Source of the DNA: Candidatus Izemoplasma sp.
Lineage (GTDB): Bacteria; Bacillota_I; Bacilli_A; Izemoplasmatales; Izemoplasmataceae
Assembly (NCBI GenBank): GCA_036172455.1
Contig: JAXKVY010000004.1
Location: forward strand, 62,001-126,000
DNA: 64,000 bases
Direction of reading: 5' to 3'
The notes beneath the pieces are model-generated. The model was given only the letters and a program-made list of their open reading frames with translations. It did not search any database and had not been told where the DNA came from. Made by a program: the position numbers and the translations under genes. Position 1 is the first letter of the stretch. Each line of letters opens with the position of its first letter. Shown here piece after piece: positions 1 through 64,000 of the stretch.

Positions 1-1
1 A

Positions 2-76
2 CATCCGCATCCAACACTCTCTGAATCAATCATGGAGGCAGCTCACGGTGTGGTAGATAAACCAATTCACTTATAA
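2..76 (+). CDS. lpdA: Dihydrolipoyl dehydrogenase, C-terminal end (partial)
   Basis: The open frame that enters the window ends HPHPTLSESIMEAAHG... with stop TAA at 74-76. The HxHPTLSE motif holds the catalytic His-Glu pair at the dimer interface of dihydrolipoamide dehydrogenases (E3 of the 2-oxo acid dehydrogenase and glycine cleavage complexes). Only the last 24 residues are visible. A lipoate ligase gene 3.3 kb downstream fits a lipoyl-dependent complex upstream of the window. Family call is firm; which complex it serves cannot be seen. Confidence 0.85.
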   Translation, partial: HPHPTLSESIMEAAHGVVDKPIHL

Positions 77-87
77 ATATATCCATC

Positions 88-119
88 CTATTCCCGTCGG
101 GACGACCCGATACGAATAG
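88..119. other. Imperfect inverted repeat (stem-loop) after lpdA
   Basis: CTATTC (88-93) pairs with GAATAG (114-119); inside, GT/AC and CGGG (98-101) with CCCG (106-109) continue the stem around small bulges, with loop ACGA. No U tract follows, so it is not a classic terminator. It sits 12 bases after the lpdA stop and just before the true terminator. It may protect the mRNA end. Confidence 0.45.
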
Positions 120-123
120 TCTT

Positions 124-153
124 AAAACCAGCTTGTAAAGAGCTGGTTTTTTT
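124..153 (+). terminator. Rho-independent terminator of the lpdA operon
   Basis: AAAACCAGCT (124-133) pairs perfectly with AGCTGGTTTT (141-150) around a 7-base loop, followed by a T run to 153. Confidence 0.9.
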
Positions 154-260
154 ATGTAGACGTTCTAGTGTGAACGCTTGATGTATGATTAAGTTAGGAA
201 ATCTTTCTTCTTATGATATGCAAAATGTGGTATGATAAACTTAGTTTATAAGGATAATTT

Positions 261-276
261 TCACAACTTTATCACA
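261..276 (+). promoter_or_regulatory. Direct-repeat operator candidate (TCACA-N6-TCACA)
   Basis: Two TCACA boxes begin at 261 and 272, an 11-base period typical of OmpR-family regulator sites. A TATGAT -10-like box lies upstream at 231-236, so the boxes sit downstream of it, a position that would suit autoregulation. The sequence CACAACTTTAT here is repeated at 2775-2785 in front of the small exported protein gene. Function is inferred from spacing and recurrence. Confidence 0.5.
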
Positions 277-323
277 TGGACAAAGAGCAAACTGATATAA
301 TTAAGATATATGAGGTGACCACA

Positions 324-1007
324 ATGCATAAAACGATTTTGATTATTGAAGACGAGGTGTCATTATTAGAAATTTTGACATCATATTTTTCAAAAGAAGG
401 GTTTCACGTATTAACCGCAGAAAATGGGTTTGAAGGCATTCTGTTATTTAAAGAAAACACTGTTGATATTGTCTGTTCTGATATCATGATGCCAAAAGTA
501 GATGGGTTTGAAGTAGCGAAAAAGATTCGTGAGACTAGTGATGTACCAATCATCCTTTTAACAGCTTTAGATACAGAAGAAGACCAGTTAAAAGGATATG
601 AATTGCACATTGATGAATATGTCACAAAACCGTTCTCACCGAGTATTTTGGTCGCAAAAGTTAAAGCAATTTTACAACGGATTTCACCTAAAAATACGGC
701 GTCTGATGACATCATAAAATATGCTGGGTTAACCATTAATATACCAGCACACAGTGTATTGGTAGATCAAACACGCTTGCATCTATCAAAAACAGAATTT
801 GATATGCTTACTTATATGGCGAAACGACCGAATCAAGCTATTTCTAGAACAGACTTTTTAGATGAAATATGGGGTATGGACGTGTATGTCGAAGAGCGAG
901 TTGTTGATACCAACATAAAAATGTTACGAAAAAAAATAAAACCGTATGATTATTTCATTCAAACGGTATTTAAAGTAGGGTATAAATTTGACATTTCTCA
1001 AGATTAA
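324..1007 (+). CDS. OmpR-family response regulator
   Basis: A receiver domain (about residues 3-115) carries acidic residues E9/D10, the phospho-acceptor D53 in the CSDIMMP motif, T80 and K102 (VTKPF). A winged-helix OmpR/PhoB DNA-binding domain follows (about 130-227, ending KVGYKFDI). The start at 324 is chosen over an ATG at 276 because GAGGTGA at 312-318 sits just in front and residues before MHKTILIIED are not family-like. The kinase gene at 988 overlaps the 3' end by 20 bases, so the two are co-translated and form one two-component system. A direct-repeat motif upstream suggests autoregulation. Confidence 0.93.
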   Translation: MHKTILIIEDEVSLLEILTSYFSKEGFHVLTAENGFEGILLFKENTVDIVCSDIMMPKVDGFEVAKKIRETSDVPIILLTALDTEEDQLKGYELHIDEYVTKPFSPSILVAKVKAILQRISPKNTASDDIIKYAGLTINIPAHSVLVDQTRLHLSKTEFDMLTYMAKRPNQAISRTDFLDEIWGMDVYVEERVVDTNIKMLRKKIKPYDYFIQTVFKVGYKFDISQD

Positions 1008-2763
1008 ACATAGCTTTATCAAAAAATTATTCATCTCGCTCGCTTTACTCTATCTCATCGTATTTCTTGTTATTGTATTATTTCAATCAACCATATTTGA
1101 ATCCTTTTACACGCAACGCACCATCGATTCGACACTCACCGAGATTGAACATACGTTACCTATCACAAACGAAGATGACCTGTCTCGCCGTATTTTAGAT
1201 TTCTCACAAAGTACTCAAACAACCACATCATTGGTACCGGCAAGTAGTTTGCAAGAACAGTTTAATGTCTTGCAATTACAAATTATTACAGTTCTAACTG
1301 ATCGTGACACGTATGATATTTATGTTCCTAACCTAAAAAATCAAACCTATAACGTTGATGCATCAGTAACAGGCACCTTGGTTTACCATGATGCGAGTGC
1401 ACGTTATATTCCACTCGAATTACAGATTGATGATCACAATATTATGCGTTCTGGTCGAAGACGCATGAATCCGATGTATCAAGAATTTTATCCGGATTTA
1501 GATACCAGTAATACCATCACCATCTCTGGCAATATTACAGCCGTTACTCAGGCCTTAGAAACCCCTGAAATGGATCAGGCGATTAATCCGATTATCTCAA
1601 ACGAGATATTAAACATTGTGACCGAAAATTATGAGGATGTATCATCATTTCAAGAGAATGGATTTCTTTACTATAGCACCAATCCAAACTCTGAAGAGAA
1701 AAACATCGTTTATGTTGTCAGTACAAGTATCGATGATACACCTTATTTATTTATTTCAGTTTTTCCCTATGCACATATTGAAGCCGTAGTTGCTTCTGTC
1801 AGGCAAATTAATACCTACACATTTATCCTTATTTTCATTGTATTGTTGATTGCGGCATTTGTGTATTCAAAGGCATTTTCTAAACCATTACTGACATTAA
1901 ATACCGCAACTAAACAACTATCAAACCTTGATTTTAGTGGGGATCAGATACAATTGGACACTGGTGATGAGTTTAGTGAACTTGCGGATAATATCAACGC
2001 CTTAAGTGCCAACTTACAAACAACATTATCCCAATTAAATGAACAGAATAAGCAGTTATCAAAATCACTCGATCTTGAAAATAAAAATGAACAACGTCGT
2101 CTTGATTTTATTCGCGGAATGTCGCATGAGCTAAAAACACCATTAAGTGTTATCCAAGCCTCTTCAGAAGGTCTAGAAAAAGGTGTCTTTGATAACGAAG
2201 AAGACAAAAGAAAACACTTAAAACTCATCCAACAAGAAGTTGATAAAACAAATAAAATGATTAAAGATATGATGATGGTCTATCGCTTAGATACACCAGA
2301 GTATCAATCACAGTATACTCAATTTGATATTAAAACACTGATCGAAGATGTGTATCAACGGTTAAAGATACTTGCTTTAAACAAGAATTTAGAGGTCGTT
2401 ATTAATAGCGAATCAATCGTGCTTTATGCTGATCGGGATAAACTCGAAATTGTGATCTCAAATTTATTGAATAATGCCATTAAATATACACCAAAGGAAC
2501 AACACATCATCATTGATGTGAATCAAACGTTACAAAATATTGAGGTATCAATTACGAATTATGGAGTGCACATTCCAAACGATGCTTTGGATCATCTGTT
2601 TGATCCGTTTTATCGTGTAAACAAAGACCGTAGACGCAAAGAAGGATCAACCGGTTTAGGGTTATATATCGTAAGTCAAACACTTAAACAATTAAATACA
2701 CAGTGTCATGTTGAAAATATAACAGATGGTGTTCGCTTTTTCTTTACTCTTTCACAAAAATAA
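988..2763 (+). CDS. Membrane sensor histidine kinase
   Basis: 591 residues. A transmembrane helix lies near residues 13-33, an extracellular sensor region near 34-275, a second helix near 276-296, then a HAMP linker, a HisKA domain with phospho-acceptor His380 in FIRGMSHELKTPLSVI, an N box at 492 (NLLNNAIKYTP) and a GLGLYIV G box near 556. The start is TTG at 988, inside the regulator gene; no ATG offers a complete first membrane helix. The sensor region is not a PAS or CACHE type I can name. The downstream small exported protein shares the regulator's putative binding motif, so an envelope signal is plausible. Confidence 0.92.
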   Translation: MTFLKIKHSFIKKLFISLALLYLIVFLVIVLFQSTIFESFYTQRTIDSTLTEIEHTLPITNEDDLSRRILDFSQSTQTTTSLVPASSLQEQFNVLQLQIITVLTDRDTYDIYVPNLKNQTYNVDASVTGTLVYHDASARYIPLELQIDDHNIMRSGRRRMNPMYQEFYPDLDTSNTITISGNITAVTQALETPEMDQAINPIISNEILNIVTENYEDVSSFQENGFLYYSTNPNSEEKNIVYVVSTSIDDTPYLFISVFPYAHIEAVVASVRQINTYTFILIFIVLLIAAFVYSKAFSKPLLTLNTATKQLSNLDFSGDQIQLDTGDEFSELADNINALSANLQTTLSQLNEQNKQLSKSLDLENKNEQRRLDFIRGMSHELKTPLSVIQASSEGLEKGVFDNEEDKRKHLKLIQQEVDKTNKMIKDMMMVYRLDTPEYQSQYTQFDIKTLIEDVYQRLKILALNKNLEVVINSESIVLYADRDKLEIVISNLLNNAIKYTPKEQHIIIDVNQTLQNIEVSITNYGVHIPNDALDHLFDPFYRVNKDRRRKEGSTGLGLYIVSQTLKQLNTQCHVENITDGVRFFFTLSQK

Positions 2764-2803
2764 CACAGCGTTATCACAACTTTATGTTTGATGCATTATA
2801 CAA
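2763..2803 (+). promoter_or_regulatory. Promoter with regulator-like direct repeat before the small exported protein
   Basis: ACACA at 2763 and TCACA at 2774 are 11 bases apart, and TCACAACTTTAT (2774-2785) matches the sequence at 261-272 before the response regulator gene. A TATACA -10 box is at 2798-2803 with no good -35, and the repeats lie over the -35 position, as for an activated promoter. Confidence 0.5.
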
Positions 2804-2837
2804 TTAAATCATCAAATAAAAAAAAGGAGCGATGCAA

Positions 2838-3326
2838 ATGAAACTATTATTATTAGGAAGTATGTTATTTACTGGAGGTAGCGCAGTAGCGATGCAAAAT
2901 GAAGATGTTAACGCGGCTGTAAATGAAGGTGTTGATCATGTTGTACAAGCAGTACAACACCGTTTAGGTCGACGCCTAGCAGATACGGTAAGTGAAACTG
3001 GATTCCCATATCCAAACGAAACTGTACTGGCACAAATGACTGAAGAACAAGCTTTTGCGATCACATCAGAAATTGATCAAATAAATGCTGAGTATGATTG
3101 GGTCAATATGTCAGAAGAAGAGATTGCTGTTGCACTTGAGGAGATTCATGAGAGATTAGACTTACTCTATACTGAACTTGGTCTTGAATTACCACAGATG
3201 CAACGTCAGTATCGTGGTGCTAACAGAAAAGGTCAAGGTGGATACAGAAATGATGGAAATCAACCGTTTAATGGTGAGTGTCCATATGATGATGATACCG
3301 CTGATGATAATGCCGATTCTGCTTAA
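2838..3326 (+). CDS. Small exported helical protein, probable target of the two-component system
   Basis: 162 residues. A hydrophobic N-terminus (MKLLLLGSMLFTGGSAVAM) looks like a short signal peptide; the rest is predicted helical and charged (VNEGVDHVVQAVQHRLGRRL, then MTEEQAFAITSEIDQINAEY), ending in an acidic tail with one Cys. ATG 2838 is chosen over 2832 because GGAG at 2826-2829 is then 8 bases away. The MTEEQ stretch faintly recalls the LTxxQ motif of CpxP/Spy periplasmic proteins, which are also targets of envelope two-component systems, but I cannot claim homology. No known family is recognised with confidence. Confidence 0.75.
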   Translation: MKLLLLGSMLFTGGSAVAMQNEDVNAAVNEGVDHVVQAVQHRLGRRLADTVSETGFPYPNETVLAQMTEEQAFAITSEIDQINAEYDWVNMSEEEIAVALEEIHERLDLLYTELGLELPQMQRQYRGANRKGQGGYRNDGNQPFNGECPYDDDTADDNADSA

Positions 3327-3372
3327 TGTATTCATTTTTTCTCTTAGTAAATAGACGATTTATTCGCCAAAC

Positions 3373-3405
3373 AAAAACCCTAAAACTTAAGTTTTAGGGT
3401 TTTTT
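3373..3405. terminator. Bidirectional terminator between convergent genes
   Basis: A perfect 32-base palindrome centred at 3388/3389 (AAAAACCCTAAAAC and its complement) with T runs on both strands. It overlaps the stop codon of the minus-strand lipoate ligase gene. Confidence 0.9.
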
Positions 3406-4357
3406 ATGGATAAAAACATAGTTTTTCAATTAATGTTTCACCGTTTATATGATGTTTATTTAAAGGAGGAATCATTTGTTTTAATTTAGAATACCGAAGG
3501 GGTTTATCGATTAAAATATCACTTAACAAAGTATTTAACGCATCATTATTTGATGTGATTGTTTGAATATATCCTTTACGAATATGAAACGTTACCATGG
3601 AGTGGTTTACTTTTTTACGGGTCTTAAAGTTTGCCCCACTACCATAATTCCAATCCCATTGTTGATATTTGTCCTTTACCATTTGTTGGATAATAAATTT
3701 ATCTTTATCTGTTAGATGAAAAGTATTTAATGCCGTGTCATTATATAAAACTTCATCAACCAAAAAGTTCATAAATGATTCGGTGGTGGCTTCTATAAAT
3801 AGTAACGCTTTGATATTTTTAGTTTTAGCTGGTTGTGATTGTATCGCATGGCCTTTTTTGGTCGGTGTTTTTAGTAAATGGTTGAGTGCTTTTAAATTGG
3901 TATCAAACAACAAGGTCCCATGATGTATCACGCGGCCTTTATGAAAACTTTGTGCGTTACCACTAATTTTATGATTACCGACATAAATATGAGTTTTCGG
4001 CTTAAATGTAGCGTTGATGCCTAGTTTAGAGAGTGTTCTTATCACTTTATTGATGAAATATTCATAGTTACTTAAGTGTTCTTTAGGATGATGACTAATA
4101 AAAGTATAATTAATATTCCCTAAATCATGGTACACGGTTCCGCCACCACTAATACGTCTAATAACAGGAATCTTTTGGTTACGTATCCGTTTTAAATGCA
4201 CTTCTTCAAAGGCATTTTGATTTCTTCCAATGATGATACTTGGGGTGTTACGCCATACATAAAAGAGATCATCATCTAATGATTTATGTTTAAGTAAATA
4301 TTCTTCTAACGCTAAATTATATTTAGGATCTGTCTTATCATGTCTTAATGTTTTCAT
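3404..4357 (-). CDS. lplA: Lipoate--protein ligase
   Basis: 317 residues, close to the usual 330 of LplA enzymes that adenylate lipoate and attach it to E2 or H proteins. The family signature RRISGGGTVYHDLGN is at residues 67-81 and the catalytic lysine is K130 in GNHKISGNAQ. The C-terminal part matches the accessory domain. The start has an AGGGTGGT ribosome site. It lies convergent to the small exported protein and opposite htpG. With lpdA at the window's left edge it supports a lipoyl-dependent enzyme complex in this organism, fed by lipoate salvage. Confidence 0.92.
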   Translation of the reverse strand: MKTLRHDKTDPKYNLALEEYLLKHKSLDDDLFYVWRNTPSIIIGRNQNAFEEVHLKRIRNQKIPVIRRISGGGTVYHDLGNINYTFISHHPKEHLSNYEYFINKVIRTLSKLGINATFKPKTHIYVGNHKISGNAQSFHKGRVIHHGTLLFDTNLKALNHLLKTPTKKGHAIQSQPAKTKNIKALLFIEATTESFMNFLVDEVLYNDTALNTFHLTDKDKFIIQQMVKDKYQQWDWNYGSGANFKTRKKVNHSMVTFHIRKGYIQTITSNNDALNTLLSDILIDKPLRYSKLKQMIPPLNKHHINGETLIEKLCFYP

Positions 4358-4390
4358 CGCACCACCCTTTTCATTTATTGTATCTTAGGT

Positions 4391-4442
4391 GTGCTAAAAA
4401 AGCAATCAAACACTTTTAGCACTCATTACTTGACAGTGCTAA
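4391..4442 (+). promoter_or_regulatory. CIRCE operator (HrcA site) with an extra half-site
   Basis: TTAGCACTC (4416-4424), nine bases, then CAGTGCTAA (4434-4442) matches the CIRCE consensus TTAGCACTC-N9-GAGTGCTAA at 17 of 18 positions. A further half-site GTGCTAAAA at 4391-4399 forms a perfect 9-base inverted repeat with TTTTAGCAC at 4414-4422, so three alternating half-sites lie in a row. HrcA repressor binding is inferred from the consensus. Confidence 0.88.
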
Positions 4443-4458
4443 CATGATGCGATATAAT
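4430..4458 (+). promoter_or_regulatory. Sigma-A promoter of htpG
   Basis: TTGACA (4430-4435), 17-base spacer, TATAAT (4453-4458): perfect consensus. The -35 box lies inside the CIRCE element, so HrcA binding would block the polymerase. Confidence 0.92.
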
Positions 4459-4501
4459 ACGATAGGAAAGTCATTTAATTTTGTTTAAGGAGGAATTAAA
4501 G

Positions 4502-6400
4502 ATGGCAAAAACGAAACAATTTAAAACAGAATCAAAACAACTTTTAGAACTGATGACTCATTCGATTTACACCCATAAAGAAATCTTTTTACGTGAGTTA
4601 ATTTCAAACGCAAGTGATGCGATTGATAAGCGTCATTTTATGGCATTAACCGATACGGATAAAGCCGCAGATTATGAAATAATCATTGAGCGTGATGAAG
4701 ATAATCGCACATTAACGATTCGCGATAATGGAATTGGGTTAACCGAAGAGGAGTTAATTAACAACTTAGGTACGATTGCGAATAGTGGTACAAAAGAATT
4801 TAGAGAAAAATTAAAAGAAGCCAAAGATATAGAAATCATTGGACAATTTGGTGTCGGGTTCTATAGTTCATTTATGGTCGCAGAAAAAGTCGTTGTCAAA
4901 ACACGAAGCATTGATAGTGATCAAGGATATAAATGGGTAAGTAAAGGAACCAGCCGCTATACCATTAGTGAGATTGATCGCGATAAAGTCGGGACTGAAA
5001 TTACCCTTCATCTCCGTGAAAATGATGATGAAAATGAAGAAAATTATGATGAGTTCTTAAAAGAATTTAAAATTAAGAATCTTGTCAAAAAATATAGTGA
5101 TTATGTCCGCTACCCAATTAAAATGGAAGTGACAAAATATGATACACCAGAAGACGAAGACAAAGACCCGGTTGAATATAAAGAATTAGAAACACTGAAT
5201 TCGATGGTACCATTATGGCGTAAAAACAAAAGTGAAATTACAGATGACGAATACGCCGAATTTTATAAACATCAATTCAACGACTATGAAGACCCAATGA
5301 AAGTGATTCATACAAAAGTTGAAGGGTTAACACAATATACTTCACTATTATTCATTCCGAAAAAAGCCCCATTTGATTTATACAGTGATAAATATGAAAA
5401 AGGATTACAACTCTATTCTAAAGGCGTATTTATCATGGATAAAAATAAAGATTTACTGCCAGACTATTTCCGTTTTGTGAAAGGATTAGTTGACTCTGCG
5501 GATCTCAATTTAAACATTTCGCGTGAAACTTTACAACAAGATCGACTGGTAAAAACCATTGCGAAAAGTGTTGAAACAAAAATTAAAACAGAACTTGAAC
5601 GCATGATGAAAAATGAGCGTGAGACATACAATGATTTATATGATATTTACGGAGTGAACTTTAAATATGGTGTCTATGATGGATTCGGTATGAATAAAGA
5701 AAAACTTCAAGATTTAATCATGTTTAAAACAACTAAGCGTGATGACTATGTTTCATTAAAAGAATACGTCAACAACATGAAAGATGACCAAAAATACATC
5801 TACTACGCATCAGGTAAAAATAAAGAAAGCATTTTATCATTACCACAAATGGACTTAATCAAAGAAAAAGATTATGAAGTCTTATTGTTCACAGATGATA
5901 TTGATCAGTTTATGGTCAATGTGATGCAAAGTTATGATGATAAAGAGTTTAAATCAATTAATCAAGGTGACCTTGATTTAATGGATAAAAAAGAGGAGAA
6001 GAAGCTTAAAAAGTTAAACAAAGAGAAAGAGGAATTCTTAAAAGCAATCTCTGAATCCCTCGGTGGAAACGTTAAAGAAGTTGTCTTATCAAAACGTTTA
6101 AAAGACAGTCCCGTCTGTTTAGTAAGTGGTGAAGGTATCTCTATGGAAATGGAAAAAGTCCTTAAGAACTTACCAAACAATAACGATGCTAAAGCAACAC
6201 AAATCTTAGAAATCAATCCGAACCATGAACTCTTTAGCACATTAGAAAAAGTGTATGAATCAAATCCAGATAGTATGAACAAATATGCGAAGATCTTATA
6301 TAATCAAGCCTTATTAATTGAAGGTATGCCACTCGATAATCCTGTTGAGTTTTCTAACTTAATGGTTGACTTGATGGTTGAAGCTAACAAGAAAGCATAA
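4502..6400 (+). CDS. htpG: Molecular chaperone HtpG (Hsp90)
   Basis: 632 residues, the normal length. GHKL ATPase motifs are clear: ELISNASDAIDK (N36, D39), DNGIGLTEEEL, GTIANSGT and GQFGVGFYSSF. The middle-domain signature LNISRETLQQ follows and a C-terminal dimerisation domain completes it. The ATG at 4502 is the start because AAGGAGG at 4487-4493 precedes it; an upstream TTG in frame would place the ribosome site inside the gene. Control by CIRCE/HrcA is unusual, since in Bacillus htpG lies outside the HrcA regulon. It is monocistronic, closed by the terminator at 6405. Confidence 0.97.
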   Translation: MAKTKQFKTESKQLLELMTHSIYTHKEIFLRELISNASDAIDKRHFMALTDTDKAADYEIIIERDEDNRTLTIRDNGIGLTEEELINNLGTIANSGTKEFREKLKEAKDIEIIGQFGVGFYSSFMVAEKVVVKTRSIDSDQGYKWVSKGTSRYTISEIDRDKVGTEITLHLRENDDENEENYDEFLKEFKIKNLVKKYSDYVRYPIKMEVTKYDTPEDEDKDPVEYKELETLNSMVPLWRKNKSEITDDEYAEFYKHQFNDYEDPMKVIHTKVEGLTQYTSLLFIPKKAPFDLYSDKYEKGLQLYSKGVFIMDKNKDLLPDYFRFVKGLVDSADLNLNISRETLQQDRLVKTIAKSVETKIKTELERMMKNERETYNDLYDIYGVNFKYGVYDGFGMNKEKLQDLIMFKTTKRDDYVSLKEYVNNMKDDQKYIYYASGKNKESILSLPQMDLIKEKDYEVLLFTDDIDQFMVNVMQSYDDKEFKSINQGDLDLMDKKEEKKLKKLNKEKEEFLKAISESLGGNVKEVVLSKRLKDSPVCLVSGEGISMEMEKVLKNLPNNNDAKATQILEINPNHELFSTLEKVYESNPDSMNKYAKILYNQALLIEGMPLDNPVEFSNLMVDLMVEANKKA

Positions 6401-6404
6401 TTAA

Positions 6405-6446
6405 AAAACCAGAATTCAAACCGATGATGATTTGAATTCTGGTTTT
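6405..6446. terminator. Bidirectional terminator
   Basis: AAAACCAGAATTCAAA (6405-6420) pairs perfectly with TTTGAATTCTGGTTTT (6431-6446), loop of 10. It overlaps the stop codon of the minus-strand HD-GYP gene. Confidence 0.9.
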
Positions 6447-8457
6447 ATATTTGCGCATCTTCTATGATAATTTTAATGTTTCCATCTTGTATACATTTAA
6501 TAGCGATATCAACTAACTTTGGATTGAACTGCGTATCCTTGTACAGTTGCAGTTCGGCAATAATTTCCTCGTGCGTTTTACGTCTTGAATAAGGTCGTTT
6601 TGTTGACATTGCACTAATCGCATCAGCAATACAAAGAATTTGTGATCCAACAGGAATCTCGCCTTGTTTTAAGCCATCGGGATAACCATTTCCGTTATAC
6701 CATTCATGATGATGTTTGACTAAGTTAGCGATAGGGGTTAAATCTTTTGATTTCACCAAGATATTATATCCAAATACAGGATGTTGCTTGATCGCTTCAT
6801 ATTCTTCTTTTGTTAAAGGGTCTTTTTTATTTACAATCTGGAAGCCAACACCAATTTTGCCAATATCATGAACAATACCTGCCCAGTAAATATTTGTTTG
6901 TTCTTCTTGTGATAAGTTTAAGTATTTTGCGATATGTAAGGCAATATCAGCAACCTGTTCACTATGACTACCAGTATACTGATCAAAGAGTTCAAGGGTT
7001 CTAATCAAACTTAGAACAATGTCATCCTTTAAACTATTTGTCCGGTGATTAAGCGCTGAAACATTGTACACTAAGTTGACCATCTGTTGGAACAATTGAA
7101 TATTTTTAATCTCTTGATTGTTAACATAATAATCACTGGTTTTATAGGTTAAAAAGATTAATGCCCCAAAACGGTCTTCACCAGTACGAATAGGAATCCG
7201 TATATCTAGTGAAACGTTATCTAAAAACTTTTCTAAATATTTGTAGTTACCTTTATAAATAAAGCGGTAGTTTTCTTGAGGTTTCTGATACACGATAGGC
7301 TCATCGGTCTGCCAGTTAAATAAGTTGCTCAGGACAGGAAATTCTTTAAACATGGCGATATTGATTCCTTTTGCGTCTATAAAGCGTGTCACATTCCCTG
7401 ATTTATGGGCAAGTAATACCGCATCAAACCGATCAAATAGCCTTGTCGCAATCGAAAATACTTGATCAAGATATTCAACTTTATTCTTTGAATTATCTTG
7501 ATCAATCCATTCTGTTAACTGCATTAAGCCTATGGTTGATGTGAACATGTCTTTGAGTTTTGTATTGGCTTGATTAATCCGTTCTTTTTGTGAATGAATC
7601 GTATGCACGTATTTTTTTGTAATGATAAATAAAATACAACTAATAAATAAAATTAAATCAATACCAATTAAATCAAAATGAATCTCAGTATCAATAACAA
7701 TATCATAAAATGCCATTCGTGAGACTAATATGAAACTTGCATTCATAGCGATTAGAACCTTGAAGTTGAATAAATAAGCGCTTATGGAAAATAAAACGAT
7801 GATGATGACAGTAAAGAAATTATCTGTAAGATAATGGTTAACTGTACTAAATAATAACAATAAGGTTGCCAAATAAAACATACTAAATATAACAGCGACT
7901 AAATGTCTTTTTAACGTTAATCGAATCGGATATACATGCATTAATAATATTGGTAATGTAATCGATACAATCGATACAGTCATAGCGGGTAAGAGTTTAA
8001 TCACATATCCTTGAAAGGATAAATTACCATACAAATTTAAGTAAAGCGTTCCTAAAAGAACACTCCCAACAAACGCAGATATGAAGGCAACAACTGTAAA
8101 AACAATATAACTGTATAAATTTTCTGTTCGATCAAAGTATTTCTTGTTAAAATTTTGTTTTATTAATATACCAAGACTAAGGTAAATAATAACTGTTAAA
8201 GAGGCGTAAATGACCGCAGGGAGTAATGTAACCCCAGTCAATCCATAATAGATTAATGTCCCAGATAATAAGCCCCCGATAATCCCATAGATTCCGCGAT
8301 ATTTAGTAATATAAATACTCGCCATAATCATTGGTAATGTAAAAAAGAATGATAAATGATTTTCTGGGGAGGTTAGAACAGTCAGTTCGATGAGTCTTAC
8401 CACAAGTAAAATACTTGCGATAACTACATTAAATAACCATTTAGGAATTGATTTCAT
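6445..8457 (-). CDS. Membrane HD-GYP domain phosphodiesterase
   Basis: 670 residues. About eight transmembrane helices fill residues 8-290, followed by a coiled coil (about 290-320), a GAF-like region (about 320-475) and an HD-GYP domain (about 490-665). The HD pair is H530-D531 in VHDIGKIGV, and the GYP motif reads HHEWYNGNGYPDGL; the family usually has D where N stands before GNGYP. HD-GYP proteins hydrolyse cyclic di-GMP or related dinucleotides. An AGGAGG site precedes the ATG. I see no GGDEF cyclase in the window. The membrane region may sense a small ligand; its family is not recognised. Confidence 0.9.
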   Translation of the reverse strand: MKSIPKWLFNVVIASILLVVRLIELTVLTSPENHLSFFFTLPMIMASIYITKYRGIYGIIGGLLSGTLIYYGLTGVTLLPAVIYASLTVIIYLSLGILIKQNFNKKYFDRTENLYSYIVFTVVAFISAFVGSVLLGTLYLNLYGNLSFQGYVIKLLPAMTVSIVSITLPILLMHVYPIRLTLKRHLVAVIFSMFYLATLLLLFSTVNHYLTDNFFTVIIIVLFSISAYLFNFKVLIAMNASFILVSRMAFYDIVIDTEIHFDLIGIDLILFISCILFIITKKYVHTIHSQKERINQANTKLKDMFTSTIGLMQLTEWIDQDNSKNKVEYLDQVFSIATRLFDRFDAVLLAHKSGNVTRFIDAKGINIAMFKEFPVLSNLFNWQTDEPIVYQKPQENYRFIYKGNYKYLEKFLDNVSLDIRIPIRTGEDRFGALIFLTYKTSDYYVNNQEIKNIQLFQQMVNLVYNVSALNHRTNSLKDDIVLSLIRTLELFDQYTGSHSEQVADIALHIAKYLNLSQEEQTNIYWAGIVHDIGKIGVGFQIVNKKDPLTKEEYEAIKQHPVFGYNILVKSKDLTPIANLVKHHHEWYNGNGYPDGLKQGEIPVGSQILCIADAISAMSTKRPYSRRKTHEEIIAELQLYKDTQFNPKLVDIAIKCIQDGNIKIIIEDAQI

Positions 8458-8483
8458 CTTTCAGACCTCCTTATATTATTCTT

Positions 8484-8512
8484 ATTATACAGCCTTTTGT
8501 TGTTTTGTACAA
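8484..8512 (-). promoter_or_regulatory. Promoter of the HD-GYP gene
   Basis: On the minus strand, TTGTAC (8507-8512), 17-base spacer, TATAAT (8484-8489), about 27 bases before the start codon. Confidence 0.85.
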
Positions 8513-8597
8513 GATTTCATTATTAAGAGGAAATAATAATAAATTCAATAATAAAAATTAATTTCTTATAGACGTTATATCTTGTCGGTCTCTATGG

Positions 8598-8603
8598 TAT
8601 AAT
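8598..8603 (+). promoter_or_regulatory. -10 box of the ABC exporter operon
   Basis: TATAAT at 8598-8603, with only a weak -35 (TTATAT or GTTATA near 8574-8580). The leader to the ATG at 8632 is about 20 bases and contains AAGGTG. Confidence 0.6.
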
Positions 8604-8631
8604 AGACTGACTACTTAAAGAAGGTGAAACC

Positions 8632-10890
8632 ATGTTAAAACTGAAAAATGTTAGCAAGTATTACCATAGTAACGATACGGTTGCGATGGGATTAAGAAAA
8701 GTGACTGTGGATTTTGAATTGGGAGAATTCGTCGCAGTAACAGGGGAAAGTGGCAGTGGGAAATCAACACTACTGAATGTCATTAGTGGTCTTGATACCT
8801 ATGAAGATGGGGAATTATATGTTAATGAGGAAGAAACGAGTTACTATAATGTCGCTGATTGGGAAAATTACAGGCGACAATATATTGGCTTTGTTTTTCA
8901 AGAATATAATATTATTGATTCCTATAGTGTGTATGAAAATGTTATGATTGCTTTAACCATTCAAGGATATGATAAAGATCAACGCTCTGATCGCGCAAAA
9001 GAATTAATCGATCGCGTTGGACTTACTTCCCATATCCATCATAAAGCGTCTAAATTATCTGGTGGACAAAAACAAAGAGCGGTTATTGCTAGAGCACTTG
9101 CTAAGGATTGTCCAATCATCGTCGCAGATGAACCAACCGGCAATCTTGATTCAACATCAAGTGACACCATTATCAAGTTGTTAAAAGAAATATCCAAAGA
9201 CAAGTTGGTCATTGTTGTGACGCATAATTATGACGAAGTTGCTGATTATGCGACACGTAAAATTAGACTGTTTGACGGTGAAATTGTTGAGGATAAACAA
9301 ATTAAATCCTATGATCCTGTCGATGACCCACAAGATATAGTGGATTATAAGATGACTCGGTTGAATAGTTTATGGATTGCGACCAAGAACCTTTTAAGAA
9401 CACCAAAACGTACCACATTTACCTTAGTTGTGGGGTTATTTATTGCCCTCATCTTTATGTTTAGTTTTGGGTCTTTTGTTCAGAACACCACGCAAACGAC
9501 AAACTATTATGGTGGGGGTTATTTTAACAATATCAGTGAAAATAGAATCATTGTCACCAAATTTGATGCGTCTATGTTTAGTGCGAATGAAATAAATGAG
9601 ATTCATGCGTTGAAACGGGTTCGAGATGTTGTCAATCATGATGTACTATTAGATATGCAAGTATTCTCATTCAACCAACATGCCAATCAAGATTGGGTTG
9701 AAACGCGAGAATTTTATGTAAACCCTGCGACAGCTCTTTCTATTAGTGACCTAGCAGACGGTAGACTACCGAATAACTATAATGAAATAGTCATCAGTGA
9801 ATCAACAGAGTATATGGTTGGAGATACGATTGATATTGCGTATCGATATATGTATGAAACCTATAATGAAGACACTGGTGAAGTAGAAAGACAAATGCCA
9901 GAAACGGACACGTTTACAATTGTTGGTATGACAAATCAACGGTCACGAAGATGGCAAGAAAATCTTTACTTCCATAATAGCTTTTTACAAGATGATGATA
10001 TTATCAAACACGCGTATGTCAGTAATACTTTTGGCAAGCAATATATAGAACTCAGTATCCAAGCAACTAACACCACAGCTGATCAGGAAAGTAATACCCA
10101 ACTATGGGGTAATTACCAAGTGGATGATAGTTTACCAGACAATACATTGTTAGTGCATCAAGAGTTTATAAACATGTTTGCTGATCAATTTGGGTATGAT
10201 GTTGAAGCAACACCAAGTTGGTTAGATAACATCGCGTTTCAGTTAGTAACAGAATCAAGTTTTGAAGACAATACAATTGACATTACCCTTCAAGCTGGTG
10301 CGGACGTCAATAAAGAATCTAATATTATATATTTAAGTGACAACTTATTTGATCAAATTGTTCCAGATGATTACTATCAAATTAGTGTCATTGTAGACAA
10401 TGGGTATGATGCGAGTATTGTTATGACGGCATTAGAAGATGATGGATTCAATACGATTTATCCAGCCGATGTCACAGACATGTATGGCCAAGTGATCCAG
10501 TTAATCCAGACAATTTATTTTGGCTTTTTAATGGCACTGTTGATGTTAGTCATCTACTTTATTAGCTATATTGTCTTAAGAAATGTTCAAAATGCAAAGA
10601 AAAAAGACTATTTAGTCTTCAGAAGTATCGGTGCGAGTAAAAAAGCATTAAACCGGGTGACCATTTATGAATTGATGATTACAATGGTTGTTGCCTTTAT
10701 TATTACGTTAGGGTTCTTTATTATCAATCAATATATCAACACATTTATACCAAATTACTTAGGCTATTTTACATGGACAACCTACGTTGCGATTGGCTTT
10801 ATATTGTTACTACTCGCTTGGCTACTAGGGAATCGATTTAATAAGAAAATCTTTAGTCGATCTGTTATTACATCATTGAAACAGGAATAG
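8632..10890 (+). CDS. Fused ABC ATPase-permease (MacB/FtsX type), first half
   Basis: 752 residues. The N-terminal ATPase has Walker A GESGSGKST (38-46), signature LSGGQ (142-146), Walker B VADEPTG (D166, E167) and the H-loop VVTHNYDE. A membrane helix near 262-284, a large extracellular domain (about 285-615) and three C-terminal helices give the FtsX/MacB permease fold with the ATPase fused in front. A second gene of the same build follows 10 bases on, so the two likely form a heterodimer. Such transporters export peptides or lipoproteins or act as mechanotransmitters; the substrate is unknown. No dedicated two-component system sits beside it. Confidence 0.92.
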   Translation: MLKLKNVSKYYHSNDTVAMGLRKVTVDFELGEFVAVTGESGSGKSTLLNVISGLDTYEDGELYVNEEETSYYNVADWENYRRQYIGFVFQEYNIIDSYSVYENVMIALTIQGYDKDQRSDRAKELIDRVGLTSHIHHKASKLSGGQKQRAVIARALAKDCPIIVADEPTGNLDSTSSDTIIKLLKEISKDKLVIVVTHNYDEVADYATRKIRLFDGEIVEDKQIKSYDPVDDPQDIVDYKMTRLNSLWIATKNLLRTPKRTTFTLVVGLFIALIFMFSFGSFVQNTTQTTNYYGGGYFNNISENRIIVTKFDASMFSANEINEIHALKRVRDVVNHDVLLDMQVFSFNQHANQDWVETREFYVNPATALSISDLADGRLPNNYNEIVISESTEYMVGDTIDIAYRYMYETYNEDTGEVERQMPETDTFTIVGMTNQRSRRWQENLYFHNSFLQDDDIIKHAYVSNTFGKQYIELSIQATNTTADQESNTQLWGNYQVDDSLPDNTLLVHQEFINMFADQFGYDVEATPSWLDNIAFQLVTESSFEDNTIDITLQAGADVNKESNIIYLSDNLFDQIVPDDYYQISVIVDNGYDASIVMTALEDDGFNTIYPADVTDMYGQVIQLIQTIYFGFLMALLMLVIYFISYIVLRNVQNAKKKDYLVFRSIGASKKALNRVTIYELMITMVVAFIITLGFFIINQYINTFIPNYLGYFTWTTYVAIGFILLLLAWLLGNRFNKKIFSRSVITSLKQE

Positions 10891-10900
10891 AGGGATCATC

Positions 10901-13291
10901 ATGATAAAATTAAATCATTTACACAAATATTACAATAAAAATAAACAGAACGAAATCCATGTTATAAACGATGTTGATATAACATTACCAAACAAAGGGC
11001 TTGTCATGTTAGTCGGTCCAAGTGGGAGCGGTAAAACAACACTCTTAAATGTTTTAGGTGGATTAGATAAAGTTCAAACTGGCAGTATTCAATTTGGCGA
11101 TACCACCATCGAAAAATATAAGACAACGACATGGGATATTATCCGCAATCGCGAAGTTGGCTATATTTTTCAAAACTACAATTTGTTAAAAAATTTAACA
11201 GTATACGATAATATTGCGTTAACACTAAATATGATTGGGATTTACGATACTGATGAAATCGATAAACGGATTGATTATATTCTCAACTCGATGGGGATGA
11301 TTAACTACCGAAAACGTAAAGCATCACAACTGTCAGGCGGCCAGCAACAACGGGTGGCAATCGCGCGTGCCCTCGCTAAAAATCCAAGCGTAATTATTGC
11401 CGATGAACCAACAGGAAACTTAGATAGTAAAAACACCCAAGACATCATGAATATTATTAAAAGTATTTCATTTAATAAATTGGTGGTGTTAGTTACCCAT
11501 GAAGAAGCACTTGCAAGTCAGTATGCGGATCGTATTATTCGCTTAAAAGATGGACAAATAGTGAGTGACGATACTCATCGCGCAACCGGTGCTCACGCGA
11601 TCAAGCATGACACCGATATCTATTTAAAAGACTTACATCAAACCCATCATCTCAGTAATGATAACTTAACGGTGACAACCTATACCGACGAAACACTAGA
11701 AGATACGCTTAAAGTCCGGTTAATCGCAAAGAACGAAACCCTTTATATTGATGTCTCAAGTCAAATCTATGACAAACTAAACCTAATTGATAAAGACAGT
11801 GAAGTGCGTATCTTTAACGAACATTTCATGGCAGATGAAACGAATATGTTTGATGAAGATGCCTTTGATTTAGAAAGTATTATAACACCAAAAGAAGATA
11901 CCGTTAAACATAGTGTTATTTCATTTAAAGACAGTATAAAAATGGCTTTTAAACGGTTAAAAGATACCAGCCGTATTGGTAAGTTGTTCTATGTAGGGTT
12001 TGCCTTAGGCGCAGTCTTGATTGCACTTGCGGTGGGAATGTTAAGTGGCATCTTTAGAGTAGAGCCAACCGATTTCGTATCACATCCTGTCGAAACAGTC
12101 ACATTCCCAATTGGCGATAATACCTATGAAGATATCCAAGAGATTGCCAATGGGGATGATGTGAACTATATTATGGGACCACTCAACATCCAAATGGAAA
12201 TTCTCTTACCACAACTGTATCAAGGAAGAGATCTCACACAAGGCGTTAACGCTCAAGTTGTATACAGTGACTATTTAGATCAAGACAAAATCATCAAAGG
12301 GCGCACGGTTGAAACGTATGATGAGTTTGTGATGAACGCCTCAGTAGCGAATAATTTAATTAACGGCTCGCAACTGAATTACTTAGGAATTACAGAACTG
12401 AACGACTTAATGAATTTACAGTTTCGGCTTAATCAAGGGAATAGCAGTTATCTTATGACCCTTGTTGGGATCATCGATGATGATAACCCAGTCATTTATA
12501 TGAAAGAAGATACCGTGCTCCTATCAAACAAAAATGTCGGAACCTATGAGATGTTTAAAGATGAAATCACAGTTACAGGGAATGAGTTAACGAAAAATAG
12601 TGTTTACTTGACAGAAAAACTGAATCCAACGATTGGCGATACGTTCAGTATAGGCAGTGAAGACTATACAATCGCAGGCGAATTCTCAGGTGATGTGTCT
12701 GTGATTGCGATAGCATCAAAAGCGAGTCTCACAGAAACCATCTTCATTGATGGACACAACAATGCTTATTCAACTGTCTACCTCCATTCAAATAATGTTG
12801 ATGAGACAATCGACCGATTACAAGACCTAGGAATTGAGGCAACCTCTACTTATGAAATAGAATTAGAGCGATACCGTGCCAGACGCTGGGATGACTCACT
12901 CGCCACGATTATTTTTACGATCGTTGTGTTATCAGCAAGTGCGATTAGTTACTACTTTATTATCCGTTCAAGCTTAATGTCACGAATTTATGAAATGAGT
13001 GTTTACCGTGCATTAGGGGTTTCTAAAGGAGATATTCGCAAGATATTTGTCACAGAAATAGCCGTGATTACGACCATCACATCACTGATAGGGTATCTCG
13101 GGATGACCTTTATTCTTTACCGGATTCAAATCTTGAGTGAAGACTATATGAGCTTAATTTATATTTCACCACTAAGCATTTTAGCCGGGATTCTTTTAAT
13201 CTACTTAGTCAACACCTTAAGTGGCTTAATTCCTGTCAGTAACTTATTACGAAGAACACCTGCTGAAATCTTAAGTAAATACGATTTTTAA
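10901..13291 (+). CDS. Fused ABC ATPase-permease (MacB/FtsX type), second half
   Basis: 796 residues. Walker [10 protein letters not shown] (39-47), [16 protein letters not shown], Walker [12 protein letters not shown] and H-loop VVLVTHEE mark an intact ATPase. A linker of about 100 residues follows, then a helix near 360-383, an extracellular domain and three C-terminal helices including [13 protein letters not shown], the FtsX-type coupling motif. It is about 45 residues longer than its neighbour, mostly in the linker. Both halves have complete ATPase motifs, so two active sites are expected. The gene ends just before a strong terminator, so the operon has two genes. Confidence 0.92.
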
Positions 13292-13298
13292 TCACAAG

Positions 13299-13326
13299 AT
13301 GCACACCCTTAGGTGTGCATTTTTTT
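13299..13326 (+). terminator. Terminator of the ABC exporter operon
   Basis: ATGCACACC (13299-13307) pairs with GGTGTGCAT (13312-13320), loop CTTA, then a T run to 13326. Confidence 0.93.
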
Positions 13327-13350
13327 ATATCAAAAGATTGGCAAATGTGC

Positions 13351-13356
13351 TATAAT
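13351..13356 (+). promoter_or_regulatory. -10 box of the OLD-like/LURP/helicase operon
   Basis: TATAAT at 13351-13356 with no clear -35. The start codon at 13374 is 18 bases away, with AGGTG between, a very short leader. Confidence 0.6.
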
Positions 13357-13373
13357 AGGCTTAGGTGATACGC

Positions 13374-14555
13374 ATGGTTGAACACATTTATATTAAAAAC
13401 TATAAAGCATTTAAAAAAGAGAATATACCGCTTGAAAAACATACATTACTTGTTGGAACCAACAACTCTGGAAAGACAACGGTCTTAGAAGCACTCGATC
13501 TCTTTTTTAATCATAGGATGCGCCATGATTTCATTATTGATCGCACTTCACCTGTGATTATTGAATTACAAGTCGCAGGTAAACGGTACCGGAAAGCGTA
13601 TAGTCCACCGTATTTTGATTTAGACTATAAACAGTGTATTGGTGACTTATATGATATCAATGATTATGCCTTTTTATATATCCCTAAACATATTCATATT
13701 GCTAGATTACTAAATGATATCTTAACGGTCAATATGACTAGCCAACTGAATAAAGATATCCAACGTAAAATCTTTAAAGTCGCGGATTATATTGATGGCG
13801 TGCCAGGGAATACGGATTATCCGTTTTTTACATATCATACCATCTATCAAATGGACATTAAACGTCCACCCGAGTTTGATGCGGTTCAGATTGCCAAATG
13901 TATTGCGAATGTGACCCATGATAAAACCATTATCGGGATTGATAATTACGAAGATACCTTTTCAGTTAATCAGCTAGATACCCTTAAAAACTATATGTTC
14001 CAAACCATCTTTGCGACAGACAGTGAAACGGTCATCCAAGCCAGTGATGCCTATATCGCACAACTTCTCACAGGGGATAAAGAAAAAGACTTTAAGGCGA
14101 TGCAAAAACGGGTAAGCCATTCTGAAAAAGCCTATATCTTAGTCGAAGGTAAATATGATGTAAGTTGGTTTGAAAAAGCCTTAGAATTACTTGACTTAGA
14201 CGATGCGTATACGGTCTTGCCATGTGGTGGATTTGGTAATATACAATATGTAAAAGAACAACTTGATAAAGAAGGATTTCAATCGATTGTTGTGACCGAT
14301 GGGGACACTTTAACCGCAAGCTCACTCAAACGTGATGTGATTGAAATGTATGTCGATCTTGATTTCTTGAAGACACATTTCGATGTCTATTTTGAAGCGC
14401 TACCAGACACTAAACAACAATTTTTCAAACATATTGATGAAAAAGAGGATGTGATTAAACATGTCTTAAGTAAATGGGCGAAACATCAATTATCTAAGGA
14501 TAATCCATTTGTTAAAGAACTTAAACATTTGCTTTCTGAAAGGAGCGACTTATGA
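13374..14555 (+). CDS. Compact OLD-like protein: AAA ATPase plus TOPRIM domain
   Basis: 393 residues. The N-terminus (MVEHIYIKNYKAFKK) is typical of SMC/RecF/OLD-type ATPases, with Walker A VGTNNSGKTT near residue 30 and a Walker-B-like segment TIIGIDNYEDTF. The C-terminal third is a TOPRIM domain: YILVEGKYD supplies the glutamate and VVTDGDT the DxD pair. OLD family nucleases have this order but are usually 500-650 residues, so the ATPase head here is condensed. ATG 13374 is used because AGGTG at 13363-13367 precedes it. It overlaps the next gene by 4 bases (ATGA). A repair or defence role is possible; the substrate is unknown. Confidence 0.8.
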   Translation: MVEHIYIKNYKAFKKENIPLEKHTLLVGTNNSGKTTVLEALDLFFNHRMRHDFIIDRTSPVIIELQVAGKRYRKAYSPPYFDLDYKQCIGDLYDINDYAFLYIPKHIHIARLLNDILTVNMTSQLNKDIQRKIFKVADYIDGVPGNTDYPFFTYHTIYQMDIKRPPEFDAVQIAKCIANVTHDKTIIGIDNYEDTFSVNQLDTLKNYMFQTIFATDSETVIQASDAYIAQLLTGDKEKDFKAMQKRVSHSEKAYILVEGKYDVSWFEKALELLDLDDAYTVLPCGGFGNIQYVKEQLDKEGFQSIVVTDGDTLTASSLKRDVIEMYVDLDFLKTHFDVYFEALPDTKQQFFKHIDEKEDVIKHVLSKWAKHQLSKDNPFVKELKHLLSERSDL

Positions 14556-15043
14556 AATTTTATATTAAACAAAAAGTCTTTTCACTCAAAGACAATTTCA
14601 ATGTCTTTGATGAAAATGAAAACACAGTGTATACCGTTGAAGGACAATTTTTCTCTCTAAAAAACAAGTTAACATTAAAGGATGCTAGTGGGAATAATTT
14701 ACTGTATAGTGAGAAAAAGATTTTTAGCTTGCGCCCAACGTATTTTTTATTTGATGTCGCAGGTTCGAAAATTGGTAAGGTCAGACAACGCTTTAGTTTA
14801 CGACCTAAATTTAATGTCTCATTATATGATCAAGAACTCGATATGCAAGGCAGTTTCTTTGCCCATAGTTTTACGATTGAAGGCCCACAAGGGATGCTCG
14901 CAAGTGTGAGCAAAAAAGTCTTTAGCTTTGGCGATAGCTATGAAATAGATATCCAAGCAACAGAGAACCAAGAAGCCTATTTATTTTTAGTCATTATTTT
15001 AGATCAAGTCTTACACGAAAACAAAAATAATCACCAACATTAA
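14552..15043 (+). CDS. LURP-one-related (YxjI-like) protein
   Basis: 163 residues with the repeated beta-strand pattern of LURP-one/Tubby-like proteins (KFYIKQKVFSLKDNFNVFDE, then QFFSLKNKLTLKD and KKIFSLRPTYFLFD). No signal peptide and no catalytic motif. The bacterial members (YxjI) are of unknown role, though the fold resembles phospholipid scramblases. It is translationally coupled to the OLD-like gene by ATGA overlap, with GGAG inside that gene, and is followed 18 bases later by a helicase gene. Confidence 0.8.
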   Translation: MKFYIKQKVFSLKDNFNVFDENENTVYTVEGQFFSLKNKLTLKDASGNNLLYSEKKIFSLRPTYFLFDVAGSKIGKVRQRFSLRPKFNVSLYDQELDMQGSFFAHSFTIEGPQGMLASVSKKVFSFGDSYEIDIQATENQEAYLFLVIILDQVLHENKNNHQH

Positions 15044-15061
15044 TTGACAAAGAGGTGACGT

Positions 15062-17401
15062 ATGAAATCACTCAAAGTCAGCGTTAAAGATCTCGTCACC
15101 TTTATTCACCGGGGTGGCGATTTAACCAATGAGTTTAAAAGTAATGCTCGGGCTAAGCAAGGCACTGAATTACATACCTTCTTACAAGAACAGTATCTTG
15201 AAGAAGATCAAAAAGAAGTGTTTGTCAAAGAGACTGTTACCCAAGATGATTATGAAATCACACTATCAGGTCGTATTGATGGTGTGCTTTTACGTGATCA
15301 TCAGATTATCATAGAAGAAATCAAAAGTACCCAGGTTGCCTTAGAACTCTTAGATGAAACAAGTAGACCAGAGCACTTGGCGCAAGCAAAAATATATGCC
15401 TATCTATATTTACAAACGTTATCGCAAAAATCGATTACAGTTTATTTAACCTATATCCATACACAATCTAAAGCAACTAAAATCATTAAAAAACGGTATA
15501 ATCAAACGCAGCTCAAACGCTTCTTTGACAATACCATTTTAGAATATACAACGTGGTTAGATATTTATGAAGCACATCATGAACAGCGTCAAGCCTCAAT
15601 TGAGGGACTGACCTTTCCTTTCCCAGATTACAGAGAAGGACAGTATACCTTTATGGGCGCAATTTACCAAACTTTAATGCAAAAGGATATTCTTTACTCT
15701 ATTGCCCCAACAGGGATTGGCAAAACAGTCGCAGCGCTTTTTTCGAGTTTAAAAACAATGGATAAAGAGACCGATAAAATCTTTTATCTCACAGCGAAAA
15801 ATCAAGGCAAACACATTGTGATTGATACCGTTAATTTACTCAAACAACATGGCTTAATCACCAAAAGTGTTGTCTTGCATTCTAAAGAAGCAATGTGCTT
15901 AATGGATAAAGTCGATTGTGACCCCGATATTTGTCCTTATGCAAAAGGCTATTTTGAACGTGAAAAAGATGCCCTAGAAGATATATTTGTCCATGATGAT
16001 GTCTATGACCAACGTTTAATCAAACAATATGGAGAGTATCATAACATTTGTCCTCATGAATTTAGTTTATCTATTTCTAATTATTCAGATATTGTTATTT
16101 GTGATTATAACTATGCCTTTGATCCACGCGTACACTTAATTCGGTATTTTGAAGAAAGTTATTATACTCCAAAACTCTTAATCGATGAAGCCCATAATAT
16201 GATTGATCGCAGCCGTAATATGTATTCAGCGGTATTACAAGAATCCTCCTTAAAGACGCTAAAAGCATCGATCACCCGCTTTAAGGGGCCGATACACGCC
16301 GCGTTAAATGCAGTATTAGGGCGTTTGAACGCATTGAAAGAGACACATGAGTTAGCTAAGAATCCGTTTTATTATCAAGAAGAAAATATTCTAGATTTAA
16401 TCGAAAAAATAGATTTTTTAATTGTTCAACTCGATAAAATATTAGTAGAACATAAGCGATTTGAAGCGCGTAAAGATGTCTTAGATGTCTATTTTGAGTT
16501 AGTGCAATATAGGCGTATTGCTGAATTTTATAATGAACATTATCGCTTATTTATGCACTATTTTAATGAAGAGATTACTATCACAGAACGCTGTTTTAAT
16601 GCGGCTGATTTCATCACCGAAATTATCGAATACCAAACCGATGGGGCCATCTTTTTTAGCGCTACGTTAGAACCGATTGATTATTACGTTACATTAATTA
16701 CAAATGGAGAAGGCAAAACGATTCAAATTCCATCACCATTTGACCCGAAACGACTTGGGCTCTTTATTGAAGGATCTACCTCTACCCGTTATCGCGATAG
16801 AGATTTAAGTATCAGTAAGATTATTGATACGATTTATGCCATGTTAGAAGCAAAACAAGGAAACTATATTGCCTTTTTTCCGTCTTATGCCTATATGAAT
16901 AAGGTCTTAACACAATTTGATACGTCTGGCTATCATGTCGTGGTTCAAGAGAGAAATATGCGCTATAGCGAAAGAAAGTCCCTTTTAGAAACCTTTCAAT
17001 CAGATCAAGACACTTCAACAATAGGCTTCTTTGTTCTTGGTGGCAGTTTCTCTGAAGGAATCGATTATGTTGGCGATTTATTACATGGTGTTTTAATTGT
17101 AGGGGTCGCCTTACCAATGTTTAATAAAGAAAATGAGTTGTTAAGAAGTTATTTTGATCATCATCATAATAATGGGTTCCATTATGCCTATACGTACCCA
17201 GGCATGAATAAAGTGATTCAAGCTGTTGGTCGCGTGATTCGACAAGACGATGATCAAGGGATAGCAATTTTATTTGATGATCGGTATTTACACCATACTT
17301 ACACATCGTTATTCCCGAAACATTGGGCGCATATTAAAACGATACCACATAATGATATCATCATTGATTACTTAAATCATTTTTGGGACAATAAACAATA
17401 A
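15062..17401 (+). CDS. XPD/DinG-family Fe-S helicase with N-terminal PD-(D/E)XK nuclease domain
   Basis: 779 residues. Residues 1-150 form a RecB/Cas4-like nuclease: H38, D73 in GRIDGVL, then E86-x-K88 in IIEEIKST. The superfamily 2 helicase follows: Walker A APTGIGKT (K221), a Cys-rich insert (CLMDKVDCDPDICPYAKG plus a later NICPHE) that supplies four cysteines for a [4Fe-4S] cluster, DEAH box at 375-378, and C-terminal motifs FFSATLEP and GRVIRQDDDQG. This nuclease-helicase fusion is known in Bacillota as a COG1199 variant and should unwind and cut DNA with 5'-3' polarity. It ends the operon that begins at 13374. Confidence 0.9.
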   Translation: MKSLKVSVKDLVTFIHRGGDLTNEFKSNARAKQGTELHTFLQEQYLEEDQKEVFVKETVTQDDYEITLSGRIDGVLLRDHQIIIEEIKSTQVALELLDETSRPEHLAQAKIYAYLYLQTLSQKSITVYLTYIHTQSKATKIIKKRYNQTQLKRFFDNTILEYTTWLDIYEAHHEQRQASIEGLTFPFPDYREGQYTFMGAIYQTLMQKDILYSIAPTGIGKTVAALFSSLKTMDKETDKIFYLTAKNQGKHIVIDTVNLLKQHGLITKSVVLHSKEAMCLMDKVDCDPDICPYAKGYFEREKDALEDIFVHDDVYDQRLIKQYGEYHNICPHEFSLSISNYSDIVICDYNYAFDPRVHLIRYFEESYYTPKLLIDEAHNMIDRSRNMYSAVLQESSLKTLKASITRFKGPIHAALNAVLGRLNALKETHELAKNPFYYQEENILDLIEKIDFLIVQLDKILVEHKRFEARKDVLDVYFELVQYRRIAEFYNEHYRLFMHYFNEEITITERCFNAADFITEIIEYQTDGAIFFSATLEPIDYYVTLITNGEGKTIQIPSPFDPKRLGLFIEGSTSTRYRDRDLSISKIIDTIYAMLEAKQGNYIAFFPSYAYMNKVLTQFDTSGYHVVVQERNMRYSERKSLLETFQSDQDTSTIGFFVLGGSFSEGIDYVGDLLHGVLIVGVALPMFNKENELLRSYFDHHHNNGFHYAYTYPGMNKVIQAVGRVIRQDDDQGIAILFDDRYLHHTYTSLFPKHWAHIKTIPHNDIIIDYLNHFWDNKQ

Positions 17402-17402
17402 A

Positions 17403-17431
17403 AAAACCAATCAATAAATGATTGATTTTTT
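17403..17431 (+). terminator. Terminator after the helicase gene
   Basis: AATCAAT (17409-17415) pairs with ATTGATT (17421-17427), loop AAATG; flanking A and T runs extend it. A modest AT-rich stem with a T run to 17431. Confidence 0.7.
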
Positions 17432-17444
17432 GTATAATACTGTA

Positions 17445-17472
17445 TCTATCATCAACACTTCTTGATGATAGA
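17445..17472. other. Perfect inverted repeat beyond the PH-domain gene
   Basis: TCTATCATCAA (17445-17455) and TTGATGATAGA (17462-17472) are perfect complements around CACTTC. It lies just past the stop of the minus-strand gene and could form an mRNA 3' stem, but there is no T run next to it on that strand. Confidence 0.5.
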
Positions 17473-17479
17473 AGAGAGA

Positions 17480-17845
17480 CTATAACACATGCGTTGAGAT
17501 GATTTTATCAAGTTCGCGTACATTTACGCCTTTTTTCAGATTCAGTTTCAACATCCCAAGACGTGTCCAAATTTGCATTTCACCTAAGTCAAATACACCA
17601 CGAGCATTCTCGCTAGAATACATTACAATTGATTTGAATGGAATCGTATATAATTCCATTTTCTTTCCTGTAATCCCTTGTTTATCACCAAGGATAAAGC
17701 GGTAATTTGTCACAATCGCAAAGTCACGCAATGTTTTGTAACAGGCTTCAATTGTTTCATTTTCGATGAGTAATTCATGTAGTTCTTTTGGGGGTTTTGT
17801 TTCCCTGACAAATGTAAATTCAATGCCATTTCTAATGTCTTCCAT
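17480..17845 (-). CDS. PH-like domain protein (bacterial PH_3/YvbH-type)
   Basis: 121 residues, the size of a single bacterial pleckstrin-homology-like domain: alternating strands (NYRFILGDKQGITGKKMEL, IPFKSIVMYSSE, GEMQIWTRLGMLKLNLKK) and a C-terminal helix (VRELDKIISTHVL). No membrane segment. Proteins of this kind are widespread in Bacillota; role unknown. AGGAGG precedes the ATG. It stands alone between two plus-strand units. Confidence 0.7.
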   Translation of the reverse strand: MEDIRNGIEFTFVRETKPPKELHELLIENETIEACYKTLRDFAIVTNYRFILGDKQGITGKKMELYTIPFKSIVMYSSENARGVFDLGEMQIWTRLGMLKLNLKKGVNVRELDKIISTHVL

Positions 17846-17904
17846 AATGACCTCCTTATGTATAGTTTACCAAATTATTCACGCTTTTGCTACTGGAAAA
17901 TTGC

Positions 17905-17932
17905 TTGTAAAAGTATGAATCTATTGTATAAT
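17905..17932 (+). promoter_or_regulatory. Promoter of the dehydrogenase/cyclophilin pair
   Basis: TTGTAA (17905-17910), 16-base spacer, TATAAT (17927-17932), 38 bases before the GTG start at 17971. Confidence 0.8.
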
Positions 17933-17970
17933 AAGATTAAGTGATTTTTTAGGCTAATAGGAGGTGCACA

Positions 17971-18888
17971 GTGAACGTTTATACAAAACATAAAAAGATG
18001 GAAGAGGCATTAAAGCAATATGACTTACCGAGGATCACATTTGTAGACGACTTAAAGGATGCACACTTTATCATTGATGGCCACTTTGATCAACATGATT
18101 ATCACCCTGATTTAAAAGGTGTTATCATTCCTTATACAGGCCATAACGGCATTGATCTAGATGCGATGAGAAAACACGATCTCATGTTATTTATTACGCC
18201 CACTAGATCACGGTATGTGGCTGAGAAAGCGATTGCCTTAATGTTTGCCTTGTTAGGAAGAGTTGTGCATTATCATACATTACTTCAGACCGGTAACTGG
18301 GCTGAACGTAATACACAAAAAAGACAACCTTGGACCAGTATTCAGGGTAAAACAGTCGGTCTATTTGGGTATGGCAGAATCGGTAAACGGATTCATCATA
18401 TGTTACAAGGTTTTGACTGTGATTTTGCCACCATTGATCGGGGTCATGACTATGAAGACAATCTATTACTTGTTAAAAACTTAACGAACTTAATTCAGGT
18501 AAGCGATGTTATTTTTATCTCAACACCATTAAATAAAACGACTGAGGGGATCTTTGATCAAAATAAATTCGCACGGATGAACAACAAATTTTTAATTAAT
18601 GTTGCGCGCGGCGCTATTTGTGAAGAAGAGTCTTTATATCAAGCCTTAAAAACAGGCACCTTACATGGCTATGCTTCTGATGTGTGGTATCAATACCCTA
18701 AAGGAAAAGAAGCACAATTGCCAAGCACCTATCCTATTTATGACCTAGATAACGTCGTGTTATCAAATCATTCAGGTGGGTTTACTGAAACAACGAACAA
18801 AGAAGTCAATGAAGACTTAATAAAAACGTTAAAACAATTAGAACAAGAAGACTATAGCAAAAAACTAAATCTAGATACATTATTATAA
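17971..18888 (+). CDS. D-isomer-specific 2-hydroxyacid dehydrogenase family protein
   Basis: 305 residues. The Rossmann motif GLFGYGRIGKRI gives GxGxxG at 133-138, with an acidic residue after the second strand (TIDRG), which favours NAD. Catalytic R213 (NVARGA) and H267 (SNHSGG) are present, but the usual glutamate in DVFEPEP is replaced: the segment reads SDVWYQYP (237-243), as in formate dehydrogenases, where Gln takes that place. The start is GTG behind AGGAGGTG; no better ATG exists. The N-terminal substrate domain is short. Substrate unknown. It is followed 9 bases later by a cyclophilin lipoprotein gene. Confidence 0.87.
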   Translation: MNVYTKHKKMEEALKQYDLPRITFVDDLKDAHFIIDGHFDQHDYHPDLKGVIIPYTGHNGIDLDAMRKHDLMLFITPTRSRYVAEKAIALMFALLGRVVHYHTLLQTGNWAERNTQKRQPWTSIQGKTVGLFGYGRIGKRIHHMLQGFDCDFATIDRGHDYEDNLLLVKNLTNLIQVSDVIFISTPLNKTTEGIFDQNKFARMNNKFLINVARGAICEEESLYQALKTGTLHGYASDVWYQYPKGKEAQLPSTYPIYDLDNVVLSNHSGGFTETTNKEVNEDLIKTLKQLEQEDYSKKLNLDTLL

Positions 18889-18897
18889 GGAGTTCAC

Positions 18898-19569
18898 ATG
18901 AAAAAACTATTACTAACAGTTTTACTAACACTAAGTGTTTTTACACTTACCGCATGCAACAACGAAGAGGAGGAACCATTTGTGCACAATGTCCCCGAGG
19001 CAGGTAACGTCTATTTAGATAATTTAGGGTATTATGAATATATTAATTTTACCAATCCAGTCGTGACCATTACCGTCAAAGATATTGGCCAGATTGAATT
19101 ACAACTATTTGAAGAAGTTGCTCCGAATACAGTTTATAATTTCGTTCAATATATTCAAAATAATGCCTATGAAAATAATCAATTTCATCGGGTAGTGACA
19201 GGCTTTGTCATTCAGGGTGGCCGGATTGAAAACGCTGAGTGTAAAATACGAGGTGAGTTTGATACCAATGATTTTGATAACCCATTGAATCATACTCGGG
19301 GGGTACTCAGTATGGCAAGAACCAATGATCCTAACAGTGCCTCTAGTCAATTTTTTATTGCGCATCAAACCAATCAAAGTACAGCGAGTTTGGACGGAAA
19401 ATACGCAGCCTTTGGCGGGGTTGTCTCAGGTTTTAATGTCTTAGACTATATTGCCAATTTACAAGCAGAGGGATCTCAAGAACCTCAAGTTGAGATAATT
19501 ATCGAAAATATCACAATTGATTTAAAAGGAAACGATTATCCGGATCCTGTCTGTTTACCAGTTGAGTAA
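18898..19569 (+). CDS. Lipid-anchored cyclophilin-type peptidyl-prolyl isomerase
   Basis: 223 residues. A lipoprotein signal ends in the lipobox LTAC (Cys20), followed by a short acidic linker. The cyclophilin domain (about 58-215) has FHRVVTGFVIQGG, with the catalytic-type Arg, and the MARTNDPNSASSQFFIA segment. It should fold exported proteins at the outer face of the membrane, a role played by PrsA in Bacillus. The last part, ending in PDPVCLPVE, is divergent. It shares a transcript with the dehydrogenase upstream and has its own terminator. Confidence 0.92.
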   Translation: MKKLLLTVLLTLSVFTLTACNNEEEEPFVHNVPEAGNVYLDNLGYYEYINFTNPVVTITVKDIGQIELQLFEEVAPNTVYNFVQYIQNNAYENNQFHRVVTGFVIQGGRIENAECKIRGEFDTNDFDNPLNHTRGVLSMARTNDPNSASSQFFIAHQTNQSTASLDGKYAAFGGVVSGFNVLDYIANLQAEGSQEPQVEIIIENITIDLKGNDYPDPVCLPVE

Positions 19570-19578
19570 TCAAGCTTA

Positions 19579-19604
19579 AGTATTCGGGTTTCCGAATACT
19601 TTTT
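19579..19604 (+). terminator. Terminator after the cyclophilin gene
   Basis: AGTATTCGG (19579-19587) pairs with CCGAATACT (19592-19600), loop GTTT, then T run to 19604. Confidence 0.92.
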
Positions 19605-19653
19605 CATAACAGTTAAAAAACGGAATATGATATACTATAAATGGTGATGAAAC

Positions 19654-20745
19654 ATGAAAAAATATGATGAAAGAGAGACCTTGTTTTCACGTATTGGTCT
19701 TGAAAAAGGGACAGAAGCATACAATACATTTTATAACCAACATCCGGAATTAAAACATCCTGATGATCTTTTACGTGGCAAATCGTTTCGTCATAATTCG
19801 AAAAAGTCACCCCGCTTTAAAGAACGGTTTGAACCAATCTTTAAACATAATAAAACCCACATCAAAGCGCTCTTTGATATGGCTAATGCGTATCCTAAAA
19901 AATCAACCCATGTTCCTTTAAAGGATAGTTTTAAAGCAAATATCAAAGAGATTACTAAGTATTACGGTGCGACTGATGTTGGTCTCACAACATTAACAGA
20001 TTATTCATTTTATCAAGTATTTGGTGGCGTGAATAAAACGTTAGGGATTAACAATTATGGTGAAAAGATTTTACCCAAATATAAAACGGCGATTGTATTC
20101 ACCGTCTTAATGGATAAGGATATGATTAACCGTGCACCCCAGTTTGAGGAATTACTAGCGACCGAAGAAGGCTATTTAAAACTGGCTCATATTGGTGCGC
20201 GCTTGACGATGTATTTAAAAGATTTAGGCTATCATGCGATGTTTAATAATTCAGAATATTATCTCGCACCACTCGTGCCCTTAGCGTATGATGCTGGGCT
20301 TGGTGAAATCGGGATGGCTAACCATTTAATCACCCGGAAGTATGGAAACAGAGTGCGGTTAGGCGCTGTTTTTACAACCCTAGAGTTACCCCCAGATCGT
20401 CCCGATGACTTTGGGTTAAAAGCATTTTGTAAATACTGCGGACTCTGTTTAATGAACTGTCCTTCAAAAGCTATATCACATCGTCCACGGATGGTGAATG
20501 GGCGCCAATTTTATAAATTTGATGAGAATAAATGTTATGATATGTGGATCAAATCAGGCACAGATTGTGGCACCTGTATTCAAAGTTGTCCATTCTCTCA
20601 AGAGATTGATCAAGACTTAGTCAATAACATGAAAGATAATGAAGCTATAATGCAAAAGATTTTTAATCAACATCTAGAGACATATGGTAGACGCCACTAT
20701 CTTAAAAAGGCTTTACCGATTGTCTCACTAAAGGAGGAAGAGTAA
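19654..20745 (+). CDS. Reductive-dehalogenase-like corrinoid/Fe-S protein, cytoplasmic
   Basis: 363 residues with no Tat signal or membrane segment. The segment AYDAGLGEIGMANHLI, then KYGNRVRLGAVFTTLEL, matches the cobalamin-binding part of the reductive dehalogenase/QueG superfamily. Two [4Fe-4S] motifs follow: C259-x2-C-x2-C-x3-C269-P and C294-x10-C305-x2-C-x3-C312-P. The second, with KCYDMW and TDCGTCIQSCPF, resembles dehalogenases (CYxFW...DCGxCIxxCPF) more than epoxyqueuosine reductase. No RdhB anchor gene is nearby. It could be a cytoplasmic dehalogenase-like reductase or another B12 enzyme; substrate unknown. An Smr gene overlaps its stop by one base. A TATACT box at 19631-19636 may be its -10. 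Confidence 0.8.
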   Translation: MKKYDERETLFSRIGLEKGTEAYNTFYNQHPELKHPDDLLRGKSFRHNSKKSPRFKERFEPIFKHNKTHIKALFDMANAYPKKSTHVPLKDSFKANIKEITKYYGATDVGLTTLTDYSFYQVFGGVNKTLGINNYGEKILPKYKTAIVFTVLMDKDMINRAPQFEELLATEEGYLKLAHIGARLTMYLKDLGYHAMFNNSEYYLAPLVPLAYDAGLGEIGMANHLITRKYGNRVRLGAVFTTLELPPDRPDDFGLKAFCKYCGLCLMNCPSKAISHRPRMVNGRQFYKFDENKCYDMWIKSGTDCGTCIQSCPFSQEIDQDLVNNMKDNEAIMQKIFNQHLETYGRRHYLKKALPIVSLKEEE

Positions 20746-20975
20746 TGGTAGAATTTGATGTACATGGCATGACCAAAGATCAAGCTAAAGTTGAAATTGA
20801 GCGTTTCATCGCAAAATTAAGCAAAGAAGTAAAACAAATCCGTATCATTCACGGGTACCGTAGTGGGACATCATTAAGAGAAGCCATTCAGAGTACGCAT
20901 TTTATTAAAAGTAATCGGATTAAACGAAAAAAACTCACGATGAATCGTGGCGAAACGATATTTGAGTTATATTAA
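20745..20975 (+). CDS. Stand-alone Smr domain protein
   Basis: 76 residues, about one Smr domain: FDVHGMTKDQAKVEIERFI matches the LDLHG start, and IRIIHGYRSGTSLREAI the HGxGxGxLR core. Smr domains bind and often nick nucleic acid, and occur alone or at the C-terminus of MutS2. The gene begins TAATG, coupled to the Fe-S protein gene, with AAGGAGGA inside that gene. Here G-T-G of the core is replaced by R-S-G-T, so nuclease activity is uncertain. Confidence 0.8.
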   Translation: MVEFDVHGMTKDQAKVEIERFIAKLSKEVKQIRIIHGYRSGTSLREAIQSTHFIKSNRIKRKKLTMNRGETIFELY

Positions 20976-21092
20976 TAGTTCGTTTTTCCCTGATGTAGTC
21001 ATCACATGTTGTAAGGTAACTGTCCAGTTATATTTAAAACGCATGGATGGTTTTTTGTATTGAATGTACAATGTAGATAAAGAGGGATACCA

Positions 21093-21434
21093 ATGAAACA
21101 AATTAAACGGTATTTAATGATCGGGTATATTGCCATAACTTTATGTGTGATTGCGATAATAGTGAGTTATATTATGCTTTGGCTATATGTTTTACTTATC
21201 GCTATTTTCGCATTATTAATCAGTGTATTTGGACTTATTATAGTCCATTCACTCACACCATTTATACTTGATAAACAACTTGATATTGCCGCGTTAAAAG
21301 CTGAAGGGCTAACGATAGTTACCTGCCCTAAATGTCATAAACACAATGTCTTAGAAGATCAATACTGTATTTTTTGTCATAGTCAATTAATAGGAGACAA
21401 ACGTGATGATACAAAAGACACGGATACAACGTAA
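21093..21434 (+). CDS. Small two-helix membrane protein with zinc ribbon
   Basis: 113 residues. Two adjacent hydrophobic segments (about 8-29 and 31-53) are followed by a soluble part with CPKC and CIFC pairs (VTCPKCHKHNVLEDQYCIFC), a typical rubredoxin-like zinc ribbon, and an acidic tail. It overlaps the start of the MFS transporter gene by 29 bases. AGAGGGA precedes the ATG. No function known. Confidence 0.75.
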   Translation: MKQIKRYLMIGYIAITLCVIAIIVSYIMLWLYVLLIAIFALLISVFGLIIVHSLTPFILDKQLDIAALKAEGLTIVTCPKCHKHNVLEDQYCIFCHSQLIGDKRDDTKDTDTT

Positions 21435-22605
21435 TATACCACTAGATTATGCCCATACCTTTGTGAGAAACTTAAATGTCACACACGGAATATGGGTCAT
21501 GTATTTGTTATCGCTAAAGTATACCTTATTTGATATCGGCGTATTTGAATCTGTCTTCCATCTATCCAGTATGGCCTTTGAAGTGCCAACGGGTATGGTA
21601 GCGGATTTATTCGGCCGTAAGTTATCCCGCATCCTAGGGATAGTGGTTGCGATGGGATATATCGCCATAATGCTTTGGTTTGATTCCTATCCCATGATGA
21701 TCCTCGCCTTTACCCTCTTAGGATTATCTTATACCTTTGAGTCAGGTAGTGGGGAAGCTTTAGTGTATGACTCGCTAAAAAGACTGGGTAAAGAAGAAAC
21801 ATTTATCCGTTTTAATGGCCGGAAAGAAGCCTTTTATCAACTTGGCACAACTATTTCTCTTTTTGGTGGGGGCTATATCGCAATGATTTCTTTTGATTTA
21901 AATTTTCAATTAATGTTCGGTATTTACTTACTTGCAATAATACTGATAACATTGATGACAGATATCCCAGTAAATCATCAACACACAACCGGTGTTACTC
22001 AACGATTTAAACACCATTTTATTGATTCAATAAAAACGGTCTTATCCAATAAACGCTTATGTTTATTAATTGTCATGAGTGCACTGATCGCTGCCCCTGT
22101 CACAACCATTTTCTTCTTTGCTCAAGATTATTTAATACAATTGGCCTTTACACGCGGAGAAGTCGGTCTTTTTCTTGCAGGACATAGTTTATTTGCGGCA
22201 CTTGGCGGCATCTTTGCCCACAAAATTGAACGTAAGTGGAAAGAAAAAAAGATCCTCCGGTATGTTCCTTTATTCAGTTTAGTCATGTTTTGGCTCATGG
22301 TTATTGAGCCGATTTATGTCATTCCATTTATGGTTATTGGGTTCTTTGACAGTATCTTTTATGTTGTTATGGCGGATTATGTCAATAAACTCACACCAAG
22401 TAATAAACGCGCAACAGTACTCAGTTTTGGTGCGCTTACCTTTAGTATCATCATGATTATACTTTTTCCATCAGTCGGATTCTTCGCAGAACGTGTTGGG
22501 TATCAATCAACCACATACTTGCTTGCGGGAATCACCACAGTCGTATATCTGTTGTTACTATGGATATTATCGACTGAGCATTTTAAAATACATGGATCAA
22601 AGTAG
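21406..22605 (+). CDS. MFS transporter (efflux type)
   Basis: 399 residues and about 12 hydrophobic segments. Motif A between helices 2 and 3 reads GMVADLFGRKLSR, close to the MFS consensus GxxxDRxGRR. A second half-motif is weaker. The family look is of drug/macrolide-type exporters of Bacillota. ATG 21406 is used; AGGAGA at 21392-21397 lies 8 bases before it, and a GTG at 21403 is also in frame. It overlaps the zinc-ribbon gene and runs 8 bases before the NfnA-like gene. Substrate unknown. Confidence 0.88.
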   Translation: MIQKTRIQRNIPLDYAHTFVRNLNVTHGIWVMYLLSLKYTLFDIGVFESVFHLSSMAFEVPTGMVADLFGRKLSRILGIVVAMGYIAIMLWFDSYPMMILAFTLLGLSYTFESGSGEALVYDSLKRLGKEETFIRFNGRKEAFYQLGTTISLFGGGYIAMISFDLNFQLMFGIYLLAIILITLMTDIPVNHQHTTGVTQRFKHHFIDSIKTVLSNKRLCLLIVMSALIAAPVTTIFFFAQDYLIQLAFTRGEVGLFLAGHSLFAALGGIFAHKIERKWKEKKILRYVPLFSLVMFWLMVIEPIYVIPFMVIGFFDSIFYVVMADYVNKLTPSNKRATVLSFGALTFSIIMIILFPSVGFFAERVGYQSTTYLLAGITTVVYLLLLWILSTEHFKIHGSK

Positions 22606-22613
22606 GTGATAAA

Positions 22614-23438
22614 ATGGCAAAAATAGTATACAAAAAAGGATTAAGTGACATGATAGATTTAATGGAGATTCATGCGCCTCATATCGCTAAAAATTATCAA
22701 CCCGGTCAATTTGTTATTGTCCGGGCAAATGCCTATGCGGAACGGATCCCATTAACGGTTGTAAAAACAACTGAAAAAACGATAACTCTGATCATTCAAA
22801 AAATCGGCTTTTCTACACAAGAAATTGGTAAATTACACGTCGGAGATGACATTTTAGATGTCGTTGGTCCATTAGGACAAGCAATTGATGATCATGATGT
22901 GTCACGGATCCTCGCAGTTGCGGGTGGTGTTGGCGCAGCGCCCTTATATCCTCAACTCGCGTTTTATAATGCTAAAGGCGTTCATATTGATTGTGTTCTT
23001 GGCGCTAAAACAAAAGACGCCTTAATTTTAGAGGCCGAGTTTAATGAGGTATGTGATACCCTTTATATCACGACTGATGATGGCACAAAAGGACACAAAG
23101 GGTTTGTCACAGATCAGGTTAAAACCCTATTAGACAATCATTCCTATGACCACGCCATTGCGATAGGTCCGTTGATCATGATGCAACATGTTGTCAATCT
23201 AAATAAAGCGTATAACGTATCAACTGACGTCAGTCTTAACCCGATTATGATTGATGGGACTGGTATGTGTGGTAACTGTCGTGTTTCAATTGGAGATAAA
23301 ACGTATTTTGCGTGTATTGATGGCCCTGACTTTTTAGGTGATGAGGTTAATTTTGATGAATTAATGGCTCGTCAACGCTATTACAAAGATGAAGAACATG
23401 TCTGTTTATTAAAGAAGGTGACATCAGATGAAAAATAG
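22614..23438 (+). CDS. nfnA: NfnA-type ferredoxin-NADP reductase subunit alpha (FAD, [2Fe-2S])
   Basis: 274 residues. A ferredoxin-reductase-like fold with the FAD motif RIPLTVV, the NAD-site motif GGVGAAPLYPQ, and a C-terminal cluster segment DGTGMCGNCRVS (C219, C222) with ACIDGPDF, typical of the small subunit of NADH-dependent reduced ferredoxin:NADP oxidoreductase and sulfide dehydrogenase. It overlaps the NfnB-like gene by 11 bases; the pair makes the electron-bifurcating transhydrogenase. PyrK of dihydroorotate dehydrogenase is related, but no pyrD is beside it. With PFOR and Rnf it forms the redox balance set of an anaerobe. Confidence 0.9.
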   Translation: MAKIVYKKGLSDMIDLMEIHAPHIAKNYQPGQFVIVRANAYAERIPLTVVKTTEKTITLIIQKIGFSTQEIGKLHVGDDILDVVGPLGQAIDDHDVSRILAVAGGVGAAPLYPQLAFYNAKGVHIDCVLGAKTKDALILEAEFNEVCDTLYITTDDGTKGHKGFVTDQVKTLLDNHSYDHAIAIGPLIMMQHVVNLNKAYNVSTDVSLNPIMIDGTGMCGNCRVSIGDKTYFACIDGPDFLGDEVNFDELMARQRYYKDEEHVCLLKKVTSDEK

Positions 23439-24816
23439 GCCAGAAATGCCAACACAAGATCCTAAAGAACGGATTAAAAACTTTGATGAAGTCCCCTTAG
23501 GTCTGACCAAAACGCAAGTCATCTTAGAAGCAAATCGCTGTTTACAATGTAAACGACCACTCTGTGTAAAAGCTTGCCCAGTCTCTATTCGGATTCCTGA
23601 ATTCATTGATTATTTAGCTAAAGAAGCATGGGATGACGCGTATGATATTTTATATGAAGACAATGTATTACCGAGTATATGCGGGCGCGTTTGTCCTCAA
23701 GAAAAGCAATGTGAAGGAGCCTGTATCCTTGGTAAAAAATATACCCCAATAGCGATTGGGATGTTAGAACGATATCTTGGTGATTATGGGTTACACCACA
23801 CCAAAACGCAAGATATCAAAGACAATGGCATCAAAGTAGCTGTCGTCGGGAGTGGCCCTGCAGGGTTAAGTAATGCGTATAGTATGCGTAAAAAAGGCTA
23901 TGATGTGACGATTTATGAAGCGTTGCACGCCTTCGGGGGTGTCTTACAATATGGGATTCCATCCTTTCGCTTACCTAAGTCAATTGTCAAAGAAGAAATA
24001 GATAAACTTAAAGCAATGGGGGTACACTTTGAAAAAAATACAATCATAGGCAAAACGATTACGATTGAACAATTATTTGACGACACAAAGGTAGAAGCCA
24101 TTTTCATCGGAAGTGGCGCAGGCTTACCTAGACGGTTAAATATACCAGGTGAAAACCATAGTGGTGTTTATTACGCAAATGAGTTTTTAACCCGTGTCAA
24201 TTTAATGAAATCAAACACATTTCCTAATCACAGTACCCCAATCAAAGTCGGAGACAATGTGGCCGTGATTGGTGGCGGAAATGTGGCGATGGACGCAGCG
24301 CGTACAGCGAAGCGGTTAGGCGCTAAAAATGTTTTTATTTTATATCGTCGTGACATGTCAAGTTTACCAGCTAGACAAGAAGAAATTGAACATGCCAAAG
24401 AAGAAGGCATTACCTTTAATCTATTATTAAATCCTGTCGAATTTAAAGGCGATAACTACATCGTTAATGAAGTCGTCTGTGAAGTGATGACACTTGGTGA
24501 GAAAGATGCCTCTGGCAGACATCGTCCAGTGGGCACGAAATCCTATAAAACACTATCCATTGACAGTGCCATTGTATCTATTGGTCAATCACCGAATCCG
24601 ATTTTAAGTCGCACGACAAAAAACTTAAAAACAGATCAATGGGGACGGATTGAAACCAACAATTATGAAACATCAATTCCAGGTGTATTTGCTGGGGGAG
24701 ATGTGGTAAGTGGCGCAGCCACTGTCATTCTTGCGATGGGTGCTGGAAAAGAAGCAAGTTTAGCGATGGATAGCTATATTCAATCAAAAAGTATTGACAA
24801 AACGCCGAAAAACTAG
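23428..24816 (+). CDS. nfnB: NfnB-type subunit beta (GltD-like)
   Basis: 462 residues. An N-terminal double [4Fe-4S] domain (RCLQCKRPLCVKACPV, later CGRVCPQEKQCEGAC) is followed by two dinucleotide folds: VVGSGPAGLSNAYSMR for FAD and VIGGGNVAMDAARTAKRLG for NADPH. This is the GltD/NfnB family. Together with the overlapping nfnA it should couple reduced ferredoxin and NADH to NADP reduction by bifurcation at its FAD. Length and motifs are normal for NfnB. No glutamate synthase large subunit is near, which argues against GltD. Confidence 0.92.
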   Translation: MKNRPEMPTQDPKERIKNFDEVPLGLTKTQVILEANRCLQCKRPLCVKACPVSIRIPEFIDYLAKEAWDDAYDILYEDNVLPSICGRVCPQEKQCEGACILGKKYTPIAIGMLERYLGDYGLHHTKTQDIKDNGIKVAVVGSGPAGLSNAYSMRKKGYDVTIYEALHAFGGVLQYGIPSFRLPKSIVKEEIDKLKAMGVHFEKNTIIGKTITIEQLFDDTKVEAIFIGSGAGLPRRLNIPGENHSGVYYANEFLTRVNLMKSNTFPNHSTPIKVGDNVAVIGGGNVAMDAARTAKRLGAKNVFILYRRDMSSLPARQEEIEHAKEEGITFNLLLNPVEFKGDNYIVNEVVCEVMTLGEKDASGRHRPVGTKSYKTLSIDSAIVSIGQSPNPILSRTTKNLKTDQWGRIETNNYETSIPGVFAGGDVVSGAATVILAMGAGKEASLAMDSYIQSKSIDKTPKN

Positions 24817-24875
24817 TATCCTTTTGATAAAGAAACTTTGATATTCAAAGAAGATTGTAGGAGGCTTGTTAATAC

Positions 24876-25727
24876 ATGTCAAAGATTGGGTTATTAGTTT
24901 GCGGGAATTCAGGAATTGATTATATTGATCATTCATATGATATTGAAGTCATTCGCAGTATTTTAATGGCGGATGGGAAAGAATATACAGATTATGTTGA
25001 CATCTCCGCAGATGCATTTTATCAACTATTAGAAGAGAAACCAGAACTGACACCATCGACGGCACAAGCAGCGACAGGTGTCATCTTAGAACAATATGAA
25101 AAAATGGTAAAAAAAGGCTATGACGAATTACTTGTTATTACGATAAGCCAAAAACTAAGTGGAACGTATGAAGGATGTCTACTTGCGGGTAAAATGTTAG
25201 ACGGAACCAAAGTTACCGTGTTTGATTCACAAACGGTTGCCTACCCTGAAGCAAAAATGACATTAGAGGCAGCACGTATGATCGAAGCGGGAAAAACAGT
25301 CGAAGAGATCTTACCAAGACTCGAAGAATTACGGGATAATCACCGGATTTTATTTAGTGTTAAGACATTACGTTATTTGGTGAAAAATGGCCGGTTAAGT
25401 GGTGCAAGCGGATTTGTTGGTAGTATGTTGAAAATTAAACCGATGTTAGAAGTAACTAAAGACGGTCGTGTTGAAGCATTAGAAAAAATACGGACATTAA
25501 AAAAAGCAACACAGCGGCTTGTCGATAAGTTTTTAGAAGAACTTGGTGATCAAGATGTTGAAGTCTTTGTCATTCAAGCACATGCTCAAGACCGCGCGAA
25601 CAATGTTATTGCGTTGATTCAAGAAGTCAAGCCAGAGATAACACAGATTAGTGTTTATCCATTAACTCCAGTTGTAGGTGCCCATAGTGGTCCTGGTGTG
25701 GTTGGTGTTGGTTATATTATTAAATAA
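24876..25727 (+). CDS. DegV family protein (fatty-acid-binding, FakB-like), copy 1
   Basis: 283 residues. The DegV fold motifs are present: TPSTAQAATG, ITISQKLSGTYEG, VFDSQTV, KNGRLSGASGFVGSMLKIKP and the C-terminal VVGAHSGPGVVGVGY. DegV proteins bind a single fatty acid; in FakAB systems they present it to kinase FakA. A second DegV gene lies 1.3 kb downstream in the same direction, with a FabT-like regulator directly after this one. No fakA gene is in the window. AGGAGG lies 11 bases before the ATG. Confidence 0.92.
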   Translation: MSKIGLLVCGNSGIDYIDHSYDIEVIRSILMADGKEYTDYVDISADAFYQLLEEKPELTPSTAQAATGVILEQYEKMVKKGYDELLVITISQKLSGTYEGCLLAGKMLDGTKVTVFDSQTVAYPEAKMTLEAARMIEAGKTVEEILPRLEELRDNHRILFSVKTLRYLVKNGRLSGASGFVGSMLKIKPMLEVTKDGRVEALEKIRTLKKATQRLVDKFLEELGDQDVEVFVIQAHAQDRANNVIALIQEVKPEITQISVYPLTPVVGAHSGPGVVGVGYIIK

Positions 25728-25744
25728 ATCAAGGGGGAATTTCG

Positions 25745-26182
25745 ATGGATACACCCAAACAAATAATTAATGAGCTACTCGTTGAAGTGTTTAATCAGAT
25801 TTTAAGTATTGAACAAGAAAACCTTAAACAACGAGGAATCACATTATCTATGAATGAGGTTCATGTGTTAGAGGCAATCGTTAAAACAGAACCACCAACG
25901 ATGACCAACATTGCGACTCGACTACGGGTTACTACAGGAACGCTAACTACCGCAGTTAATCGTCTTGTTGAAAAAGGGTATGTCGAACGTGAACGCTTAG
26001 AAGAAGATAAACGCCGTGTTATGGTTTCCATCACAAAAAAAGCGTATGATGTTTTACGGATACATGATCAATTTCATGATGAAATGATTGATGCGACCAT
26101 TAAAGATATGAAATTAGATGAAGATGAACTATTACTGCAATCACTGTATAACTTAAAAGAGTACTTTAAACACAAATACTAA
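25745..26182 (+). CDS. MarR-family regulator, FabT-like
   Basis: 145 residues with the MarR winged helix: PTMTNIATRLRVTTGTLTTAVNRLVEKGYVERE and a wing EEDKRRVMVSITKK. The pattern, including an N-terminal helix with LSIEQENLKQRG and SMNEVHVLEAI, resembles FabT of streptococci, which represses fatty acid synthesis genes in response to acyl-ACP. It follows a DegV gene by 17 bases, behind AAGGGGGA, which supports a role in fatty acid use. No fab genes are in this window. Confidence 0.85.
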   Translation: MDTPKQIINELLVEVFNQILSIEQENLKQRGITLSMNEVHVLEAIVKTEPPTMTNIATRLRVTTGTLTTAVNRLVEKGYVERERLEEDKRRVMVSITKKAYDVLRIHDQFHDEMIDATIKDMKLDEDELLLQSLYNLKEYFKHKY

Positions 26183-26194
26183 TCACTAAATACC

Positions 26195-26248
26195 TTTACT
26201 ATCTACTCTATGTTTGATACAATAAAGACATCATTTAGAGTAAGTAGA
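26195..26248 (+). promoter_or_regulatory. Promoter and flanking inverted repeat of the PadR operon
   Basis: TTTACT (26195-26200), 17-base spacer, TACAAT (26218-26223). TCTACTCTA (26202-26210) and TAGAGTAAGTAGA (26236-26248) form an imperfect inverted repeat around the -10 box, a plausible PadR autorepression site. Confidence 0.6.
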
Positions 26249-26260
26249 GGTGTTTTTTTT

Positions 26261-26599
26261 ATGATTCAGTCAGACCTCATTCGTGGTCATCTTGATACGA
26301 TTGTATTAAAACTTATACAAGAAAAAGATCGCTATGGATATGAAATAGCAAGTTGCATTAAAGAACGGACAAACGGTGCTTTTTTACTCAAAGAAGCAAC
26401 CCTTTATAGCGCCTTAAATCGACTTGAAAAAAAAGATATTATCGAATCATATATCGGTAAAAAAACCCATGGTAAAAAACGACGATATTATAAAATTACG
26501 GCCTTAGGTAAAGCGTACTTCAAAGAAAAATACACCGAATGGAATGCGTTTAAAAAGATTTTAGAAACGTTATTGGAGGAAGACCATGAAACAAATTGA
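26261..26599 (+). CDS. PadR-family transcriptional regulator
   Basis: 112 residues from ATG 26261, behind AGAGGTG. An upstream in-frame ATG at 26210 lies before the -10 box and is rejected. The PadR winged helix is clear: LDTIVLKLIQEKDRYGYEIASCI, KEATLYSALNRLEKKDIIES and KRRYYKITALGKAYF. It overlaps the HAAS-domain gene by 14 bases, a common pairing in Bacillota where PadR controls a membrane HAAS protein. Confidence 0.92.
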   Translation: MIQSDLIRGHLDTIVLKLIQEKDRYGYEIASCIKERTNGAFLLKEATLYSALNRLEKKDIIESYIGKKTHGKKRRYYKITALGKAYFKEKYTEWNAFKKILETLLEEDHETN

Positions 26600-26999
26600 T
26601 AATTTTGTGAAGCACACATTTAAACATGTCCCCATTGAAGAACGTAAAGAGATTATTGAACAAGTGACAGAAATTTTGAATGAAAAAGTAGATGATTTAA
26701 TGGATAAAGGTTATTCGGAACAAGAGGCAATCGATAAAACTGTCTTAGAGTTTGGGACAGCTGAGGATTACTATGATGCGGGAGATTACAGTTTTAAAAA
26801 ACCCAAAACCATCGCGCGCTATCGGAATGATTTTCTATTCAGTTTATTTGGTGCGCTCATTATTATCGCGATGCTTGTCTTCACTGATTTATATTATACT
26901 CGGCAAACCATTTGGTTTGTATTACCAACATTAGCAGTACTGTGGTGGCCACTCGCAACCTTATATCGATTTTTAAATAGGAAAGATCAGGGGGAATAA
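26586..26999 (+). CDS. HAAS (DUF1700) domain membrane protein
   Basis: 137 residues. The N-terminal half is the HAAS helical domain (VPIEERKEIIEQVTEIL, GYSEQEAIDKTVLEFG), followed by two membrane helices near 82-102 and 109-128. HAAS proteins are regularly partners of PadR regulators, as here with a 14-base overlap. The two helices make it a minimal 2TM version. Exact function unknown. Confidence 0.88.
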   Translation: MKQIDNFVKHTFKHVPIEERKEIIEQVTEILNEKVDDLMDKGYSEQEAIDKTVLEFGTAEDYYDAGDYSFKKPKTIARYRNDFLFSLFGALIIIAMLVFTDLYYTRQTIWFVLPTLAVLWWPLATLYRFLNRKDQGE

Positions 27000-27001
27000 A
27001 A

Positions 27002-27865
27002 ATGAGTAAAATAGCTGTTATTGCAACGTCTACAAGTTGTTTAGATTATGTTGATATCTCAACAGAAAACCTACGTATTTGGCGGATGAAAATCACGATT
27101 GAAGATGATTCGTACAATGATTTCACAGAAATTACAGCCGATGCTTTTTATGACAAATTATTACAAAACAATAATTTAGTACCCTCGTCATCGATGCCAT
27201 CGCCTGGTGAACTTCATCTATTATTAGATGATTTAAAAAGTAACGGATATGATGAGGTTATTATTATTACCATATCCAGTGAATTGAGCGGAACATTCAA
27301 TGCAACAAGTTTAGCACTTAACGCCTATGAAGGCGATATAAAGACACATGTAATAGACTCTAAAAACGCAGCCATAAGCGAAGGATTCTTATCCCTTGAA
27401 GCATTACGTTTAATTGATGAAGGGAAAACAGCAGAAGAGATAATTAGTTATCTAGAGAAATTGCGGATCAATCGCAAACAGTATTTTATGGTGGATAACC
27501 TCCGTTTATTTGTTGCGAATGGGCGTTTAAGTGGCGCAAGTGGATTTATTGGTAGTATGTTTAAGATTAAACCGATTTTAGAAGTTAATGACGACGGGAA
27601 AATTGTGCCGTTTAAAAAAATCAGAACGCAGAAACGTGCGCTCAAAGAAATGGTTGAGTTGGTTATTAATGATTTAAGAGATATTGATAATTTTATTGTG
27701 ACCTATGATACCTCGAATAATAAAGAAGGATTTGCGTATATTAAAGAGCGGATGGAAGAAGCCTTTCCAAATTACCGACATATTGAAGCACCTATCACAC
27801 CAGTGATTGGTTGCCATACCGGTATTGGAACGGTTGGTATTGCCTATTTTGATTTAGATATTTAA
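27002..27865 (+). CDS. DegV family protein (fatty-acid-binding, FakB-like), copy 2
   Basis: 287 residues. It shares the motifs of the first DegV copy: PSSSMPSPGE, ITISSELSGTFNA, VIDSKNA, ANGRLSGASGFIGSMFKIKP and VIGCHTGIGTVGIAY. The pocket segments differ clearly, so the two may choose different fatty acids, as FakB1 and FakB2 do for saturated and unsaturated chains. It begins 2 bases after the HAAS gene and is therefore in the PadR operon. Confidence 0.92.
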   Translation: MSKIAVIATSTSCLDYVDISTENLRIWRMKITIEDDSYNDFTEITADAFYDKLLQNNNLVPSSSMPSPGELHLLLDDLKSNGYDEVIIITISSELSGTFNATSLALNAYEGDIKTHVIDSKNAAISEGFLSLEALRLIDEGKTAEEIISYLEKLRINRKQYFMVDNLRLFVANGRLSGASGFIGSMFKIKPILEVNDDGKIVPFKKIRTQKRALKEMVELVINDLRDIDNFIVTYDTSNNKEGFAYIKERMEEAFPNYRHIEAPITPVIGCHTGIGTVGIAYFDLDI

Positions 27866-27883
27866 ACATAGGGAGACGATGTT

Positions 27884-28402
27884 ATGAAATCAATTCGAAA
27901 GATTATATTTGGTCCGATACTTTATCGTTTATTGCTAATTTCATTATTGCTTTTTATTGTTTTTGTACCAGCGTTTTTATTCTTTAAAATATCGTGGCTG
28001 TTGGTCTTTATCCCAATAGTCTATGGATTTGTTTTTATCCCTATGTGGAGACAGTATACTAACGAAATACGATTCATGCTTAAAGTGAATCAAACAGCTA
28101 AAACTGATCCAGAATATGCACTTAAATTAGTTCATAGTGAAATGAAAGATATTACCATGTTAAACAATGTTGGCAAAACGGAGATGGATATCCATTCACT
28201 TAATGCAACAGACGAAGCCAGAGCATTACGGAAAAGCAATTATGGTGCTGATGCACAATATGCGCTTTATGGACTATATGAACGGATCTTTATTCAGTTG
28301 AAACAGGCAGTTAAAAAGATGAACAAACAAAATAATGTTGTCAAAGATTTATTAGAAGAATTTGATCAAAGCAGCATTGAAGAATATGAAAAAAACAATT
28401 AG
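27884..28402 (+). CDS. Unrecognised protein with two N-terminal membrane helices
   Basis: 172 residues. Two hydrophobic segments (about 15-35 and 36-56) are followed by a charged helical cytoplasmic or external region to the end. No known motif. It is last in the operon that starts at 26261, 18 bases after the second DegV gene, with GGGAGA before the ATG. Its stop codon is part of the terminator stem. Confidence 0.75.
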   Translation: MKSIRKIIFGPILYRLLLISLLLFIVFVPAFLFFKISWLLVFIPIVYGFVFIPMWRQYTNEIRFMLKVNQTAKTDPEYALKLVHSEMKDITMLNNVGKTEMDIHSLNATDEARALRKSNYGADAQYALYGLYERIFIQLKQAVKKMNKQNNVVKDLLEEFDQSSIEEYEKNN

Positions 28403-28422
28403 CGATTATGCTAATTGTTTTT
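28391..28422. terminator. Bidirectional terminator between convergent genes
   Basis: AAAAACAATTAGC (28391-28403) pairs with GCTAATTGTTTTT (28410-28422), loop GATTAT. T runs lie on both strands; it overlaps the stop at 28400-28402. Confidence 0.92.
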
Positions 28423-28424
28423 AC

Positions 28425-29585
28425 TTAGACTGTTAATTGAGTTGGTTCAGTTACCTTATCATACGATTGATCCTGCCGATTACTAGGGTTATCATCAGGT
28501 TCATGCCCAGGTGAATCATCATTATCACTTTGTTCAGATGATGTGTCATCGTCTGTCTCATTATCTGAATCCTTTTCTCTTTCTTTATCAAAGTCTGGTT
28601 TCCCAACTTCTACATCGCGTTCGATCCCCTCTTCACTAATATGATATTGATAGACAGCGTTACCGTTTATGTCAGTTGTTTCGGTAATTCGTGCTTCGCC
28701 TTCTTTATGACCAACTTCATACTCTAACTTGTATTGCCAAATGCCATCCTCAAGTTCTTTTTTTAATTCATAAGTATCATCATTGTCAGTCATTTTAACT
28801 GTCCATTCATCACTTTCTTTTTCGACAGTAATGTCTTTTTCAGAGACCACATTGTTTATGTTGGTTTCGATTACAAATGATTTTTCACTTTCATTGTTGT
28901 CAACTTCCGTTTCATATTCAATTGAGATGGTGTCAGTACCATTTGTCGCATCAAACTCAAACTTAGTTTCTGTATTGCTTTCTTCAATGCTTCCTGTCAC
29001 GTCAAGCGTGATCCCATCAAGGGTCATAATACCAGTAAATGCACCGTCTTCACCTGCGTTTAAACGTAACGTATAAGTGAGGTTTTCTTGTTCAAAGATA
29101 ATCTCATATTGATATTCACTATCAGACAATACATTGAAGGTTGTTGCGTCTTCAAACGGGGCATCATCTAAATATACACGTAACATATCAAAGTACTGGT
29201 TAAATTCGTGCATATTATCTTCTAAGGCAGTCGTTGTTGTATTGGCTAAGAAGAGAATGTCTGTGTTAGAAACCGTCATATCCATAGCCACTAAATGACT
29301 TGAGATATAAGAGAGTTCGGCTAGTTGATCAGAAGTTGTTGTAGAGATTTGGTAGTCCTCTGTATCAATCGGTGGAGAGTCCGTACCAGGATTGAATAAG
29401 ATAATCAGTGCAATCACAATGGCTGATGCGACTAAGGCGAGACGTTTCGGTTGGAATAAAGCATGGAAGATATGTTTGTATAAAGGAATACGTTCTTTAT
29501 CAATCTCATCCATAACAAATGCCATTGTTCGTTGTTTACTTGCTTTTATTTCTTCTGGATCAATTGGTCGGTTAAATTTAGCCAT
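28425..29585 (-). CDS. Membrane anti-sigma factor with large extracellular domain
   Basis: 386 residues. A cytoplasmic segment of about 50 residues is followed by one membrane helix (about 52-68) and an extracellular domain of about 230 residues, ending in a long Asp/Ser/Glu-rich tail. The gene overlaps the ECF sigma gene by 8 bases with GGAGGTG inside it, the usual sign of an anti-sigma partner. The outer domain is homologous to the divergent lipoprotein at 30315: both have a LSYISS/LSYVSG start, an EYQYEIIFE/EYAFLMTFT strand and a repeat-like TYxxxxEEDGxxxYKLxYxV block. No protease-cleavage motif is apparent to me. Anti-sigma role is from context. Confidence 0.8.
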   Translation of the reverse strand: MAKFNRPIDPEEIKASKQRTMAFVMDEIDKERIPLYKHIFHALFQPKRLALVASAIVIALIILFNPGTDSPPIDTEDYQISTTTSDQLAELSYISSHLVAMDMTVSNTDILFLANTTTTALEDNMHEFNQYFDMLRVYLDDAPFEDATTFNVLSDSEYQYEIIFEQENLTYTLRLNAGEDGAFTGIMTLDGITLDVTGSIEESNTETKFEFDATNGTDTISIEYETEVDNNESEKSFVIETNINNVVSEKDITVEKESDEWTVKMTDNDDTYELKKELEDGIWQYKLEYEVGHKEGEARITETTDINGNAVYQYHISEEGIERDVEVGKPDFDKEREKDSDNETDDDTSSEQSDNDDSPGHEPDDNPSNRQDQSYDKVTEPTQLTV

Positions 29586-30123
29586 TTGCTTGCACCTCCT
29601 TTTTGATTTTTTCGATACTTGTTTTAATTGCTTTATAAATGGTTTTGTCTGGGATATCTAAGGTTTGACTTATTTCTTTAACAGAAAGCCCACTTAGAAA
29701 ATGTAGTAACATAATTTTCTGATGTTTGGGTTTTAATATTGTTTTAATGATGTCTAAGATACGATCGAGTTGATCTTCTTTAATCACATCATCGATAATA
29801 TCTTCATCGGCTGTTAATAAAGATAAGTCGACTTCGATATACTCATCAATATGCTTTACAGCTTTTCGATTAAAATAATTATATGTGTGATACATCGCAA
29901 TCCGGTACATCCATGTTCTAAAGGATGCCTTATCAGCATCAAAATCACTTAATGCCTGATAAATTTTCATGAAGATTTCTTGTAATAAATCTTCAGTTGT
30001 CTCGACGTTCCCAGTCATATTATATACATACTTAAATAGCTCATTATGATAACGATCCATAATCAGCGCAAAGGCATCTTTGTTGTTCGAGAGAACCTCG
30101 TGTATTATCTCTTGATCTGTCAC
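29578..30123 (-). CDS. ECF-type RNA polymerase sigma factor
   Basis: 181 residues. Region 2 (ETTEDLLQEIFMKIYQAL, then FRTWMYRIAMYHTYNYFNR) and region 4 (LHFLSGLSVKEISQTLDIPDKTIYKAI) are intact. The start is GTG at 30123 behind GAGGTGAT. It is co-transcribed with the membrane anti-sigma factor. The likely target includes the divergent lipoprotein gene, which carries the same outer domain as the anti-sigma factor. Confidence 0.93.
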   Translation of the reverse strand: MTDQEIIHEVLSNNKDAFALIMDRYHNELFKYVYNMTGNVETTEDLLQEIFMKIYQALSDFDADKASFRTWMYRIAMYHTYNYFNRKAVKHIDEYIEVDLSLLTADEDIIDDVIKEDQLDRILDIIKTILKPKHQKIMLLHFLSGLSVKEISQTLDIPDKTIYKAIKTSIEKIKKEVQANG

Positions 30124-30140
30124 TGTATCACCTCGAAATT

Positions 30141-30149
30141 ATTATAACA
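30141..30149 (-). promoter_or_regulatory. Extended -10 promoter of the sigma/anti-sigma operon
   Basis: On the minus strand TGTTATAAT, an extended -10 (TGnTATAAT), with TATAAT at 30141-30146, ends 18 bases before the GTG start. No strong -35. Confidence 0.65.
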
Positions 30150-30203
30150 CAAAAATGCTGCTTTTGCGTTTGTCATTTATATATACAATGTAAAGCGTTG
30201 TTT

Positions 30204-30258
30204 TTCTCCTTTTTAAGAGAAATAATTTTTTTTTAAGAAATTTTCATAAAAAGGAGAA
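30204..30258. repeat. Perfect 11-base inverted repeat in the divergent region
   Basis: TTCTCCTTTTT (30204-30214) and AAAAAGGAGAA (30248-30258) are exact complements with 33 AT-rich bases between. It lies between the sigma operon and the lipoprotein gene and could be an operator or an mRNA leader structure. Confidence 0.55.
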
Positions 30259-30314
30259 TTTTGTATCACAGTACTGTATATATGGGTGACAAACAAAAAA
30301 AAGGAGTGAGCGTT

Positions 30315-31490
30315 ATGAAAAAATTAGTTGTATTATTTTTAACTGTATTAGGTATTGTTACCTTAAGTGGGTGTTCAAATTTAGACACCAACACATTACA
30401 AACAAGTGCGATGTCAGGAACTGAGTCCTTTGCGGTATTATCATATGTATCAGGAAGTTTACTAGATACGAGTGCATCAGATACGACCGTAACGAATCAA
30501 TATGCTTTTTTAAATAATCATCAAGGCCCAGAGATTGGTGATGAAATTGATGATATCAACGTGTATATTGATCGATTAAAAGTGTTTATTGAACAAGGAT
30601 CAGAAGGGTTTGGCAGTGCGACCTTAGATGTAAGTGACCGACCTGAATATGCCTTTTTAATGACATTCACCATTGAAGAAGAAGTTTATAATCTATATTA
30701 TAATGTATCTGATCTTGGTGAGATTTCAGGTATCTTAGTTATTGGCGAAATCGAGTATACGATCGAAGTGTTAGATCATCGTTATGGTATGAGTGATGAG
30801 TTTATTCCTGAAATTGCTCGTGAAAACCGAGAAAATGCAGACGATGACACCAACACAGAAGATGAAGTAACTTCTCAGGATGCAGGCAACACAGAAGATG
30901 ACGCAAATCAAGATACCAATACTGAAGAAGGTGACATTGTTACAGAAAACGACGATGAAACCGAAGCAGAAGATCCTAAAAATGATGACGATGTCGAGGA
31001 AAATGAAACAAAAATGACAATTTTAGCTTCTCATGGGGCAAATACCATTAAAGTTCACTATAAACAAGAAACAGAAGAAGATGAAGAAAAAACTGTCATA
31101 GATATCGAAAAGCAAATCGATGGTGTGTTGTCAGAAAGTCGTTTAGTTATAAAACAAGAAGAAAATGAATATAAAGTAACCATTGAAGAAGAGGGGAACA
31201 CGTATCAATTTAAAGCTGAAGAAGAAGATGGCGAAACGGTCTATAAATTAGATTACCGTGTTGATGGTGTATCGGGTCATGTCAAAATCAAAGCAACGAT
31301 AGATGAAAATGGTGAATTAGTATATGATTACATAATCACTGAAGGTGGACACCAATACCGTGAAGAACGTGGACGCCCAGAATCCGCAGGCCGACCAGAT
31401 GAAGACACTGAAGAAGAGACACAAGAAGATCCTGTAGAAGATGAAACACAACAAGAAGACAATACAACAACAGACGGACAATCAGCCTAA
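30315..31490 (+). CDS. Lipoprotein sharing the anti-sigma outer domain
   Basis: 391 residues from ATG 30315, behind AAGGAG. The signal ends in lipobox LSGC (Cys20). The mature protein matches the extracellular part of the divergent anti-sigma factor in two blocks: about 35-165, and about 240-350 with GNTYQFKAEEEDGETVYKL against DDTYELKKELEDGIWQYKL. A very acidic Asp/Glu/Asn/Thr linker (about 175-240) separates the blocks and a second acidic tail ends the protein. It may be a sigma-controlled surface protein that competes for or reports the same signal or ligand. The domain itself is not one I can name. Confidence 0.85.
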   Translation: MKKLVVLFLTVLGIVTLSGCSNLDTNTLQTSAMSGTESFAVLSYVSGSLLDTSASDTTVTNQYAFLNNHQGPEIGDEIDDINVYIDRLKVFIEQGSEGFGSATLDVSDRPEYAFLMTFTIEEEVYNLYYNVSDLGEISGILVIGEIEYTIEVLDHRYGMSDEFIPEIARENRENADDDTNTEDEVTSQDAGNTEDDANQDTNTEEGDIVTENDDETEAEDPKNDDDVEENETKMTILASHGANTIKVHYKQETEEDEEKTVIDIEKQIDGVLSESRLVIKQEENEYKVTIEEEGNTYQFKAEEEDGETVYKLDYRVDGVSGHVKIKATIDENGELVYDYIITEGGHQYREERGRPESAGRPDEDTEEETQEDPVEDETQQEDNTTTDGQSA

Positions 31491-31500
31491 GAAGATATCA

Positions 31501-31529
31501 AACGCGAACATGAACGTTCGCGTTTTTTT
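31501..31529 (+). terminator. Terminator after the lipoprotein gene
   Basis: AACGCGAAC (31501-31509) pairs with GTTCGCGTT (31515-31523), then a T run to 31529. Confidence 0.93.
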
Positions 31530-31579
31530 CTGTATTGATTTAAACTAAAAACAGTGGTACAATATGTTCGGTGATTTTG

Positions 31580-32071
31580 ATGAAGACAAAACGATTAACA
31601 ATGCTCGCAATATTGTTGTCGATTAGTATTGTCTTAGCAATTGTAGAAGCGTTCTTGCCTGTGATTCCTGTACCGGGGGTTAAACTTGGCTTAGCGAATG
31701 TCGTGACATTAATTGTTATGTACTATTTTGGAGAGAAAGATGCCTTTACATTGTTATTAATGCGAATCGTATTAGTGGCGTTATTGCGTGGTAATATATT
31801 TAGTGTTACATTTTTCTTAAGTTTATCTGGGGGTCTTATGGCCTATCTCATGATGTTTTTAACGAAGAAAGCACGTATTTTTAGTATTATAGGTGTCAGT
31901 ATCATGGGGGCATTTGGACATAGTCTTGGACAAATTATGATGGCTATTTATATCTTAGACACTTTAGAACTCGTCTTTTATTTCCCATACATATTATTAT
32001 TAAGTGTTATTACAGGAGTCATTACAGGATTCTTAGCTTACCGGTCTTATAACATTATGCAGACAATATAA
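31580..32071 (+). CDS. Gx transporter / heptaprenyl diphosphate synthase component I family membrane protein
   Basis: 163 residues and about five membrane helices. The segment PVPGVKLGLANVVTLIVMYYFG with LLLMRIVLVALLRGNIFS matches the Hpre_diP_synt_I/Gx transporter family, whose fold resembles ECF transporter S components. These genes often lie beside ApbE, NusG-II and FMN-bind genes, as here, which hints at uptake of a flavin or quinone-like compound rather than prenyl synthesis. ATG 31580 is preferred over GTG 31571: GGTGA at 31570-31574 precedes it and TACAAT at 31558-31563 may be the -10 box. Confidence 0.85.
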   Translation: MKTKRLTMLAILLSISIVLAIVEAFLPVIPVPGVKLGLANVVTLIVMYYFGEKDAFTLLLMRIVLVALLRGNIFSVTFFLSLSGGLMAYLMMFLTKKARIFSIIGVSIMGAFGHSLGQIMMAIYILDTLELVFYFPYILLLSVITGVITGFLAYRSYNIMQTI

Positions 32072-32108
32072 AAGAGATTTGATGTTTGACAATCAAATCT
32101 CTTTTTTT
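32071..32108 (+). terminator. Terminator after the Gx transporter gene
   Basis: AAAGAGATTTGAT (32071-32083) pairs with ATCAAATCTCTTT (32092-32104), then T run to 32108. It starts at the last base of the stop codon. Confidence 0.92.
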
Positions 32109-32118
32109 TAATGGTTAA

Positions 32119-33465
32119 TTATTGGTTGAATAACTCTATTAAATACATCTCTTCAAAGTTCTCACTAAAGTGAATCGTGCCATCATTGCCATACCAAATG
32201 GCTTCTAAGTTGTCGATATTATTCACGAAAGTTTGTCCTTCACTAATAGGCATGGTGAAGATTGCTGTTGAATATAAATCAGCTAATCCAGGATCACTCG
32301 TCACAATACTTACTGAGCGACTATAACTTTCGGGCATTAAGGTATTTGGATTAATAATATGATGATATCTTTCGCCATCTACCATATAGTATTTTTGATA
32401 ATCACCACTCGTCACAAGTTGGTCACCATCTGATAAATAAATTGTAGCGTAGTATGGATATGCTCCTGAAAACGTTGGATCGGTAATGGCTAGAATAAAC
32501 TTACCATTATCACGTGATGGATGTTCACCGCCAATTGAGATATTTGATTCCCCATTATTAAGTAAGTACCCATATAAGTCAAGCGCATCTAGATAATCAG
32601 TTAAGACACCAGAGATAATGCCTTTACTCACACCACCTAAATCAAGCGACATACTTGGTCCCATTTGAATGGTTAAGTTTGTCTCATTTAAGATGATATC
32701 TTCTGGGTTAGTATAATTATCTGCGGCTTCGAGCTCACTCATTGGGGGGACTAAACAATCATTATCAATTTGACAATCATCACGATAATTGTGCCAGACA
32801 TTTAAGACGGGTCCTAGTGCAATATTGAATAAGTTATCCACATCATCTTGATGATCTAATGTAAACTGAATCATATTAAATAGCTTTTCATCAATTGTGT
32901 GCACCGCAGTTGGATTGTTGTTAATTGTTTTGACGTTGGTGTAGCCATCATAGACATGGTATTTATCACTTAGTTTATGATAATCTTTCAAGATATTTTC
33001 AACGTTATCAAAAATGTATGATGCTTGATCATGATAGGTATCGTCTTCATAGTAAAACTGTAAGGTAATATACGTATCAAGGTACTCTGTAAACTGAATA
33101 CCACAACGTGTTAAGTTGGTTACAACAACTTCTTTATCACTATTTTCATATAGGTATTTTTGGCATCCGTAATCGCGGTAATACACATAGCGCGTTAACG
33201 TTTTGGTAATGCCCTCATAATTGAGTGTATAGGTAACTTCATAGTCACCTGCGGCTGTTTGATCGACAGTATTATCAATGGTGACATACTGACTGATATC
33301 TTTGCCTTCACTTTTAGCGATAAATCCTTGTTCACTATAAGGCACACTTACACTTAAATTGTTATATGTTTCACCAATCAAATCAAATGTCACATCATTT
33401 TCTTGACACCCAGTTAAGACTAGTGAGAGTGTTATTACACTAATCAAAAGTATTATTTTTTTCAT
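32119..33465 (-). CDS. apbE: ApbE-family FAD:protein FMN transferase, lipoprotein with Ig-like domain
   Basis: 448 residues. A lipoprotein signal ends LTGC (near residue 20). An Ig-like DUF5011-type domain follows (about 30-115, with TAAGDYEVTYTLNYEG), unusual for ApbE. The transferase domain has MSLDLGGVSKGI, LLNNGESNISIGG and the C-terminal TSGDYQKYYMVDGERYHHII. ApbE moves FMN from FAD onto Thr/Ser of target proteins outside the membrane. Targets at hand are RnfG, RnfD and the FMN-bind-like lipoproteins near it. The ATG at 33465 is used because AAAGGA is then 9 bases away. Confidence 0.93.
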   Translation of the reverse strand: MKKIILLISVITLSLVLTGCQENDVTFDLIGETYNNLSVSVPYSEQGFIAKSEGKDISQYVTIDNTVDQTAAGDYEVTYTLNYEGITKTLTRYVYYRDYGCQKYLYENSDKEVVVTNLTRCGIQFTEYLDTYITLQFYYEDDTYHDQASYIFDNVENILKDYHKLSDKYHVYDGYTNVKTINNNPTAVHTIDEKLFNMIQFTLDHQDDVDNLFNIALGPVLNVWHNYRDDCQIDNDCLVPPMSELEAADNYTNPEDIILNETNLTIQMGPSMSLDLGGVSKGIISGVLTDYLDALDLYGYLLNNGESNISIGGEHPSRDNGKFILAITDPTFSGAYPYYATIYLSDGDQLVTSGDYQKYYMVDGERYHHIINPNTLMPESYSRSVSIVTSDPGLADLYSTAIFTMPISEGQTFVNNIDNLEAIWYGNDGTIHFSENFEEMYLIELFNQ

Positions 33466-33514
33466 GATTATCATTCCTTTAACAGTAGTATAGCAAATTA
33501 ATTGTCATCAGTCC

Positions 33515-33544
33515 AAAAAAAAGAGCAAAATCTTTGCCCTTTTT
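33515..33544 (-). terminator. Terminator of the small FMN-bind-like lipoprotein gene
   Basis: On the minus strand AAAAGGGCAAA (33533-33543) pairs with TTTGCTCTTTT (33519-33529) with one G-U pair, followed by more Ts. It overlaps the stop of the gene at 33543. Confidence 0.85.
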
Positions 33545-34190
33545 ATTGACCGTAGTTTTCGTTGTGATATTCCATCAATGATTTGACAATACGAATCATA
33601 TTGTTTGTCGATACACTGCTTCCTGCAAAACTATCAATTAAGTTTTGATTCTCAATTGTTGTATCATTTGAAATACCATAATAGTCGTCATTAGTAAAGA
33701 CCTTAATTCCGTTTAAATCTTCTTGTGATTTTCCAACTAACCAAGGGATAAAATCATTTTCAAAATCTTCTAATGTTTTTCCAGACGGTGTCGGGCTTGA
33801 GTCTCCCCACATTCCTGCTGTATAGGGATGATCGGAACTTTCATCATCATACCCAAACGAGATTTTTCTGATATCATTAGTAAATTTATTAATTTCAATA
33901 AACATGACTTGCCAATAGTTATAATCAGCTGGACGACATGTACAAGATAAGTAAGTGATTTGATATTTTACATAATCTCTAACTTCATATTCATAAAGTA
34001 AATACCCATACTTATCCGATTCTTCTCCATGTCCATTAATGTGTGTAAATGGGATCATGAAGTTAGTTTCTGCTTGAGTACCGTCTCCTGCACCATCAGT
34101 ATAACATTCTGGTCCAACACAGACATCTTCACAAGCTGTTAGCGTAAGGACAGTAAGTAGCAATGTGAACATTATTACAAGTTTTTTCAT
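33543..34190 (-). CDS. Lipoprotein with degenerate FMN-bind-like C-terminus
   Basis: 215 residues from the ATG behind GAGGAGGAG. Lipobox LTAC, then a Cys-rich start (EDVCVGPECY) and a further TCTC-like pair (LSCTCRP). The C-terminal part, DSFAGSSVSTNNMIRIVKS followed by LMEYHNENYG, aligns with the FMN attachment segment of RnfG here (DGISGATVTTTAWINSMQK, then FHNVTYG). The SGAT motif reads AGSS, so FMN linkage, if any, would be to Ser. Context with apbE and the Rnf operon supports a redox role; otherwise not a family I recognise. Confidence 0.72.
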   Translation of the reverse strand: MKKLVIMFTLLLTVLTLTACEDVCVGPECYTDGAGDGTQAETNFMIPFTHINGHGEESDKYGYLLYEYEVRDYVKYQITYLSCTCRPADYNYWQVMFIEINKFTNDIRKISFGYDDESSDHPYTAGMWGDSSPTPSGKTLEDFENDFIPWLVGKSQEDLNGIKVFTNDDYYGISNDTTIENQNLIDSFAGSSVSTNNMIRIVKSLMEYHNENYGQ

Positions 34191-34266
34191 AACTCCTCCT
34201 CGTATTTCACTTCGCAATTCAATACATATTATAAAAGAAACATATATCAAAAGCAATAGGTTTTCC

Positions 34267-35079
34267 TTAATTATTTAATTCGTAGGCTAACAATTCTAAT
34301 ATTGCTGTTTGGGTCGATGAGTCTAGCAAAATAAATACATCATACATTGGTCCTGTTTGCTGAATAAGCGCTTCTTGCAACTCATATAATGTGACAACAG
34401 AACTTAATATTTCTTCTTCAAAAGCTATTAATCTGTAGTGATAATCAAAGGCATTATTATCTTCGTTTGAACGTAGACTAAAGTCGTTCGCATCTGTGAT
34501 ATCAAAGCGAATATCTGTAATTTTTTTATCCATATCTACATGACCATACATGTAATAATGATAACTACTGTCCTTGATGATGTCTTGGTAAAATGTATTA
34601 CCAAGTGTGTACTGTCCATCACCAAGCATTTTATAAACACCATCATACTCATAAAATCCGCCTAGTACAAAGACACGCGTATATCCTAGGTGTTGGAGCA
34701 CATCTTTCATATAGCCACTGCGGATACACCCATCATCAAACATGAAAATCGCTTTATTTTTATCAAATAAGCGTCGGATTTCAGTCTCATCGATGATGTG
34801 ATCTGGTTGAAATTCAAATGTGTTATCACGTTTTACAACACGGTTATCAAGATAATCAAAAAACGGTATTTGTGTGAAAGATTCAATATAACCACTTTGA
34901 AATTTTGCATCAAAATTTCGTAAATCAACATACTGGACATCTGTCCGGTACATATACTGATCTAAGTTTGCCATTGTAATTTCTGATGCGGGTGTAATAT
35001 CTTCAATCTCATCATTTTGGTTATCACACGAACTAATTAGCATAATTATAAAAACTATATAAACGACTTTTATAGGCAT
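34267..35079 (-). CDS. Rhodanese-like lipoprotein with displaced cysteine
   Basis: 270 residues from the ATG behind AAAGGAGGTAGG; lipobox ISSC. A rhodanese domain (about 35-165) has VQYVDLRNFDAKFQSGYI and the loop region FMFDDGCIRSGY. Against its paralog at 43506 (FLMCGSGTRAGY) the catalytic Cys position is Asp, and a Cys (C118) sits three places later. The rest (about 165-270) matches the first part of the paralog's C-terminal region, but the FMN-bind-like motif is missing. It is divergent from the Rnf operon and probably shares its control. Sulfur transfer is doubtful with this loop. Confidence 0.8.
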   Translation of the reverse strand: MPIKVVYIVFIIMLISSCDNQNDEIEDITPASEITMANLDQYMYRTDVQYVDLRNFDAKFQSGYIESFTQIPFFDYLDNRVVKRDNTFEFQPDHIIDETEIRRLFDKNKAIFMFDDGCIRSGYMKDVLQHLGYTRVFVLGGFYEYDGVYKMLGDGQYTLGNTFYQDIIKDSSYHYYMYGHVDMDKKITDIRFDITDANDFSLRSNEDNNAFDYHYRLIAFEEEILSSVVTLYELQEALIQQTGPMYDVFILLDSSTQTAILELLAYELNN

Positions 35080-35201
35080 AACCCTACCTCCTTTAAACAC
35101 GACTATTAGTAGTATAACACTTTTTTTAAAAGATTTGAACCAGACATTTTTAGATGGCATAAAATGCGACATTAATTGTTTATTTTTCAACCTACTTTTG
35201 T

Positions 35202-35207
35202 TATAAT
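35202..35207 (+). promoter_or_regulatory. -10 box of the hydrogenase-like/Rnf operon
   Basis: TATAAT at 35202-35207; the -35 region is weak (TTTATT at about 35179, 17 bases before). The start codon at 35259 is preceded by AGAGGTGA. Confidence 0.6.
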
Positions 35208-35258
35208 TATATAGGTATGTATTATAGATATTAATTACTTAAGAGAGGTGACCGATTA

Positions 35259-35609
35259 ATGAAAGAGTCTCAAGTTGTCAATGAGTTGTTCGAGAAATGG
35301 ATAGAAGATGCCAAAACGAAATTAAATGAGGACAACTTCTTTTTAAAGATTAACGAGTATTTAGAGAGTACACATCCCGAGATTTGTGGGAAGTGTGCAC
35401 CGTGCCGTGATGGCGTACCTCGTTTAGAAGCATTACTCAAAGAATACAAAGAAGGTAATGCCACTTTAAAGACATTAAAAGAAATTGAGGATATCGTGAA
35501 TAATTTACGATCAAGCCGATGCAGCGTCGGGTTAGATATAGGTAAAAACATGGAGGTTGTACTCGAAAACAACTACCACTTACTGTATAACCCTGTCAAA
35601 AAATATTAA
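35259..35609 (+). CDS. NuoF C-terminal-like [4Fe-4S] protein
   Basis: 116 residues. The motif ICGKCAPCRDGVPRLEALL (C43, C46, C49) with a distant SSRCSVG (C88) matches the Fe-S cluster domain at the C-terminus of NuoF/HydB-type 51-kDa subunits (cluster N3). The FMN- and NADH-binding domains of that family are absent, so it is a stand-alone electron-transfer piece. It is the first gene of the operon and precedes the H-cluster protein by 11 bases. It may pass electrons between that protein and RnfC. Confidence 0.85.
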   Translation: MKESQVVNELFEKWIEDAKTKLNEDNFFLKINEYLESTHPEICGKCAPCRDGVPRLEALLKEYKEGNATLKTLKEIEDIVNNLRSSRCSVGLDIGKNMEVVLENNYHLLYNPVKKY

Positions 35610-35620
35610 GGAGGTTCTCT

Positions 35621-37330
35621 ATGGCTAAGATTACAATAAATGGTAACACCATCAAAGTTAAAAAAGGAACATCAATCCTTAATGCTGCAAAAAGCATAGG
35701 TATTGATATCCCAACCCTATGTTATATTGCAGAAATGAATGAGATAGGATTTTGCCGTATTTGTGTGGTAGAAGTAGAAGGTGAACAAGATTTGGTCTCT
35801 GCTTGTAACACAGAAATTACGAACAAGATGGTTGTTTATACTAATTCAGACAAAGTGAAAGAAGCACGTAGAGCATCGCTTCGATTACTTGCACAAAAAC
35901 ACCGTTTCGATTGTTGGAACTGCCCAAAAGACGGCATGTGTGAATTTTACGACATTTTAAAAGAACACGATATCGTGTTTGAAGAATTTGGTCCAGGGAA
36001 AGGCCGCTATCAAGAATTTATTGATGGTAGTGCAATCAATCAAGACCAAACAAAATGTATTTTATGTAAACGATGTGTCGCTGTGTGTAACGATGTTGTT
36101 GCAGCGCGCGTATTAAAATTCAGAGATGATGATGGACTTAATCCAATCGTCTCACCAACTCCAGAATTATCATTTGATGAGTCAGGATGTATTGGCTGTG
36201 GGCAATGTGTGAAAGCTTGTCCAACCGGAACATTATTTGTCAAGGACCACGCGACCGATGTTGAAGAGATGTTATTAGATGCTGTTCCAGTCGTGGCGCA
36301 AATGAGTGAAGAAGCAGCGATGATTATTGCTGAAGAATTACAACAGTTTAGTGAAGATGTTAATGTAAGAGAAGCCTACAACACGGTTAAACAAATGGGA
36401 TTCAGTGATGTCTTAGATGTCAATACTGCCAAAGATATGGTTGTACTAGAAGACGTTAATACTTTAAAAAATCGTCTAAAAAACAAACAGGATATATCAC
36501 TTATTTCATCCCACTGTCCAGCTGCTGTTCGGTTCACCGAACTATATCATGATGACCATTTAAATGCGTTATCAACAACAAAAACAGCGCATATGGCACA
36601 AGCTAAACTCATCAAAGATGTATTAGACCATAAAGCTAAAGTGGTTTCTATCTTACCGTGTACTGCGGCTAAAATGGAAATGACACGTGAAGAGTTAGAA
36701 GGACATGTTGATGCCGTCTTAACAGTTAACGAAGTAATGAAAATGATTAAGCATCGTTATCTAGATAAAGAACGTCATGAAGTTGATATCGATACCGGGA
36801 CATTGCAAAGTGTCTTATCAGTCGCGAGTCAATATCAAGGATCTATCTTACAACTTGAGAATGTTTTACACAAACTGTCATTAGATATTGATAATAAGCC
36901 GCTTCAGCCAATTGACTACAAGGTAATCGCCGGTGATGAATCAAAAGCATCAAAAGGTGTTATTAAAGAAGCAAAAGTTAAAATTGGTGACCACAAATTA
37001 AACGTCGCAGTTGTACGTGGTGGCGCACAAATTAAAGCTTTTTATAAGATGTTAGATGACACAAATAAAACCTATGATTATGTGGATATGATGGCGTGTC
37101 CAGAAGGATGCACAAATGGTGGTGGAACCCCATTTGAACACGACATTACAACGCATGAAGTGATTAAAAAGCGGATTGAAATGTTGTGCCAACATACCGA
37201 TATGGCCCAGTATGATCCAAGCGTTTCTACGAGCGTACTTTATGAGAAACATTTAGATCATCCAAGTAGTGATGACGTGATGACACTTCTTCACACATCA
37301 TTCAGTCCAAAAGAATCAACTAAGGAATAG
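35621..37330 (+). CDS. [FeFe]-hydrogenase-like H-cluster protein, modified active site
   Basis: 569 residues, the length of Clostridium CpI. Domains in order: [2Fe-2S] ferredoxin (C34, C45, C48, C62); His-Cys [4Fe-4S] (H94, C98, C101, C107); two [4Fe-4S] (CILCKRCVAVC, CIGCGQCVKAC); H-cluster domain; small-subunit-like tail (LYEKHLDHP, LLHTSF). All four H-cluster ligands are there: C299, C347, C493, C497. But motif L1 reads SSHCPAAV instead of TSCCPxW, so the proton-relay Cys is His298; L2 reads LPCTAAKME (usual MPCxxKxxE, one Lys lost); L3 MACPEGCTNGGG is normal. It may be a slow or biased hydrogenase, a sensor or an electron-transfer subunit. No hydEFG maturases are in the window. Confidence 0.88.
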   Translation: MAKITINGNTIKVKKGTSILNAAKSIGIDIPTLCYIAEMNEIGFCRICVVEVEGEQDLVSACNTEITNKMVVYTNSDKVKEARRASLRLLAQKHRFDCWNCPKDGMCEFYDILKEHDIVFEEFGPGKGRYQEFIDGSAINQDQTKCILCKRCVAVCNDVVAARVLKFRDDDGLNPIVSPTPELSFDESGCIGCGQCVKACPTGTLFVKDHATDVEEMLLDAVPVVAQMSEEAAMIIAEELQQFSEDVNVREAYNTVKQMGFSDVLDVNTAKDMVVLEDVNTLKNRLKNKQDISLISSHCPAAVRFTELYHDDHLNALSTTKTAHMAQAKLIKDVLDHKAKVVSILPCTAAKMEMTREELEGHVDAVLTVNEVMKMIKHRYLDKERHEVDIDTGTLQSVLSVASQYQGSILQLENVLHKLSLDIDNKPLQPIDYKVIAGDESKASKGVIKEAKVKIGDHKLNVAVVRGGAQIKAFYKMLDDTNKTYDYVDMMACPEGCTNGGGTPFEHDITTHEVIKKRIEMLCQHTDMAQYDPSVSTSVLYEKHLDHPSSDDVMTLLHTSFSPKESTKE

Positions 37331-37340
37331 TGGTGAGAGC

Positions 37341-38561
37341 ATGATAACTGAAAACAAAACATATCTTGATCCCAACAATGTGTATTTGCCAATCACCGAT
37401 GAAGATGCGAAAATCGCATCACTTCAGGTAGAAGAAGGCGACACCGTTAAGGTTGGGCAAATCATTGCCAATAAATATCGTGGTAAAAAAGCAATCCCTG
37501 TTATTTCAACCGTTAGTGGAGAAGTAAAAGGTGTTGAACAACGGGTTAACCGCTATGGTTTATTTGTTGATCACGTTATTATTGAGAATGATGGGAAAAA
37601 TACATTAGAATCATTTGATACGTATGATGATGAGGTTCCAACTCAGGTCATTCGAAATCAATTATTACGTTTAGGAATTCATCAAGTTACTGTCGATGGA
37701 TTATATACAAACATTTCATTTGAACAACCAATTAATCATTTAATGATCGATGCGGTATATACCAACGAGCCATTCATTAGTTTAGATTATGATTCGCTTG
37801 TTGAAGAAGCAGATGAAATTACCGAAGGGATTGTATTGCTTGCTAAAGCATGCAAAGCAAAGACCGTGACGGTACTTGTTGATAAGTATATGAATCAAGA
37901 AGCACTAGATGAATTAGGTAAATCAATCAGTGACACCATCATTGAACTTGACGTTGTTAACTCAAAAAAAATGAATGGTGCTGATTATAAAGTAGCACGT
38001 AAATTACTTGGACGTAGACCATCCATTAATTTACTTGATGATGGCATCATGTTTACCAGTGTCTTCACCGCAAAAAGTGTCTATCAAGCAATCCATCAAG
38101 GATTACCTCTGACAACACGTAAAGTAGCGATCACAGGAGATGCCTTCATTACCAATGCCTTATATAATGTGCGCATTGGAACATTGTTTACAGATTTAGT
38201 AGAAGATTTAGGTGGATACAACGATACAGAAGCGCTAAGTTGTCACATAGGAAACTTCTTAAGTGGTAATCAGGCAGAAAGCGATGCCTTCAGTATTGAC
38301 GCAACAATCAATTCGATTGATGTGAGTCGTTACCGTAAGGTTGAAGAAGATGTCTGTATTAAATGTGGTGACTGTAATGATGTCTGTCCAGTCGACATCC
38401 TTCCGCAAAACATCATGGATGCTGAAATTAGAAGCGTTGGTGAACGGATTGTGGAACTACATACAGATGACTGTATTGAATGTGGGTTATGTACCTTCGT
38501 TTGTCCATCAAAAATCAATGTCTTAGAATGGGTACGTCGTGCTAAACGACGTGTTGGATAG
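37341..38561 (+). CDS. rnfC: RnfC-like subunit with degenerate NADH/FMN site
   Basis: 406 residues. The N-terminal RnfC barrel-sandwich region (EGDTVKVGQIIA, then STVSGEVKGVEQRV), a 51-kDa-like middle, an SLBB-like part (VAITGDAF, VRIGTLFTDLVEDLGG) and two [4Fe-4S] motifs (CIKCGDCNDVCPV, CIECGLCTFVCPS) are present. The usual GxGGAGFPT loop is replaced by LRLGIHQVTVDGLYT and the NGAECEPY segment by DAVYTNEPF, so FMN and NADH binding look lost. In ordinary Rnf this subunit takes or gives electrons to NAD. Here another partner, likely the hydrogenase-like protein encoded just upstream, is needed. Confidence 0.9.
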   Translation: MITENKTYLDPNNVYLPITDEDAKIASLQVEEGDTVKVGQIIANKYRGKKAIPVISTVSGEVKGVEQRVNRYGLFVDHVIIENDGKNTLESFDTYDDEVPTQVIRNQLLRLGIHQVTVDGLYTNISFEQPINHLMIDAVYTNEPFISLDYDSLVEEADEITEGIVLLAKACKAKTVTVLVDKYMNQEALDELGKSISDTIIELDVVNSKKMNGADYKVARKLLGRRPSINLLDDGIMFTSVFTAKSVYQAIHQGLPLTTRKVAITGDAFITNALYNVRIGTLFTDLVEDLGGYNDTEALSCHIGNFLSGNQAESDAFSIDATINSIDVSRYRKVEEDVCIKCGDCNDVCPVDILPQNIMDAEIRSVGERIVELHTDDCIECGLCTFVCPSKINVLEWVRRAKRRVG

Positions 38562-38571
38562 GAGGTTCAAC

Positions 38572-39678
38572 ATGAATTTTACAACTACAAAACCACCTGT
38601 TAAATATAATCAACAGCGGTCATTGAAACGCGCCCTTAACCTTCATATTGCCTTAATTGTTTTGGCTGTAGCATCGATTGCTTTACGCGCTGTATCACCC
38701 GTTGCAGCAGACGCAACGGTGACCAATCTTGATATTGCATTTAAAGCATTCTTAATGATGTCAGTCGGAATTGTGACCAGTGTCATGGTCGAAATATTTT
38801 ATGCGTTAAGTGAAGGAACGATTAATAAGTTTGAATCATATGATCGATGGATTGATCCGATCAATACAGGATTATTAATCGCATTATTACTCCCATCAAC
38901 AACGCCAATTTATGCCTTAGTCGTATCCGTTATTGTTGGTGTATATGCAGGGAAACTCGTTTTTGGTGGAAAGGGATACTACATTTTCAACCCTGTCTTA
39001 ATCGCTGTCTTATTTGCAACCTTAACCTTTGGTGGGCAAATGTCAGTCGAGGGGACACCATTACTGTTAATGAAAGATGCGATTTTTAGTGGTAGTGTTA
39101 ATTTTGATTTAACACGGTTACTAATAGGTAACTATACAGCCGTCGCTATTGGAAGCACATCTGTTTTATTACTGCTTGTTGCGTTTATCTATTTAACGCT
39201 AACAAAGGTGATCGATTTACGCATTTCATTAACCTATCTATTAACAATTTTTATTGTGTCACTTGGTATTGGGTTGATTAATTTTACAACGCAAGCAACC
39301 TTTGTGTATACCTTTGTTAATATGATTACAGGATTAACCATGTTTGGTGCTGTATTCTTAGTTGGTGAATCAGTCACGAGCCCAACATCACGCGAGACCA
39401 AAATTATTTATGCGGTCATTGTCGGGATCTTAGTGATGCTTATTCGCGTCTTATCGGCAGAACCTGAAGGGGTTGTCTTTGCGATATTATTTGGAAATAT
39501 GTTAACACCATTTATGAACCGTACGGTAAAACGCAGTGATAAAAAAGGTCTTATTAAAACCATTGCCTTTAGTGCACTAGCTGTCTTAATAGCCTCAGGA
39601 GCGATTGGATTTATTGTGCAATCACGCTTGATTGATAACCTCAATGAAACAGCACAATTATTAGGAGGGATACTATGA
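38572..39678 (+). CDS. rnfD: RnfD membrane subunit
   Basis: 368 residues from ATG 38572, directly behind AGGAGGT; an earlier in-frame ATG inside rnfC is rejected. About nine membrane helices. RnfD carries covalent FMN on Thr of a (S/D)GATPL motif; here the segment is SVEGTPLLLMKDA with T162, so the Thr stays although the preceding Ala is Gly. The later segment GNYTAVAIGSTSVLLL matches the conserved G-S-x-G-E-T-S loop with changes. The gene overlaps rnfG by 4 bases (ATGA). Confidence 0.92.
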   Translation: MNFTTTKPPVKYNQQRSLKRALNLHIALIVLAVASIALRAVSPVAADATVTNLDIAFKAFLMMSVGIVTSVMVEIFYALSEGTINKFESYDRWIDPINTGLLIALLLPSTTPIYALVVSVIVGVYAGKLVFGGKGYYIFNPVLIAVLFATLTFGGQMSVEGTPLLLMKDAIFSGSVNFDLTRLLIGNYTAVAIGSTSVLLLLVAFIYLTLTKVIDLRISLTYLLTIFIVSLGIGLINFTTQATFVYTFVNMITGLTMFGAVFLVGESVTSPTSRETKIIYAVIVGILVMLIRVLSAEPEGVVFAILFGNMLTPFMNRTVKRSDKKGLIKTIAFSALAVLIASGAIGFIVQSRLIDNLNETAQLLGGIL

Positions 39679-41627
39679 AGTATATGCGAATAGTTTTCTC
39701 TTTAATGCTTGTGGTAGTTGCCGCAATGGTTGGTGTATTCTTTGTTGAGAAATTAACCACACCTGTTATTGAAGCCTATCAATTAGAACAAGCGAACCAA
39801 GCGAAATATGCTGTATTTCCTGAATTAAGTGACTTAACCAGTGGCAAAAGTGGGGATGAAATTGAAGCATTACTCGCCCCAGAAGAAGGACTTGATTTAG
39901 AAGGTACAGGTATTAATGAAGTAATTAATTTAGATAATAAAGGATATATTTATACCGCAACATTCCAAGGATATCAGTCACAAATTAAATACATCATGGG
40001 AATTGATCCAGATGGCAACATCACAGGATACCAAACCTTAGAACAAGGGGACACACCAGGTCTAGGGGCTGAGATTGCTAATCCAGATTACTGGAAGCAA
40101 TTTAACGGTATGCCGACAGAACAAGTGATGGAAGGAAATATTGATGGTATTTCTGGTGCTACTGTTACGACAACCGCATGGATTAACTCAATGCAAAAAG
40201 TCATTGAGTTTCATAATGTCACTTATGGTGGTGCGCAATCAGAAACCCCTGAAGAACGCTTAGCGCGTTTGAAACAAGAATTGTTACCTGAAGGGATTAC
40301 CTTATCAGAGTACACACCACAGACAGCAAGCCTTGATAATACTGGTATTACCAATGTTGAAGTCGCAAGCGATGGTTCAACAAACACACATGTTGTATAC
40401 ACTGTTGAGTTCACAGGATTTAATACCGATGATGTCATAAGATACCTCATTGCCTTTGACTTAACTAGTAATGAAACGATTGGATTCACCGTTTTATATG
40501 CGAATGATACACCAGGTTATGGTCTTAAAATTACAGAAGAAGATCGCTGGTTACAATTTGAAGCCGGTAAAACAAGTGAAGAACTCTTGAATGGACAAAT
40601 TGATGGTATTACAGGTGCTACCGTAACAACGACTGCATGGAAAGCATCATTACAGGCAGTGAGTCAGTTCCATCAAGTTGAGTTTGAAGGAAAAGAACCT
40701 TCATTAACATATGAACAACGTTTAGAACAATATAAAACAGATGTATTCACTGAGGGTGAAACCTTCACAGAAGTGACTACTGAAAAACCAAACCATATTC
40801 AAATTAAAGCAATCTATGATGTCTTTGATGATAGTGATACATTACTTGGTACCTTATATCATGTTGTTACGATTGGCGCAAGTTATAGTGAAACAACCTT
40901 CATTGAATACTACTTGGCAATTAACGTAGATGGCTCATTTGCCGGTTTTAGAATGTTACGTGATACTGAAACAGAAGGTCGCGCTGATGCATTCTATGGC
41001 GCAAGTTATGATGATACCTTTGAAGGTGATGATATTGAATCAGACTATACGATTGATGATGTGAGTGGTAGTACCATTACACAAACACATATTGCAACAT
41101 CAATTGAGGATATCGTATCGTACCACCTAACGAAATACAATGTTAGACCAGAACCTGTTGACGTAGCTACATCAGACTTATTTGCTGCATACTCGTCAGC
41201 CGCAAGCTTCAATAGTATTTATTCAGAGTATGAATATGAAGGTGCCATTGGCAATGTCTATGAAGCACTAGATAGTGGTGGCGCGCATATTGGATATGTG
41301 TATTATGGACAGTTTGCTGGATACAACGATGGTATTACTTACATTGCTATTGGTGTTGATTTATCCAGCATTACACAACAAATTACCGTTGTCATTAATG
41401 GTGAAGATTGGACTGGTGCAGAATATGCAGGCTATGATGGTAGCGCAGGACTGAACTTCCCATCAACATCATGGTTAGATCATTTTGAAGGTATTGATTT
41501 ATCAACTTATACATTATCAACTGTTGATGATGTGGCAGGGGTATCAACAACTACTGGTGATTTACGTACTTTAATTGAGACCATTGCTAATTATCATGCA
41601 AATCAAATATTAGGAGGTAGTAACTAA
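39675..41627 (+). CDS. rnfG: RnfG with four FMN-binding repeats
   Basis: 650 residues, three times the usual RnfG. One N-terminal membrane helix (about 5-25) anchors an outside region with four FMN-bind-type repeats. Attachment motifs are DGISGATVTT (T163), DGITGATVTT (T316), DDVSGSTITQ (T467) and DDVAGVSTTT (S624/T625). Repeats 1 and 2 are closest to consensus and to each other; 3 and 4 are more divergent. Each could carry one covalent FMN placed by the ApbE at 32119, making a chain of flavins along one protein, as in extracellular flavin relays. It overlaps rnfD and rnfE. Confidence 0.92.
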   Translation: MKYMRIVFSLMLVVVAAMVGVFFVEKLTTPVIEAYQLEQANQAKYAVFPELSDLTSGKSGDEIEALLAPEEGLDLEGTGINEVINLDNKGYIYTATFQGYQSQIKYIMGIDPDGNITGYQTLEQGDTPGLGAEIANPDYWKQFNGMPTEQVMEGNIDGISGATVTTTAWINSMQKVIEFHNVTYGGAQSETPEERLARLKQELLPEGITLSEYTPQTASLDNTGITNVEVASDGSTNTHVVYTVEFTGFNTDDVIRYLIAFDLTSNETIGFTVLYANDTPGYGLKITEEDRWLQFEAGKTSEELLNGQIDGITGATVTTTAWKASLQAVSQFHQVEFEGKEPSLTYEQRLEQYKTDVFTEGETFTEVTTEKPNHIQIKAIYDVFDDSDTLLGTLYHVVTIGASYSETTFIEYYLAINVDGSFAGFRMLRDTETEGRADAFYGASYDDTFEGDDIESDYTIDDVSGSTITQTHIATSIEDIVSYHLTKYNVRPEPVDVATSDLFAAYSSAASFNSIYSEYEYEGAIGNVYEALDSGGAHIGYVYYGQFAGYNDGITYIAIGVDLSSITQQITVVINGEDWTGAEYAGYDGSAGLNFPSTSWLDHFEGIDLSTYTLSTVDDVAGVSTTTGDLRTLIETIANYHANQILGGSN

Positions 41628-42268
41628 TGGCTAAAAAGCAAAAATCATTAGGAGAGATTTTCTCCGCAGGGCTATTTAAACAGAACCCTACCTTCGTACA
41701 ATTTCTAGGAATGTGTCCAACACTTGCCGTAACCGGTAGTGTTGAGACCGCACTAGGAATGGGGGCAGGTGTCCTCTTTGTCCTCGTTATGTCAAACATT
41801 ATTATTTCATTAATTCGTAACTTTGTACCAAACGAAGTGCGGATTCCGATTTATATCGTTGTTATTGCATCGCTCGTTACGATTTTAGAAATGGTTATGA
41901 AAGCCTATGTCCCAGATTTAGCAGCCGATTTAGGTACATTCTTAAGTTTAATTGTTGTTAACTGTCTAATCTTAGGACGCGCAGAAGCATTTGCTTCAAA
42001 ACATGGTCCAGTCAAAAGTGCCTTAGATGGACTCGGGATGTCACTAGGATTTACCGGTGGGATCACTTTACTTGCTTTCTTCCGTGAATTATTCGGTGCA
42101 GGAAGTATTACCATTTGGGGAGAATTGGGAATTCAATTAATCCCAGAAAGTTACCAAATGGGAATCTTAGTTCAAGCCGCAGGTGCCTTCTTAGTATTTG
42201 GTATCTTAGTCGCACAAATCAATAAAATTAAATTCGCTCGTGAAGATGCACAAAGTGAGGTGGCCTAG
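41627..42268 (+). CDS. rnfE: RnfE membrane subunit
   Basis: 213 residues, about six helices, normal length. The conserved start LFKQNPTFVQFLGMCPTLAV and the cluster-linked Cys pair (GMCP and VNCLILGRAEAFA) match RnfE/NqrD, which with RnfA holds a [2Fe-2S] cluster in the membrane and forms the ion path. The ATG overlaps the rnfG stop (TAATG). No unusual features compared with the family. Confidence 0.94.
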   Translation: MAKKQKSLGEIFSAGLFKQNPTFVQFLGMCPTLAVTGSVETALGMGAGVLFVLVMSNIIISLIRNFVPNEVRIPIYIVVIASLVTILEMVMKAYVPDLAADLGTFLSLIVVNCLILGRAEAFASKHGPVKSALDGLGMSLGFTGGITLLAFFRELFGAGSITIWGELGIQLIPESYQMGILVQAAGAFLVFGILVAQINKIKFAREDAQSEVA

Positions 42269-42865
42269 ATGGAATATATAGCAATAGCATTTGGTGCAAT
42301 CTTTGTTAACAATGTTGTTTTAAAGCAATTCTATGGACTATGTCCATTCTTAGGGGTTTCAACGAAGAAAAGCAGTGCCTTATCAATGGGTATGGCCGTG
42401 ACATTCGTTATTACCTTCTCAACAATGATTGCTTACGCGTTATACTCGCAAGTCTTAGTACCAAACGATATAACGTACTTATCAACCATAACCTTTATCT
42501 TGGTTATCGCAAGTTTCGTACAACTTGTTGAGATGTTTATTAAAAAGTTCAGTAGTTCCATTTATAGTGCACTGGGTGTTTATTTACCATTAATTACAAC
42601 CAACTGTGCCGTACTTGGGGTTGCGATTGATACAACCGTTAACTCAAGCAAAATATTCAACACAACCACTCCAGGTTTCTGGCAAGTGACTGTGTATGCT
42701 GTTGGAATCTCGATTGGATACGCATTTGTAATCTTCTTATTCAGTGCGATTCGTGAAGAGATGGATGCTTACCCAATTAAACGTAACTGGCAAGGTATTC
42801 CAATTGCGCTGATTGTCGCATTCATTATGGCCATGATCTTTTATGGATTTGGAGGGATTGTCTAA
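42269..42865 (+). CDS. rnfA: RnfA membrane subunit
   Basis: 198 residues with about six helices. NNVVLKQFYGLCPFLGVS and TTNCAVLGVAI carry the two conserved Cys that face those of RnfE to bind the [2Fe-2S] cluster. It starts one base after the rnfE stop and overlaps rnfB by one base (TAATG). Length is normal (about 190 in the family). Confidence 0.94.
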   Translation: MEYIAIAFGAIFVNNVVLKQFYGLCPFLGVSTKKSSALSMGMAVTFVITFSTMIAYALYSQVLVPNDITYLSTITFILVIASFVQLVEMFIKKFSSSIYSALGVYLPLITTNCAVLGVAIDTTVNSSKIFNTTTPGFWQVTVYAVGISIGYAFVIFLFSAIREEMDAYPIKRNWQGIPIALIVAFIMAMIFYGFGGIV

Positions 42866-43170
42866 TGACGACAGTAATATTACTCGCACTAATCATTAGC
42901 GCCAGTCTGGCTATCTTATTGAGTTTAGCTAGCGTCGTCTTCCATGTCGATGAAGACCCACGTTTACAAGATGTTGTTGATATGTTACCGAACCAAAACT
43001 GTGGGCTTTGTGGTAATCCAGGATGCCGTGCCATGGCACAAGCTATTCTGAATGAAGACGCAAAGTTAACGCAGTGTAAGCCCGGTGATCAAGCAATGCG
43101 TGAAGATATTAAAGAGTACTTAGAAAGTACACCTAATGAAGATGGCGAATTTGTTAAAGTTAAAATGTAA
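42865..43170 (+). CDS. rnfB: Minimal RnfB (membrane anchor plus one Fe-S motif)
   Basis: 101 residues. One membrane helix (about 4-25) is followed by the RnfB Fe-S domain NQNCGLCGNPGCRAMAQA with a fourth Cys in LTQC (C-x2-C-x4-C-x16-C). The large C-terminal polyferredoxin part of normal RnfB (total 260-330 residues), which takes electrons from ferredoxin, is absent. A terminator starts 5 bases after the stop and no frame continues the family, so this is not a frameshift. Ferredoxin docking must take place elsewhere, perhaps on the hydrogenase-like protein or RnfC. Confidence 0.88.
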   Translation: MTTVILLALIISASLAILLSLASVVFHVDEDPRLQDVVDMLPNQNCGLCGNPGCRAMAQAILNEDAKLTQCKPGDQAMREDIKEYLESTPNEDGEFVKVKM

Positions 43171-43175
43171 TACAC

Positions 43176-43206
43176 AAAAGGTCAACCGTAATGGTTGACC
43201 TTTTTT
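43176..43206 (+). terminator. Terminator of the hydrogenase-like/Rnf operon
   Basis: AAAAGGTCAACC (43176-43187) pairs with GGTTGACCTTTT (43193-43204), loop GTAAT, T run to 43206. Confidence 0.94.
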
Positions 43207-43455
43207 AATGCATAGAATGATATGACAAGGTTTCATCATCTTATTAGACTGTTTAAAAGCATGCGTAATAAGAGCTTACCGTTGTCATCAAATGTAGCTG
43301 AGAAGCATCATTTAATAGCGATGTAAAGAAACTATCAGACTCACTTGATAGAAATAGTTACGACAATAGGTATACAAAAAGCTTAGATGCCTTTTTAACG
43401 TGCTAAAATAGAATGGGAATCAATTTTTATCTGTTAAGATAATATTTATCATATA
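43207..43455. other. Gene-free stretch, possibly a decayed gene
   Basis: I see no complete gene or RNA here. Two short open runs on the plus strand in neighbouring frames (about 43230-43325 and 43310-43406) have a coding-like look, the second containing KLSDSLDRNSYDNRYTKSL, and could be parts of one frameshifted gene. The family is not recognised. Confidence 0.3.
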
Positions 43456-43485
43456 ATCAAAAAAAAGCACTCCGAAGAGTGCTTT
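43456..43485 (-). terminator. Terminator of the rhodanese/FMN lipoprotein gene
   Basis: AAAGCACTC (43464-43472) pairs with GAGTGCTTT (43477-43485), loop CGAA; on the minus strand a long T run follows (43459-43466). Confidence 0.93.
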
Positions 43486-43505
43486 AAGTGTGTTAATGAA
43501 TATAA

Positions 43506-44909
43506 TTATTCAGTTGGAGTAGCTTCAGTTAATGCTTCTTCAACTGCAACTTTCCAACCATCTACACCGATTGTTACACCAGCAACAGCATCGATTGTAC
43601 CTTCAGTAGCGTCAACTGTCCATTCCCAAGTTTGAGCATCTAAAATGGCAGCTTCTAATGCATCAGCTTGACCCCACCAGTCAAGTTTTCCTGCATCTAA
43701 TTCGTAGAAGTCATCACTAGCATCATTAGGAGTTCCGTTATCGTTAAGTGTATAGTTCATTGGATAGTCAGCAGGTACATCATAATCACGTTTCATTGAG
43801 ATAAAATCAGTTGTGCCATATTCAAAATGTGCAGCATCTAAGAATACGTCAACAATCATTCCATCTTCAATCGTAATTAATGCAGTATATCCAGCTTCAT
43901 GTCCGTAGTAAACACCATCTTCATAATCATAAGGAGCTTCGTGAGCAGCAGCCCATTCTTCAGCTGTAATAGTTGTTTCAACAACACCTAAGTCTGAGTC
44001 ACTTGCTTGAGCGATTGCGTCGTTCCAAGCGAATACGAATCCTTCAGCACCAACTGTAACACCAGCAACTGAGTCTGGATTGTTGTCTGCGTCAAACTCA
44101 ATAACATGATGAGGCACAGTTAAAGCAGTCCAAGAAGCATCGAATGGAGTTTCAGTAAGGTCAATTCCTTCCCAACCTTGATTTTCCATTACATAACTAG
44201 CTAGCATGTTTGCATGTTCGAACCATTCCATAGTGTCTCCACCTTCATCAGTGTCTCCCATACCATACCCATATCCTAAGTTTTGCTTAGTAGTACCATG
44301 AGATAAGGCATCAAAGATTACGTTTGCAATGCCACCTTTGTCATTAATAACAACGATTGCCATATAGTCACCAACAGGATCGAATCCGTAGTAAGTACCT
44401 GGCTCGTAATCACCTTTAACATCAGGGTTAAGTACGTAAGAACCATCACCAACAACCATGTTTGCACCATCATAGTCTGAGATTCCGCCAACGTTAATGA
44501 CGTTTTCGTATCCTAAACTGTCTAATGCAGCTTTAACGTATCCAGCGCGAGTTCCGCTACCACACATTAAGAAGATTGTTTTCTCTGAATCAAATAAACC
44601 TTGTAAACCAGCTTGGCTTACGATATCTTCAGCAGCAAAGTCCCAGTTACCATCAGTACGAACTAAGATATTTTCATACTCAAGATAATCAAAGAAAGGA
44701 ATAAACTCAAATCCACTAATATAACCAGATTTCATTTTGTCATCCCAGTTACGTAAGTCAATGTATTGAGCATCTTCTCTATTTAAATAGTCATCAATCT
44801 CAGCCATCGTTACAGTGTCAGGGATTTCAGGTAATTCTTCTTCTCCACCACATGCAGTTAACGCGAACGTTAAAACTAATGCAGCTAATAAAGCAAATAA
44901 TTTTTTCAT
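43506..44909 (-). CDS. Rhodanese lipoprotein fused to two FMN-bind-like repeats
   Basis: 467 residues. Lipobox LTAC (Cys20). A rhodanese domain (about 35-165) has AQYIDLRNWDDKMKSGYI and the active loop CGSGTRAGY with C116. Two repeats follow (about 170-300 and 310-460), each ending in DSVAGVTVG or DAVAGVTIG, which resemble the FMN attachment motif (S/T)GAT with Val for Ala. The first 270 residues are paralogous to the lipoprotein at 34267 on the other side of the Rnf operon. It may carry flavins set by ApbE and receive electrons from RnfG, with the rhodanese handling sulfur; that is inference. GGAGG precedes the ATG. Confidence 0.85.
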   Translation of the reverse strand: MKKLFALLAALVLTFALTACGGEEELPEIPDTVTMAEIDDYLNREDAQYIDLRNWDDKMKSGYISGFEFIPFFDYLEYENILVRTDGNWDFAAEDIVSQAGLQGLFDSEKTIFLMCGSGTRAGYVKAALDSLGYENVINVGGISDYDGANMVVGDGSYVLNPDVKGDYEPGTYYGFDPVGDYMAIVVINDKGGIANVIFDALSHGTTKQNLGYGYGMGDTDEGGDTMEWFEHANMLASYVMENQGWEGIDLTETPFDASWTALTVPHHVIEFDADNNPDSVAGVTVGAEGFVFAWNDAIAQASDSDLGVVETTITAEEWAAAHEAPYDYEDGVYYGHEAGYTALITIEDGMIVDVFLDAAHFEYGTTDFISMKRDYDVPADYPMNYTLNDNGTPNDASDDFYELDAGKLDWWGQADALEAAILDAQTWEWTVDATEGTIDAVAGVTIGVDGWKVAVEEALTEATPTE

Positions 44910-45071
44910 TGTTTCCTCCTAAGTTTTTTGTTTTTGCGAATCTAACTTATTTCACATTTCATATTATAGGATATAATATTGAAAACACAGTATTAAAAAA
45001 ATAAAAAAAGTAAAAAAAGCATAAATTTGACCCTTTTTCGTATCATTTCTATTTTGTAAATGAAAAACGTG

Positions 45072-45080
45072 TGATATAAT
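45072..45080 (+). promoter_or_regulatory. Extended -10 promoter of the NusG-II gene
   Basis: TGATATAAT: TATAAT at 45075-45080 with TG one base upstream. Weak -35 (TTGTAA at 45054-45059, spacing 15). Confidence 0.65.
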
Positions 45081-45110
45081 ACAACTAGATTAAAGGTTTA
45101 GGTGGTTTAA

Positions 45111-45533
45111 ATGAAGAAGTCTGACTTGATTTTAATAGTATTTTTACTGGTTGTTGCGGTCGGGTCATTTGTCTATTTTCAAAGATTGACCAGTCAGAAT
45201 TCAGTAGTCGATGGTACAGCCAATGTCTATTATAAAGATCAAATTATATTAACAATAGAATTAAAAGATGGCACATATCAAATTCATAATGATACATTAG
45301 TCGTTGACGCATCACTTGGAGAGTACACAGTGGTGGGATCCAATGGTGATGTCGTCATCGAATATAAAGATCATCGTGTACGTGTTATTGATGAAATTTC
45401 GCCAAAAAATATTTGTCAAATCCAGGGTTGGAGCAATTCGCCCTATCAACCCATTACGTGTCTACCGAACAATATAGTGATTTTAATTGAAGCGGATAAA
45501 GGTGATGATGCACCAGATGACATTACCGGTTAG
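45111..45533 (+). CDS. NusG domain II-containing exported protein
   Basis: 140 residues. A membrane anchor (about 6-24) precedes a NusG_II (PF07009-like) domain: strands around YKDQIILTIELKDG, and the signature ISPKNICQIQGWSNSPYQPI followed by TCLPNNIVILIE, with two conserved Cys. Such proteins recur beside FMN-bind, ApbE and Gx transporter genes; the exact function is unknown but a redox or heme-like role has been proposed from context. It is followed 10 bases later by a small membrane protein gene. AGGTGG precedes the ATG. Confidence 0.85.
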   Translation: MKKSDLILIVFLLVVAVGSFVYFQRLTSQNSVVDGTANVYYKDQIILTIELKDGTYQIHNDTLVVDASLGEYTVVGSNGDVVIEYKDHRVRVIDEISPKNICQIQGWSNSPYQPITCLPNNIVILIEADKGDDAPDDITG

Positions 45534-45543
45534 GAGATAAAAA

Positions 45544-45765
45544 ATGGATATTCTTTATAAAAATATACTAGAGTTATTGATGTTTTTTATACTATTTCCC
45601 TTTGTTTTAAAGTGGTTCAATGCTTTACGGTATGAAACACTTTTTAAAAAAGGACATGTTAAAGAAATACAAATCTTATTTATTATGACTGTCATTATAT
45701 TTACGTATTTTTTTACCCAAGCAATTATGCGCATTATTGAATTATCAACATCGATTATTGGTTAA
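45544..45765 (+). CDS. Small membrane protein, DUF1146 (YwzB)-like
   Basis: 73 residues with two hydrophobic helices (about 8-25 and 45-65) joined by a charged loop (ALRYETLFKKGHVKEIQ). Size and the W-F-x-A-L-R pattern resemble the DUF1146 family found in Bacillota. It is the second gene of a short operon with NusG-II. Function unknown. Confidence 0.6.
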   Translation: MDILYKNILELLMFFILFPFVLKWFNALRYETLFKKGHVKEIQILFIMTVIIFTYFFTQAIMRIIELSTSIIG

Positions 45766-45772
45766 TATAACA

Positions 45773-45798
45773 AAAGCAATCCGCTGGATTGCTTTTTT
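45773..45798. terminator. Terminator between convergent genes
   Basis: AAAGCAATCC (45773-45782) pairs with GGATTGCTTT (45786-45795), loop GCT, T run to 45798 on the plus strand; the minus side has a shorter T run. Confidence 0.9.
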
Positions 45799-46408
45799 AG
45801 AGAAATTTATGTGTCGTTTCAGTAATAGTGATCTCAGCTTTTCCTTTTGTATTATTGATAAAAAATTGTTTAAAGCTATCGAACTGATCAGCTTTCATTA
45901 TGATATGATACGTTACATGTGTGTCATAGGTTGTATCAACTAAATGATAGTCTTTACGAATGAAGTGTTCAACATGACCAATCTCATCAAAGGGAATTCT
46001 TAAACGCACCTTATGAAGTTCTGTAAGATACGTAAAGGTAGCTGATTCAATGTTTTGACTAACACCCTTTGCATATGCACGTACCAGCCCTGAAGCGCCA
46101 AGTTTAATTCCGCCAAAAAAACGCACAGATATCGCAAACACATTCGTGAGATCATTTTTCTTTAAGACATCTAACATGGGTAAGCCTGCAGTCCCTGAGG
46201 GTTCGCCATTATCATCGTACTTTTGAATCGATTGAAGCGGTTTAATAATGTAGGCAGTGCAGTAGTGATTTGCCCCAGGATGCTCATCTTTAATTGTTCT
46301 AAGATGTTTTTCTACAGCATCCACAGATGCAACAGGGATTAAATAGTTATGAAAGACACTTTTATTAATGACAAGCCGATTATATGTTGTTTTCTGAATA
46401 CTTTTCAT
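45797..46408 (-). CDS. yigZ: YigZ/IMPACT family protein
   Basis: 203 residues. The UPF0029/IMPACT signature is present: ASVDAVEKHLRTIKDEHPGANHY begins the domain, then DDGEPSGTAGLPML and FFGGIKLGASGLVRAYAKG. A C-terminal ferredoxin-like DUF1949 part follows. Role in bacteria unsettled, possibly in translation. The start at 46408 is chosen because GGTGAT precedes it and the minus-strand TGGTATAAT (TATAAT at 46424-46429) would place transcription start after the farther upstream ATG at 46435. Confidence 0.92.
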   Translation of the reverse strand: MKSIQKTTYNRLVINKSVFHNYLIPVASVDAVEKHLRTIKDEHPGANHYCTAYIIKPLQSIQKYDDNGEPSGTAGLPMLDVLKKNDLTNVFAISVRFFGGIKLGASGLVRAYAKGVSQNIESATFTYLTELHKVRLRIPFDEIGHVEHFIRKDYHLVDTTYDTHVTYHIIMKADQFDSFKQFFINNTKGKAEITITETTHKFL

Positions 46409-46508
46409 GGTATCACCGAGTGTATTATACCACATTTCATAAGCGATAAAAATACCTTAATTATTGGAAATATTGACCTAAATAGTGTATAATCAACTTG
46501 GTGATGAT

Positions 46509-47702
46509 ATGACTGACTATGAAGCAAATGCAAAACATGTATTAAAGACCTTAAACGACGCCGGTTACGAGGCGTATTTTGTTGGCGGATTTGTACGTGA
46601 CACCTTATTAAATTTACCCACAAAAGATATTGATATAACAACCAATGCTACACCACAAGAGGTCATTGACTTATTTGATCGCGTAAAAGAAACAGGTATG
46701 AAGTATGGTACTGTCACAGTACTGTTTAATAACCTTGCCTATGAAGTGACCACTTTTCGAAGTGATGGCACATATACGGATAATCGAAGACCAGACACCA
46801 TCCAGTTTTCAAAAACGCTAGAAGAGGATGTCAAACGTCGTGATTTTACAGTCAATGCGTTATGCATGGATTATGATGGAGATATTATTGATTTGGTCGA
46901 TGGTCAAGCGGACTTAGCTAAAGGAGAGTTACGCATGATTGGTGATCCGCATAAACGCCTTAAAGAAGATGCCTTACGGATGTTAAGGGCAATTCGGTTT
47001 GTGAGTAGTCATGGGTTTCATCTTCAACAAGAGACACATGGTGCGATTACAAGCCATAACGCCTTAATTCCGACCATTGCGATTGAGCGTATTATGCAAG
47101 AACTTGATAAAACATTTCGGGGTCAGTATCTCAATGAGGCGATAAATGTGTTGCTTGAAACAGATGTCGCTGATGTCTTATATGGGATTAAACCAGGGCT
47201 TGAGTATTTGAATCGAAAAGGGAAACAACTCAATAATCTTTCACCGATAGAAATCTTTACCATCTGTTTTATTCTTGGTGAAGATAATGATATTTGGCGC
47301 TTTTCGAATCGGCAACGCCGGTTAATTGATCAATTAATTTTACTCCATGAAGTGACAAAAGAAGATCAATTTAACACCTTTTTAGTGTTCTCATATTCGA
47401 TTGAAGTTTGTGACATAGTTAATCGGATTAACGTCACGTTAGGGTATCGTGATCAATCGCAACGGTTAAAAGAAATTGATCAATCCATGCCGATTAAAGA
47501 TGTCTGCGATTTAAAGTTTAAAGGTGAAGATATCATTAAGTTAACCACATTAAAAAAACACAGTTTAATAGGTCTCATTATTGATGATTTATTAGAAGGT
47601 GTTTTAGAAGGGCGCTTAAACAATAATTATCAGGAATTAAAAGACTATACATTAAATAAAATTAATGCCTTACAGAAAGACACGGGAGATAAGAATGAGT
47701 AA
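46509..47702 (+). CDS. cca: CCA tRNA nucleotidyltransferase
   Basis: 397 residues. Nucleotidyltransferase head motifs: YFVGGFVRDTLLNLPTKDID with the DxD pair, then RRPDTIQFSKTLEEDVKRRD and FTVNALCMD, then DPHKRLKEDALRMLRAIRF. This is a class II CCA-adding enzyme or poly(A) polymerase type; with 397 residues and no extra domains CCA addition is most likely. It builds or repairs the 3' CCA of tRNAs. The ATG at 46509 follows GGTG at 46500-46503 and a TATAAT at 46488-46493; an ATG at 46485 would precede the promoter box. It overlaps the pullulanase gene by 8 bases. Confidence 0.95.
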   Translation: MTDYEANAKHVLKTLNDAGYEAYFVGGFVRDTLLNLPTKDIDITTNATPQEVIDLFDRVKETGMKYGTVTVLFNNLAYEVTTFRSDGTYTDNRRPDTIQFSKTLEEDVKRRDFTVNALCMDYDGDIIDLVDGQADLAKGELRMIGDPHKRLKEDALRMLRAIRFVSSHGFHLQQETHGAITSHNALIPTIAIERIMQELDKTFRGQYLNEAINVLLETDVADVLYGIKPGLEYLNRKGKQLNNLSPIEIFTICFILGEDNDIWRFSNRQRRLIDQLILLHEVTKEDQFNTFLVFSYSIEVCDIVNRINVTLGYRDQSQRLKEIDQSMPIKDVCDLKFKGEDIIKLTTLKKHSLIGLIIDDLLEGVLEGRLNNNYQELKDYTLNKINALQKDTGDKNE

Positions 47703-49788
47703 ATTTTATGCCTATTTAGATGATTTTACAGAAATCACGGTGATTGTCCCATTAAAATATCGTGAGGACTTTGTAAAATCATTTAGAGTAATAGGGAATG
47801 AAGAAGAAATCGATTTAGAAATCATTTCAACACATACACTCGGTAATGAACGAAAATATGTGACACGCTTTGATGGATATATTTTACTGAATAAAATGTA
47901 TCATATTTTCGATGATTTAGGTGAGAGCGCTGAGTTGTTTACCGGTAAAATTGTTAGAACAGAGTTATTTGATGATATTTATTATTACGAACAATCTGAT
48001 TTAGGATCAAGTTATCGGCGTGACCGAACAAAGTTTAAAATTTGGACGCCAGTTGCAAAATATATGAAACTTGAATTACTTGATAAAGAGGGTAATAAAG
48101 AAGTTGTCCCAATGGAATATGATAACCAAGGTGTTTGGTATTTACGTCTTCGAGGAGATTATGAAGGCTATCAATATCGCTATATTTCATATGTCAATGG
48201 GAAAGAACATAAATTGACTGATCCGTACGGGAGAAGTTCAAGTGCAAACGCAGAATATTCTTATGTCATTGATGAGTCAAAATTGGTTAAACAGCGTGCA
48301 CAACGCCCTAAGTTTAGTGGGGTGTATACGGACGCGGTGATTTATGAAGCACATATACGGGATTTTACGATACAAGCGGAATTAAATGCGAAACACCCAG
48401 GGAAATATGCCTCTTTTACAGAAGAAGGGTTAACCACACCAAAAGGCAACCCAGCTGGGATTGATCATATTAAAGACTTAGGTATTACCCATGTTCAGTT
48501 ACTTCCTATTTATGATTTTGGGGATGTCGATGAGACAAATCCGGATCGTAAATATAACTGGGGATATAATCCTGAACAATACAATGTACCAGAAGGGTGG
48601 TATGCGAGTGACCCAGATGATCCGTATACGCGTATAAATGAGTTAAAACAATTGATTGATGACTTACATAAGAATCAATTACGTGTCGTGATGGATGTTG
48701 TATTCAATCATGTATTTGATATTGAATCATTCCCATTTGAAAAAATTGTACCGGGTTATGCGTATAGACATGATGACCAAGGTATGTTAACGAATAGTTC
48801 AGGATGTAATAACGATTTAGCGACTGAACGTCGGATGATTCGTAAATTTATTATTGATAGTGTCATGTACTGGGCGAAAGAGTATAAAATTGATGGGTTC
48901 CGATTTGATTTGATGGGGCTTATTGACATTAGAACAATGAATACCTTAAGACAAAAACTCGATCGGTTCCGTAGTGATATGATTGTATATGGTGAAGGAT
49001 GGAAAATGCCAACACAAATTGGGTATGACCGAACAGCTCACATGCACAATAGACACTTATTATTTAATATTGGCCATTTCAATGATAAAACAAGAGAACG
49101 CATTAAAGGCGCTACCTTCCAAATGAAAGACTTAGGATATGCCCTAGGCAGTAATGCCCATTTAGGTGATATCAAAAATATTATCAAGGGAAGTTGTCTC
49201 AATAAATTTTTATTCAGATATCCTTTACAATCTGTGAATTATGTTGAGTGTCATGATAATAATACATTCTTTGATAAAACCCAAAAAGCGTTACCAAAAA
49301 CATCATTAGATGAACGTAAAAAACGCCAACGTTTAGCGTTATCAATGGTTGTATTAAGTCAAGGTATTCCATTTATACATGCTGGACAAGAATTTTATAG
49401 AACCAAAAAAGGTGTGGAAAACTCGTATAAATCAGGCGATGAGATTAATCACATCGATTGGTCATTAATCGATGACAATATTGATGATATTGAATACTTA
49501 AGAGAAATATTAAGACTACGTCGTAAATATGATTTATTCCGTTTAAAAGCCCCATCTAAAATAAAAGACTATGTTGAAACACATGTCTTTGAAACAGGAA
49601 CAATCCATTACCGGTTAAATGATCCAGAAACTAACTTACTGGTTATTTTTAAAAACAATACAGCGAAAGAAACCTTTGATTTAGATGGACGATACACCCT
49701 GATTTTTGATGGAAAAAAACGTTCGCGTCGAATCTTAACAAAAATTAATGTCGATGACATTACAACATACATACTGAAAAAGAAATAG
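47695..49788 (+). CDS. pulA: Type I pullulanase (GH13 debranching enzyme)
   Basis: 697 residues. An N-terminal carbohydrate-binding-like part (about 1-110), a CBM48 domain and the GH13 barrel. Marks: YNWGYNPEQYNVPEGWYA (the pullulanase YNWGYxP box), VVMDVVFNHVFD, DGFRFDLMGLID with the nucleophile Asp, VYGEGWKMPT with the acid/base Glu, and YVECHDNNTF. It cuts alpha-1,6 links in glycogen or pullulan. No signal peptide, so it acts in the cytoplasm. Start 47695 follows GGGAGAT and overlaps cca. Confidence 0.93.
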   Translation: MSKFYAYLDDFTEITVIVPLKYREDFVKSFRVIGNEEEIDLEIISTHTLGNERKYVTRFDGYILLNKMYHIFDDLGESAELFTGKIVRTELFDDIYYYEQSDLGSSYRRDRTKFKIWTPVAKYMKLELLDKEGNKEVVPMEYDNQGVWYLRLRGDYEGYQYRYISYVNGKEHKLTDPYGRSSSANAEYSYVIDESKLVKQRAQRPKFSGVYTDAVIYEAHIRDFTIQAELNAKHPGKYASFTEEGLTTPKGNPAGIDHIKDLGITHVQLLPIYDFGDVDETNPDRKYNWGYNPEQYNVPEGWYASDPDDPYTRINELKQLIDDLHKNQLRVVMDVVFNHVFDIESFPFEKIVPGYAYRHDDQGMLTNSSGCNNDLATERRMIRKFIIDSVMYWAKEYKIDGFRFDLMGLIDIRTMNTLRQKLDRFRSDMIVYGEGWKMPTQIGYDRTAHMHNRHLLFNIGHFNDKTRERIKGATFQMKDLGYALGSNAHLGDIKNIIKGSCLNKFLFRYPLQSVNYVECHDNNTFFDKTQKALPKTSLDERKKRQRLALSMVVLSQGIPFIHAGQEFYRTKKGVENSYKSGDEINHIDWSLIDDNIDDIEYLREILRLRRKYDLFRLKAPSKIKDYVETHVFETGTIHYRLNDPETNLLVIFKNNTAKETFDLDGRYTLIFDGKKRSRRILTKINVDDITTYILKKK

Positions 49789-49796
49789 GTGAAATC

Positions 49797-50702
49797 ATGG
49801 AAACAACAACCTTTTTTGCAAAAATAATATCGGTAAATCAAACTTCATATGAGACAAACACATTACGAATTGAACATGAAACCCATGATGGCGAAACAAT
49901 TCGCATCGACCAAAACAGTGATGTTTTAGAAAATGCCGTTTATGAGTTTGAATGCCAAACGGTCACATTTAAAGAACAACCACAATTACAAGTCGTCAAG
50001 TTTACTCATATTGATGCATCAGATATTCCATTTAAGAGACGTCAAGAATTAATGGAGACATTTTATGAGTATGCCCCAGTCTCAATGGAAAAAGTCAAAG
50101 ATATCATTGAAAGTTATTTAAAACGGCTAAAGAACCCAATCATAAAAGAACTCGTATTGACATTATATGAGCGTCATGAAAAAGACTTTTATTTATACCC
50201 TGCGGCGACAACGTTTCATCATGCGTATATTGGTGGACTAAGCTATCATACCTCAACCATGTTAACATTGATTGATGGCTTTTTAGATGTGTATCCATTC
50301 TTAAATGAAGACTTACTAATCGCAGGTATTTTCTTACATGATATTTGTAAAATTGAAGAGTTATCACATTATGCAGGCCCTGAATATACCAAAGTCGGTA
50401 AACTCATTGGTCATATTACAATGGGAGTAAAAGAAATTGAACTCGTCGCCCATGAGCTCGGTTATAAAGATACAGAAGAAGTCTTACTTATTCAGCATAT
50501 GATCTTGTCTCACCATTATTATGGGAATTATGGGTCACCGAAAAAAACCAATATCCCTGAGGCATTAATCCTTCATTTTATTGATAACATCGACTCTAAA
50601 ATGACCGTATTACAAGAAACACTTGATCAAACTGAAAAAGGAGAATTTACTTCCCCAATTCGTGTTTTAGATCGTGAAAGATATTATAAATCTAAGCTTT
50701 AA
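49797..50702 (+). CDS. yhaM: YhaM-type 3'-5' exonuclease (OB fold plus HD domain)
   Basis: 301 residues. An N-terminal OB-like nucleic-acid-binding part (about 1-85) is followed by an HD domain: FHHAYIGGLSYHTSTML, IAGIFLHDICKIEEL with the HD pair, and an H in MILSHHYYGNYG. Order and length match YhaM of Bacillus, which trims RNA and single-stranded DNA. Eight bases after the pullulanase stop, with AGGTGA before the ATG; last gene of this unit, which begins at cca. Confidence 0.93.
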   Translation: METTTFFAKIISVNQTSYETNTLRIEHETHDGETIRIDQNSDVLENAVYEFECQTVTFKEQPQLQVVKFTHIDASDIPFKRRQELMETFYEYAPVSMEKVKDIIESYLKRLKNPIIKELVLTLYERHEKDFYLYPAATTFHHAYIGGLSYHTSTMLTLIDGFLDVYPFLNEDLLIAGIFLHDICKIEELSHYAGPEYTKVGKLIGHITMGVKEIELVAHELGYKDTEEVLLIQHMILSHHYYGNYGSPKKTNIPEALILHFIDNIDSKMTVLQETLDQTEKGEFTSPIRVLDRERYYKSKL

Positions 50703-50837
50703 CTAGAATATAAGGAAACGGTTATATCCCAGTTTTTTCGAGCTAAAATAGATAGTACTTTACAATAATACTAGACCATATCATACTAAAGTGGCTTCAT
50801 TGTAAAGGACACGTTGACACAAAGACATAGTATACCT

Positions 50838-50873
50838 AAAGTGCTGATTCTCTAGAGGAATCGCACTTTTTTA
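50838..50873 (+). terminator. Terminator downstream of yhaM
   Basis: AAAGTGC (50838-50844) pairs with GCACTTT (50863-50869) and GATTC (50846-50850) with GAATC (50858-50862), with one bulged T, then a T run to 50873. It lies 135 bases after the yhaM stop; the sequence between could hold a small transcript. Confidence 0.85.
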
Positions 50874-51300
50874 TTTTATATTAACGGGATTCTTATATTA
50901 CCATTTATATCACGTTATGTAAGACATTCTCGATGGCTGTGTTATGATTTAATTTTATATAAAATTTGAATCTTCCAAAGAAGGATTCGGTTGATGGGAT
51001 GTTTCAATAAGTCCAATAACGAGACAGGGTTGGGTAATATGTTCTAATGCATTCCATTTTCCTTATTATGTTAGAGAATAATCGATGTTTTGTTATGTCT
51101 TTAGGGTCACCATCACAAAATATATCTTGAATTATCTAGACACTTCTCTAGTGACTATTTCCTTTGTTTGACTAGCTTTAAACATTAAAGTTACTTCTCT
51201 TATATGATCTTATCTAAACTGGATATAAATAATGTCAGTGATACGTACAGCGAATTGTCTCCCTAGGGTAAACGCTCCCTTCCCTCTGTTTTATGTATAC
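50874..51300. other. Gene-free stretch
   Basis: No complete gene, tRNA or repeat is visible. Short open runs on the minus strand (for example about 51000-51115, containing KDITKHRLFSNIIRKM) suggest, weakly, remains of a broken gene. Confidence 0.3.
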
Positions 51301-51343
51301 AAAAAAGATGCTAGCAAACACTATTTTTGTGTCTGCTAACATC
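51301..51343 (-). terminator. Terminator of the parvulin-like lipoprotein gene
   Basis: On the minus strand the arms (51329-51343 and 51307-51321) form a 15-pair stem with two G-U pairs around a 7-base loop, followed by six Ts (51301-51306). The G-U pairs form only in the minus-strand RNA, which fixes the direction. Confidence 0.9.
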
Positions 51344-51430
51344 TTAATATTTCAAAATATAGACCTTTTATTTTACTGTGTTTATTTGTATAGGCTTTCC
51401 CCTATACTTTAAGCGGTCCTTTTGTATGAA

Positions 51431-53974
51431 TTATTCTTTATTAAATTCTTCTGGGAAGTTAATCTCAAATAATACATCAATAGTATTTTCTAAGAAGCCA
51501 ATATGTTCAGCATGTCCTTCTCCAAATTGTGGATTGTTATTTAAGATGTATTCTGCGCTTTCTAAGTTGTAACTAGAAGTTGAGAAGTAAGACGAGAAGA
51601 ATGAACCATAATAGGTTTCAATTGCCTTGTTCACAGAAGATGGTAGTAATAACTCAGTTGATTCACCAAGTTGTTGTGCCATTTTAATCTCAATGTAAAG
51701 TTCGATTTGTTGTTGGTTCGGCGCAACAGTCGTTCCACCTGATCCTTCACTATATGGACGTTGTCCATCATCATTAGGACTGTTATCAAATTCAGCACTA
51801 GGCTGTTCGAATTCTGCCCCTTCAGTAGCTCTGATTAAATGAATCCCTTCATCTGTTTCAATTAAACGATCATCATAGTATTCCTCAATATCGTCAACAC
51901 TGTTGTCAATTGCTTGATGGTAAGCGGCATAAATACGTTGTAAGTCTTCAAGTAAGTCTTTATTCTCATCAGACTCTTTAACTGTATTGTAGTTTAGTCC
52001 ACCTTCTTCAGAAATAGTTTGCGTTTTTATGAAGAATCCATATTCTTTAAATGGCGCCCATTCATTGTCAGGATCACCAATTAATCCTTCGTTATAAGCG
52101 GTAACGATATCTGCGAATGATTCACCATCATCAATTTTAGCTAAGATAAGTGTTTCTAAATCAGCTTTTAATGCATTGTAATCAGCTAACTCTTGATCTG
52201 TGAAATCAGCTTTAATATCAGTAAATGTGTCTGGTTCAAAATCACGATCAAAGTCAACATAAAGTAATAACTCAGTTGCATTTAAACTAAAGTAGTTATC
52301 GACTTGGTCTTGAATATAATCTTCAGCATGTGAATATTCAATATCTCCAATTAATAAGTTTGGACGTAATCCATTTAATACATAAACATCACGAATAACA
52401 GTCGCTTCGTTATAACTTCTAAATGCAATAACAATAAATTCGCGCCATGTATAATCTTCTGGGCTGAATCCATATTGTGTAAATGCCCCATTACTAAAGT
52501 TTGTTTTCGTTGTTCGTAATGTTTCACGGTGTTCTTTCATTTTATCATTGTTTGAGTCTAGGTAATCATAACTGTCACCATAAAGCTCAGTATAGGCATC
52601 GCTATTTAATAAGATGTTACGTTTAGTTAACTCAAGTGAATAATACGATCCGATTGAATCATTCATGTAGTTGAATAAGTCATCAGCAGTGATGTCAAAA
52701 TCACCAAACTCAGCAATTAATGTTTCATGACCACGGTTATCAAATGTGTCTCCATAATTTGCTTCAGCTTGTAGTTTTAACGTTGGATCATAGATTTCAA
52801 AATCAACATCTTCCCAATACGTATCCATGACTTTATTAATGTTTGCTTCAGTTAAAAGCGTTCTTAAATATTCTTCATGTAACGCATCGTAAGCTTCTGT
52901 CGATAATTCATCATAAGCCGTTAATGGATTCGCTTCAACAAGAAATGATAATAATTCAAAGTTTCCAAATGATTGGAAAGTTGTCGAATAACGTGCATCA
53001 TCTTCTTCGAATCCTAAGATATCAAAGATATATTTCGCATAGGTTACACTAGTTGATCCACTGTCATAATCATCTGTCATATCAGTATAACTACGTGTTC
53101 CTAACTCTGTATAATCATTACAATACGCATCTAGTGTTGTCGTTTCAGCGATAGTATTATTTGGGTTCATATAATTGTATACTTTAACCCACTCAGCAAA
53201 TAATGCCTCATCTGTTAACTCAGTTGTATTATCTTCTGTAAAGTCAGCTTTAGGGACATCTTCAATTGGGGTATCCCCAGTGTATAATCCCCAACCCGTA
53301 TTATAGTTAGGTACTAAGTTGAAATTATCTAAAACGGCATTACCCTCAGTTGAACTTGTAAAACGAATATCTAATACACAAACGTCTCCACGGTTGTTTG
53401 ATTCATAGTATTCTTGTAATACGTCATCATTGATATATAAATTAGATGTTGGCGTGGTTTCAGCATCTTCAGCAGGCGCTTCATTATTTAAAATAAACTG
53501 TCTAGCGACTTTACGTCTTGCTGCATTTAATTGAACATACGCTTTTAAATCGTCAGGATCATCCGGATTGAACCCTTGTAAAATAAGGTTTTGTTCAAAT
53601 GCTGTTTGAAGTTCTTCTTCACGGTCCGGATCATTTTGGATTTCGGTAATGGCATCAGGATCAGTGGTATTATATTTAGCATATAACAATTCTTGATCAA
53701 TTTCTGCTTGTGTTAATCCAGCGATTGTATCTTCTAATATAAGTTCATCAATGTATTGATAGAGGTAGTTTAACCCATCTGCAATCTTCATTAAGTCCCA
53801 CACTTCTTGATTTGTAAATGAGAATTGATCTAATTCTAGATATACCTCATCACCCGTTGTGATATTTGGTACTGTCTCATTTTCTTTGATTGTACTACAT
53901 CCAAATGCAAGTCCTAAGGTTACAAGGAAAAACCCTAAAATGATGGATGCTTTAATCATAATTCCTTTATTCAT
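51431..53974 (-). CDS. Large parvulin/SurA-like lipoprotein (PrsA-type foldase)
   Basis: 847 residues from the ATG behind AAGGAGTG. The signal ends in lipobox AFGC (Cys26). Two regions look like SurA-type chaperone plus peptidyl-prolyl isomerase units: about 40-330 and about 430-780, the second with GESFADIVTAYNEG and a DEGIHLIRATEG strand as in parvulins. PrsA is about 290 residues, so this is near three times larger. Catalytic residues cannot be assigned and it may be chaperone only. Likely helps fold exported proteins outside the membrane, together with the cyclophilin at 18898. Confidence 0.7.
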   Translation of the reverse strand: MNKGIMIKASIILGFFLVTLGLAFGCSTIKENETVPNITTGDEVYLELDQFSFTNQEVWDLMKIADGLNYLYQYIDELILEDTIAGLTQAEIDQELLYAKYNTTDPDAITEIQNDPDREEELQTAFEQNLILQGFNPDDPDDLKAYVQLNAARRKVARQFILNNEAPAEDAETTPTSNLYINDDVLQEYYESNNRGDVCVLDIRFTSSTEGNAVLDNFNLVPNYNTGWGLYTGDTPIEDVPKADFTEDNTTELTDEALFAEWVKVYNYMNPNNTIAETTTLDAYCNDYTELGTRSYTDMTDDYDSGSTSVTYAKYIFDILGFEEDDARYSTTFQSFGNFELLSFLVEANPLTAYDELSTEAYDALHEEYLRTLLTEANINKVMDTYWEDVDFEIYDPTLKLQAEANYGDTFDNRGHETLIAEFGDFDITADDLFNYMNDSIGSYYSLELTKRNILLNSDAYTELYGDSYDYLDSNNDKMKEHRETLRTTKTNFSNGAFTQYGFSPEDYTWREFIVIAFRSYNEATVIRDVYVLNGLRPNLLIGDIEYSHAEDYIQDQVDNYFSLNATELLLYVDFDRDFEPDTFTDIKADFTDQELADYNALKADLETLILAKIDDGESFADIVTAYNEGLIGDPDNEWAPFKEYGFFIKTQTISEEGGLNYNTVKESDENKDLLEDLQRIYAAYHQAIDNSVDDIEEYYDDRLIETDEGIHLIRATEGAEFEQPSAEFDNSPNDDGQRPYSEGSGGTTVAPNQQQIELYIEIKMAQQLGESTELLLPSSVNKAIETYYGSFFSSYFSTSSYNLESAEYILNNNPQFGEGHAEHIGFLENTIDVLFEINFPEEFNKE

Positions 53975-54058
53975 AAATGTATCACTCCTTAAATAATTAC
54001 GCAATATATATAATACCATTAATAGGCGACAAAAACAATGATAAATTTAGAAAGATAT

Positions 54059-54087
54059 TTGACATCGCCCATGGTTGTCTATATTAT
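54059..54087 (+). promoter_or_regulatory. Promoter of walJ
   Basis: TTGACA (54059-54064), 17-base spacer, TATTAT (54082-54087). It lies downstream of the upstream ATG of the longer frame, which confirms a start at 54130. Confidence 0.9.
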
Positions 54088-54129
54088 AAGGATAGATTTA
54101 GACAGCGAGAAACGATATGGAGTGATCAG

Positions 54130-54918
54130 ATGAAATTAACTGTTTTAGCAAGTGGATCAAAAGGGAATGCGACCTACTTAGAAACCGCATCAGCTAAATT
54201 ATTAATCGATGTAGGGATTAGTCATCGCCAAATCAAAAAACGGATGGCTGATCAAGGACTTATCATTGATGAACTTGATGCTATTTTAATTACCCACGAA
54301 CACACTGATCACATTAAGGGACTTACCGTGACATTAAAGCGTCATCCAATTCCAGTATATGTGACTGAGAAAACCTATCAACACATGTATTTTAAAACAA
54401 AAGATAACATAGATGCACGTTTGATGCAGTTTATTACAACCTATGAGACATTTATCATCAAAGGGGTATCGATTACACCATTTCGCGTCAGTCATGATGC
54501 AGAAGATACCGTTGGATACGTATTTGAAGAAGCGGGTAAAAAACTTGTTTATGCGACTGATATTGGCTACTTACCAAAAGCCGATTTACCGTTATTAAAA
54601 AATGCAGATGCATATATCTTTGAATCCAACTACGATGTGACACTCCTTTTTACCAGCAATCGCCCGTTCTATCTTAAACAACGCATTGACTCCGTAAAAG
54701 GGCACATGTCTAATACCGATAGTGCATATAATATGACACAACTTATTGGCAGTAACACGAGACATATTATTTTAGCCCACCCATCACGTGAATGTAATAC
54801 CAAAGAACTTGCTTTAAAAACCTATACAGAAGTCTTTACCGACTATGGCATAGATATGACACGCTATAATGTCGTCGTCGCACATCAAGATATTCCTACA
54901 GATATAATCGAATTATAG
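54130..54918 (+). CDS. walJ: WalJ/YycJ metallo-beta-lactamase fold hydrolase
   Basis: 262 residues, the size of Bacillus YycJ (264). Metal motif THEHTDHIKGL with further His and Asp (RVSHDAEDT, VYATDIGYL, ILAHPSREC). The start KLTVLASGSKGNATYLE is typical. WalJ is a 5'-exonuclease-like protein tied to DNA replication and cell-wall control. In Bacillus it is in the walRK operon; here no walRK is near. Start 54130 follows GGAGTGAT. Confidence 0.93.
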   Translation: MKLTVLASGSKGNATYLETASAKLLIDVGISHRQIKKRMADQGLIIDELDAILITHEHTDHIKGLTVTLKRHPIPVYVTEKTYQHMYFKTKDNIDARLMQFITTYETFIIKGVSITPFRVSHDAEDTVGYVFEEAGKKLVYATDIGYLPKADLPLLKNADAYIFESNYDVTLLFTSNRPFYLKQRIDSVKGHMSNTDSAYNMTQLIGSNTRHIILAHPSRECNTKELALKTYTEVFTDYGIDMTRYNVVVAHQDIPTDIIEL

Positions 54919-54931
54919 ATGGAGTTTTTAT

Positions 54932-55813
54932 ATGACTGACCAGAAAAAAGCTAAAGAATTATGTGCGATGGTATTCAATCAACCTACGCGCAATATCAAG
55001 GTCATGAAACGTCTCCCGCAAGGACGTAGTAATGCTCTTTTTGTCATGAAAGTAAATGACAAACTTGTCACCGCCCGTATTCCTGGTAAAGCAAGTGAAC
55101 GTTTTATTGATTATCGACTAGAAGAAAGCGCATTAAAACAAGCAGAAGCATCTTCATTGACACCCAAAACACTGTATTATGACACCCTAACGGGATTAAA
55201 GGTATCCACCTATATACCAGGCGAAACACTCAATAGTAGCAACATAGATTCTCACATTCATAAGGTTGCGGACGCACTTCATAAATTGCACCATCATACA
55301 CCTAAATCAACTAAATCATATGACCCTTTTCTATATATTAAGACATTACTAATGGAGCTTAAACTATCTAGCGAAACTAACACATGGGTCAGTGAATATA
55401 TGACAAAACTAAAAAAAGCCTATACAGTGCCATCCAAGTTAACGCTCATTCATGGTGATTTAAATCCAAGTAACTTGCTTTTCGATGAGCATGATAAAGT
55501 ATGGTTACTAGATTTTGAATATGCCAAAGTGTACGATCCCTTATATGATATGGCATCATTCGCAAGTGTATCAATGGCTTCAGCTAAGTCATTATTACAC
55601 CATTATCTAGACAAAGAACCATCGACTAAAGAGTTCGCTAAATTAACCTATTATAGAGCATTACAAACATTTACATGGTATGTTATCGCTAGGGTGAAAC
55701 ACGACAAAAACGTCGGGCTTAACTATACAATAGATTTTAAAAAAATAGCCGAATTCTTTAAAGATGAAACAATGGATTTATGGCAGGAATATATAAAATT
55801 TATAAAAGGTTAA
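54932..55813 (+). CDS. Choline/ethanolamine kinase-like phosphotransferase (LicA type)
   Basis: 293 residues of the APH/choline kinase fold. Nucleotide loop QGRSNALFVMKVND, RIPGKASERFIDYRLEE as in LicA, catalytic LIHGDLNPSNLLFDE (HxDxxxxN) and metal site LLDFEYAKVYDPLYDMA. The substrate could be choline, ethanolamine or another alcohol. No choline transporter or cytidylyltransferase gene is next to it. It follows walJ by 13 bases; its stop lies in the terminator. Confidence 0.85.
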   Translation: MTDQKKAKELCAMVFNQPTRNIKVMKRLPQGRSNALFVMKVNDKLVTARIPGKASERFIDYRLEESALKQAEASSLTPKTLYYDTLTGLKVSTYIPGETLNSSNIDSHIHKVADALHKLHHHTPKSTKSYDPFLYIKTLLMELKLSSETNTWVSEYMTKLKKAYTVPSKLTLIHGDLNPSNLLFDEHDKVWLLDFEYAKVYDPLYDMASFASVSMASAKSLLHHYLDKEPSTKEFAKLTYYRALQTFTWYVIARVKHDKNVGLNYTIDFKKIAEFFKDETMDLWQEYIKFIKG

Positions 55814-55827
55814 CCATAACCTTTTTT
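55804..55827 (+). terminator. Terminator after the LicA-like gene
   Basis: AAAAGGTTA (55804-55812) pairs with TAACCTTTT (55817-55825), loop ACCA, T run to 55827. It includes the stop codon. Confidence 0.88.
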
Positions 55828-55885
55828 GTTTATAATCGTTCTAAATGTAAGTGTTTTCTTTGGCAAAAAAAAGCCATTTGTGCTG

Positions 55886-55914
55886 TTGTAAAAAAAGACA
55901 AAATAAGATATAAT
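55886..55914 (+). promoter_or_regulatory. Promoter of the PFOR gene
   Basis: TTGTAA (55886-55891), 17-base spacer, TATAAT (55909-55914). A leader of about 50 bases with GGAGGT before the ATG at 55973. Confidence 0.88.
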
Positions 55915-55972
55915 TTAAACTGTATGACTTATCGTTTAATTTCATGAAAATTTATATATTGGAGGTTATTTC

Positions 55973-58900
55973 ATGGCTAAAGAAAAAGTTTTCCAATCGA
56001 TGGACGGAAATCAAGCTGCTGCTCATGTTGCATATGCATTTACTGAAGTAGCAGGAATTTATCCAATCACACCGTCATCACCAATGGCGGAACACATCGA
56101 TTTATGGGCATCACAAGGGCATAAGAACTTGTTTGATATGCCTGTAAAAGTAATTGAGATGCAATCAGAAGGTGGAGCTGCTGGTACCGTACATGGTAGT
56201 TTACAATCTGGTGCACTCACAACCACATTTACTGCATCACAGGGGTTATTGTTAAAATTACCTAATATGTATAAGATCGCTGGAGAGTTATTACCTGGTG
56301 TTATCCATGTCGCAGCGAGAAGTTTAGCTGTACAAGCATTATCAATCTTTGGGGATCATCAAGATGTTATGGCAACACGTCAAAGTGGTTTTGCAATGTT
56401 AGCGAGTGGTTCGGTTCAAGAAGTAATGGACTTAGCTGGTGTAGCGCATTTAGCTGCTATTGAATCTAGTATTCCATTCTTGCACTTCTTTGATGGATTT
56501 AGAACATCACACGAAGTCAATAAAATCGAAGTAATGGATTATGAAGACTTACGCCCATTACTCAATCGCGATGCTGTAAAAGCATTTAGAAAACGTGCCT
56601 TAAATTCTTCGAACCCAGTAACACGTGGTTCGGCACAAAATGATGACGTGTACATGCAAGCACGTGAAATCCAAGACAAATACTACGAAAAAGTACCTGA
56701 TATTGCAGCGAAGTATTTAGAAGAAGTGAGCAAAATTACTGGACGCAATTATGCACCATTCGTTTATTACGGTGCTGACGATGCAACTGATGTTATTGTT
56801 GCTATGGGTAGTGTCACAGAAGCAATTGAAGAAACAGTGGACTATTTAAATAAAAAAGGTCGTAAAGTCGGACTTTTAACAGTACATTTATATCGTCCAT
56901 TTAGTGAAAAATACTTCTTTGATGCCTTACCTGAAACCGTTGAACGTGTTTCTGTATTAGACAGAACTAAAGAAAGCGGTAGTGTTGGAGAGCCATTATA
57001 CTTAGATGTTAAATCTATTTTCTATGGTAAAGAAGATGCCCCACTTGTCTTAGGTGGACGCTACGGTCTATCATCTAAAGATACAACACCTGGTCAAATT
57101 GTTGCGGTCTTTGATAATATGACAGGAAACAAAAAAGATCGTTTCACAATTGGTATAAAAGACGATGTCAACAATACATCATTAGATTATGACTATGTCG
57201 ATACACAAAGTGAAGATGTTACGGAGTTATTATTCTTCGGTTTCGGTAGTGATGGTACTGTAGGTGCGTCTAAAAATACAATCAAGATTATTGGAGAGAA
57301 TACGGATTTATATGCACAAGCATATTCATCTTATGACTCGAAAAAATCTGGTGGTGTGACAAGAATGCATTTACGTTTCGCAAAAGATCCAATCCGTTCA
57401 ACATACTTAGTAAATACACCACACTTTGTATCTTGTTCAAAAGATTCATATCTATATACGTATGATATGATTGAAGGATTACGTGACGGTGGCACATTCT
57501 TACTTAATACTGTGACAAATAAAAACGATATTGAGTCATTGTTGCCAAATAAAGTGAAAAAACAATTAGCTGAGAAAAACGCTAAATTATATATCATTAA
57601 TGCTGTTAAGTTAGCTGAACAAGCTAAACTTGGTATCCGCATTAATACCATTATGCAAAGTGCATTCTTTGCCTTAAATGAACAAATTATGCCATATGAA
57701 GAAGCAAAAGAATTAATGAAAAAATATGCGAAGAAAACATATGGTCGTAAAGGTCAAGAAATCGTTGAGAAAAACTATAAAGCAATCGAACTTGGAAAAG
57801 AAGGATTAATTGAAGTACCCGTTGATCCAGCTTGGAAAGACCTTAAGGTTAAAGAAGCAGAAGTGCAACAAGACTTACCAGACTTCGTTAAAAACATTGC
57901 TGAGCCGGTTAACCGTATCAAAGGATATGATTTACCGGTTAGTACATTTGAAGGATATGAAGATGGAAGTATGGCACCTGGTTCAACAGCGTATGAAAAA
58001 CGCGGTATTGCAAACTACGTACCTGAATGGATAGAAGATAACTGTATCCAATGTAACCAATGTGCCTTTGCTTGTCCACATGCTGTTATTCGTCCATTCT
58101 TATTAACAGATGAAGAATTAGAGAATGCACCTGAAGGTATTAAAACAATTGATGCTCGTGGTAAAGGTATTAGTGGACTTCATTATAAGATTCAAATCTC
58201 GACATTAGATTGTACAGGTTGCGGTGTGTGTGTTGAAGCATGTCCTGCAAAAACGAAAGCCTTAGCTATGAGTCCAATCGGGGATGAAATTGAAAAAGGC
58301 GAAGTTCAAAACGCTGAATACTTATTCAATGAAGTAACGTACAAAGATGAACTAGTTGACAAAACACAAAACTCTAAAAACTCACAATTTGCAAAACCAT
58401 TATTCGAATTTAGTGGTGCGTGTGCCGGTTGTGGAGAAACGCCATATGTTAAATTAGTGACACAATTATTCGGTGAACGTTTACAAATCGCCAATGCAAC
58501 AGGATGTTCAAGTATTTATGGAGCATCATTCCCTGCGACACCATTTACAACATTAGATAATGGACGCGGACCAGCATGGGCAAACAGTTTATTCGAAGAT
58601 AATGCAGAGTTTGGTTTCGGTATGTTACATGGTAACCAAACATTACGTTCTCGTGTACACAACATATTTGCTGAAAATAAAGAAAAAGCTCCAAAAGAAG
58701 CTGCAGAGTTAATGGAAAAATGGTTAGAAAATGAAGATGATGCGGATGTATCATTAGAAGTCTACAACAAATTATTACCATTATTAGATGATGTAAACGA
58801 TGATTATGCAGAAGATATTAAAGAGTTATCTAACTACATCGTGAAACAATCTAACTGGGTTATTGGTGGAGACGGATGGGCTTATGACATCGGATACGGT

Positions 58901-59515
58901 GGATTAGACCATGTGATCGCTAACCAAGAAGATATTAACATCTTAGTCCTTGATACACAGGTATACTCAAATACTGGTGGACAATCATCGAAAGCAGCAC
59001 CTAGTGGGTCAATTGCGAAATTTACAGCAGCAGGTAAAAACGGTAAACGTAAAGACTTAGCAGCAATGGCAATGAGCTATGGACATGTATATGTCGCTCA
59101 AGTTAGCCATGGTGCTAGCCAGCAACAAGTCTTAAAAGCATTCCGTGAAGCTGAAAGCTATAAAGGACCAAGTATCATTATCGCGTACTCACCATGTATC
59201 GCACATAAAATCAAAGGTGGACTTACCAATTCACAAAACCAAGCAGCCTTGGCAACTGAATGTGGATACTGGCCAACCTTCAGATACGATCCTCGCTTAG
59301 AACCACAAGGTAAAAACCCATTCCAATTAGATTCTAAAGCACCAAAATGGGAGAAATATGAAGAGTTCTTAATGAATGAATCACGTTATGCGCAATTGTT
59401 TGATATTAACAAAGATCAAGCACAAGCATTACTTGACGCGAACTTAAATGACGCAAAACGTACATACAAAATGTATAAACGTTATGAAGCGATGGACTAC
59501 AGTTTAGAAGAATAA
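55973..59515 (+). CDS. nifJ: Pyruvate:ferredoxin (flavodoxin) oxidoreductase
   Basis: 1180 residues, the normal single-chain length. The N-terminal domain I (YPITPSSPMAEHIDLWA, SEGGAAGTVHGSLQ), domain II, an 8-iron ferredoxin insert (CIQCNQCAFACP, CTGCGVCVEACP), a third cluster region with GACAGCGETPYV, and the TPP domain (GGDGWAYDIGYGGLDHV, VYSNTGGQSSKA) are intact. It turns pyruvate and CoA into acetyl-CoA, CO2 and reduced ferredoxin, the fuel for Nfn, the H-cluster protein and Rnf in this window. Single gene with its own promoter and terminator. Confidence 0.97.
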   Translation: MAKEKVFQSMDGNQAAAHVAYAFTEVAGIYPITPSSPMAEHIDLWASQGHKNLFDMPVKVIEMQSEGGAAGTVHGSLQSGALTTTFTASQGLLLKLPNMYKIAGELLPGVIHVAARSLAVQALSIFGDHQDVMATRQSGFAMLASGSVQEVMDLAGVAHLAAIESSIPFLHFFDGFRTSHEVNKIEVMDYEDLRPLLNRDAVKAFRKRALNSSNPVTRGSAQNDDVYMQAREIQDKYYEKVPDIAAKYLEEVSKITGRNYAPFVYYGADDATDVIVAMGSVTEAIEETVDYLNKKGRKVGLLTVHLYRPFSEKYFFDALPETVERVSVLDRTKESGSVGEPLYLDVKSIFYGKEDAPLVLGGRYGLSSKDTTPGQIVAVFDNMTGNKKDRFTIGIKDDVNNTSLDYDYVDTQSEDVTELLFFGFGSDGTVGASKNTIKIIGENTDLYAQAYSSYDSKKSGGVTRMHLRFAKDPIRSTYLVNTPHFVSCSKDSYLYTYDMIEGLRDGGTFLLNTVTNKNDIESLLPNKVKKQLAEKNAKLYIINAVKLAEQAKLGIRINTIMQSAFFALNEQIMPYEEAKELMKKYAKKTYGRKGQEIVEKNYKAIELGKEGLIEVPVDPAWKDLKVKEAEVQQDLPDFVKNIAEPVNRIKGYDLPVSTFEGYEDGSMAPGSTAYEKRGIANYVPEWIEDNCIQCNQCAFACPHAVIRPFLLTDEELENAPEGIKTIDARGKGISGLHYKIQISTLDCTGCGVCVEACPAKTKALAMSPIGDEIEKGEVQNAEYLFNEVTYKDELVDKTQNSKNSQFAKPLFEFSGACAGCGETPYVKLVTQLFGERLQIANATGCSSIYGASFPATPFTTLDNGRGPAWANSLFEDNAEFGFGMLHGNQTLRSRVHNIFAENKEKAPKEAAELMEKWLENEDDADVSLEVYNKLLPLLDDVNDDYAEDIKELSNYIVKQSNWVIGGDGWAYDIGYGGLDHVIANQEDINILVLDTQVYSNTGGQSSKAAPSGSIAKFTAAGKNGKRKDLAAMAMSYGHVYVAQVSHGASQQQVLKAFREAESYKGPSIIIAYSPCIAHKIKGGLTNSQNQAALATECGYWPTFRYDPRLEPQGKNPFQLDSKAPKWEKYEEFLMNESRYAQLFDINKDQAQALLDANLNDAKRTYKMYKRYEAMDYSLEE

Positions 59516-59524
59516 CATGGTATA

Positions 59525-59554
59525 ATAGGTGATACTTCGGTATCACCTATTTTT
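59525..59554 (+). terminator. Terminator of nifJ
   Basis: ATAGGTGATAC (59525-59535) pairs with GTATCACCTAT (59540-59550) around a TTCG tetraloop, T run to 59554. Confidence 0.94.
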
Positions 59555-59575
59555 ATATACTTGGGGGGAATCACT

Positions 59576-60511
59576 ATGCAATATTTTATTTCGATTATCT
59601 TACCAATTGGTCTGTTATTACTGGCATTTGTTTCAATGTATCATTATCAAAAACATATCTTTAATAACTTTATTCAAGAGACGGCTAAGTCATACGCTTT
59701 TTCAACAGTCGTCATCGCATTAGCAAAAACGCTACTTGCGGTGATTCTATTGGTCTTTATTCACAATGCCTTTCAAGATAATCACTATCTTGAATTATTG
59801 CTGTTTTTATTGGTGTTTTTAGTCTTTTCAATATTTCAAAGTGCGCATTCATTGGGTGGCTTTTTAACACGTAACAAGTTGTTTTATTATCAAACACGGT
59901 CGTTAGTCATCAATGAGACAAAGCGGTTTAACCAATTATTCAGTTGGTTTACTGAACAGTATCAAGCCCACTCAAAAACAATTATTAAACTTGCTGTTGT
60001 AGTTGCGTTTGTCTTGGTATTCTTACCAAACTTTTCTATTCTTGTCACAACAAACTTACTCTTCTTGTTTTTGATTACGGCTTTAATTATTGTGAGTTTA
60101 GCCTTTAATCAACTTATATATTTTGGTATTATAGCGCTTTTAATTTTTCAACTTCAACCAGAACGATTAACGTTTGAAACAATGGATTTATTATTGATGT
60201 CGCTCGCATTTATTGTTTTATTTATCGGACTTTCAATTGACCATAGACTCCAACAAAAAATGTTTTTCTTGATTACGATGATGCCTGTAAAGCGGTTTAA
60301 TTTTAAACTAGGGTATGAACACATCGTGAGTGATAAGCATGCAATTATTTATAAAAATATAATCAATCATTATTATTATGTGTATTACCGTAAGATTGGA
60401 CTTGTTGTTGTGTATCATAGTGAAGTCGATGTAAAAATGTCTAAGATCGTGCAACATAAAATGATGCGATATGGAAAAAAATACATTTATCACACCGCAG
60501 ATCTTACGTAA
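59576..60511 (+). CDS. Unrecognised polytopic membrane protein
   Basis: 311 residues with about seven hydrophobic helices over residues 3-225 and a basic, soluble C-terminus of about 80 residues rich in Tyr, His and Lys. No motif that I know. ATG 59576 is used because a G-rich site (GGGGGGAA) lies before it. It follows nifJ after a terminator and precedes an MgtC-like gene with its own promoter. Confidence 0.75.
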   Translation: MQYFISIILPIGLLLLAFVSMYHYQKHIFNNFIQETAKSYAFSTVVIALAKTLLAVILLVFIHNAFQDNHYLELLLFLLVFLVFSIFQSAHSLGGFLTRNKLFYYQTRSLVINETKRFNQLFSWFTEQYQAHSKTIIKLAVVVAFVLVFLPNFSILVTTNLLFLFLITALIIVSLAFNQLIYFGIIALLIFQLQPERLTFETMDLLLMSLAFIVLFIGLSIDHRLQQKMFFLITMMPVKRFNFKLGYEHIVSDKHAIIYKNIINHYYYVYYRKIGLVVVYHSEVDVKMSKIVQHKMMRYGKKYIYHTADLT

Positions 60512-60528
60512 ACACGCCGAAAAAACGC

Positions 60529-60556
60529 TTGCATTATTAAAAAGAAGTGATATAAT
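60529..60556 (+). promoter_or_regulatory. Promoter of the MgtC-like gene
   Basis: TTGCAT (60529-60534), 16-base spacer, TATAAT (60551-60556). Confidence 0.82.
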
Positions 60557-60586
60557 ATAATGTTAACTTAGGAAAGAGGGTTAAGT

Positions 60587-61060
60587 ATGGACATTGATAT
60601 TGATTTTTTGAATATCTTACAAAGCTTAGGATTGACATTATTTTTTGTTGGCCTCATTGGATATGAACGACAACGCAAGCATAAAATCGCTGGAATGACC
60701 ACGCATTTAATGGTCGCATTTGGTGCGACGGCCTTATCGATTATCCAAGAATATATGGTCGCTGATAGCTTACAATATATTCGTGAAAACCCAGAGTTTG
60801 CTCAAAATATTGTGATTCAGCGTCAACGTTTAATTGCACAAGTTGTGGCTGGGGTTGGATTTTTAGGAACAGGGGCCATTATCAAAACAAACGGCTATAT
60901 CACAGGGTTAACCACCGCTTCAACGCTTTGGATTAGTGCCATTATCGGTATGACATTTGGCCTTGGATATAATTTATTAGGGATAACGACATCACTCTTT
61001 GCATTGATGACGCTATATATTATCAAACGTGTTACACGGGAAAAATTAGACATAAACTAA
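60587..61060 (+). CDS. MgtC/SapB family membrane protein
   Basis: 157 residues with four or five helices. GLIGYERQRKHKIAGMTTHLMVAFGA and the acid-rich QRQRLIAQVVAGVGFLGTGAI motif, then GLTTASTLWISAIIG, are family signatures. It lacks the C-terminal ACT-like domain of pathogen MgtC. Members act in magnesium limitation or stress in other bacteria; role here unknown. It shares a transcript with the SGNH hydrolase 19 bases downstream. Confidence 0.92.
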   Translation: MDIDIDFLNILQSLGLTLFFVGLIGYERQRKHKIAGMTTHLMVAFGATALSIIQEYMVADSLQYIRENPEFAQNIVIQRQRLIAQVVAGVGFLGTGAIIKTNGYITGLTTASTLWISAIIGMTFGLGYNLLGITTSLFALMTLYIIKRVTREKLDIN

Positions 61061-61079
61061 CATAATAAAGGGGGATATT

Positions 61080-61697
61080 ATGACAGACAAAACATTAAAA
61101 AAATATCATAAGCAACGTGCCTATGATATCTCACACAGAGAGTTTGATAAAGGACAAGTCGTGTTATTAGGTGATTGTATTATTGAGCATTTACCCATGA
61201 AAAAATATTTAAATGGGAAACCATTTTACAATAATGGGATTGAAGGAGACACGACAGAATTACTCGAAGAGACACTGTATAAAAGAGCAATTAAGTATAA
61301 ACCAAGCAAATGCTTCATCTCTATTGGATCAAATGACATTGGCAATAATGTCGGGACTGTGAAAATGATTTATGAGAATATAGTTCGGATTGTAAAAACC
61401 TTAAAAAGACGCAGTAACAAAACAAAGATTTATATAGTAAGTGTCATCCCTGTCAATAATTCTAGTACATCAAAATGTGTCTCTGAAAAAGCACAAGATA
61501 GAGATAATTTTGACATTAAGATGTTAAACTATTATTTACGGAATTATGCACGCAAACACAAAATCGGCTATGTTGATATTGCGAACCATTTAAAAAATGA
61601 TTATGAACAGCTTAATTTAGAATACACGATTGATGGCTTCCATCTCAATGAGTTTGGCTATGACATCTATAAAAAATGTATTGAACAATACGTTTAA
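61080..61697 (+). CDS. SGNH/GDSL-type hydrolase with Cys at the nucleophile position
   Basis: 205 residues, no signal peptide. Block I reads LLGDCIIEHLP with C33 where the family has Ser (GDSI). Block II gives G in YNNGIEGDTT, block III is ISIGSNDIG with the Asn, and block V is IDGFHLNEFGYD with D185 and H188. The other three catalytic residues are kept, so a Cys nucleophile is possible, or activity may be reduced. It lies in one unit with the MgtC-like gene. Substrate unknown; acyl esters are usual. Confidence 0.88.
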   Translation: MTDKTLKKYHKQRAYDISHREFDKGQVVLLGDCIIEHLPMKKYLNGKPFYNNGIEGDTTELLEETLYKRAIKYKPSKCFISIGSNDIGNNVGTVKMIYENIVRIVKTLKRRSNKTKIYIVSVIPVNNSSTSKCVSEKAQDRDNFDIKMLNYYLRNYARKHKIGYVDIANHLKNDYEQLNLEYTIDGFHLNEFGYDIYKKCIEQYV

Positions 61698-61705
61698 TAA
61701 GAACG

Positions 61706-61734
61706 AGGTAGAACCTATGGTTTTGCCTTTTTTT
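61706..61734 (+). terminator. Terminator after the SGNH gene
   Basis: AGGTAGAACC (61706-61715) pairs with GGTTTTGCCT (61719-61728) with two G-U pairs in the plus-strand RNA; T run to 61734. Confidence 0.85.
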
Positions 61735-61758
61735 ACGCAAAAAATTATATCATATTAT

Positions 61759-61787
61759 TTGGATAATTAGTGAGAAAACTATATAAT
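61759..61787 (+). promoter_or_regulatory. Promoter of the suf operon
   Basis: TTGGAT (61759-61764), 17-base spacer, TATAAT (61782-61787); AAGGAGG lies before the ATG at 61816. Confidence 0.88.
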
Positions 61788-61815
61788 GAATAGTGGATTT
61801 AAGGAGGTATAACAA

Positions 61816-62649
61816 ATGGCAAAACTTGAAATAAAAAATCTACATGCAGAAGTAGAAGGTAACAAAATTTTAAGAGGTGTAAACCTAACGATTAATGGTG
61901 GCGAAACCCACGCTATCATGGGGCCAAACGGTACTGGGAAGTCAACCTTGGCAAGCGTCGTTATGGGACACCCAAAATATACAGTAACAGAAGGTGAAAT
62001 TCTGCTTGACGGTGACAATGTCTTAGATATGGCAGTTGATGAACGGTCCAGAGCAGGATTATTTTTAGGTATGCAGGCACCTGCAGAAGTACCTGGTGTC
62101 ACCAATAGTGATTTCATTAAAACAGCGATGAACGCACGATTAGAAGAAGAAAAAAAGGTGAAACTTTTCTCATTTATTAAGCAATATGACAAGGCTGTTC
62201 AAGATTTAAAAATGAACGAAGATTTACCACATCGTTACTTAAACGAAGGATTTAGTGGAGGCGAGAAAAAACGGAATGAAATATTACAAATGAAAATGCT
62301 CAAACCTAAATTCGCTATTCTAGATGAAATTGATTCTGGATTAGATGTGGACGCCTTAAAAATTGTTGGTGAAAATGTCACAGCGATGAAATCAGATGAC
62401 CTTGGTCTTTTACTTATTACACACTATCAACGACTACTAGATTACATCAGCGCAGACCGCGTGCATGTTGTGATGAAAGGTAAACTTGTGAAAAGTGGCG
62501 GTATGGATATTATTGAACGCATCGACCAAGAAGGGTATGATTGGATTAAACAAGAAGTGGGTATCGAAGATGAACGTGTCATGCCTAAAGAAGATGAAGA
62601 ACGTACAGTCTTAGGGACATGTGCAACGAAAGAAGCATTAGATCTCTAA
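61816..62649 (+). CDS. sufC: Fe-S cluster assembly ATPase SufC
   Basis: 277 residues. Walker A MGPNGTGKSTLASVVMG, the SufC-type signature GFSGGEKKRNEILQM, Walker B FAILDEIDSGLDVDALK and H-loop LLLITHYQRLL. Slightly longer than most SufC (about 250-260), with an extra tail that ends GTCATKEALDL. SufC pairs with SufB and SufD to build clusters. Order here is sufC-sufD-sufS, as in Bacillus. The stop overlaps the sufD ATG by one base. Confidence 0.96.
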   Translation: MAKLEIKNLHAEVEGNKILRGVNLTINGGETHAIMGPNGTGKSTLASVVMGHPKYTVTEGEILLDGDNVLDMAVDERSRAGLFLGMQAPAEVPGVTNSDFIKTAMNARLEEEKKVKLFSFIKQYDKAVQDLKMNEDLPHRYLNEGFSGGEKKRNEILQMKMLKPKFAILDEIDSGLDVDALKIVGENVTAMKSDDLGLLLITHYQRLLDYISADRVHVVMKGKLVKSGGMDIIERIDQEGYDWIKQEVGIEDERVMPKEDEERTVLGTCATKEALDL

Positions 62650-63743
62650 TGATTCATTATACGAAAAATCCCTTAATTGATGAAACCATACCCGAGAATA
62701 TCCAACCATTAATTGATGAGGATATTAAACAGTTTATTATTATCAAAGATGGTCATATCATCGGAAAGAGTGTCGAACAAATTGCCGGTGTGTATGTCGA
62801 AAGCTTTGATGAAGCTTTATCACAAAAAAAGACATTATTAGAACAACTTGAAGAGGCACATCATAATCCAACAGATGCTTATCAATATGTTAAAGATAAT
62901 GCAACGAGTGGGGTTGTTGTTCATGTAACGAAAAACACTGTAGTCAAAGACCCATTACACGTGTTTATTGTTCAAGAAGAACATGATCTTGTACATAATT
63001 CAATCGTTATTTGTGATGATAATAGTCAGCTCGATTATATTGAGTATTTTACGAATAATGTGCCAGGAAGCAACAACATTATAACGCAATCATTTGTCGG
63101 CGAAAATGCAAAACTTAATTATACAACAGTTAATCAGTTTGATCAAAAAAGTGTTTTAAATATTATTCGTAATGGACGTGTTAAACGCTATGGTGAATTG
63201 GTATTTAACAACGCCGAAGTTAGTGATGCATTAAGTGAGATAACGACCAATGTTCAATTGGTGGAACCATATGCCAAGAGTTATGTAAAAACAGTAGCCA
63301 TTACTAACCAACACCAAGAAGCACGCTTTGAACAACTCGTTGAACATCTAGCACCACACACAGAAGGCTATATTGAAAACTATGGTGTTAGTAGTGATAC
63401 CTCAGCACTTGTATTTGAAGGTATCGGTAAAATTCATAAACAGATGAAACAAAGCGTTGCAAGACAACAAAATAGAGGGATTGTACTAAGTCGTAAAGCA
63501 CGTCTTGATGCTAATCCATTATTATTAATTGATGAGTATGACGTTGTGGCATCTCATGGTGCTGCAATCGGTAAAATAGATGAAGAACAACTGTATTACT
63601 TAATGAGTCGTGGACTCAGTAAACGTAACGCAGAACGCTTAATTATCAACGGTTTCTTAAGTCCTATACTAGATGCCTTAGATAGTGATGCGTTAAAATC
63701 TGTCTTCGTATCGAGCGTAGAAAGAAAAACACAAGATTTATAG
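62649..63743 (+). CDS. sufD: Fe-S cluster assembly scaffold SufD
   Basis: 364 residues, shorter than Bacillus SufD (437). The beta-helix core of SufB/SufD is visible: EEHDLVHNSIVICDDNSQLD, HTEGYIENYGVSSDTSALVF with FEGIGKIHKQMKQSVARQQN, LSRKARLDANPLLLIDEYDV, ASHGAAIGKIDEEQLYYLMS and RLIINGFLSP. The ATG at 62649 lies in TAATG with the sufC stop; ribosome-site signal is weak (AGAAG), so translational coupling is likely. The N-terminal part is short, which is where the size difference lies. Confidence 0.94.
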   Translation: MIHYTKNPLIDETIPENIQPLIDEDIKQFIIIKDGHIIGKSVEQIAGVYVESFDEALSQKKTLLEQLEEAHHNPTDAYQYVKDNATSGVVVHVTKNTVVKDPLHVFIVQEEHDLVHNSIVICDDNSQLDYIEYFTNNVPGSNNIITQSFVGENAKLNYTTVNQFDQKSVLNIIRNGRVKRYGELVFNNAEVSDALSEITTNVQLVEPYAKSYVKTVAITNQHQEARFEQLVEHLAPHTEGYIENYGVSSDTSALVFEGIGKIHKQMKQSVARQQNRGIVLSRKARLDANPLLLIDEYDVVASHGAAIGKIDEEQLYYLMSRGLSKRNAERLIINGFLSPILDALDSDALKSVFVSSVERKTQDL

Positions 63744-63752
63744 GAGGCACAT

Positions 63753-64000
63753 ATGGATCCTTTAACAATCAGAAATGATTTCCCTGTATTAACCGCAGAC
63801 GATAGTTTTGTCTACTTAGATAGTGCCGCAAGCAGTCTAACCCCAAGTTCAGTTATTGATACCTTAAATAACTATTATCAACAATATGGTGTCAATGTCC
63901 ATCGTGGTGTCTATCATTTAAGCTATGTTGCGACAGAAAAATACAATGAAGCACGTCAAAAAATTGCCGATTTCATCCACAGTGATGTGAATGAAATTGT
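63753..64000 (+). CDS. sufS: Cysteine desulfurase SufS, N-terminal part (cut by window end)
   Basis: The first 82 residues read MDPLTIRNDFPVLTADDS, YLDSAASSLTPSSVIDTL, VNVHRGVYHLS and EKYNEARQKIADFI, the typical start of SufS/CsdA class II desulfurases (YLDxAAtxxkP and NVHRGvH). AGGAGG lies before the ATG. It follows sufD by 9 bases and would supply sulfur for SufBCD. The catalytic Cys and PLP Lys lie beyond the window. Confidence 0.93.
   Translation, partial: MDPLTIRNDFPVLTADDSFVYLDSAASSLTPSSVIDTLNNYYQQYGVNVHRGVYHLSYVATEKYNEARQKIADFIHSDVNEI

Follow-up and report, generated by a model that had tools for sequence, protein, structure and literature searches.

Introduction

Rnf is described as an exchanger of electrons between ferredoxin and NAD. 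The organism considered here belongs to a group of wall-less sediment bacteria. Domains 2-3 of RnfC superimpose on NuoF (PMC9588780), and the protomers of HydABC are wired together through a [4Fe-4S] cluster of HydA (PMC9499530). 'Two Rnf complexes' and hydrogenases were reported in ZiA1, HR1 and HR2 by Kim 2018 (PMC6256511), with no hybrid described, and a close relative, Xianfuyuplasma coldseepsis zrk13, has been cultured (PMC8397711).

The locus analysed here lies in a window of 64,000 nucleotides from Candidatus Izemoplasma sp. (assembly GCA_036172455.1, contig JAXKVY010000004.1, positions 62,001 to 126,000) and appears from its sequence to encode a known complex, Rnf, in a new form. To our knowledge there is no earlier Rnf of this hybrid kind; a mention in Skennerton 2016 (Izimaplasma HR1/HR2) is possible.

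Results and discussion

Eight genes on the forward strand (35259-43170) form an operon in the order vNuoFC, vHydA, vRnfC, vRnfD, vRnfG, vRnfE, vRnfA, vRnfB, with all reading frames open and with gaps of 0-15 bp or overlaps between neighbours. Reading frames and family matches confirm this tightly spaced arrangement, which had been proposed in a first-pass annotation of the DNA together with a terminator (a strong hairpin, listed below) and a -10 box before the operon. The last of these was discarded, the sigma-70 promoter match of 9/12 being no better than in shuffled sequences. The features of the operon are as follows.

35259..35609, + strand: vNuoFC, free-standing NuoF/HydB C-terminal [4Fe-4S] domain, 116 aa, CGKCAPC...C (PF10589 NADH_4Fe-4S, E=3e-13)
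35621..36256, + strand: vHydA N-terminal part, NuoG-like Fe-S wire with one [2Fe-2S] and three [4Fe-4S] clusters, one His-ligated (ligand conservation)
36257..37330, + strand: vHydA H-domain, eroded active site (motif alignment with HydA)
36506-36526, + strand: vHydA motif L1, SSHCPAA (alignment with HydA)
36653-36679, + strand: vHydA motif L2, LPCTAAKME (alignment with HydA)
37085-37111, + strand: vHydA motif L3, DMMACPEGC (alignment with HydA)
37341..38561, + strand: vRnfC, 406 aa, NADH/FMN loop gone, two C-terminal [4Fe-4S] sites retained (family match)
38572..39678, + strand: vRnfD, FMN-attachment Thr retained (family match; Thr invariant)
39675..41627, + strand: vRnfG, 650 aa, FMN_bind, four ApbE-type flavinylation motifs at residues 157, 310, 461 and 618 (family match and motifs)
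41627..42268, + strand: vRnfE, Cys motifs retained (TIGR01948, 228 bits)
42269..42865, + strand: vRnfA, Cys motifs retained (TIGR01943, 208 bits)
42865..43170, + strand: vRnfB, short form, 101 aa, TM helix and one [4Fe-4S] domain (PF04060)
43176..43204, + strand: terminator hairpin followed by a U tract (z=-5.7)

The string NuoF-C/HydA-like/rnfCDGEAB, which the annotation had singled out for a genome search, recurs in 18 Izemoplasmatales genomes (one family) and four genomes of a second order, giving 22 genomes from two orders, in some of which a contig end interrupts the operon; no further lineage with the operon was found among 85,000 genomes scanned for close relatives. Between near relatives dN/dS for the operon is 0.04-0.14, with dS near saturation. 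Given this recurrence and these values, the operon is not a product of chance.

Membership in Rnf was judged by a complete set of RnfA, B, C, D, E and G in one operon, by the flavin Thr of RnfD and RnfG with the Cys pairs of RnfA and RnfE, and by an RnfC with an FMN/NADH-binding glycine-rich loop. The first two are present, the membrane-wire residues (vRnfD Thr, vRnfA and vRnfE Cys motifs) being retained in the hybrid. The loop is missing from vRnfC, as the annotation had recognized: the canonical RnfC of the same genome reads VGLGGSGFPSYIK...ECEPY, vRnfC GIHQVTVDGLYTNISF...TNEPF, and the loop is absent from every vRnfC read, including those of relatives with intact hydrogenase motifs. The closest solved structure to vRnfC is 7zc6_C (E=2e-52). 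The canonical RnfC is part of a second, complete Rnf encoded elsewhere in this genome, a finding that the annotation had expected to tell against its reading; rather than refuting the hybrid, it shows the hybrid to be a second, specialised Rnf.

vHydA (569 aa; profile matches to Fe_hyd_lg_C, Fer2_4 and Fer4) carries the N-terminal Fe-S chain of HydA, by which membership in HydABC/Bfu was judged, and all 16 Fe-S ligands of this wire are invariant (21 relatives), as are the four Cys ligands of vNuoFC (15 relatives), whose closest solved structure is the C-terminal part of Thermotoga maritima HydB (7p5h_B, E=2e-10). Because the NADH site of RnfC has been lost in all relatives read, with vHydA and vNuoFC as its constant partners, these two proteins most likely take over the electron connection of RnfC.

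It is fairly probable that the operon encodes a second Rnf pump in which an arm of HydABC/complex-I type replaces the RnfC NADH site, and which in this organism is independent of hydrogen and fed by a HydABC-like complex. vRnfC would retain its NuoF-like domains with the FMN/NADH loop gone, vNuoFC would supply the NuoF C-terminal [4Fe-4S] domain in trans and vHydA the NuoG-like Fe-S wire, the three together rebuilding, through putative vHydA-vNuoFC-vRnfC contacts, a junction of HydA-HydB type with a dead flavin site. vHydA would exchange electrons with the clusters of RnfC, and the path would continue through RnfD, RnfG, RnfA/E and RnfB, probably with ion movement as in Rnf.

The operon is flanked by genes that point to an extracellular flavin branch.

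32119..33474, - strand: ApbE flavin transferase with N-terminal signal (PF02424, E=7e-50; syntenic in relatives)
33543..34190, - strand: lipoprotein, RnfG/NqrC (FMN_bind) fold, AGSSVSTNN flavinylation-like motif (model versus 7zc6_G, Z 8.9)
34267..35079, - strand: rhodanese-like lipoprotein, altered active-site loop FDDGCIRS (PF00581; loop conserved in relatives)
43506..44909, - strand: lipoprotein, rhodanese domain (CGSGTRA), two flavinylation-like motifs (PF00581; syntenic in relatives)
45111..45533, + strand: NusG_II-domain protein (PF07009; syntenic in relatives)

The lipoprotein at 33543..34190 has no Pfam match; the best 13 structural matches of its model are all RnfG/NqrC. ApbE and secreted proteins with predicted flavinylation motifs, by which flavin EET was judged, are present according to motifs and fold, and the predicted multi-FMN set (four FMN motifs in RnfG and two flavin lipoproteins) bears out the extracellular flavin relay that the annotation had suggested. 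Four-flavin RnfG, ApbE and the flavin lipoproteins may form a side branch to extracellular acceptors. The genes at 45797-50702 were considered as a connection to the Listeria EET locus and rejected, since they encode YigZ, CCA transferase, pullulanase and YhaM.

One-way electron export to extracellular acceptors (Fe(III), flavins or sulfur compounds such as thiosulfate) could even be the main role of the complex, with the flavin/rhodanese lipoproteins and the four-flavin RnfG as the route. In relatives as well, the genes flanking the operon include ApbE, two lipoproteins of flavin type and one with a rhodanese domain, such a role has been proposed for multi-flavin RnfG (PMC8238504) and thiosulfate improves the growth of the cultured relative (PMC8397711). 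However, one relative (G294) combines a single-flavin RnfG of 184 aa with the same vHydA/NuoFC arm, so that the relay is an add-on, and RnfA, RnfE and RnfB, which one-way export does not need, are retained; we regard export as the main role as possible but doubtful.

The annotation had also presented the lack of the polyferredoxin part of RnfB as a peculiarity of this operon. vRnfB is indeed short, but so, to the same length, is the canonical RnfB of this genome; the short form is thus a lineage trait and was dropped as a special feature of the operon. The same comparison bears on the proposal that vHydA and vNuoFC replace the RnfB polyferredoxin, docking on RnfC in the usual place of RnfB FdII-III and feeding FdI of RnfB on the input rather than the output side. 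The FdII-III part, which packs on RnfC in the Clostridium tetanomorphum structure (PMC9588780), is missing from vRnfB, yet the canonical Rnf has its equally short RnfB without such an arm, and a NuoF-derived piece suits RnfC, whose NuoF-like site was lost. This replacement is therefore unlikely.

The preferred pump, in which the arm replaces the RnfC site, would be hydrogen-independent in this organism. The H-cluster ligands C300, C355, C499 and C503 are present in the window vHydA (SSHCP, LPC, ACPEGC), and its H-domain keeps the fold (Z 36 to HydA 7q4w_A for the predicted model; in the AlphaFold model the N-terminal Fe-S part is poor, with a mean pLDDT of 64.5). The proton-relay residues by which group A was judged are altered (C299H, K358A). 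The H-domain diverges far more than the wire, with identities to most relatives of 29-39% versus 66-77% (the latter to most relatives of the family). Eight relatives (G045, G047, G048, G051, G052, G053, G469 and G470) have intact H-cluster motifs; the remainder, with eroded motifs, are nested inside clades of 100% support on an operon tree that implies about seven independent erosions. vHydA of G469 and G470 has the TSCS form of the motif, as in Acetobacterium woodii HydA1. Since the latter carries TSCSPGW and is a characterised hydrogenase, this motif was rejected as a sign of a dead H-cluster, and HydA2, a second HydA of the relatives, probably has a competent H-cluster in most of them, as does vHydA of G469 and G470. 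Position 300 is Ser in these two and in A. woodii, and motif state does not correspond one-to-one to activity. As far as motifs can tell, the relatives show that vHydA was at first a functional hydrogen enzyme and that its active site decayed several times later. Where the H-cluster is intact the wire may terminate at a site that reduces protons or oxidizes H2, giving an [FeFe]-hydrogenase-coupled Rnf; with the eroded site of the window vHydA, the arm would work without H2.

The interpretation offered in the annotation, with electrons passing through the H-cluster protein and the small Fe-S protein of a hydrogen- or ferredoxin-linked pump, is partly supported: the two proteins stand as constant partners of the loop-less RnfC, but the hydrogen link does not stand here. 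A pump in which the vHydA H-cluster makes or takes up H2, coupled to ferredoxin, draws on the eight relatives with intact motifs and on the H-cluster maturases of this genome. Against it are both proton-relay substitutions, a canonical HydABC (L019) in this genome that accounts for the maturases, and the persistence of the complex in G294 (97% complete), where both H domains of the operon are dead and neither hydF nor hydG was found above the cut-off; it is very unlikely. Finally, an operon decaying without function in the window lineage would explain the fast H-domain erosion but is scarcely credible, as all genes are open, the Fe-S ligands are invariant and the operon dN/dS speaks against pseudogenes, the eroded H-domain itself giving 0.10 (purifying selection, dS near saturation).

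For the pump with the replaced RnfC site, partner loci suggest a source of electrons. HydB with an NADH/FMN site and HydC are missing from the window operon and present both in the G294 operon and in an NADH-binding HydABC-like complex (L020) encoded elsewhere in this genome, whose own HydA is also dead. G294 has the single string rnfD-G-E-A-B-hydC-hydB-hydA2-nuoFC-hydA-rnfC, with the HydB NADH/FMN motifs retained; the other locus of HydB type in that genome is linked to a formate-dehydrogenase-like sequence. In G469 hydA2-B-C lies about 3 kb downstream of the hybrid operon, and the H-domains of its two HydA proteins are 78% identical versus 40% for the N-termini. Within the first family HydA2 occurs in 16 of the 18 operon-bearing genomes and one of the 31 others, a co-occurrence confounded by shared ancestry, and is mostly outside the hybrid operon. 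Many genomes of the second family have HydA2-HydBC without the hybrid Rnf, which gives HydA2-HydBC an independent life. HydA2 death and vHydA erosion are marginally correlated (Fisher p = 0.043, 17 genomes, uncorrected for ancestry).

The most likely electron partner of the window arm would be the L020 complex, pairing through its dead HydA by a HydA2-vHydA contact, although this step is less certain. More tentatively still, the whole may be an asymmetric supercomplex, a dimer of HydABC type in which the NADH lobe (HydBC) is retained on one half and has been traded for the Rnf membrane pump (RnfC + NuoFC) on the other. If so, it would be a bifurcating, ion-pumping hub for NADH, ferredoxin, extracellular acceptors and, where the H-cluster survives, H2, amounting to an Rnf-Bfu and, for some species, to an energy-converting [FeFe] hydrogenase.

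Comparison with known systems

The hybrid would be the first known Rnf with a hydrogenase-derived wire and points to an undescribed cytoplasmic electron entry into Rnf; in some species it would also mean that an [FeFe] hydrogenase forms part of a complex that pumps ions. The lineage suggests that the NADH reader of Rnf is exchangeable for such a wire, a module exchange like that found in Mbh-Bfu and Nuo-Bfu and proposed to explain how complex I arose. The natural series of intact, eroded and hydrogenase-free forms allows the transition from catalytic subunit to conduit to be tested, possibly in culture if zrk13 has the operon.

With Rnf (C. tetanomorphum 7zc6, A. woodii 9eri, Azotobacter vinelandii 8ahx) the hybrid shares the RnfC-D-G-E-A-B set and order, the RnfD FMN Thr, the RnfA/E Cys and the two [4Fe-4S] sites of RnfC; it differs in the RnfC loop, the additional vNuoFC and vHydA, the four-motif RnfG and the RnfB, short as in the canonical Rnf of the lineage. 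With HydABC (T. maritima 7p5h, A. woodii 7q4v, Thermoanaerobacter kivui 8a6t) it shares a vHydA that is HydA-like over its full length, vNuoFC as the HydB C-terminal domain and, in the G294 operon, HydB and HydC; unlike HydABC, it has RnfC in place of the HydB NADH part, an H-cluster eroded in many members and a link to a membrane pump. The membrane types Mbh-Bfu and Nuo-Bfu (PMC9304861) likewise join a HydBC/BfuBC-type module to an ion-pumping complex, as is fully the case in G294, but there the membrane partner is not Rnf; the text of that survey has no Rnf-linked Bfu, 'Rnf' occurring solely in its reference list. Energy-converting [NiFe] hydrogenases (Ech, Mbh) would share ferredoxin-H2 chemistry with ion pumping where the relatives' H-cluster is intact, whereas the hybrid has an [FeFe]-type arm on an Rnf-type pump, with unrelated membrane subunits. 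The multi-flavinylated RNF clusters and Gram-positive flavin EET systems (PMC8238504) share ApbE, a multi-FMN RnfG and flavin lipoproteins with this locus, which is set apart from them by its rhodanese lipoproteins and by a hydrogenase-like arm unreported there.

Operon and distribution

The host genome (G000; 1.69 Mb, 99% complete; nearest named relatives Candidatus Izimaplasma/Izemoplasma) carries the eight-gene set, in families and order, that the first-pass annotation had described, followed by the terminator that it had placed there; the prefix v marks products of this operon.

35259-43170, forward strand: eight-gene operon encoding vNuoFC, vHydA and RnfC, D, G, E, A and B
43176-43204: strong terminator hairpin, directly after the operon

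The -10 box that had been claimed was not confirmed, no promoter being identified. vNuoFC (116 aa) is a NuoF C-terminal [4Fe-4S] domain and vHydA (569 aa) is a HydA-like protein. The NADH/FMN loop is gone from vRnfC, as had been noted, and is kept in the canonical paralogue (L017); a check for a second Rnf B/C pair found this loop-bearing RnfC and a 101-residue RnfB at another locus. The reported shortening of RnfB holds for the operon but is not specific to it: since the canonical RnfB also has just 101 residues, the short form characterises the lineage.

A search for the gene string placed the operon in one family and in a second order. Among 90 genomes of the order, vRnfC occurs in 18, all from one family and nearly all with a canonical RnfC as well. 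The gene order is common to all 17 regions read from these 18 genomes (some cut by contig ends), with ApbE, a flavin-type lipoprotein and rhodanese lipoproteins in the flanks where the contig is long enough. Beyond that family, free-standing vNuoFC was found only in the second order (four genomes, including G468, judged from a partial operon). A vRnfC scan of 84,980 genomes, which detects close relatives only and missed the operon-bearing G294, returned Izemoplasma-type and uncultured Mollicutes/Mycoplasmatota records, besides one weak match that is probably spurious.

Genera without the hybrid operon encode an RnfC-like protein (380 aa, no NADH loop) paired with an RnfD-like protein (L070:2382-4503, L071:7690-9811, L072:6517-8642 and L073:7923-10066), adjoining a NusG_II protein. 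ApbE lies close by in L070, L071 and L073, and RnfG, E, A and B are absent; the pair looks like a minimal RnfC-RnfD system. A further RnfC-like protein in G469 (L135:10156-11478) has the NADH loop and a barrel-sandwich part that is apparently now C-terminal, an arrangement that we take to be PrdC-like. An 862-residue protein in the window (51431-54019) has no Pfam match.

The H-domain and hydrogen chemistry

G000 encodes five proteins with a [FeFe]-hydrogenase-like H-domain, vHydA and those of four other loci.

L018:3767-5547 (G000:C1 about 271.8-273.5 kb): second NuoE-NuoF-HydA set, HydA split by a frameshift into two overlapping frames
L019: canonical HydABC
L020: HydABC-like set with a dead H-domain (its HydA is HydA2)
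L021:5823-8655: PAS-like sensor type, with Fer4, FeS and PAS-like parts (domains by eye)

The split HydA has all three motifs intact, and the split is either an assembly error or a real frameshift. The L021 protein adjoins a SpoIIE-type phosphatase, with which it likely forms a hydrogen-sensing system. Both hydF and hydG score over the cut-off, and a second hydG-like radical-SAM match adjoining hydG is probably hydE.

In vHydA of the window, motif alignment shows that the [4Fe-4S]H cluster keeps all four of its cysteines, with C299 replaced by His and Lys358 by Ala (numbering of C. pasteurianum CpI). In studied [FeFe] hydrogenases, losing these residues abolishes or cripples catalysis, which makes H2 chemistry by this protein unlikely and tells against the hydrogen-linked pump proposed for this organism. 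The fold is retained (Z of 36 to A. woodii HydA, 7q4w_A), the Fe-S part of the model being poor.

The NADH loop is absent from vRnfC of all relatives, including the second order, and all 16 Fe-S ligands of the N-terminal, NuoG-like wire of vHydA are invariant among 21 sequences; the membrane wire (RnfD Thr, RnfA/E Cys) is likewise conserved. Relatives with intact H-domain motifs are G045, G047 (Izimaplasma HR2), G048, G051, G052 and G053, together with G469/G470, which have the TSCSPGW form found in A. woodii HydA1; in the remaining relatives they are eroded to varying degrees. Across most of the family, identity to the window vHydA is 66-77% in the wire and only 29-39% in the H-domain, while in intact members the two are alike. 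On the operon tree, in which several deeper nodes have support of only 43-68, eroded G050 and G049 nest in groups of 100% support alongside intact members; unless lost motifs can return, the tree requires about seven independent losses. Purifying selection still acts on the eroded H-domain (dN/dS 0.10 versus 0.07 for the wire, both rough because dS is near saturation).

In G294 (97% complete) the genes lie on one strand as rnfD-G-E-A-B-hydC-hydB-hydA2-nuoFC-hydA-rnfC (rnfD starts in L134), so that the NuoFC-HydA arm adjoins an NADH-binding module (HydBC) whose HydB, judged by its translation, keeps its NADH/FMN motifs. The H-domains of both HydA proteins are dead, and neither hydF nor hydG scored over the cut-off in this genome. 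Its other HydB-type locus is part of a formate-dehydrogenase-like protein, and a canonical Rnf is also present. The loci read and the missing maturases, on which the hydrogen-free status of G294 is based, suggest that the arm serves some purpose independent of H2.

Association with HydA2BC

Within the family of the window, 16 of the 18 genomes that bear the operon also encode HydA2, versus one of 31 others (p = 7e-10, ignoring ancestry), the two exceptions being 53% and 72% complete. Dead HydA2 accompanies eroded vHydA in six of 11 genomes and intact vHydA in none of six (p = 0.04, ignoring ancestry). However, HydA2 is also found in a second family in the absence of the hybrid Rnf, which counts against the link. 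In G469, hydA2-B-C lies about 3 kb downstream of the operon, and vHydA and HydA2 (L104:571-2346, L101:6529-8298) are 78% identical in the H-domain versus 40% at the N-terminus, pointing to an apparent gene conversion or exchange confined to the H-domain.

Proposed mechanism

Sequence comparison shows that the NADH site has been lost, that NuoF-C and HydA have been gained and that the Fe-S and membrane wires are conserved. NuoF superimposes on RnfC domains 2 and 3 (PMC9588780), and vNuoFC is the NuoF piece missing from RnfC; vRnfC, vNuoFC and vHydA are inferred to form a HydA-HydB-like junction without flavin. In HydABC dimers, HydA is wired to HydA via a [4Fe-4S] cluster (PMC9499530), so that mixed pairing of HydA2 with vHydA is plausible. 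The electron path could then connect ferredoxin/RnfB with H+ in species with an intact H-cluster, and with NAD via HydA2BC in the window species and G294.

The extracellular flavin relay that had been suggested as possible gains support from motifs and predicted folds: vRnfG of the window has four flavinylation motifs (relatives one to five matches, canonical RnfG one), and two flavin-type lipoproteins flank the operon.

33543-34190: lipoprotein, no Pfam match, AGSSVSTNN motif; model (mean pLDDT 68) matches the RnfG/NqrC fold (Z of 8.9 to 7zc6_G; best 13 rows all RnfG/NqrC)
43506-44909: lipoprotein with a rhodanese domain and two flavinylation-like motifs

Outward electron branching has been proposed for multi-flavin RnfG proteins (PMC8238504). 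Because RnfG of G294 (184 aa) is without the multi-flavin feature, the branch is an add-on. Thiosulfate improves growth of a cultured relative (PMC8397711), which together with the rhodanese domains provides a lead only. Relatives of the rhodanese-like lipoprotein at 34267-35079 have in common a modified active-site loop, FLYADGCIRS rather than CxxGxRS, which suggests changed chemistry.

Comparison with known systems

Two Rnf complexes and hydrogenases have been mentioned for these organisms, the hybrid not being described (PMC6256511). No Rnf-linked member of the bifurcating (Bfu) family was found in the published literature searched, which did not include Skennerton 2016, in keeping with the earlier remark that no described complex of this make-up was known to its author. 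The Bfu family includes HydABC types and has the membrane-bound members Mbh-Bfu and Nuo-Bfu (PMC9304861); as far as the literature was searched, the hybrid operon encodes a previously undescribed variant of Rnf.
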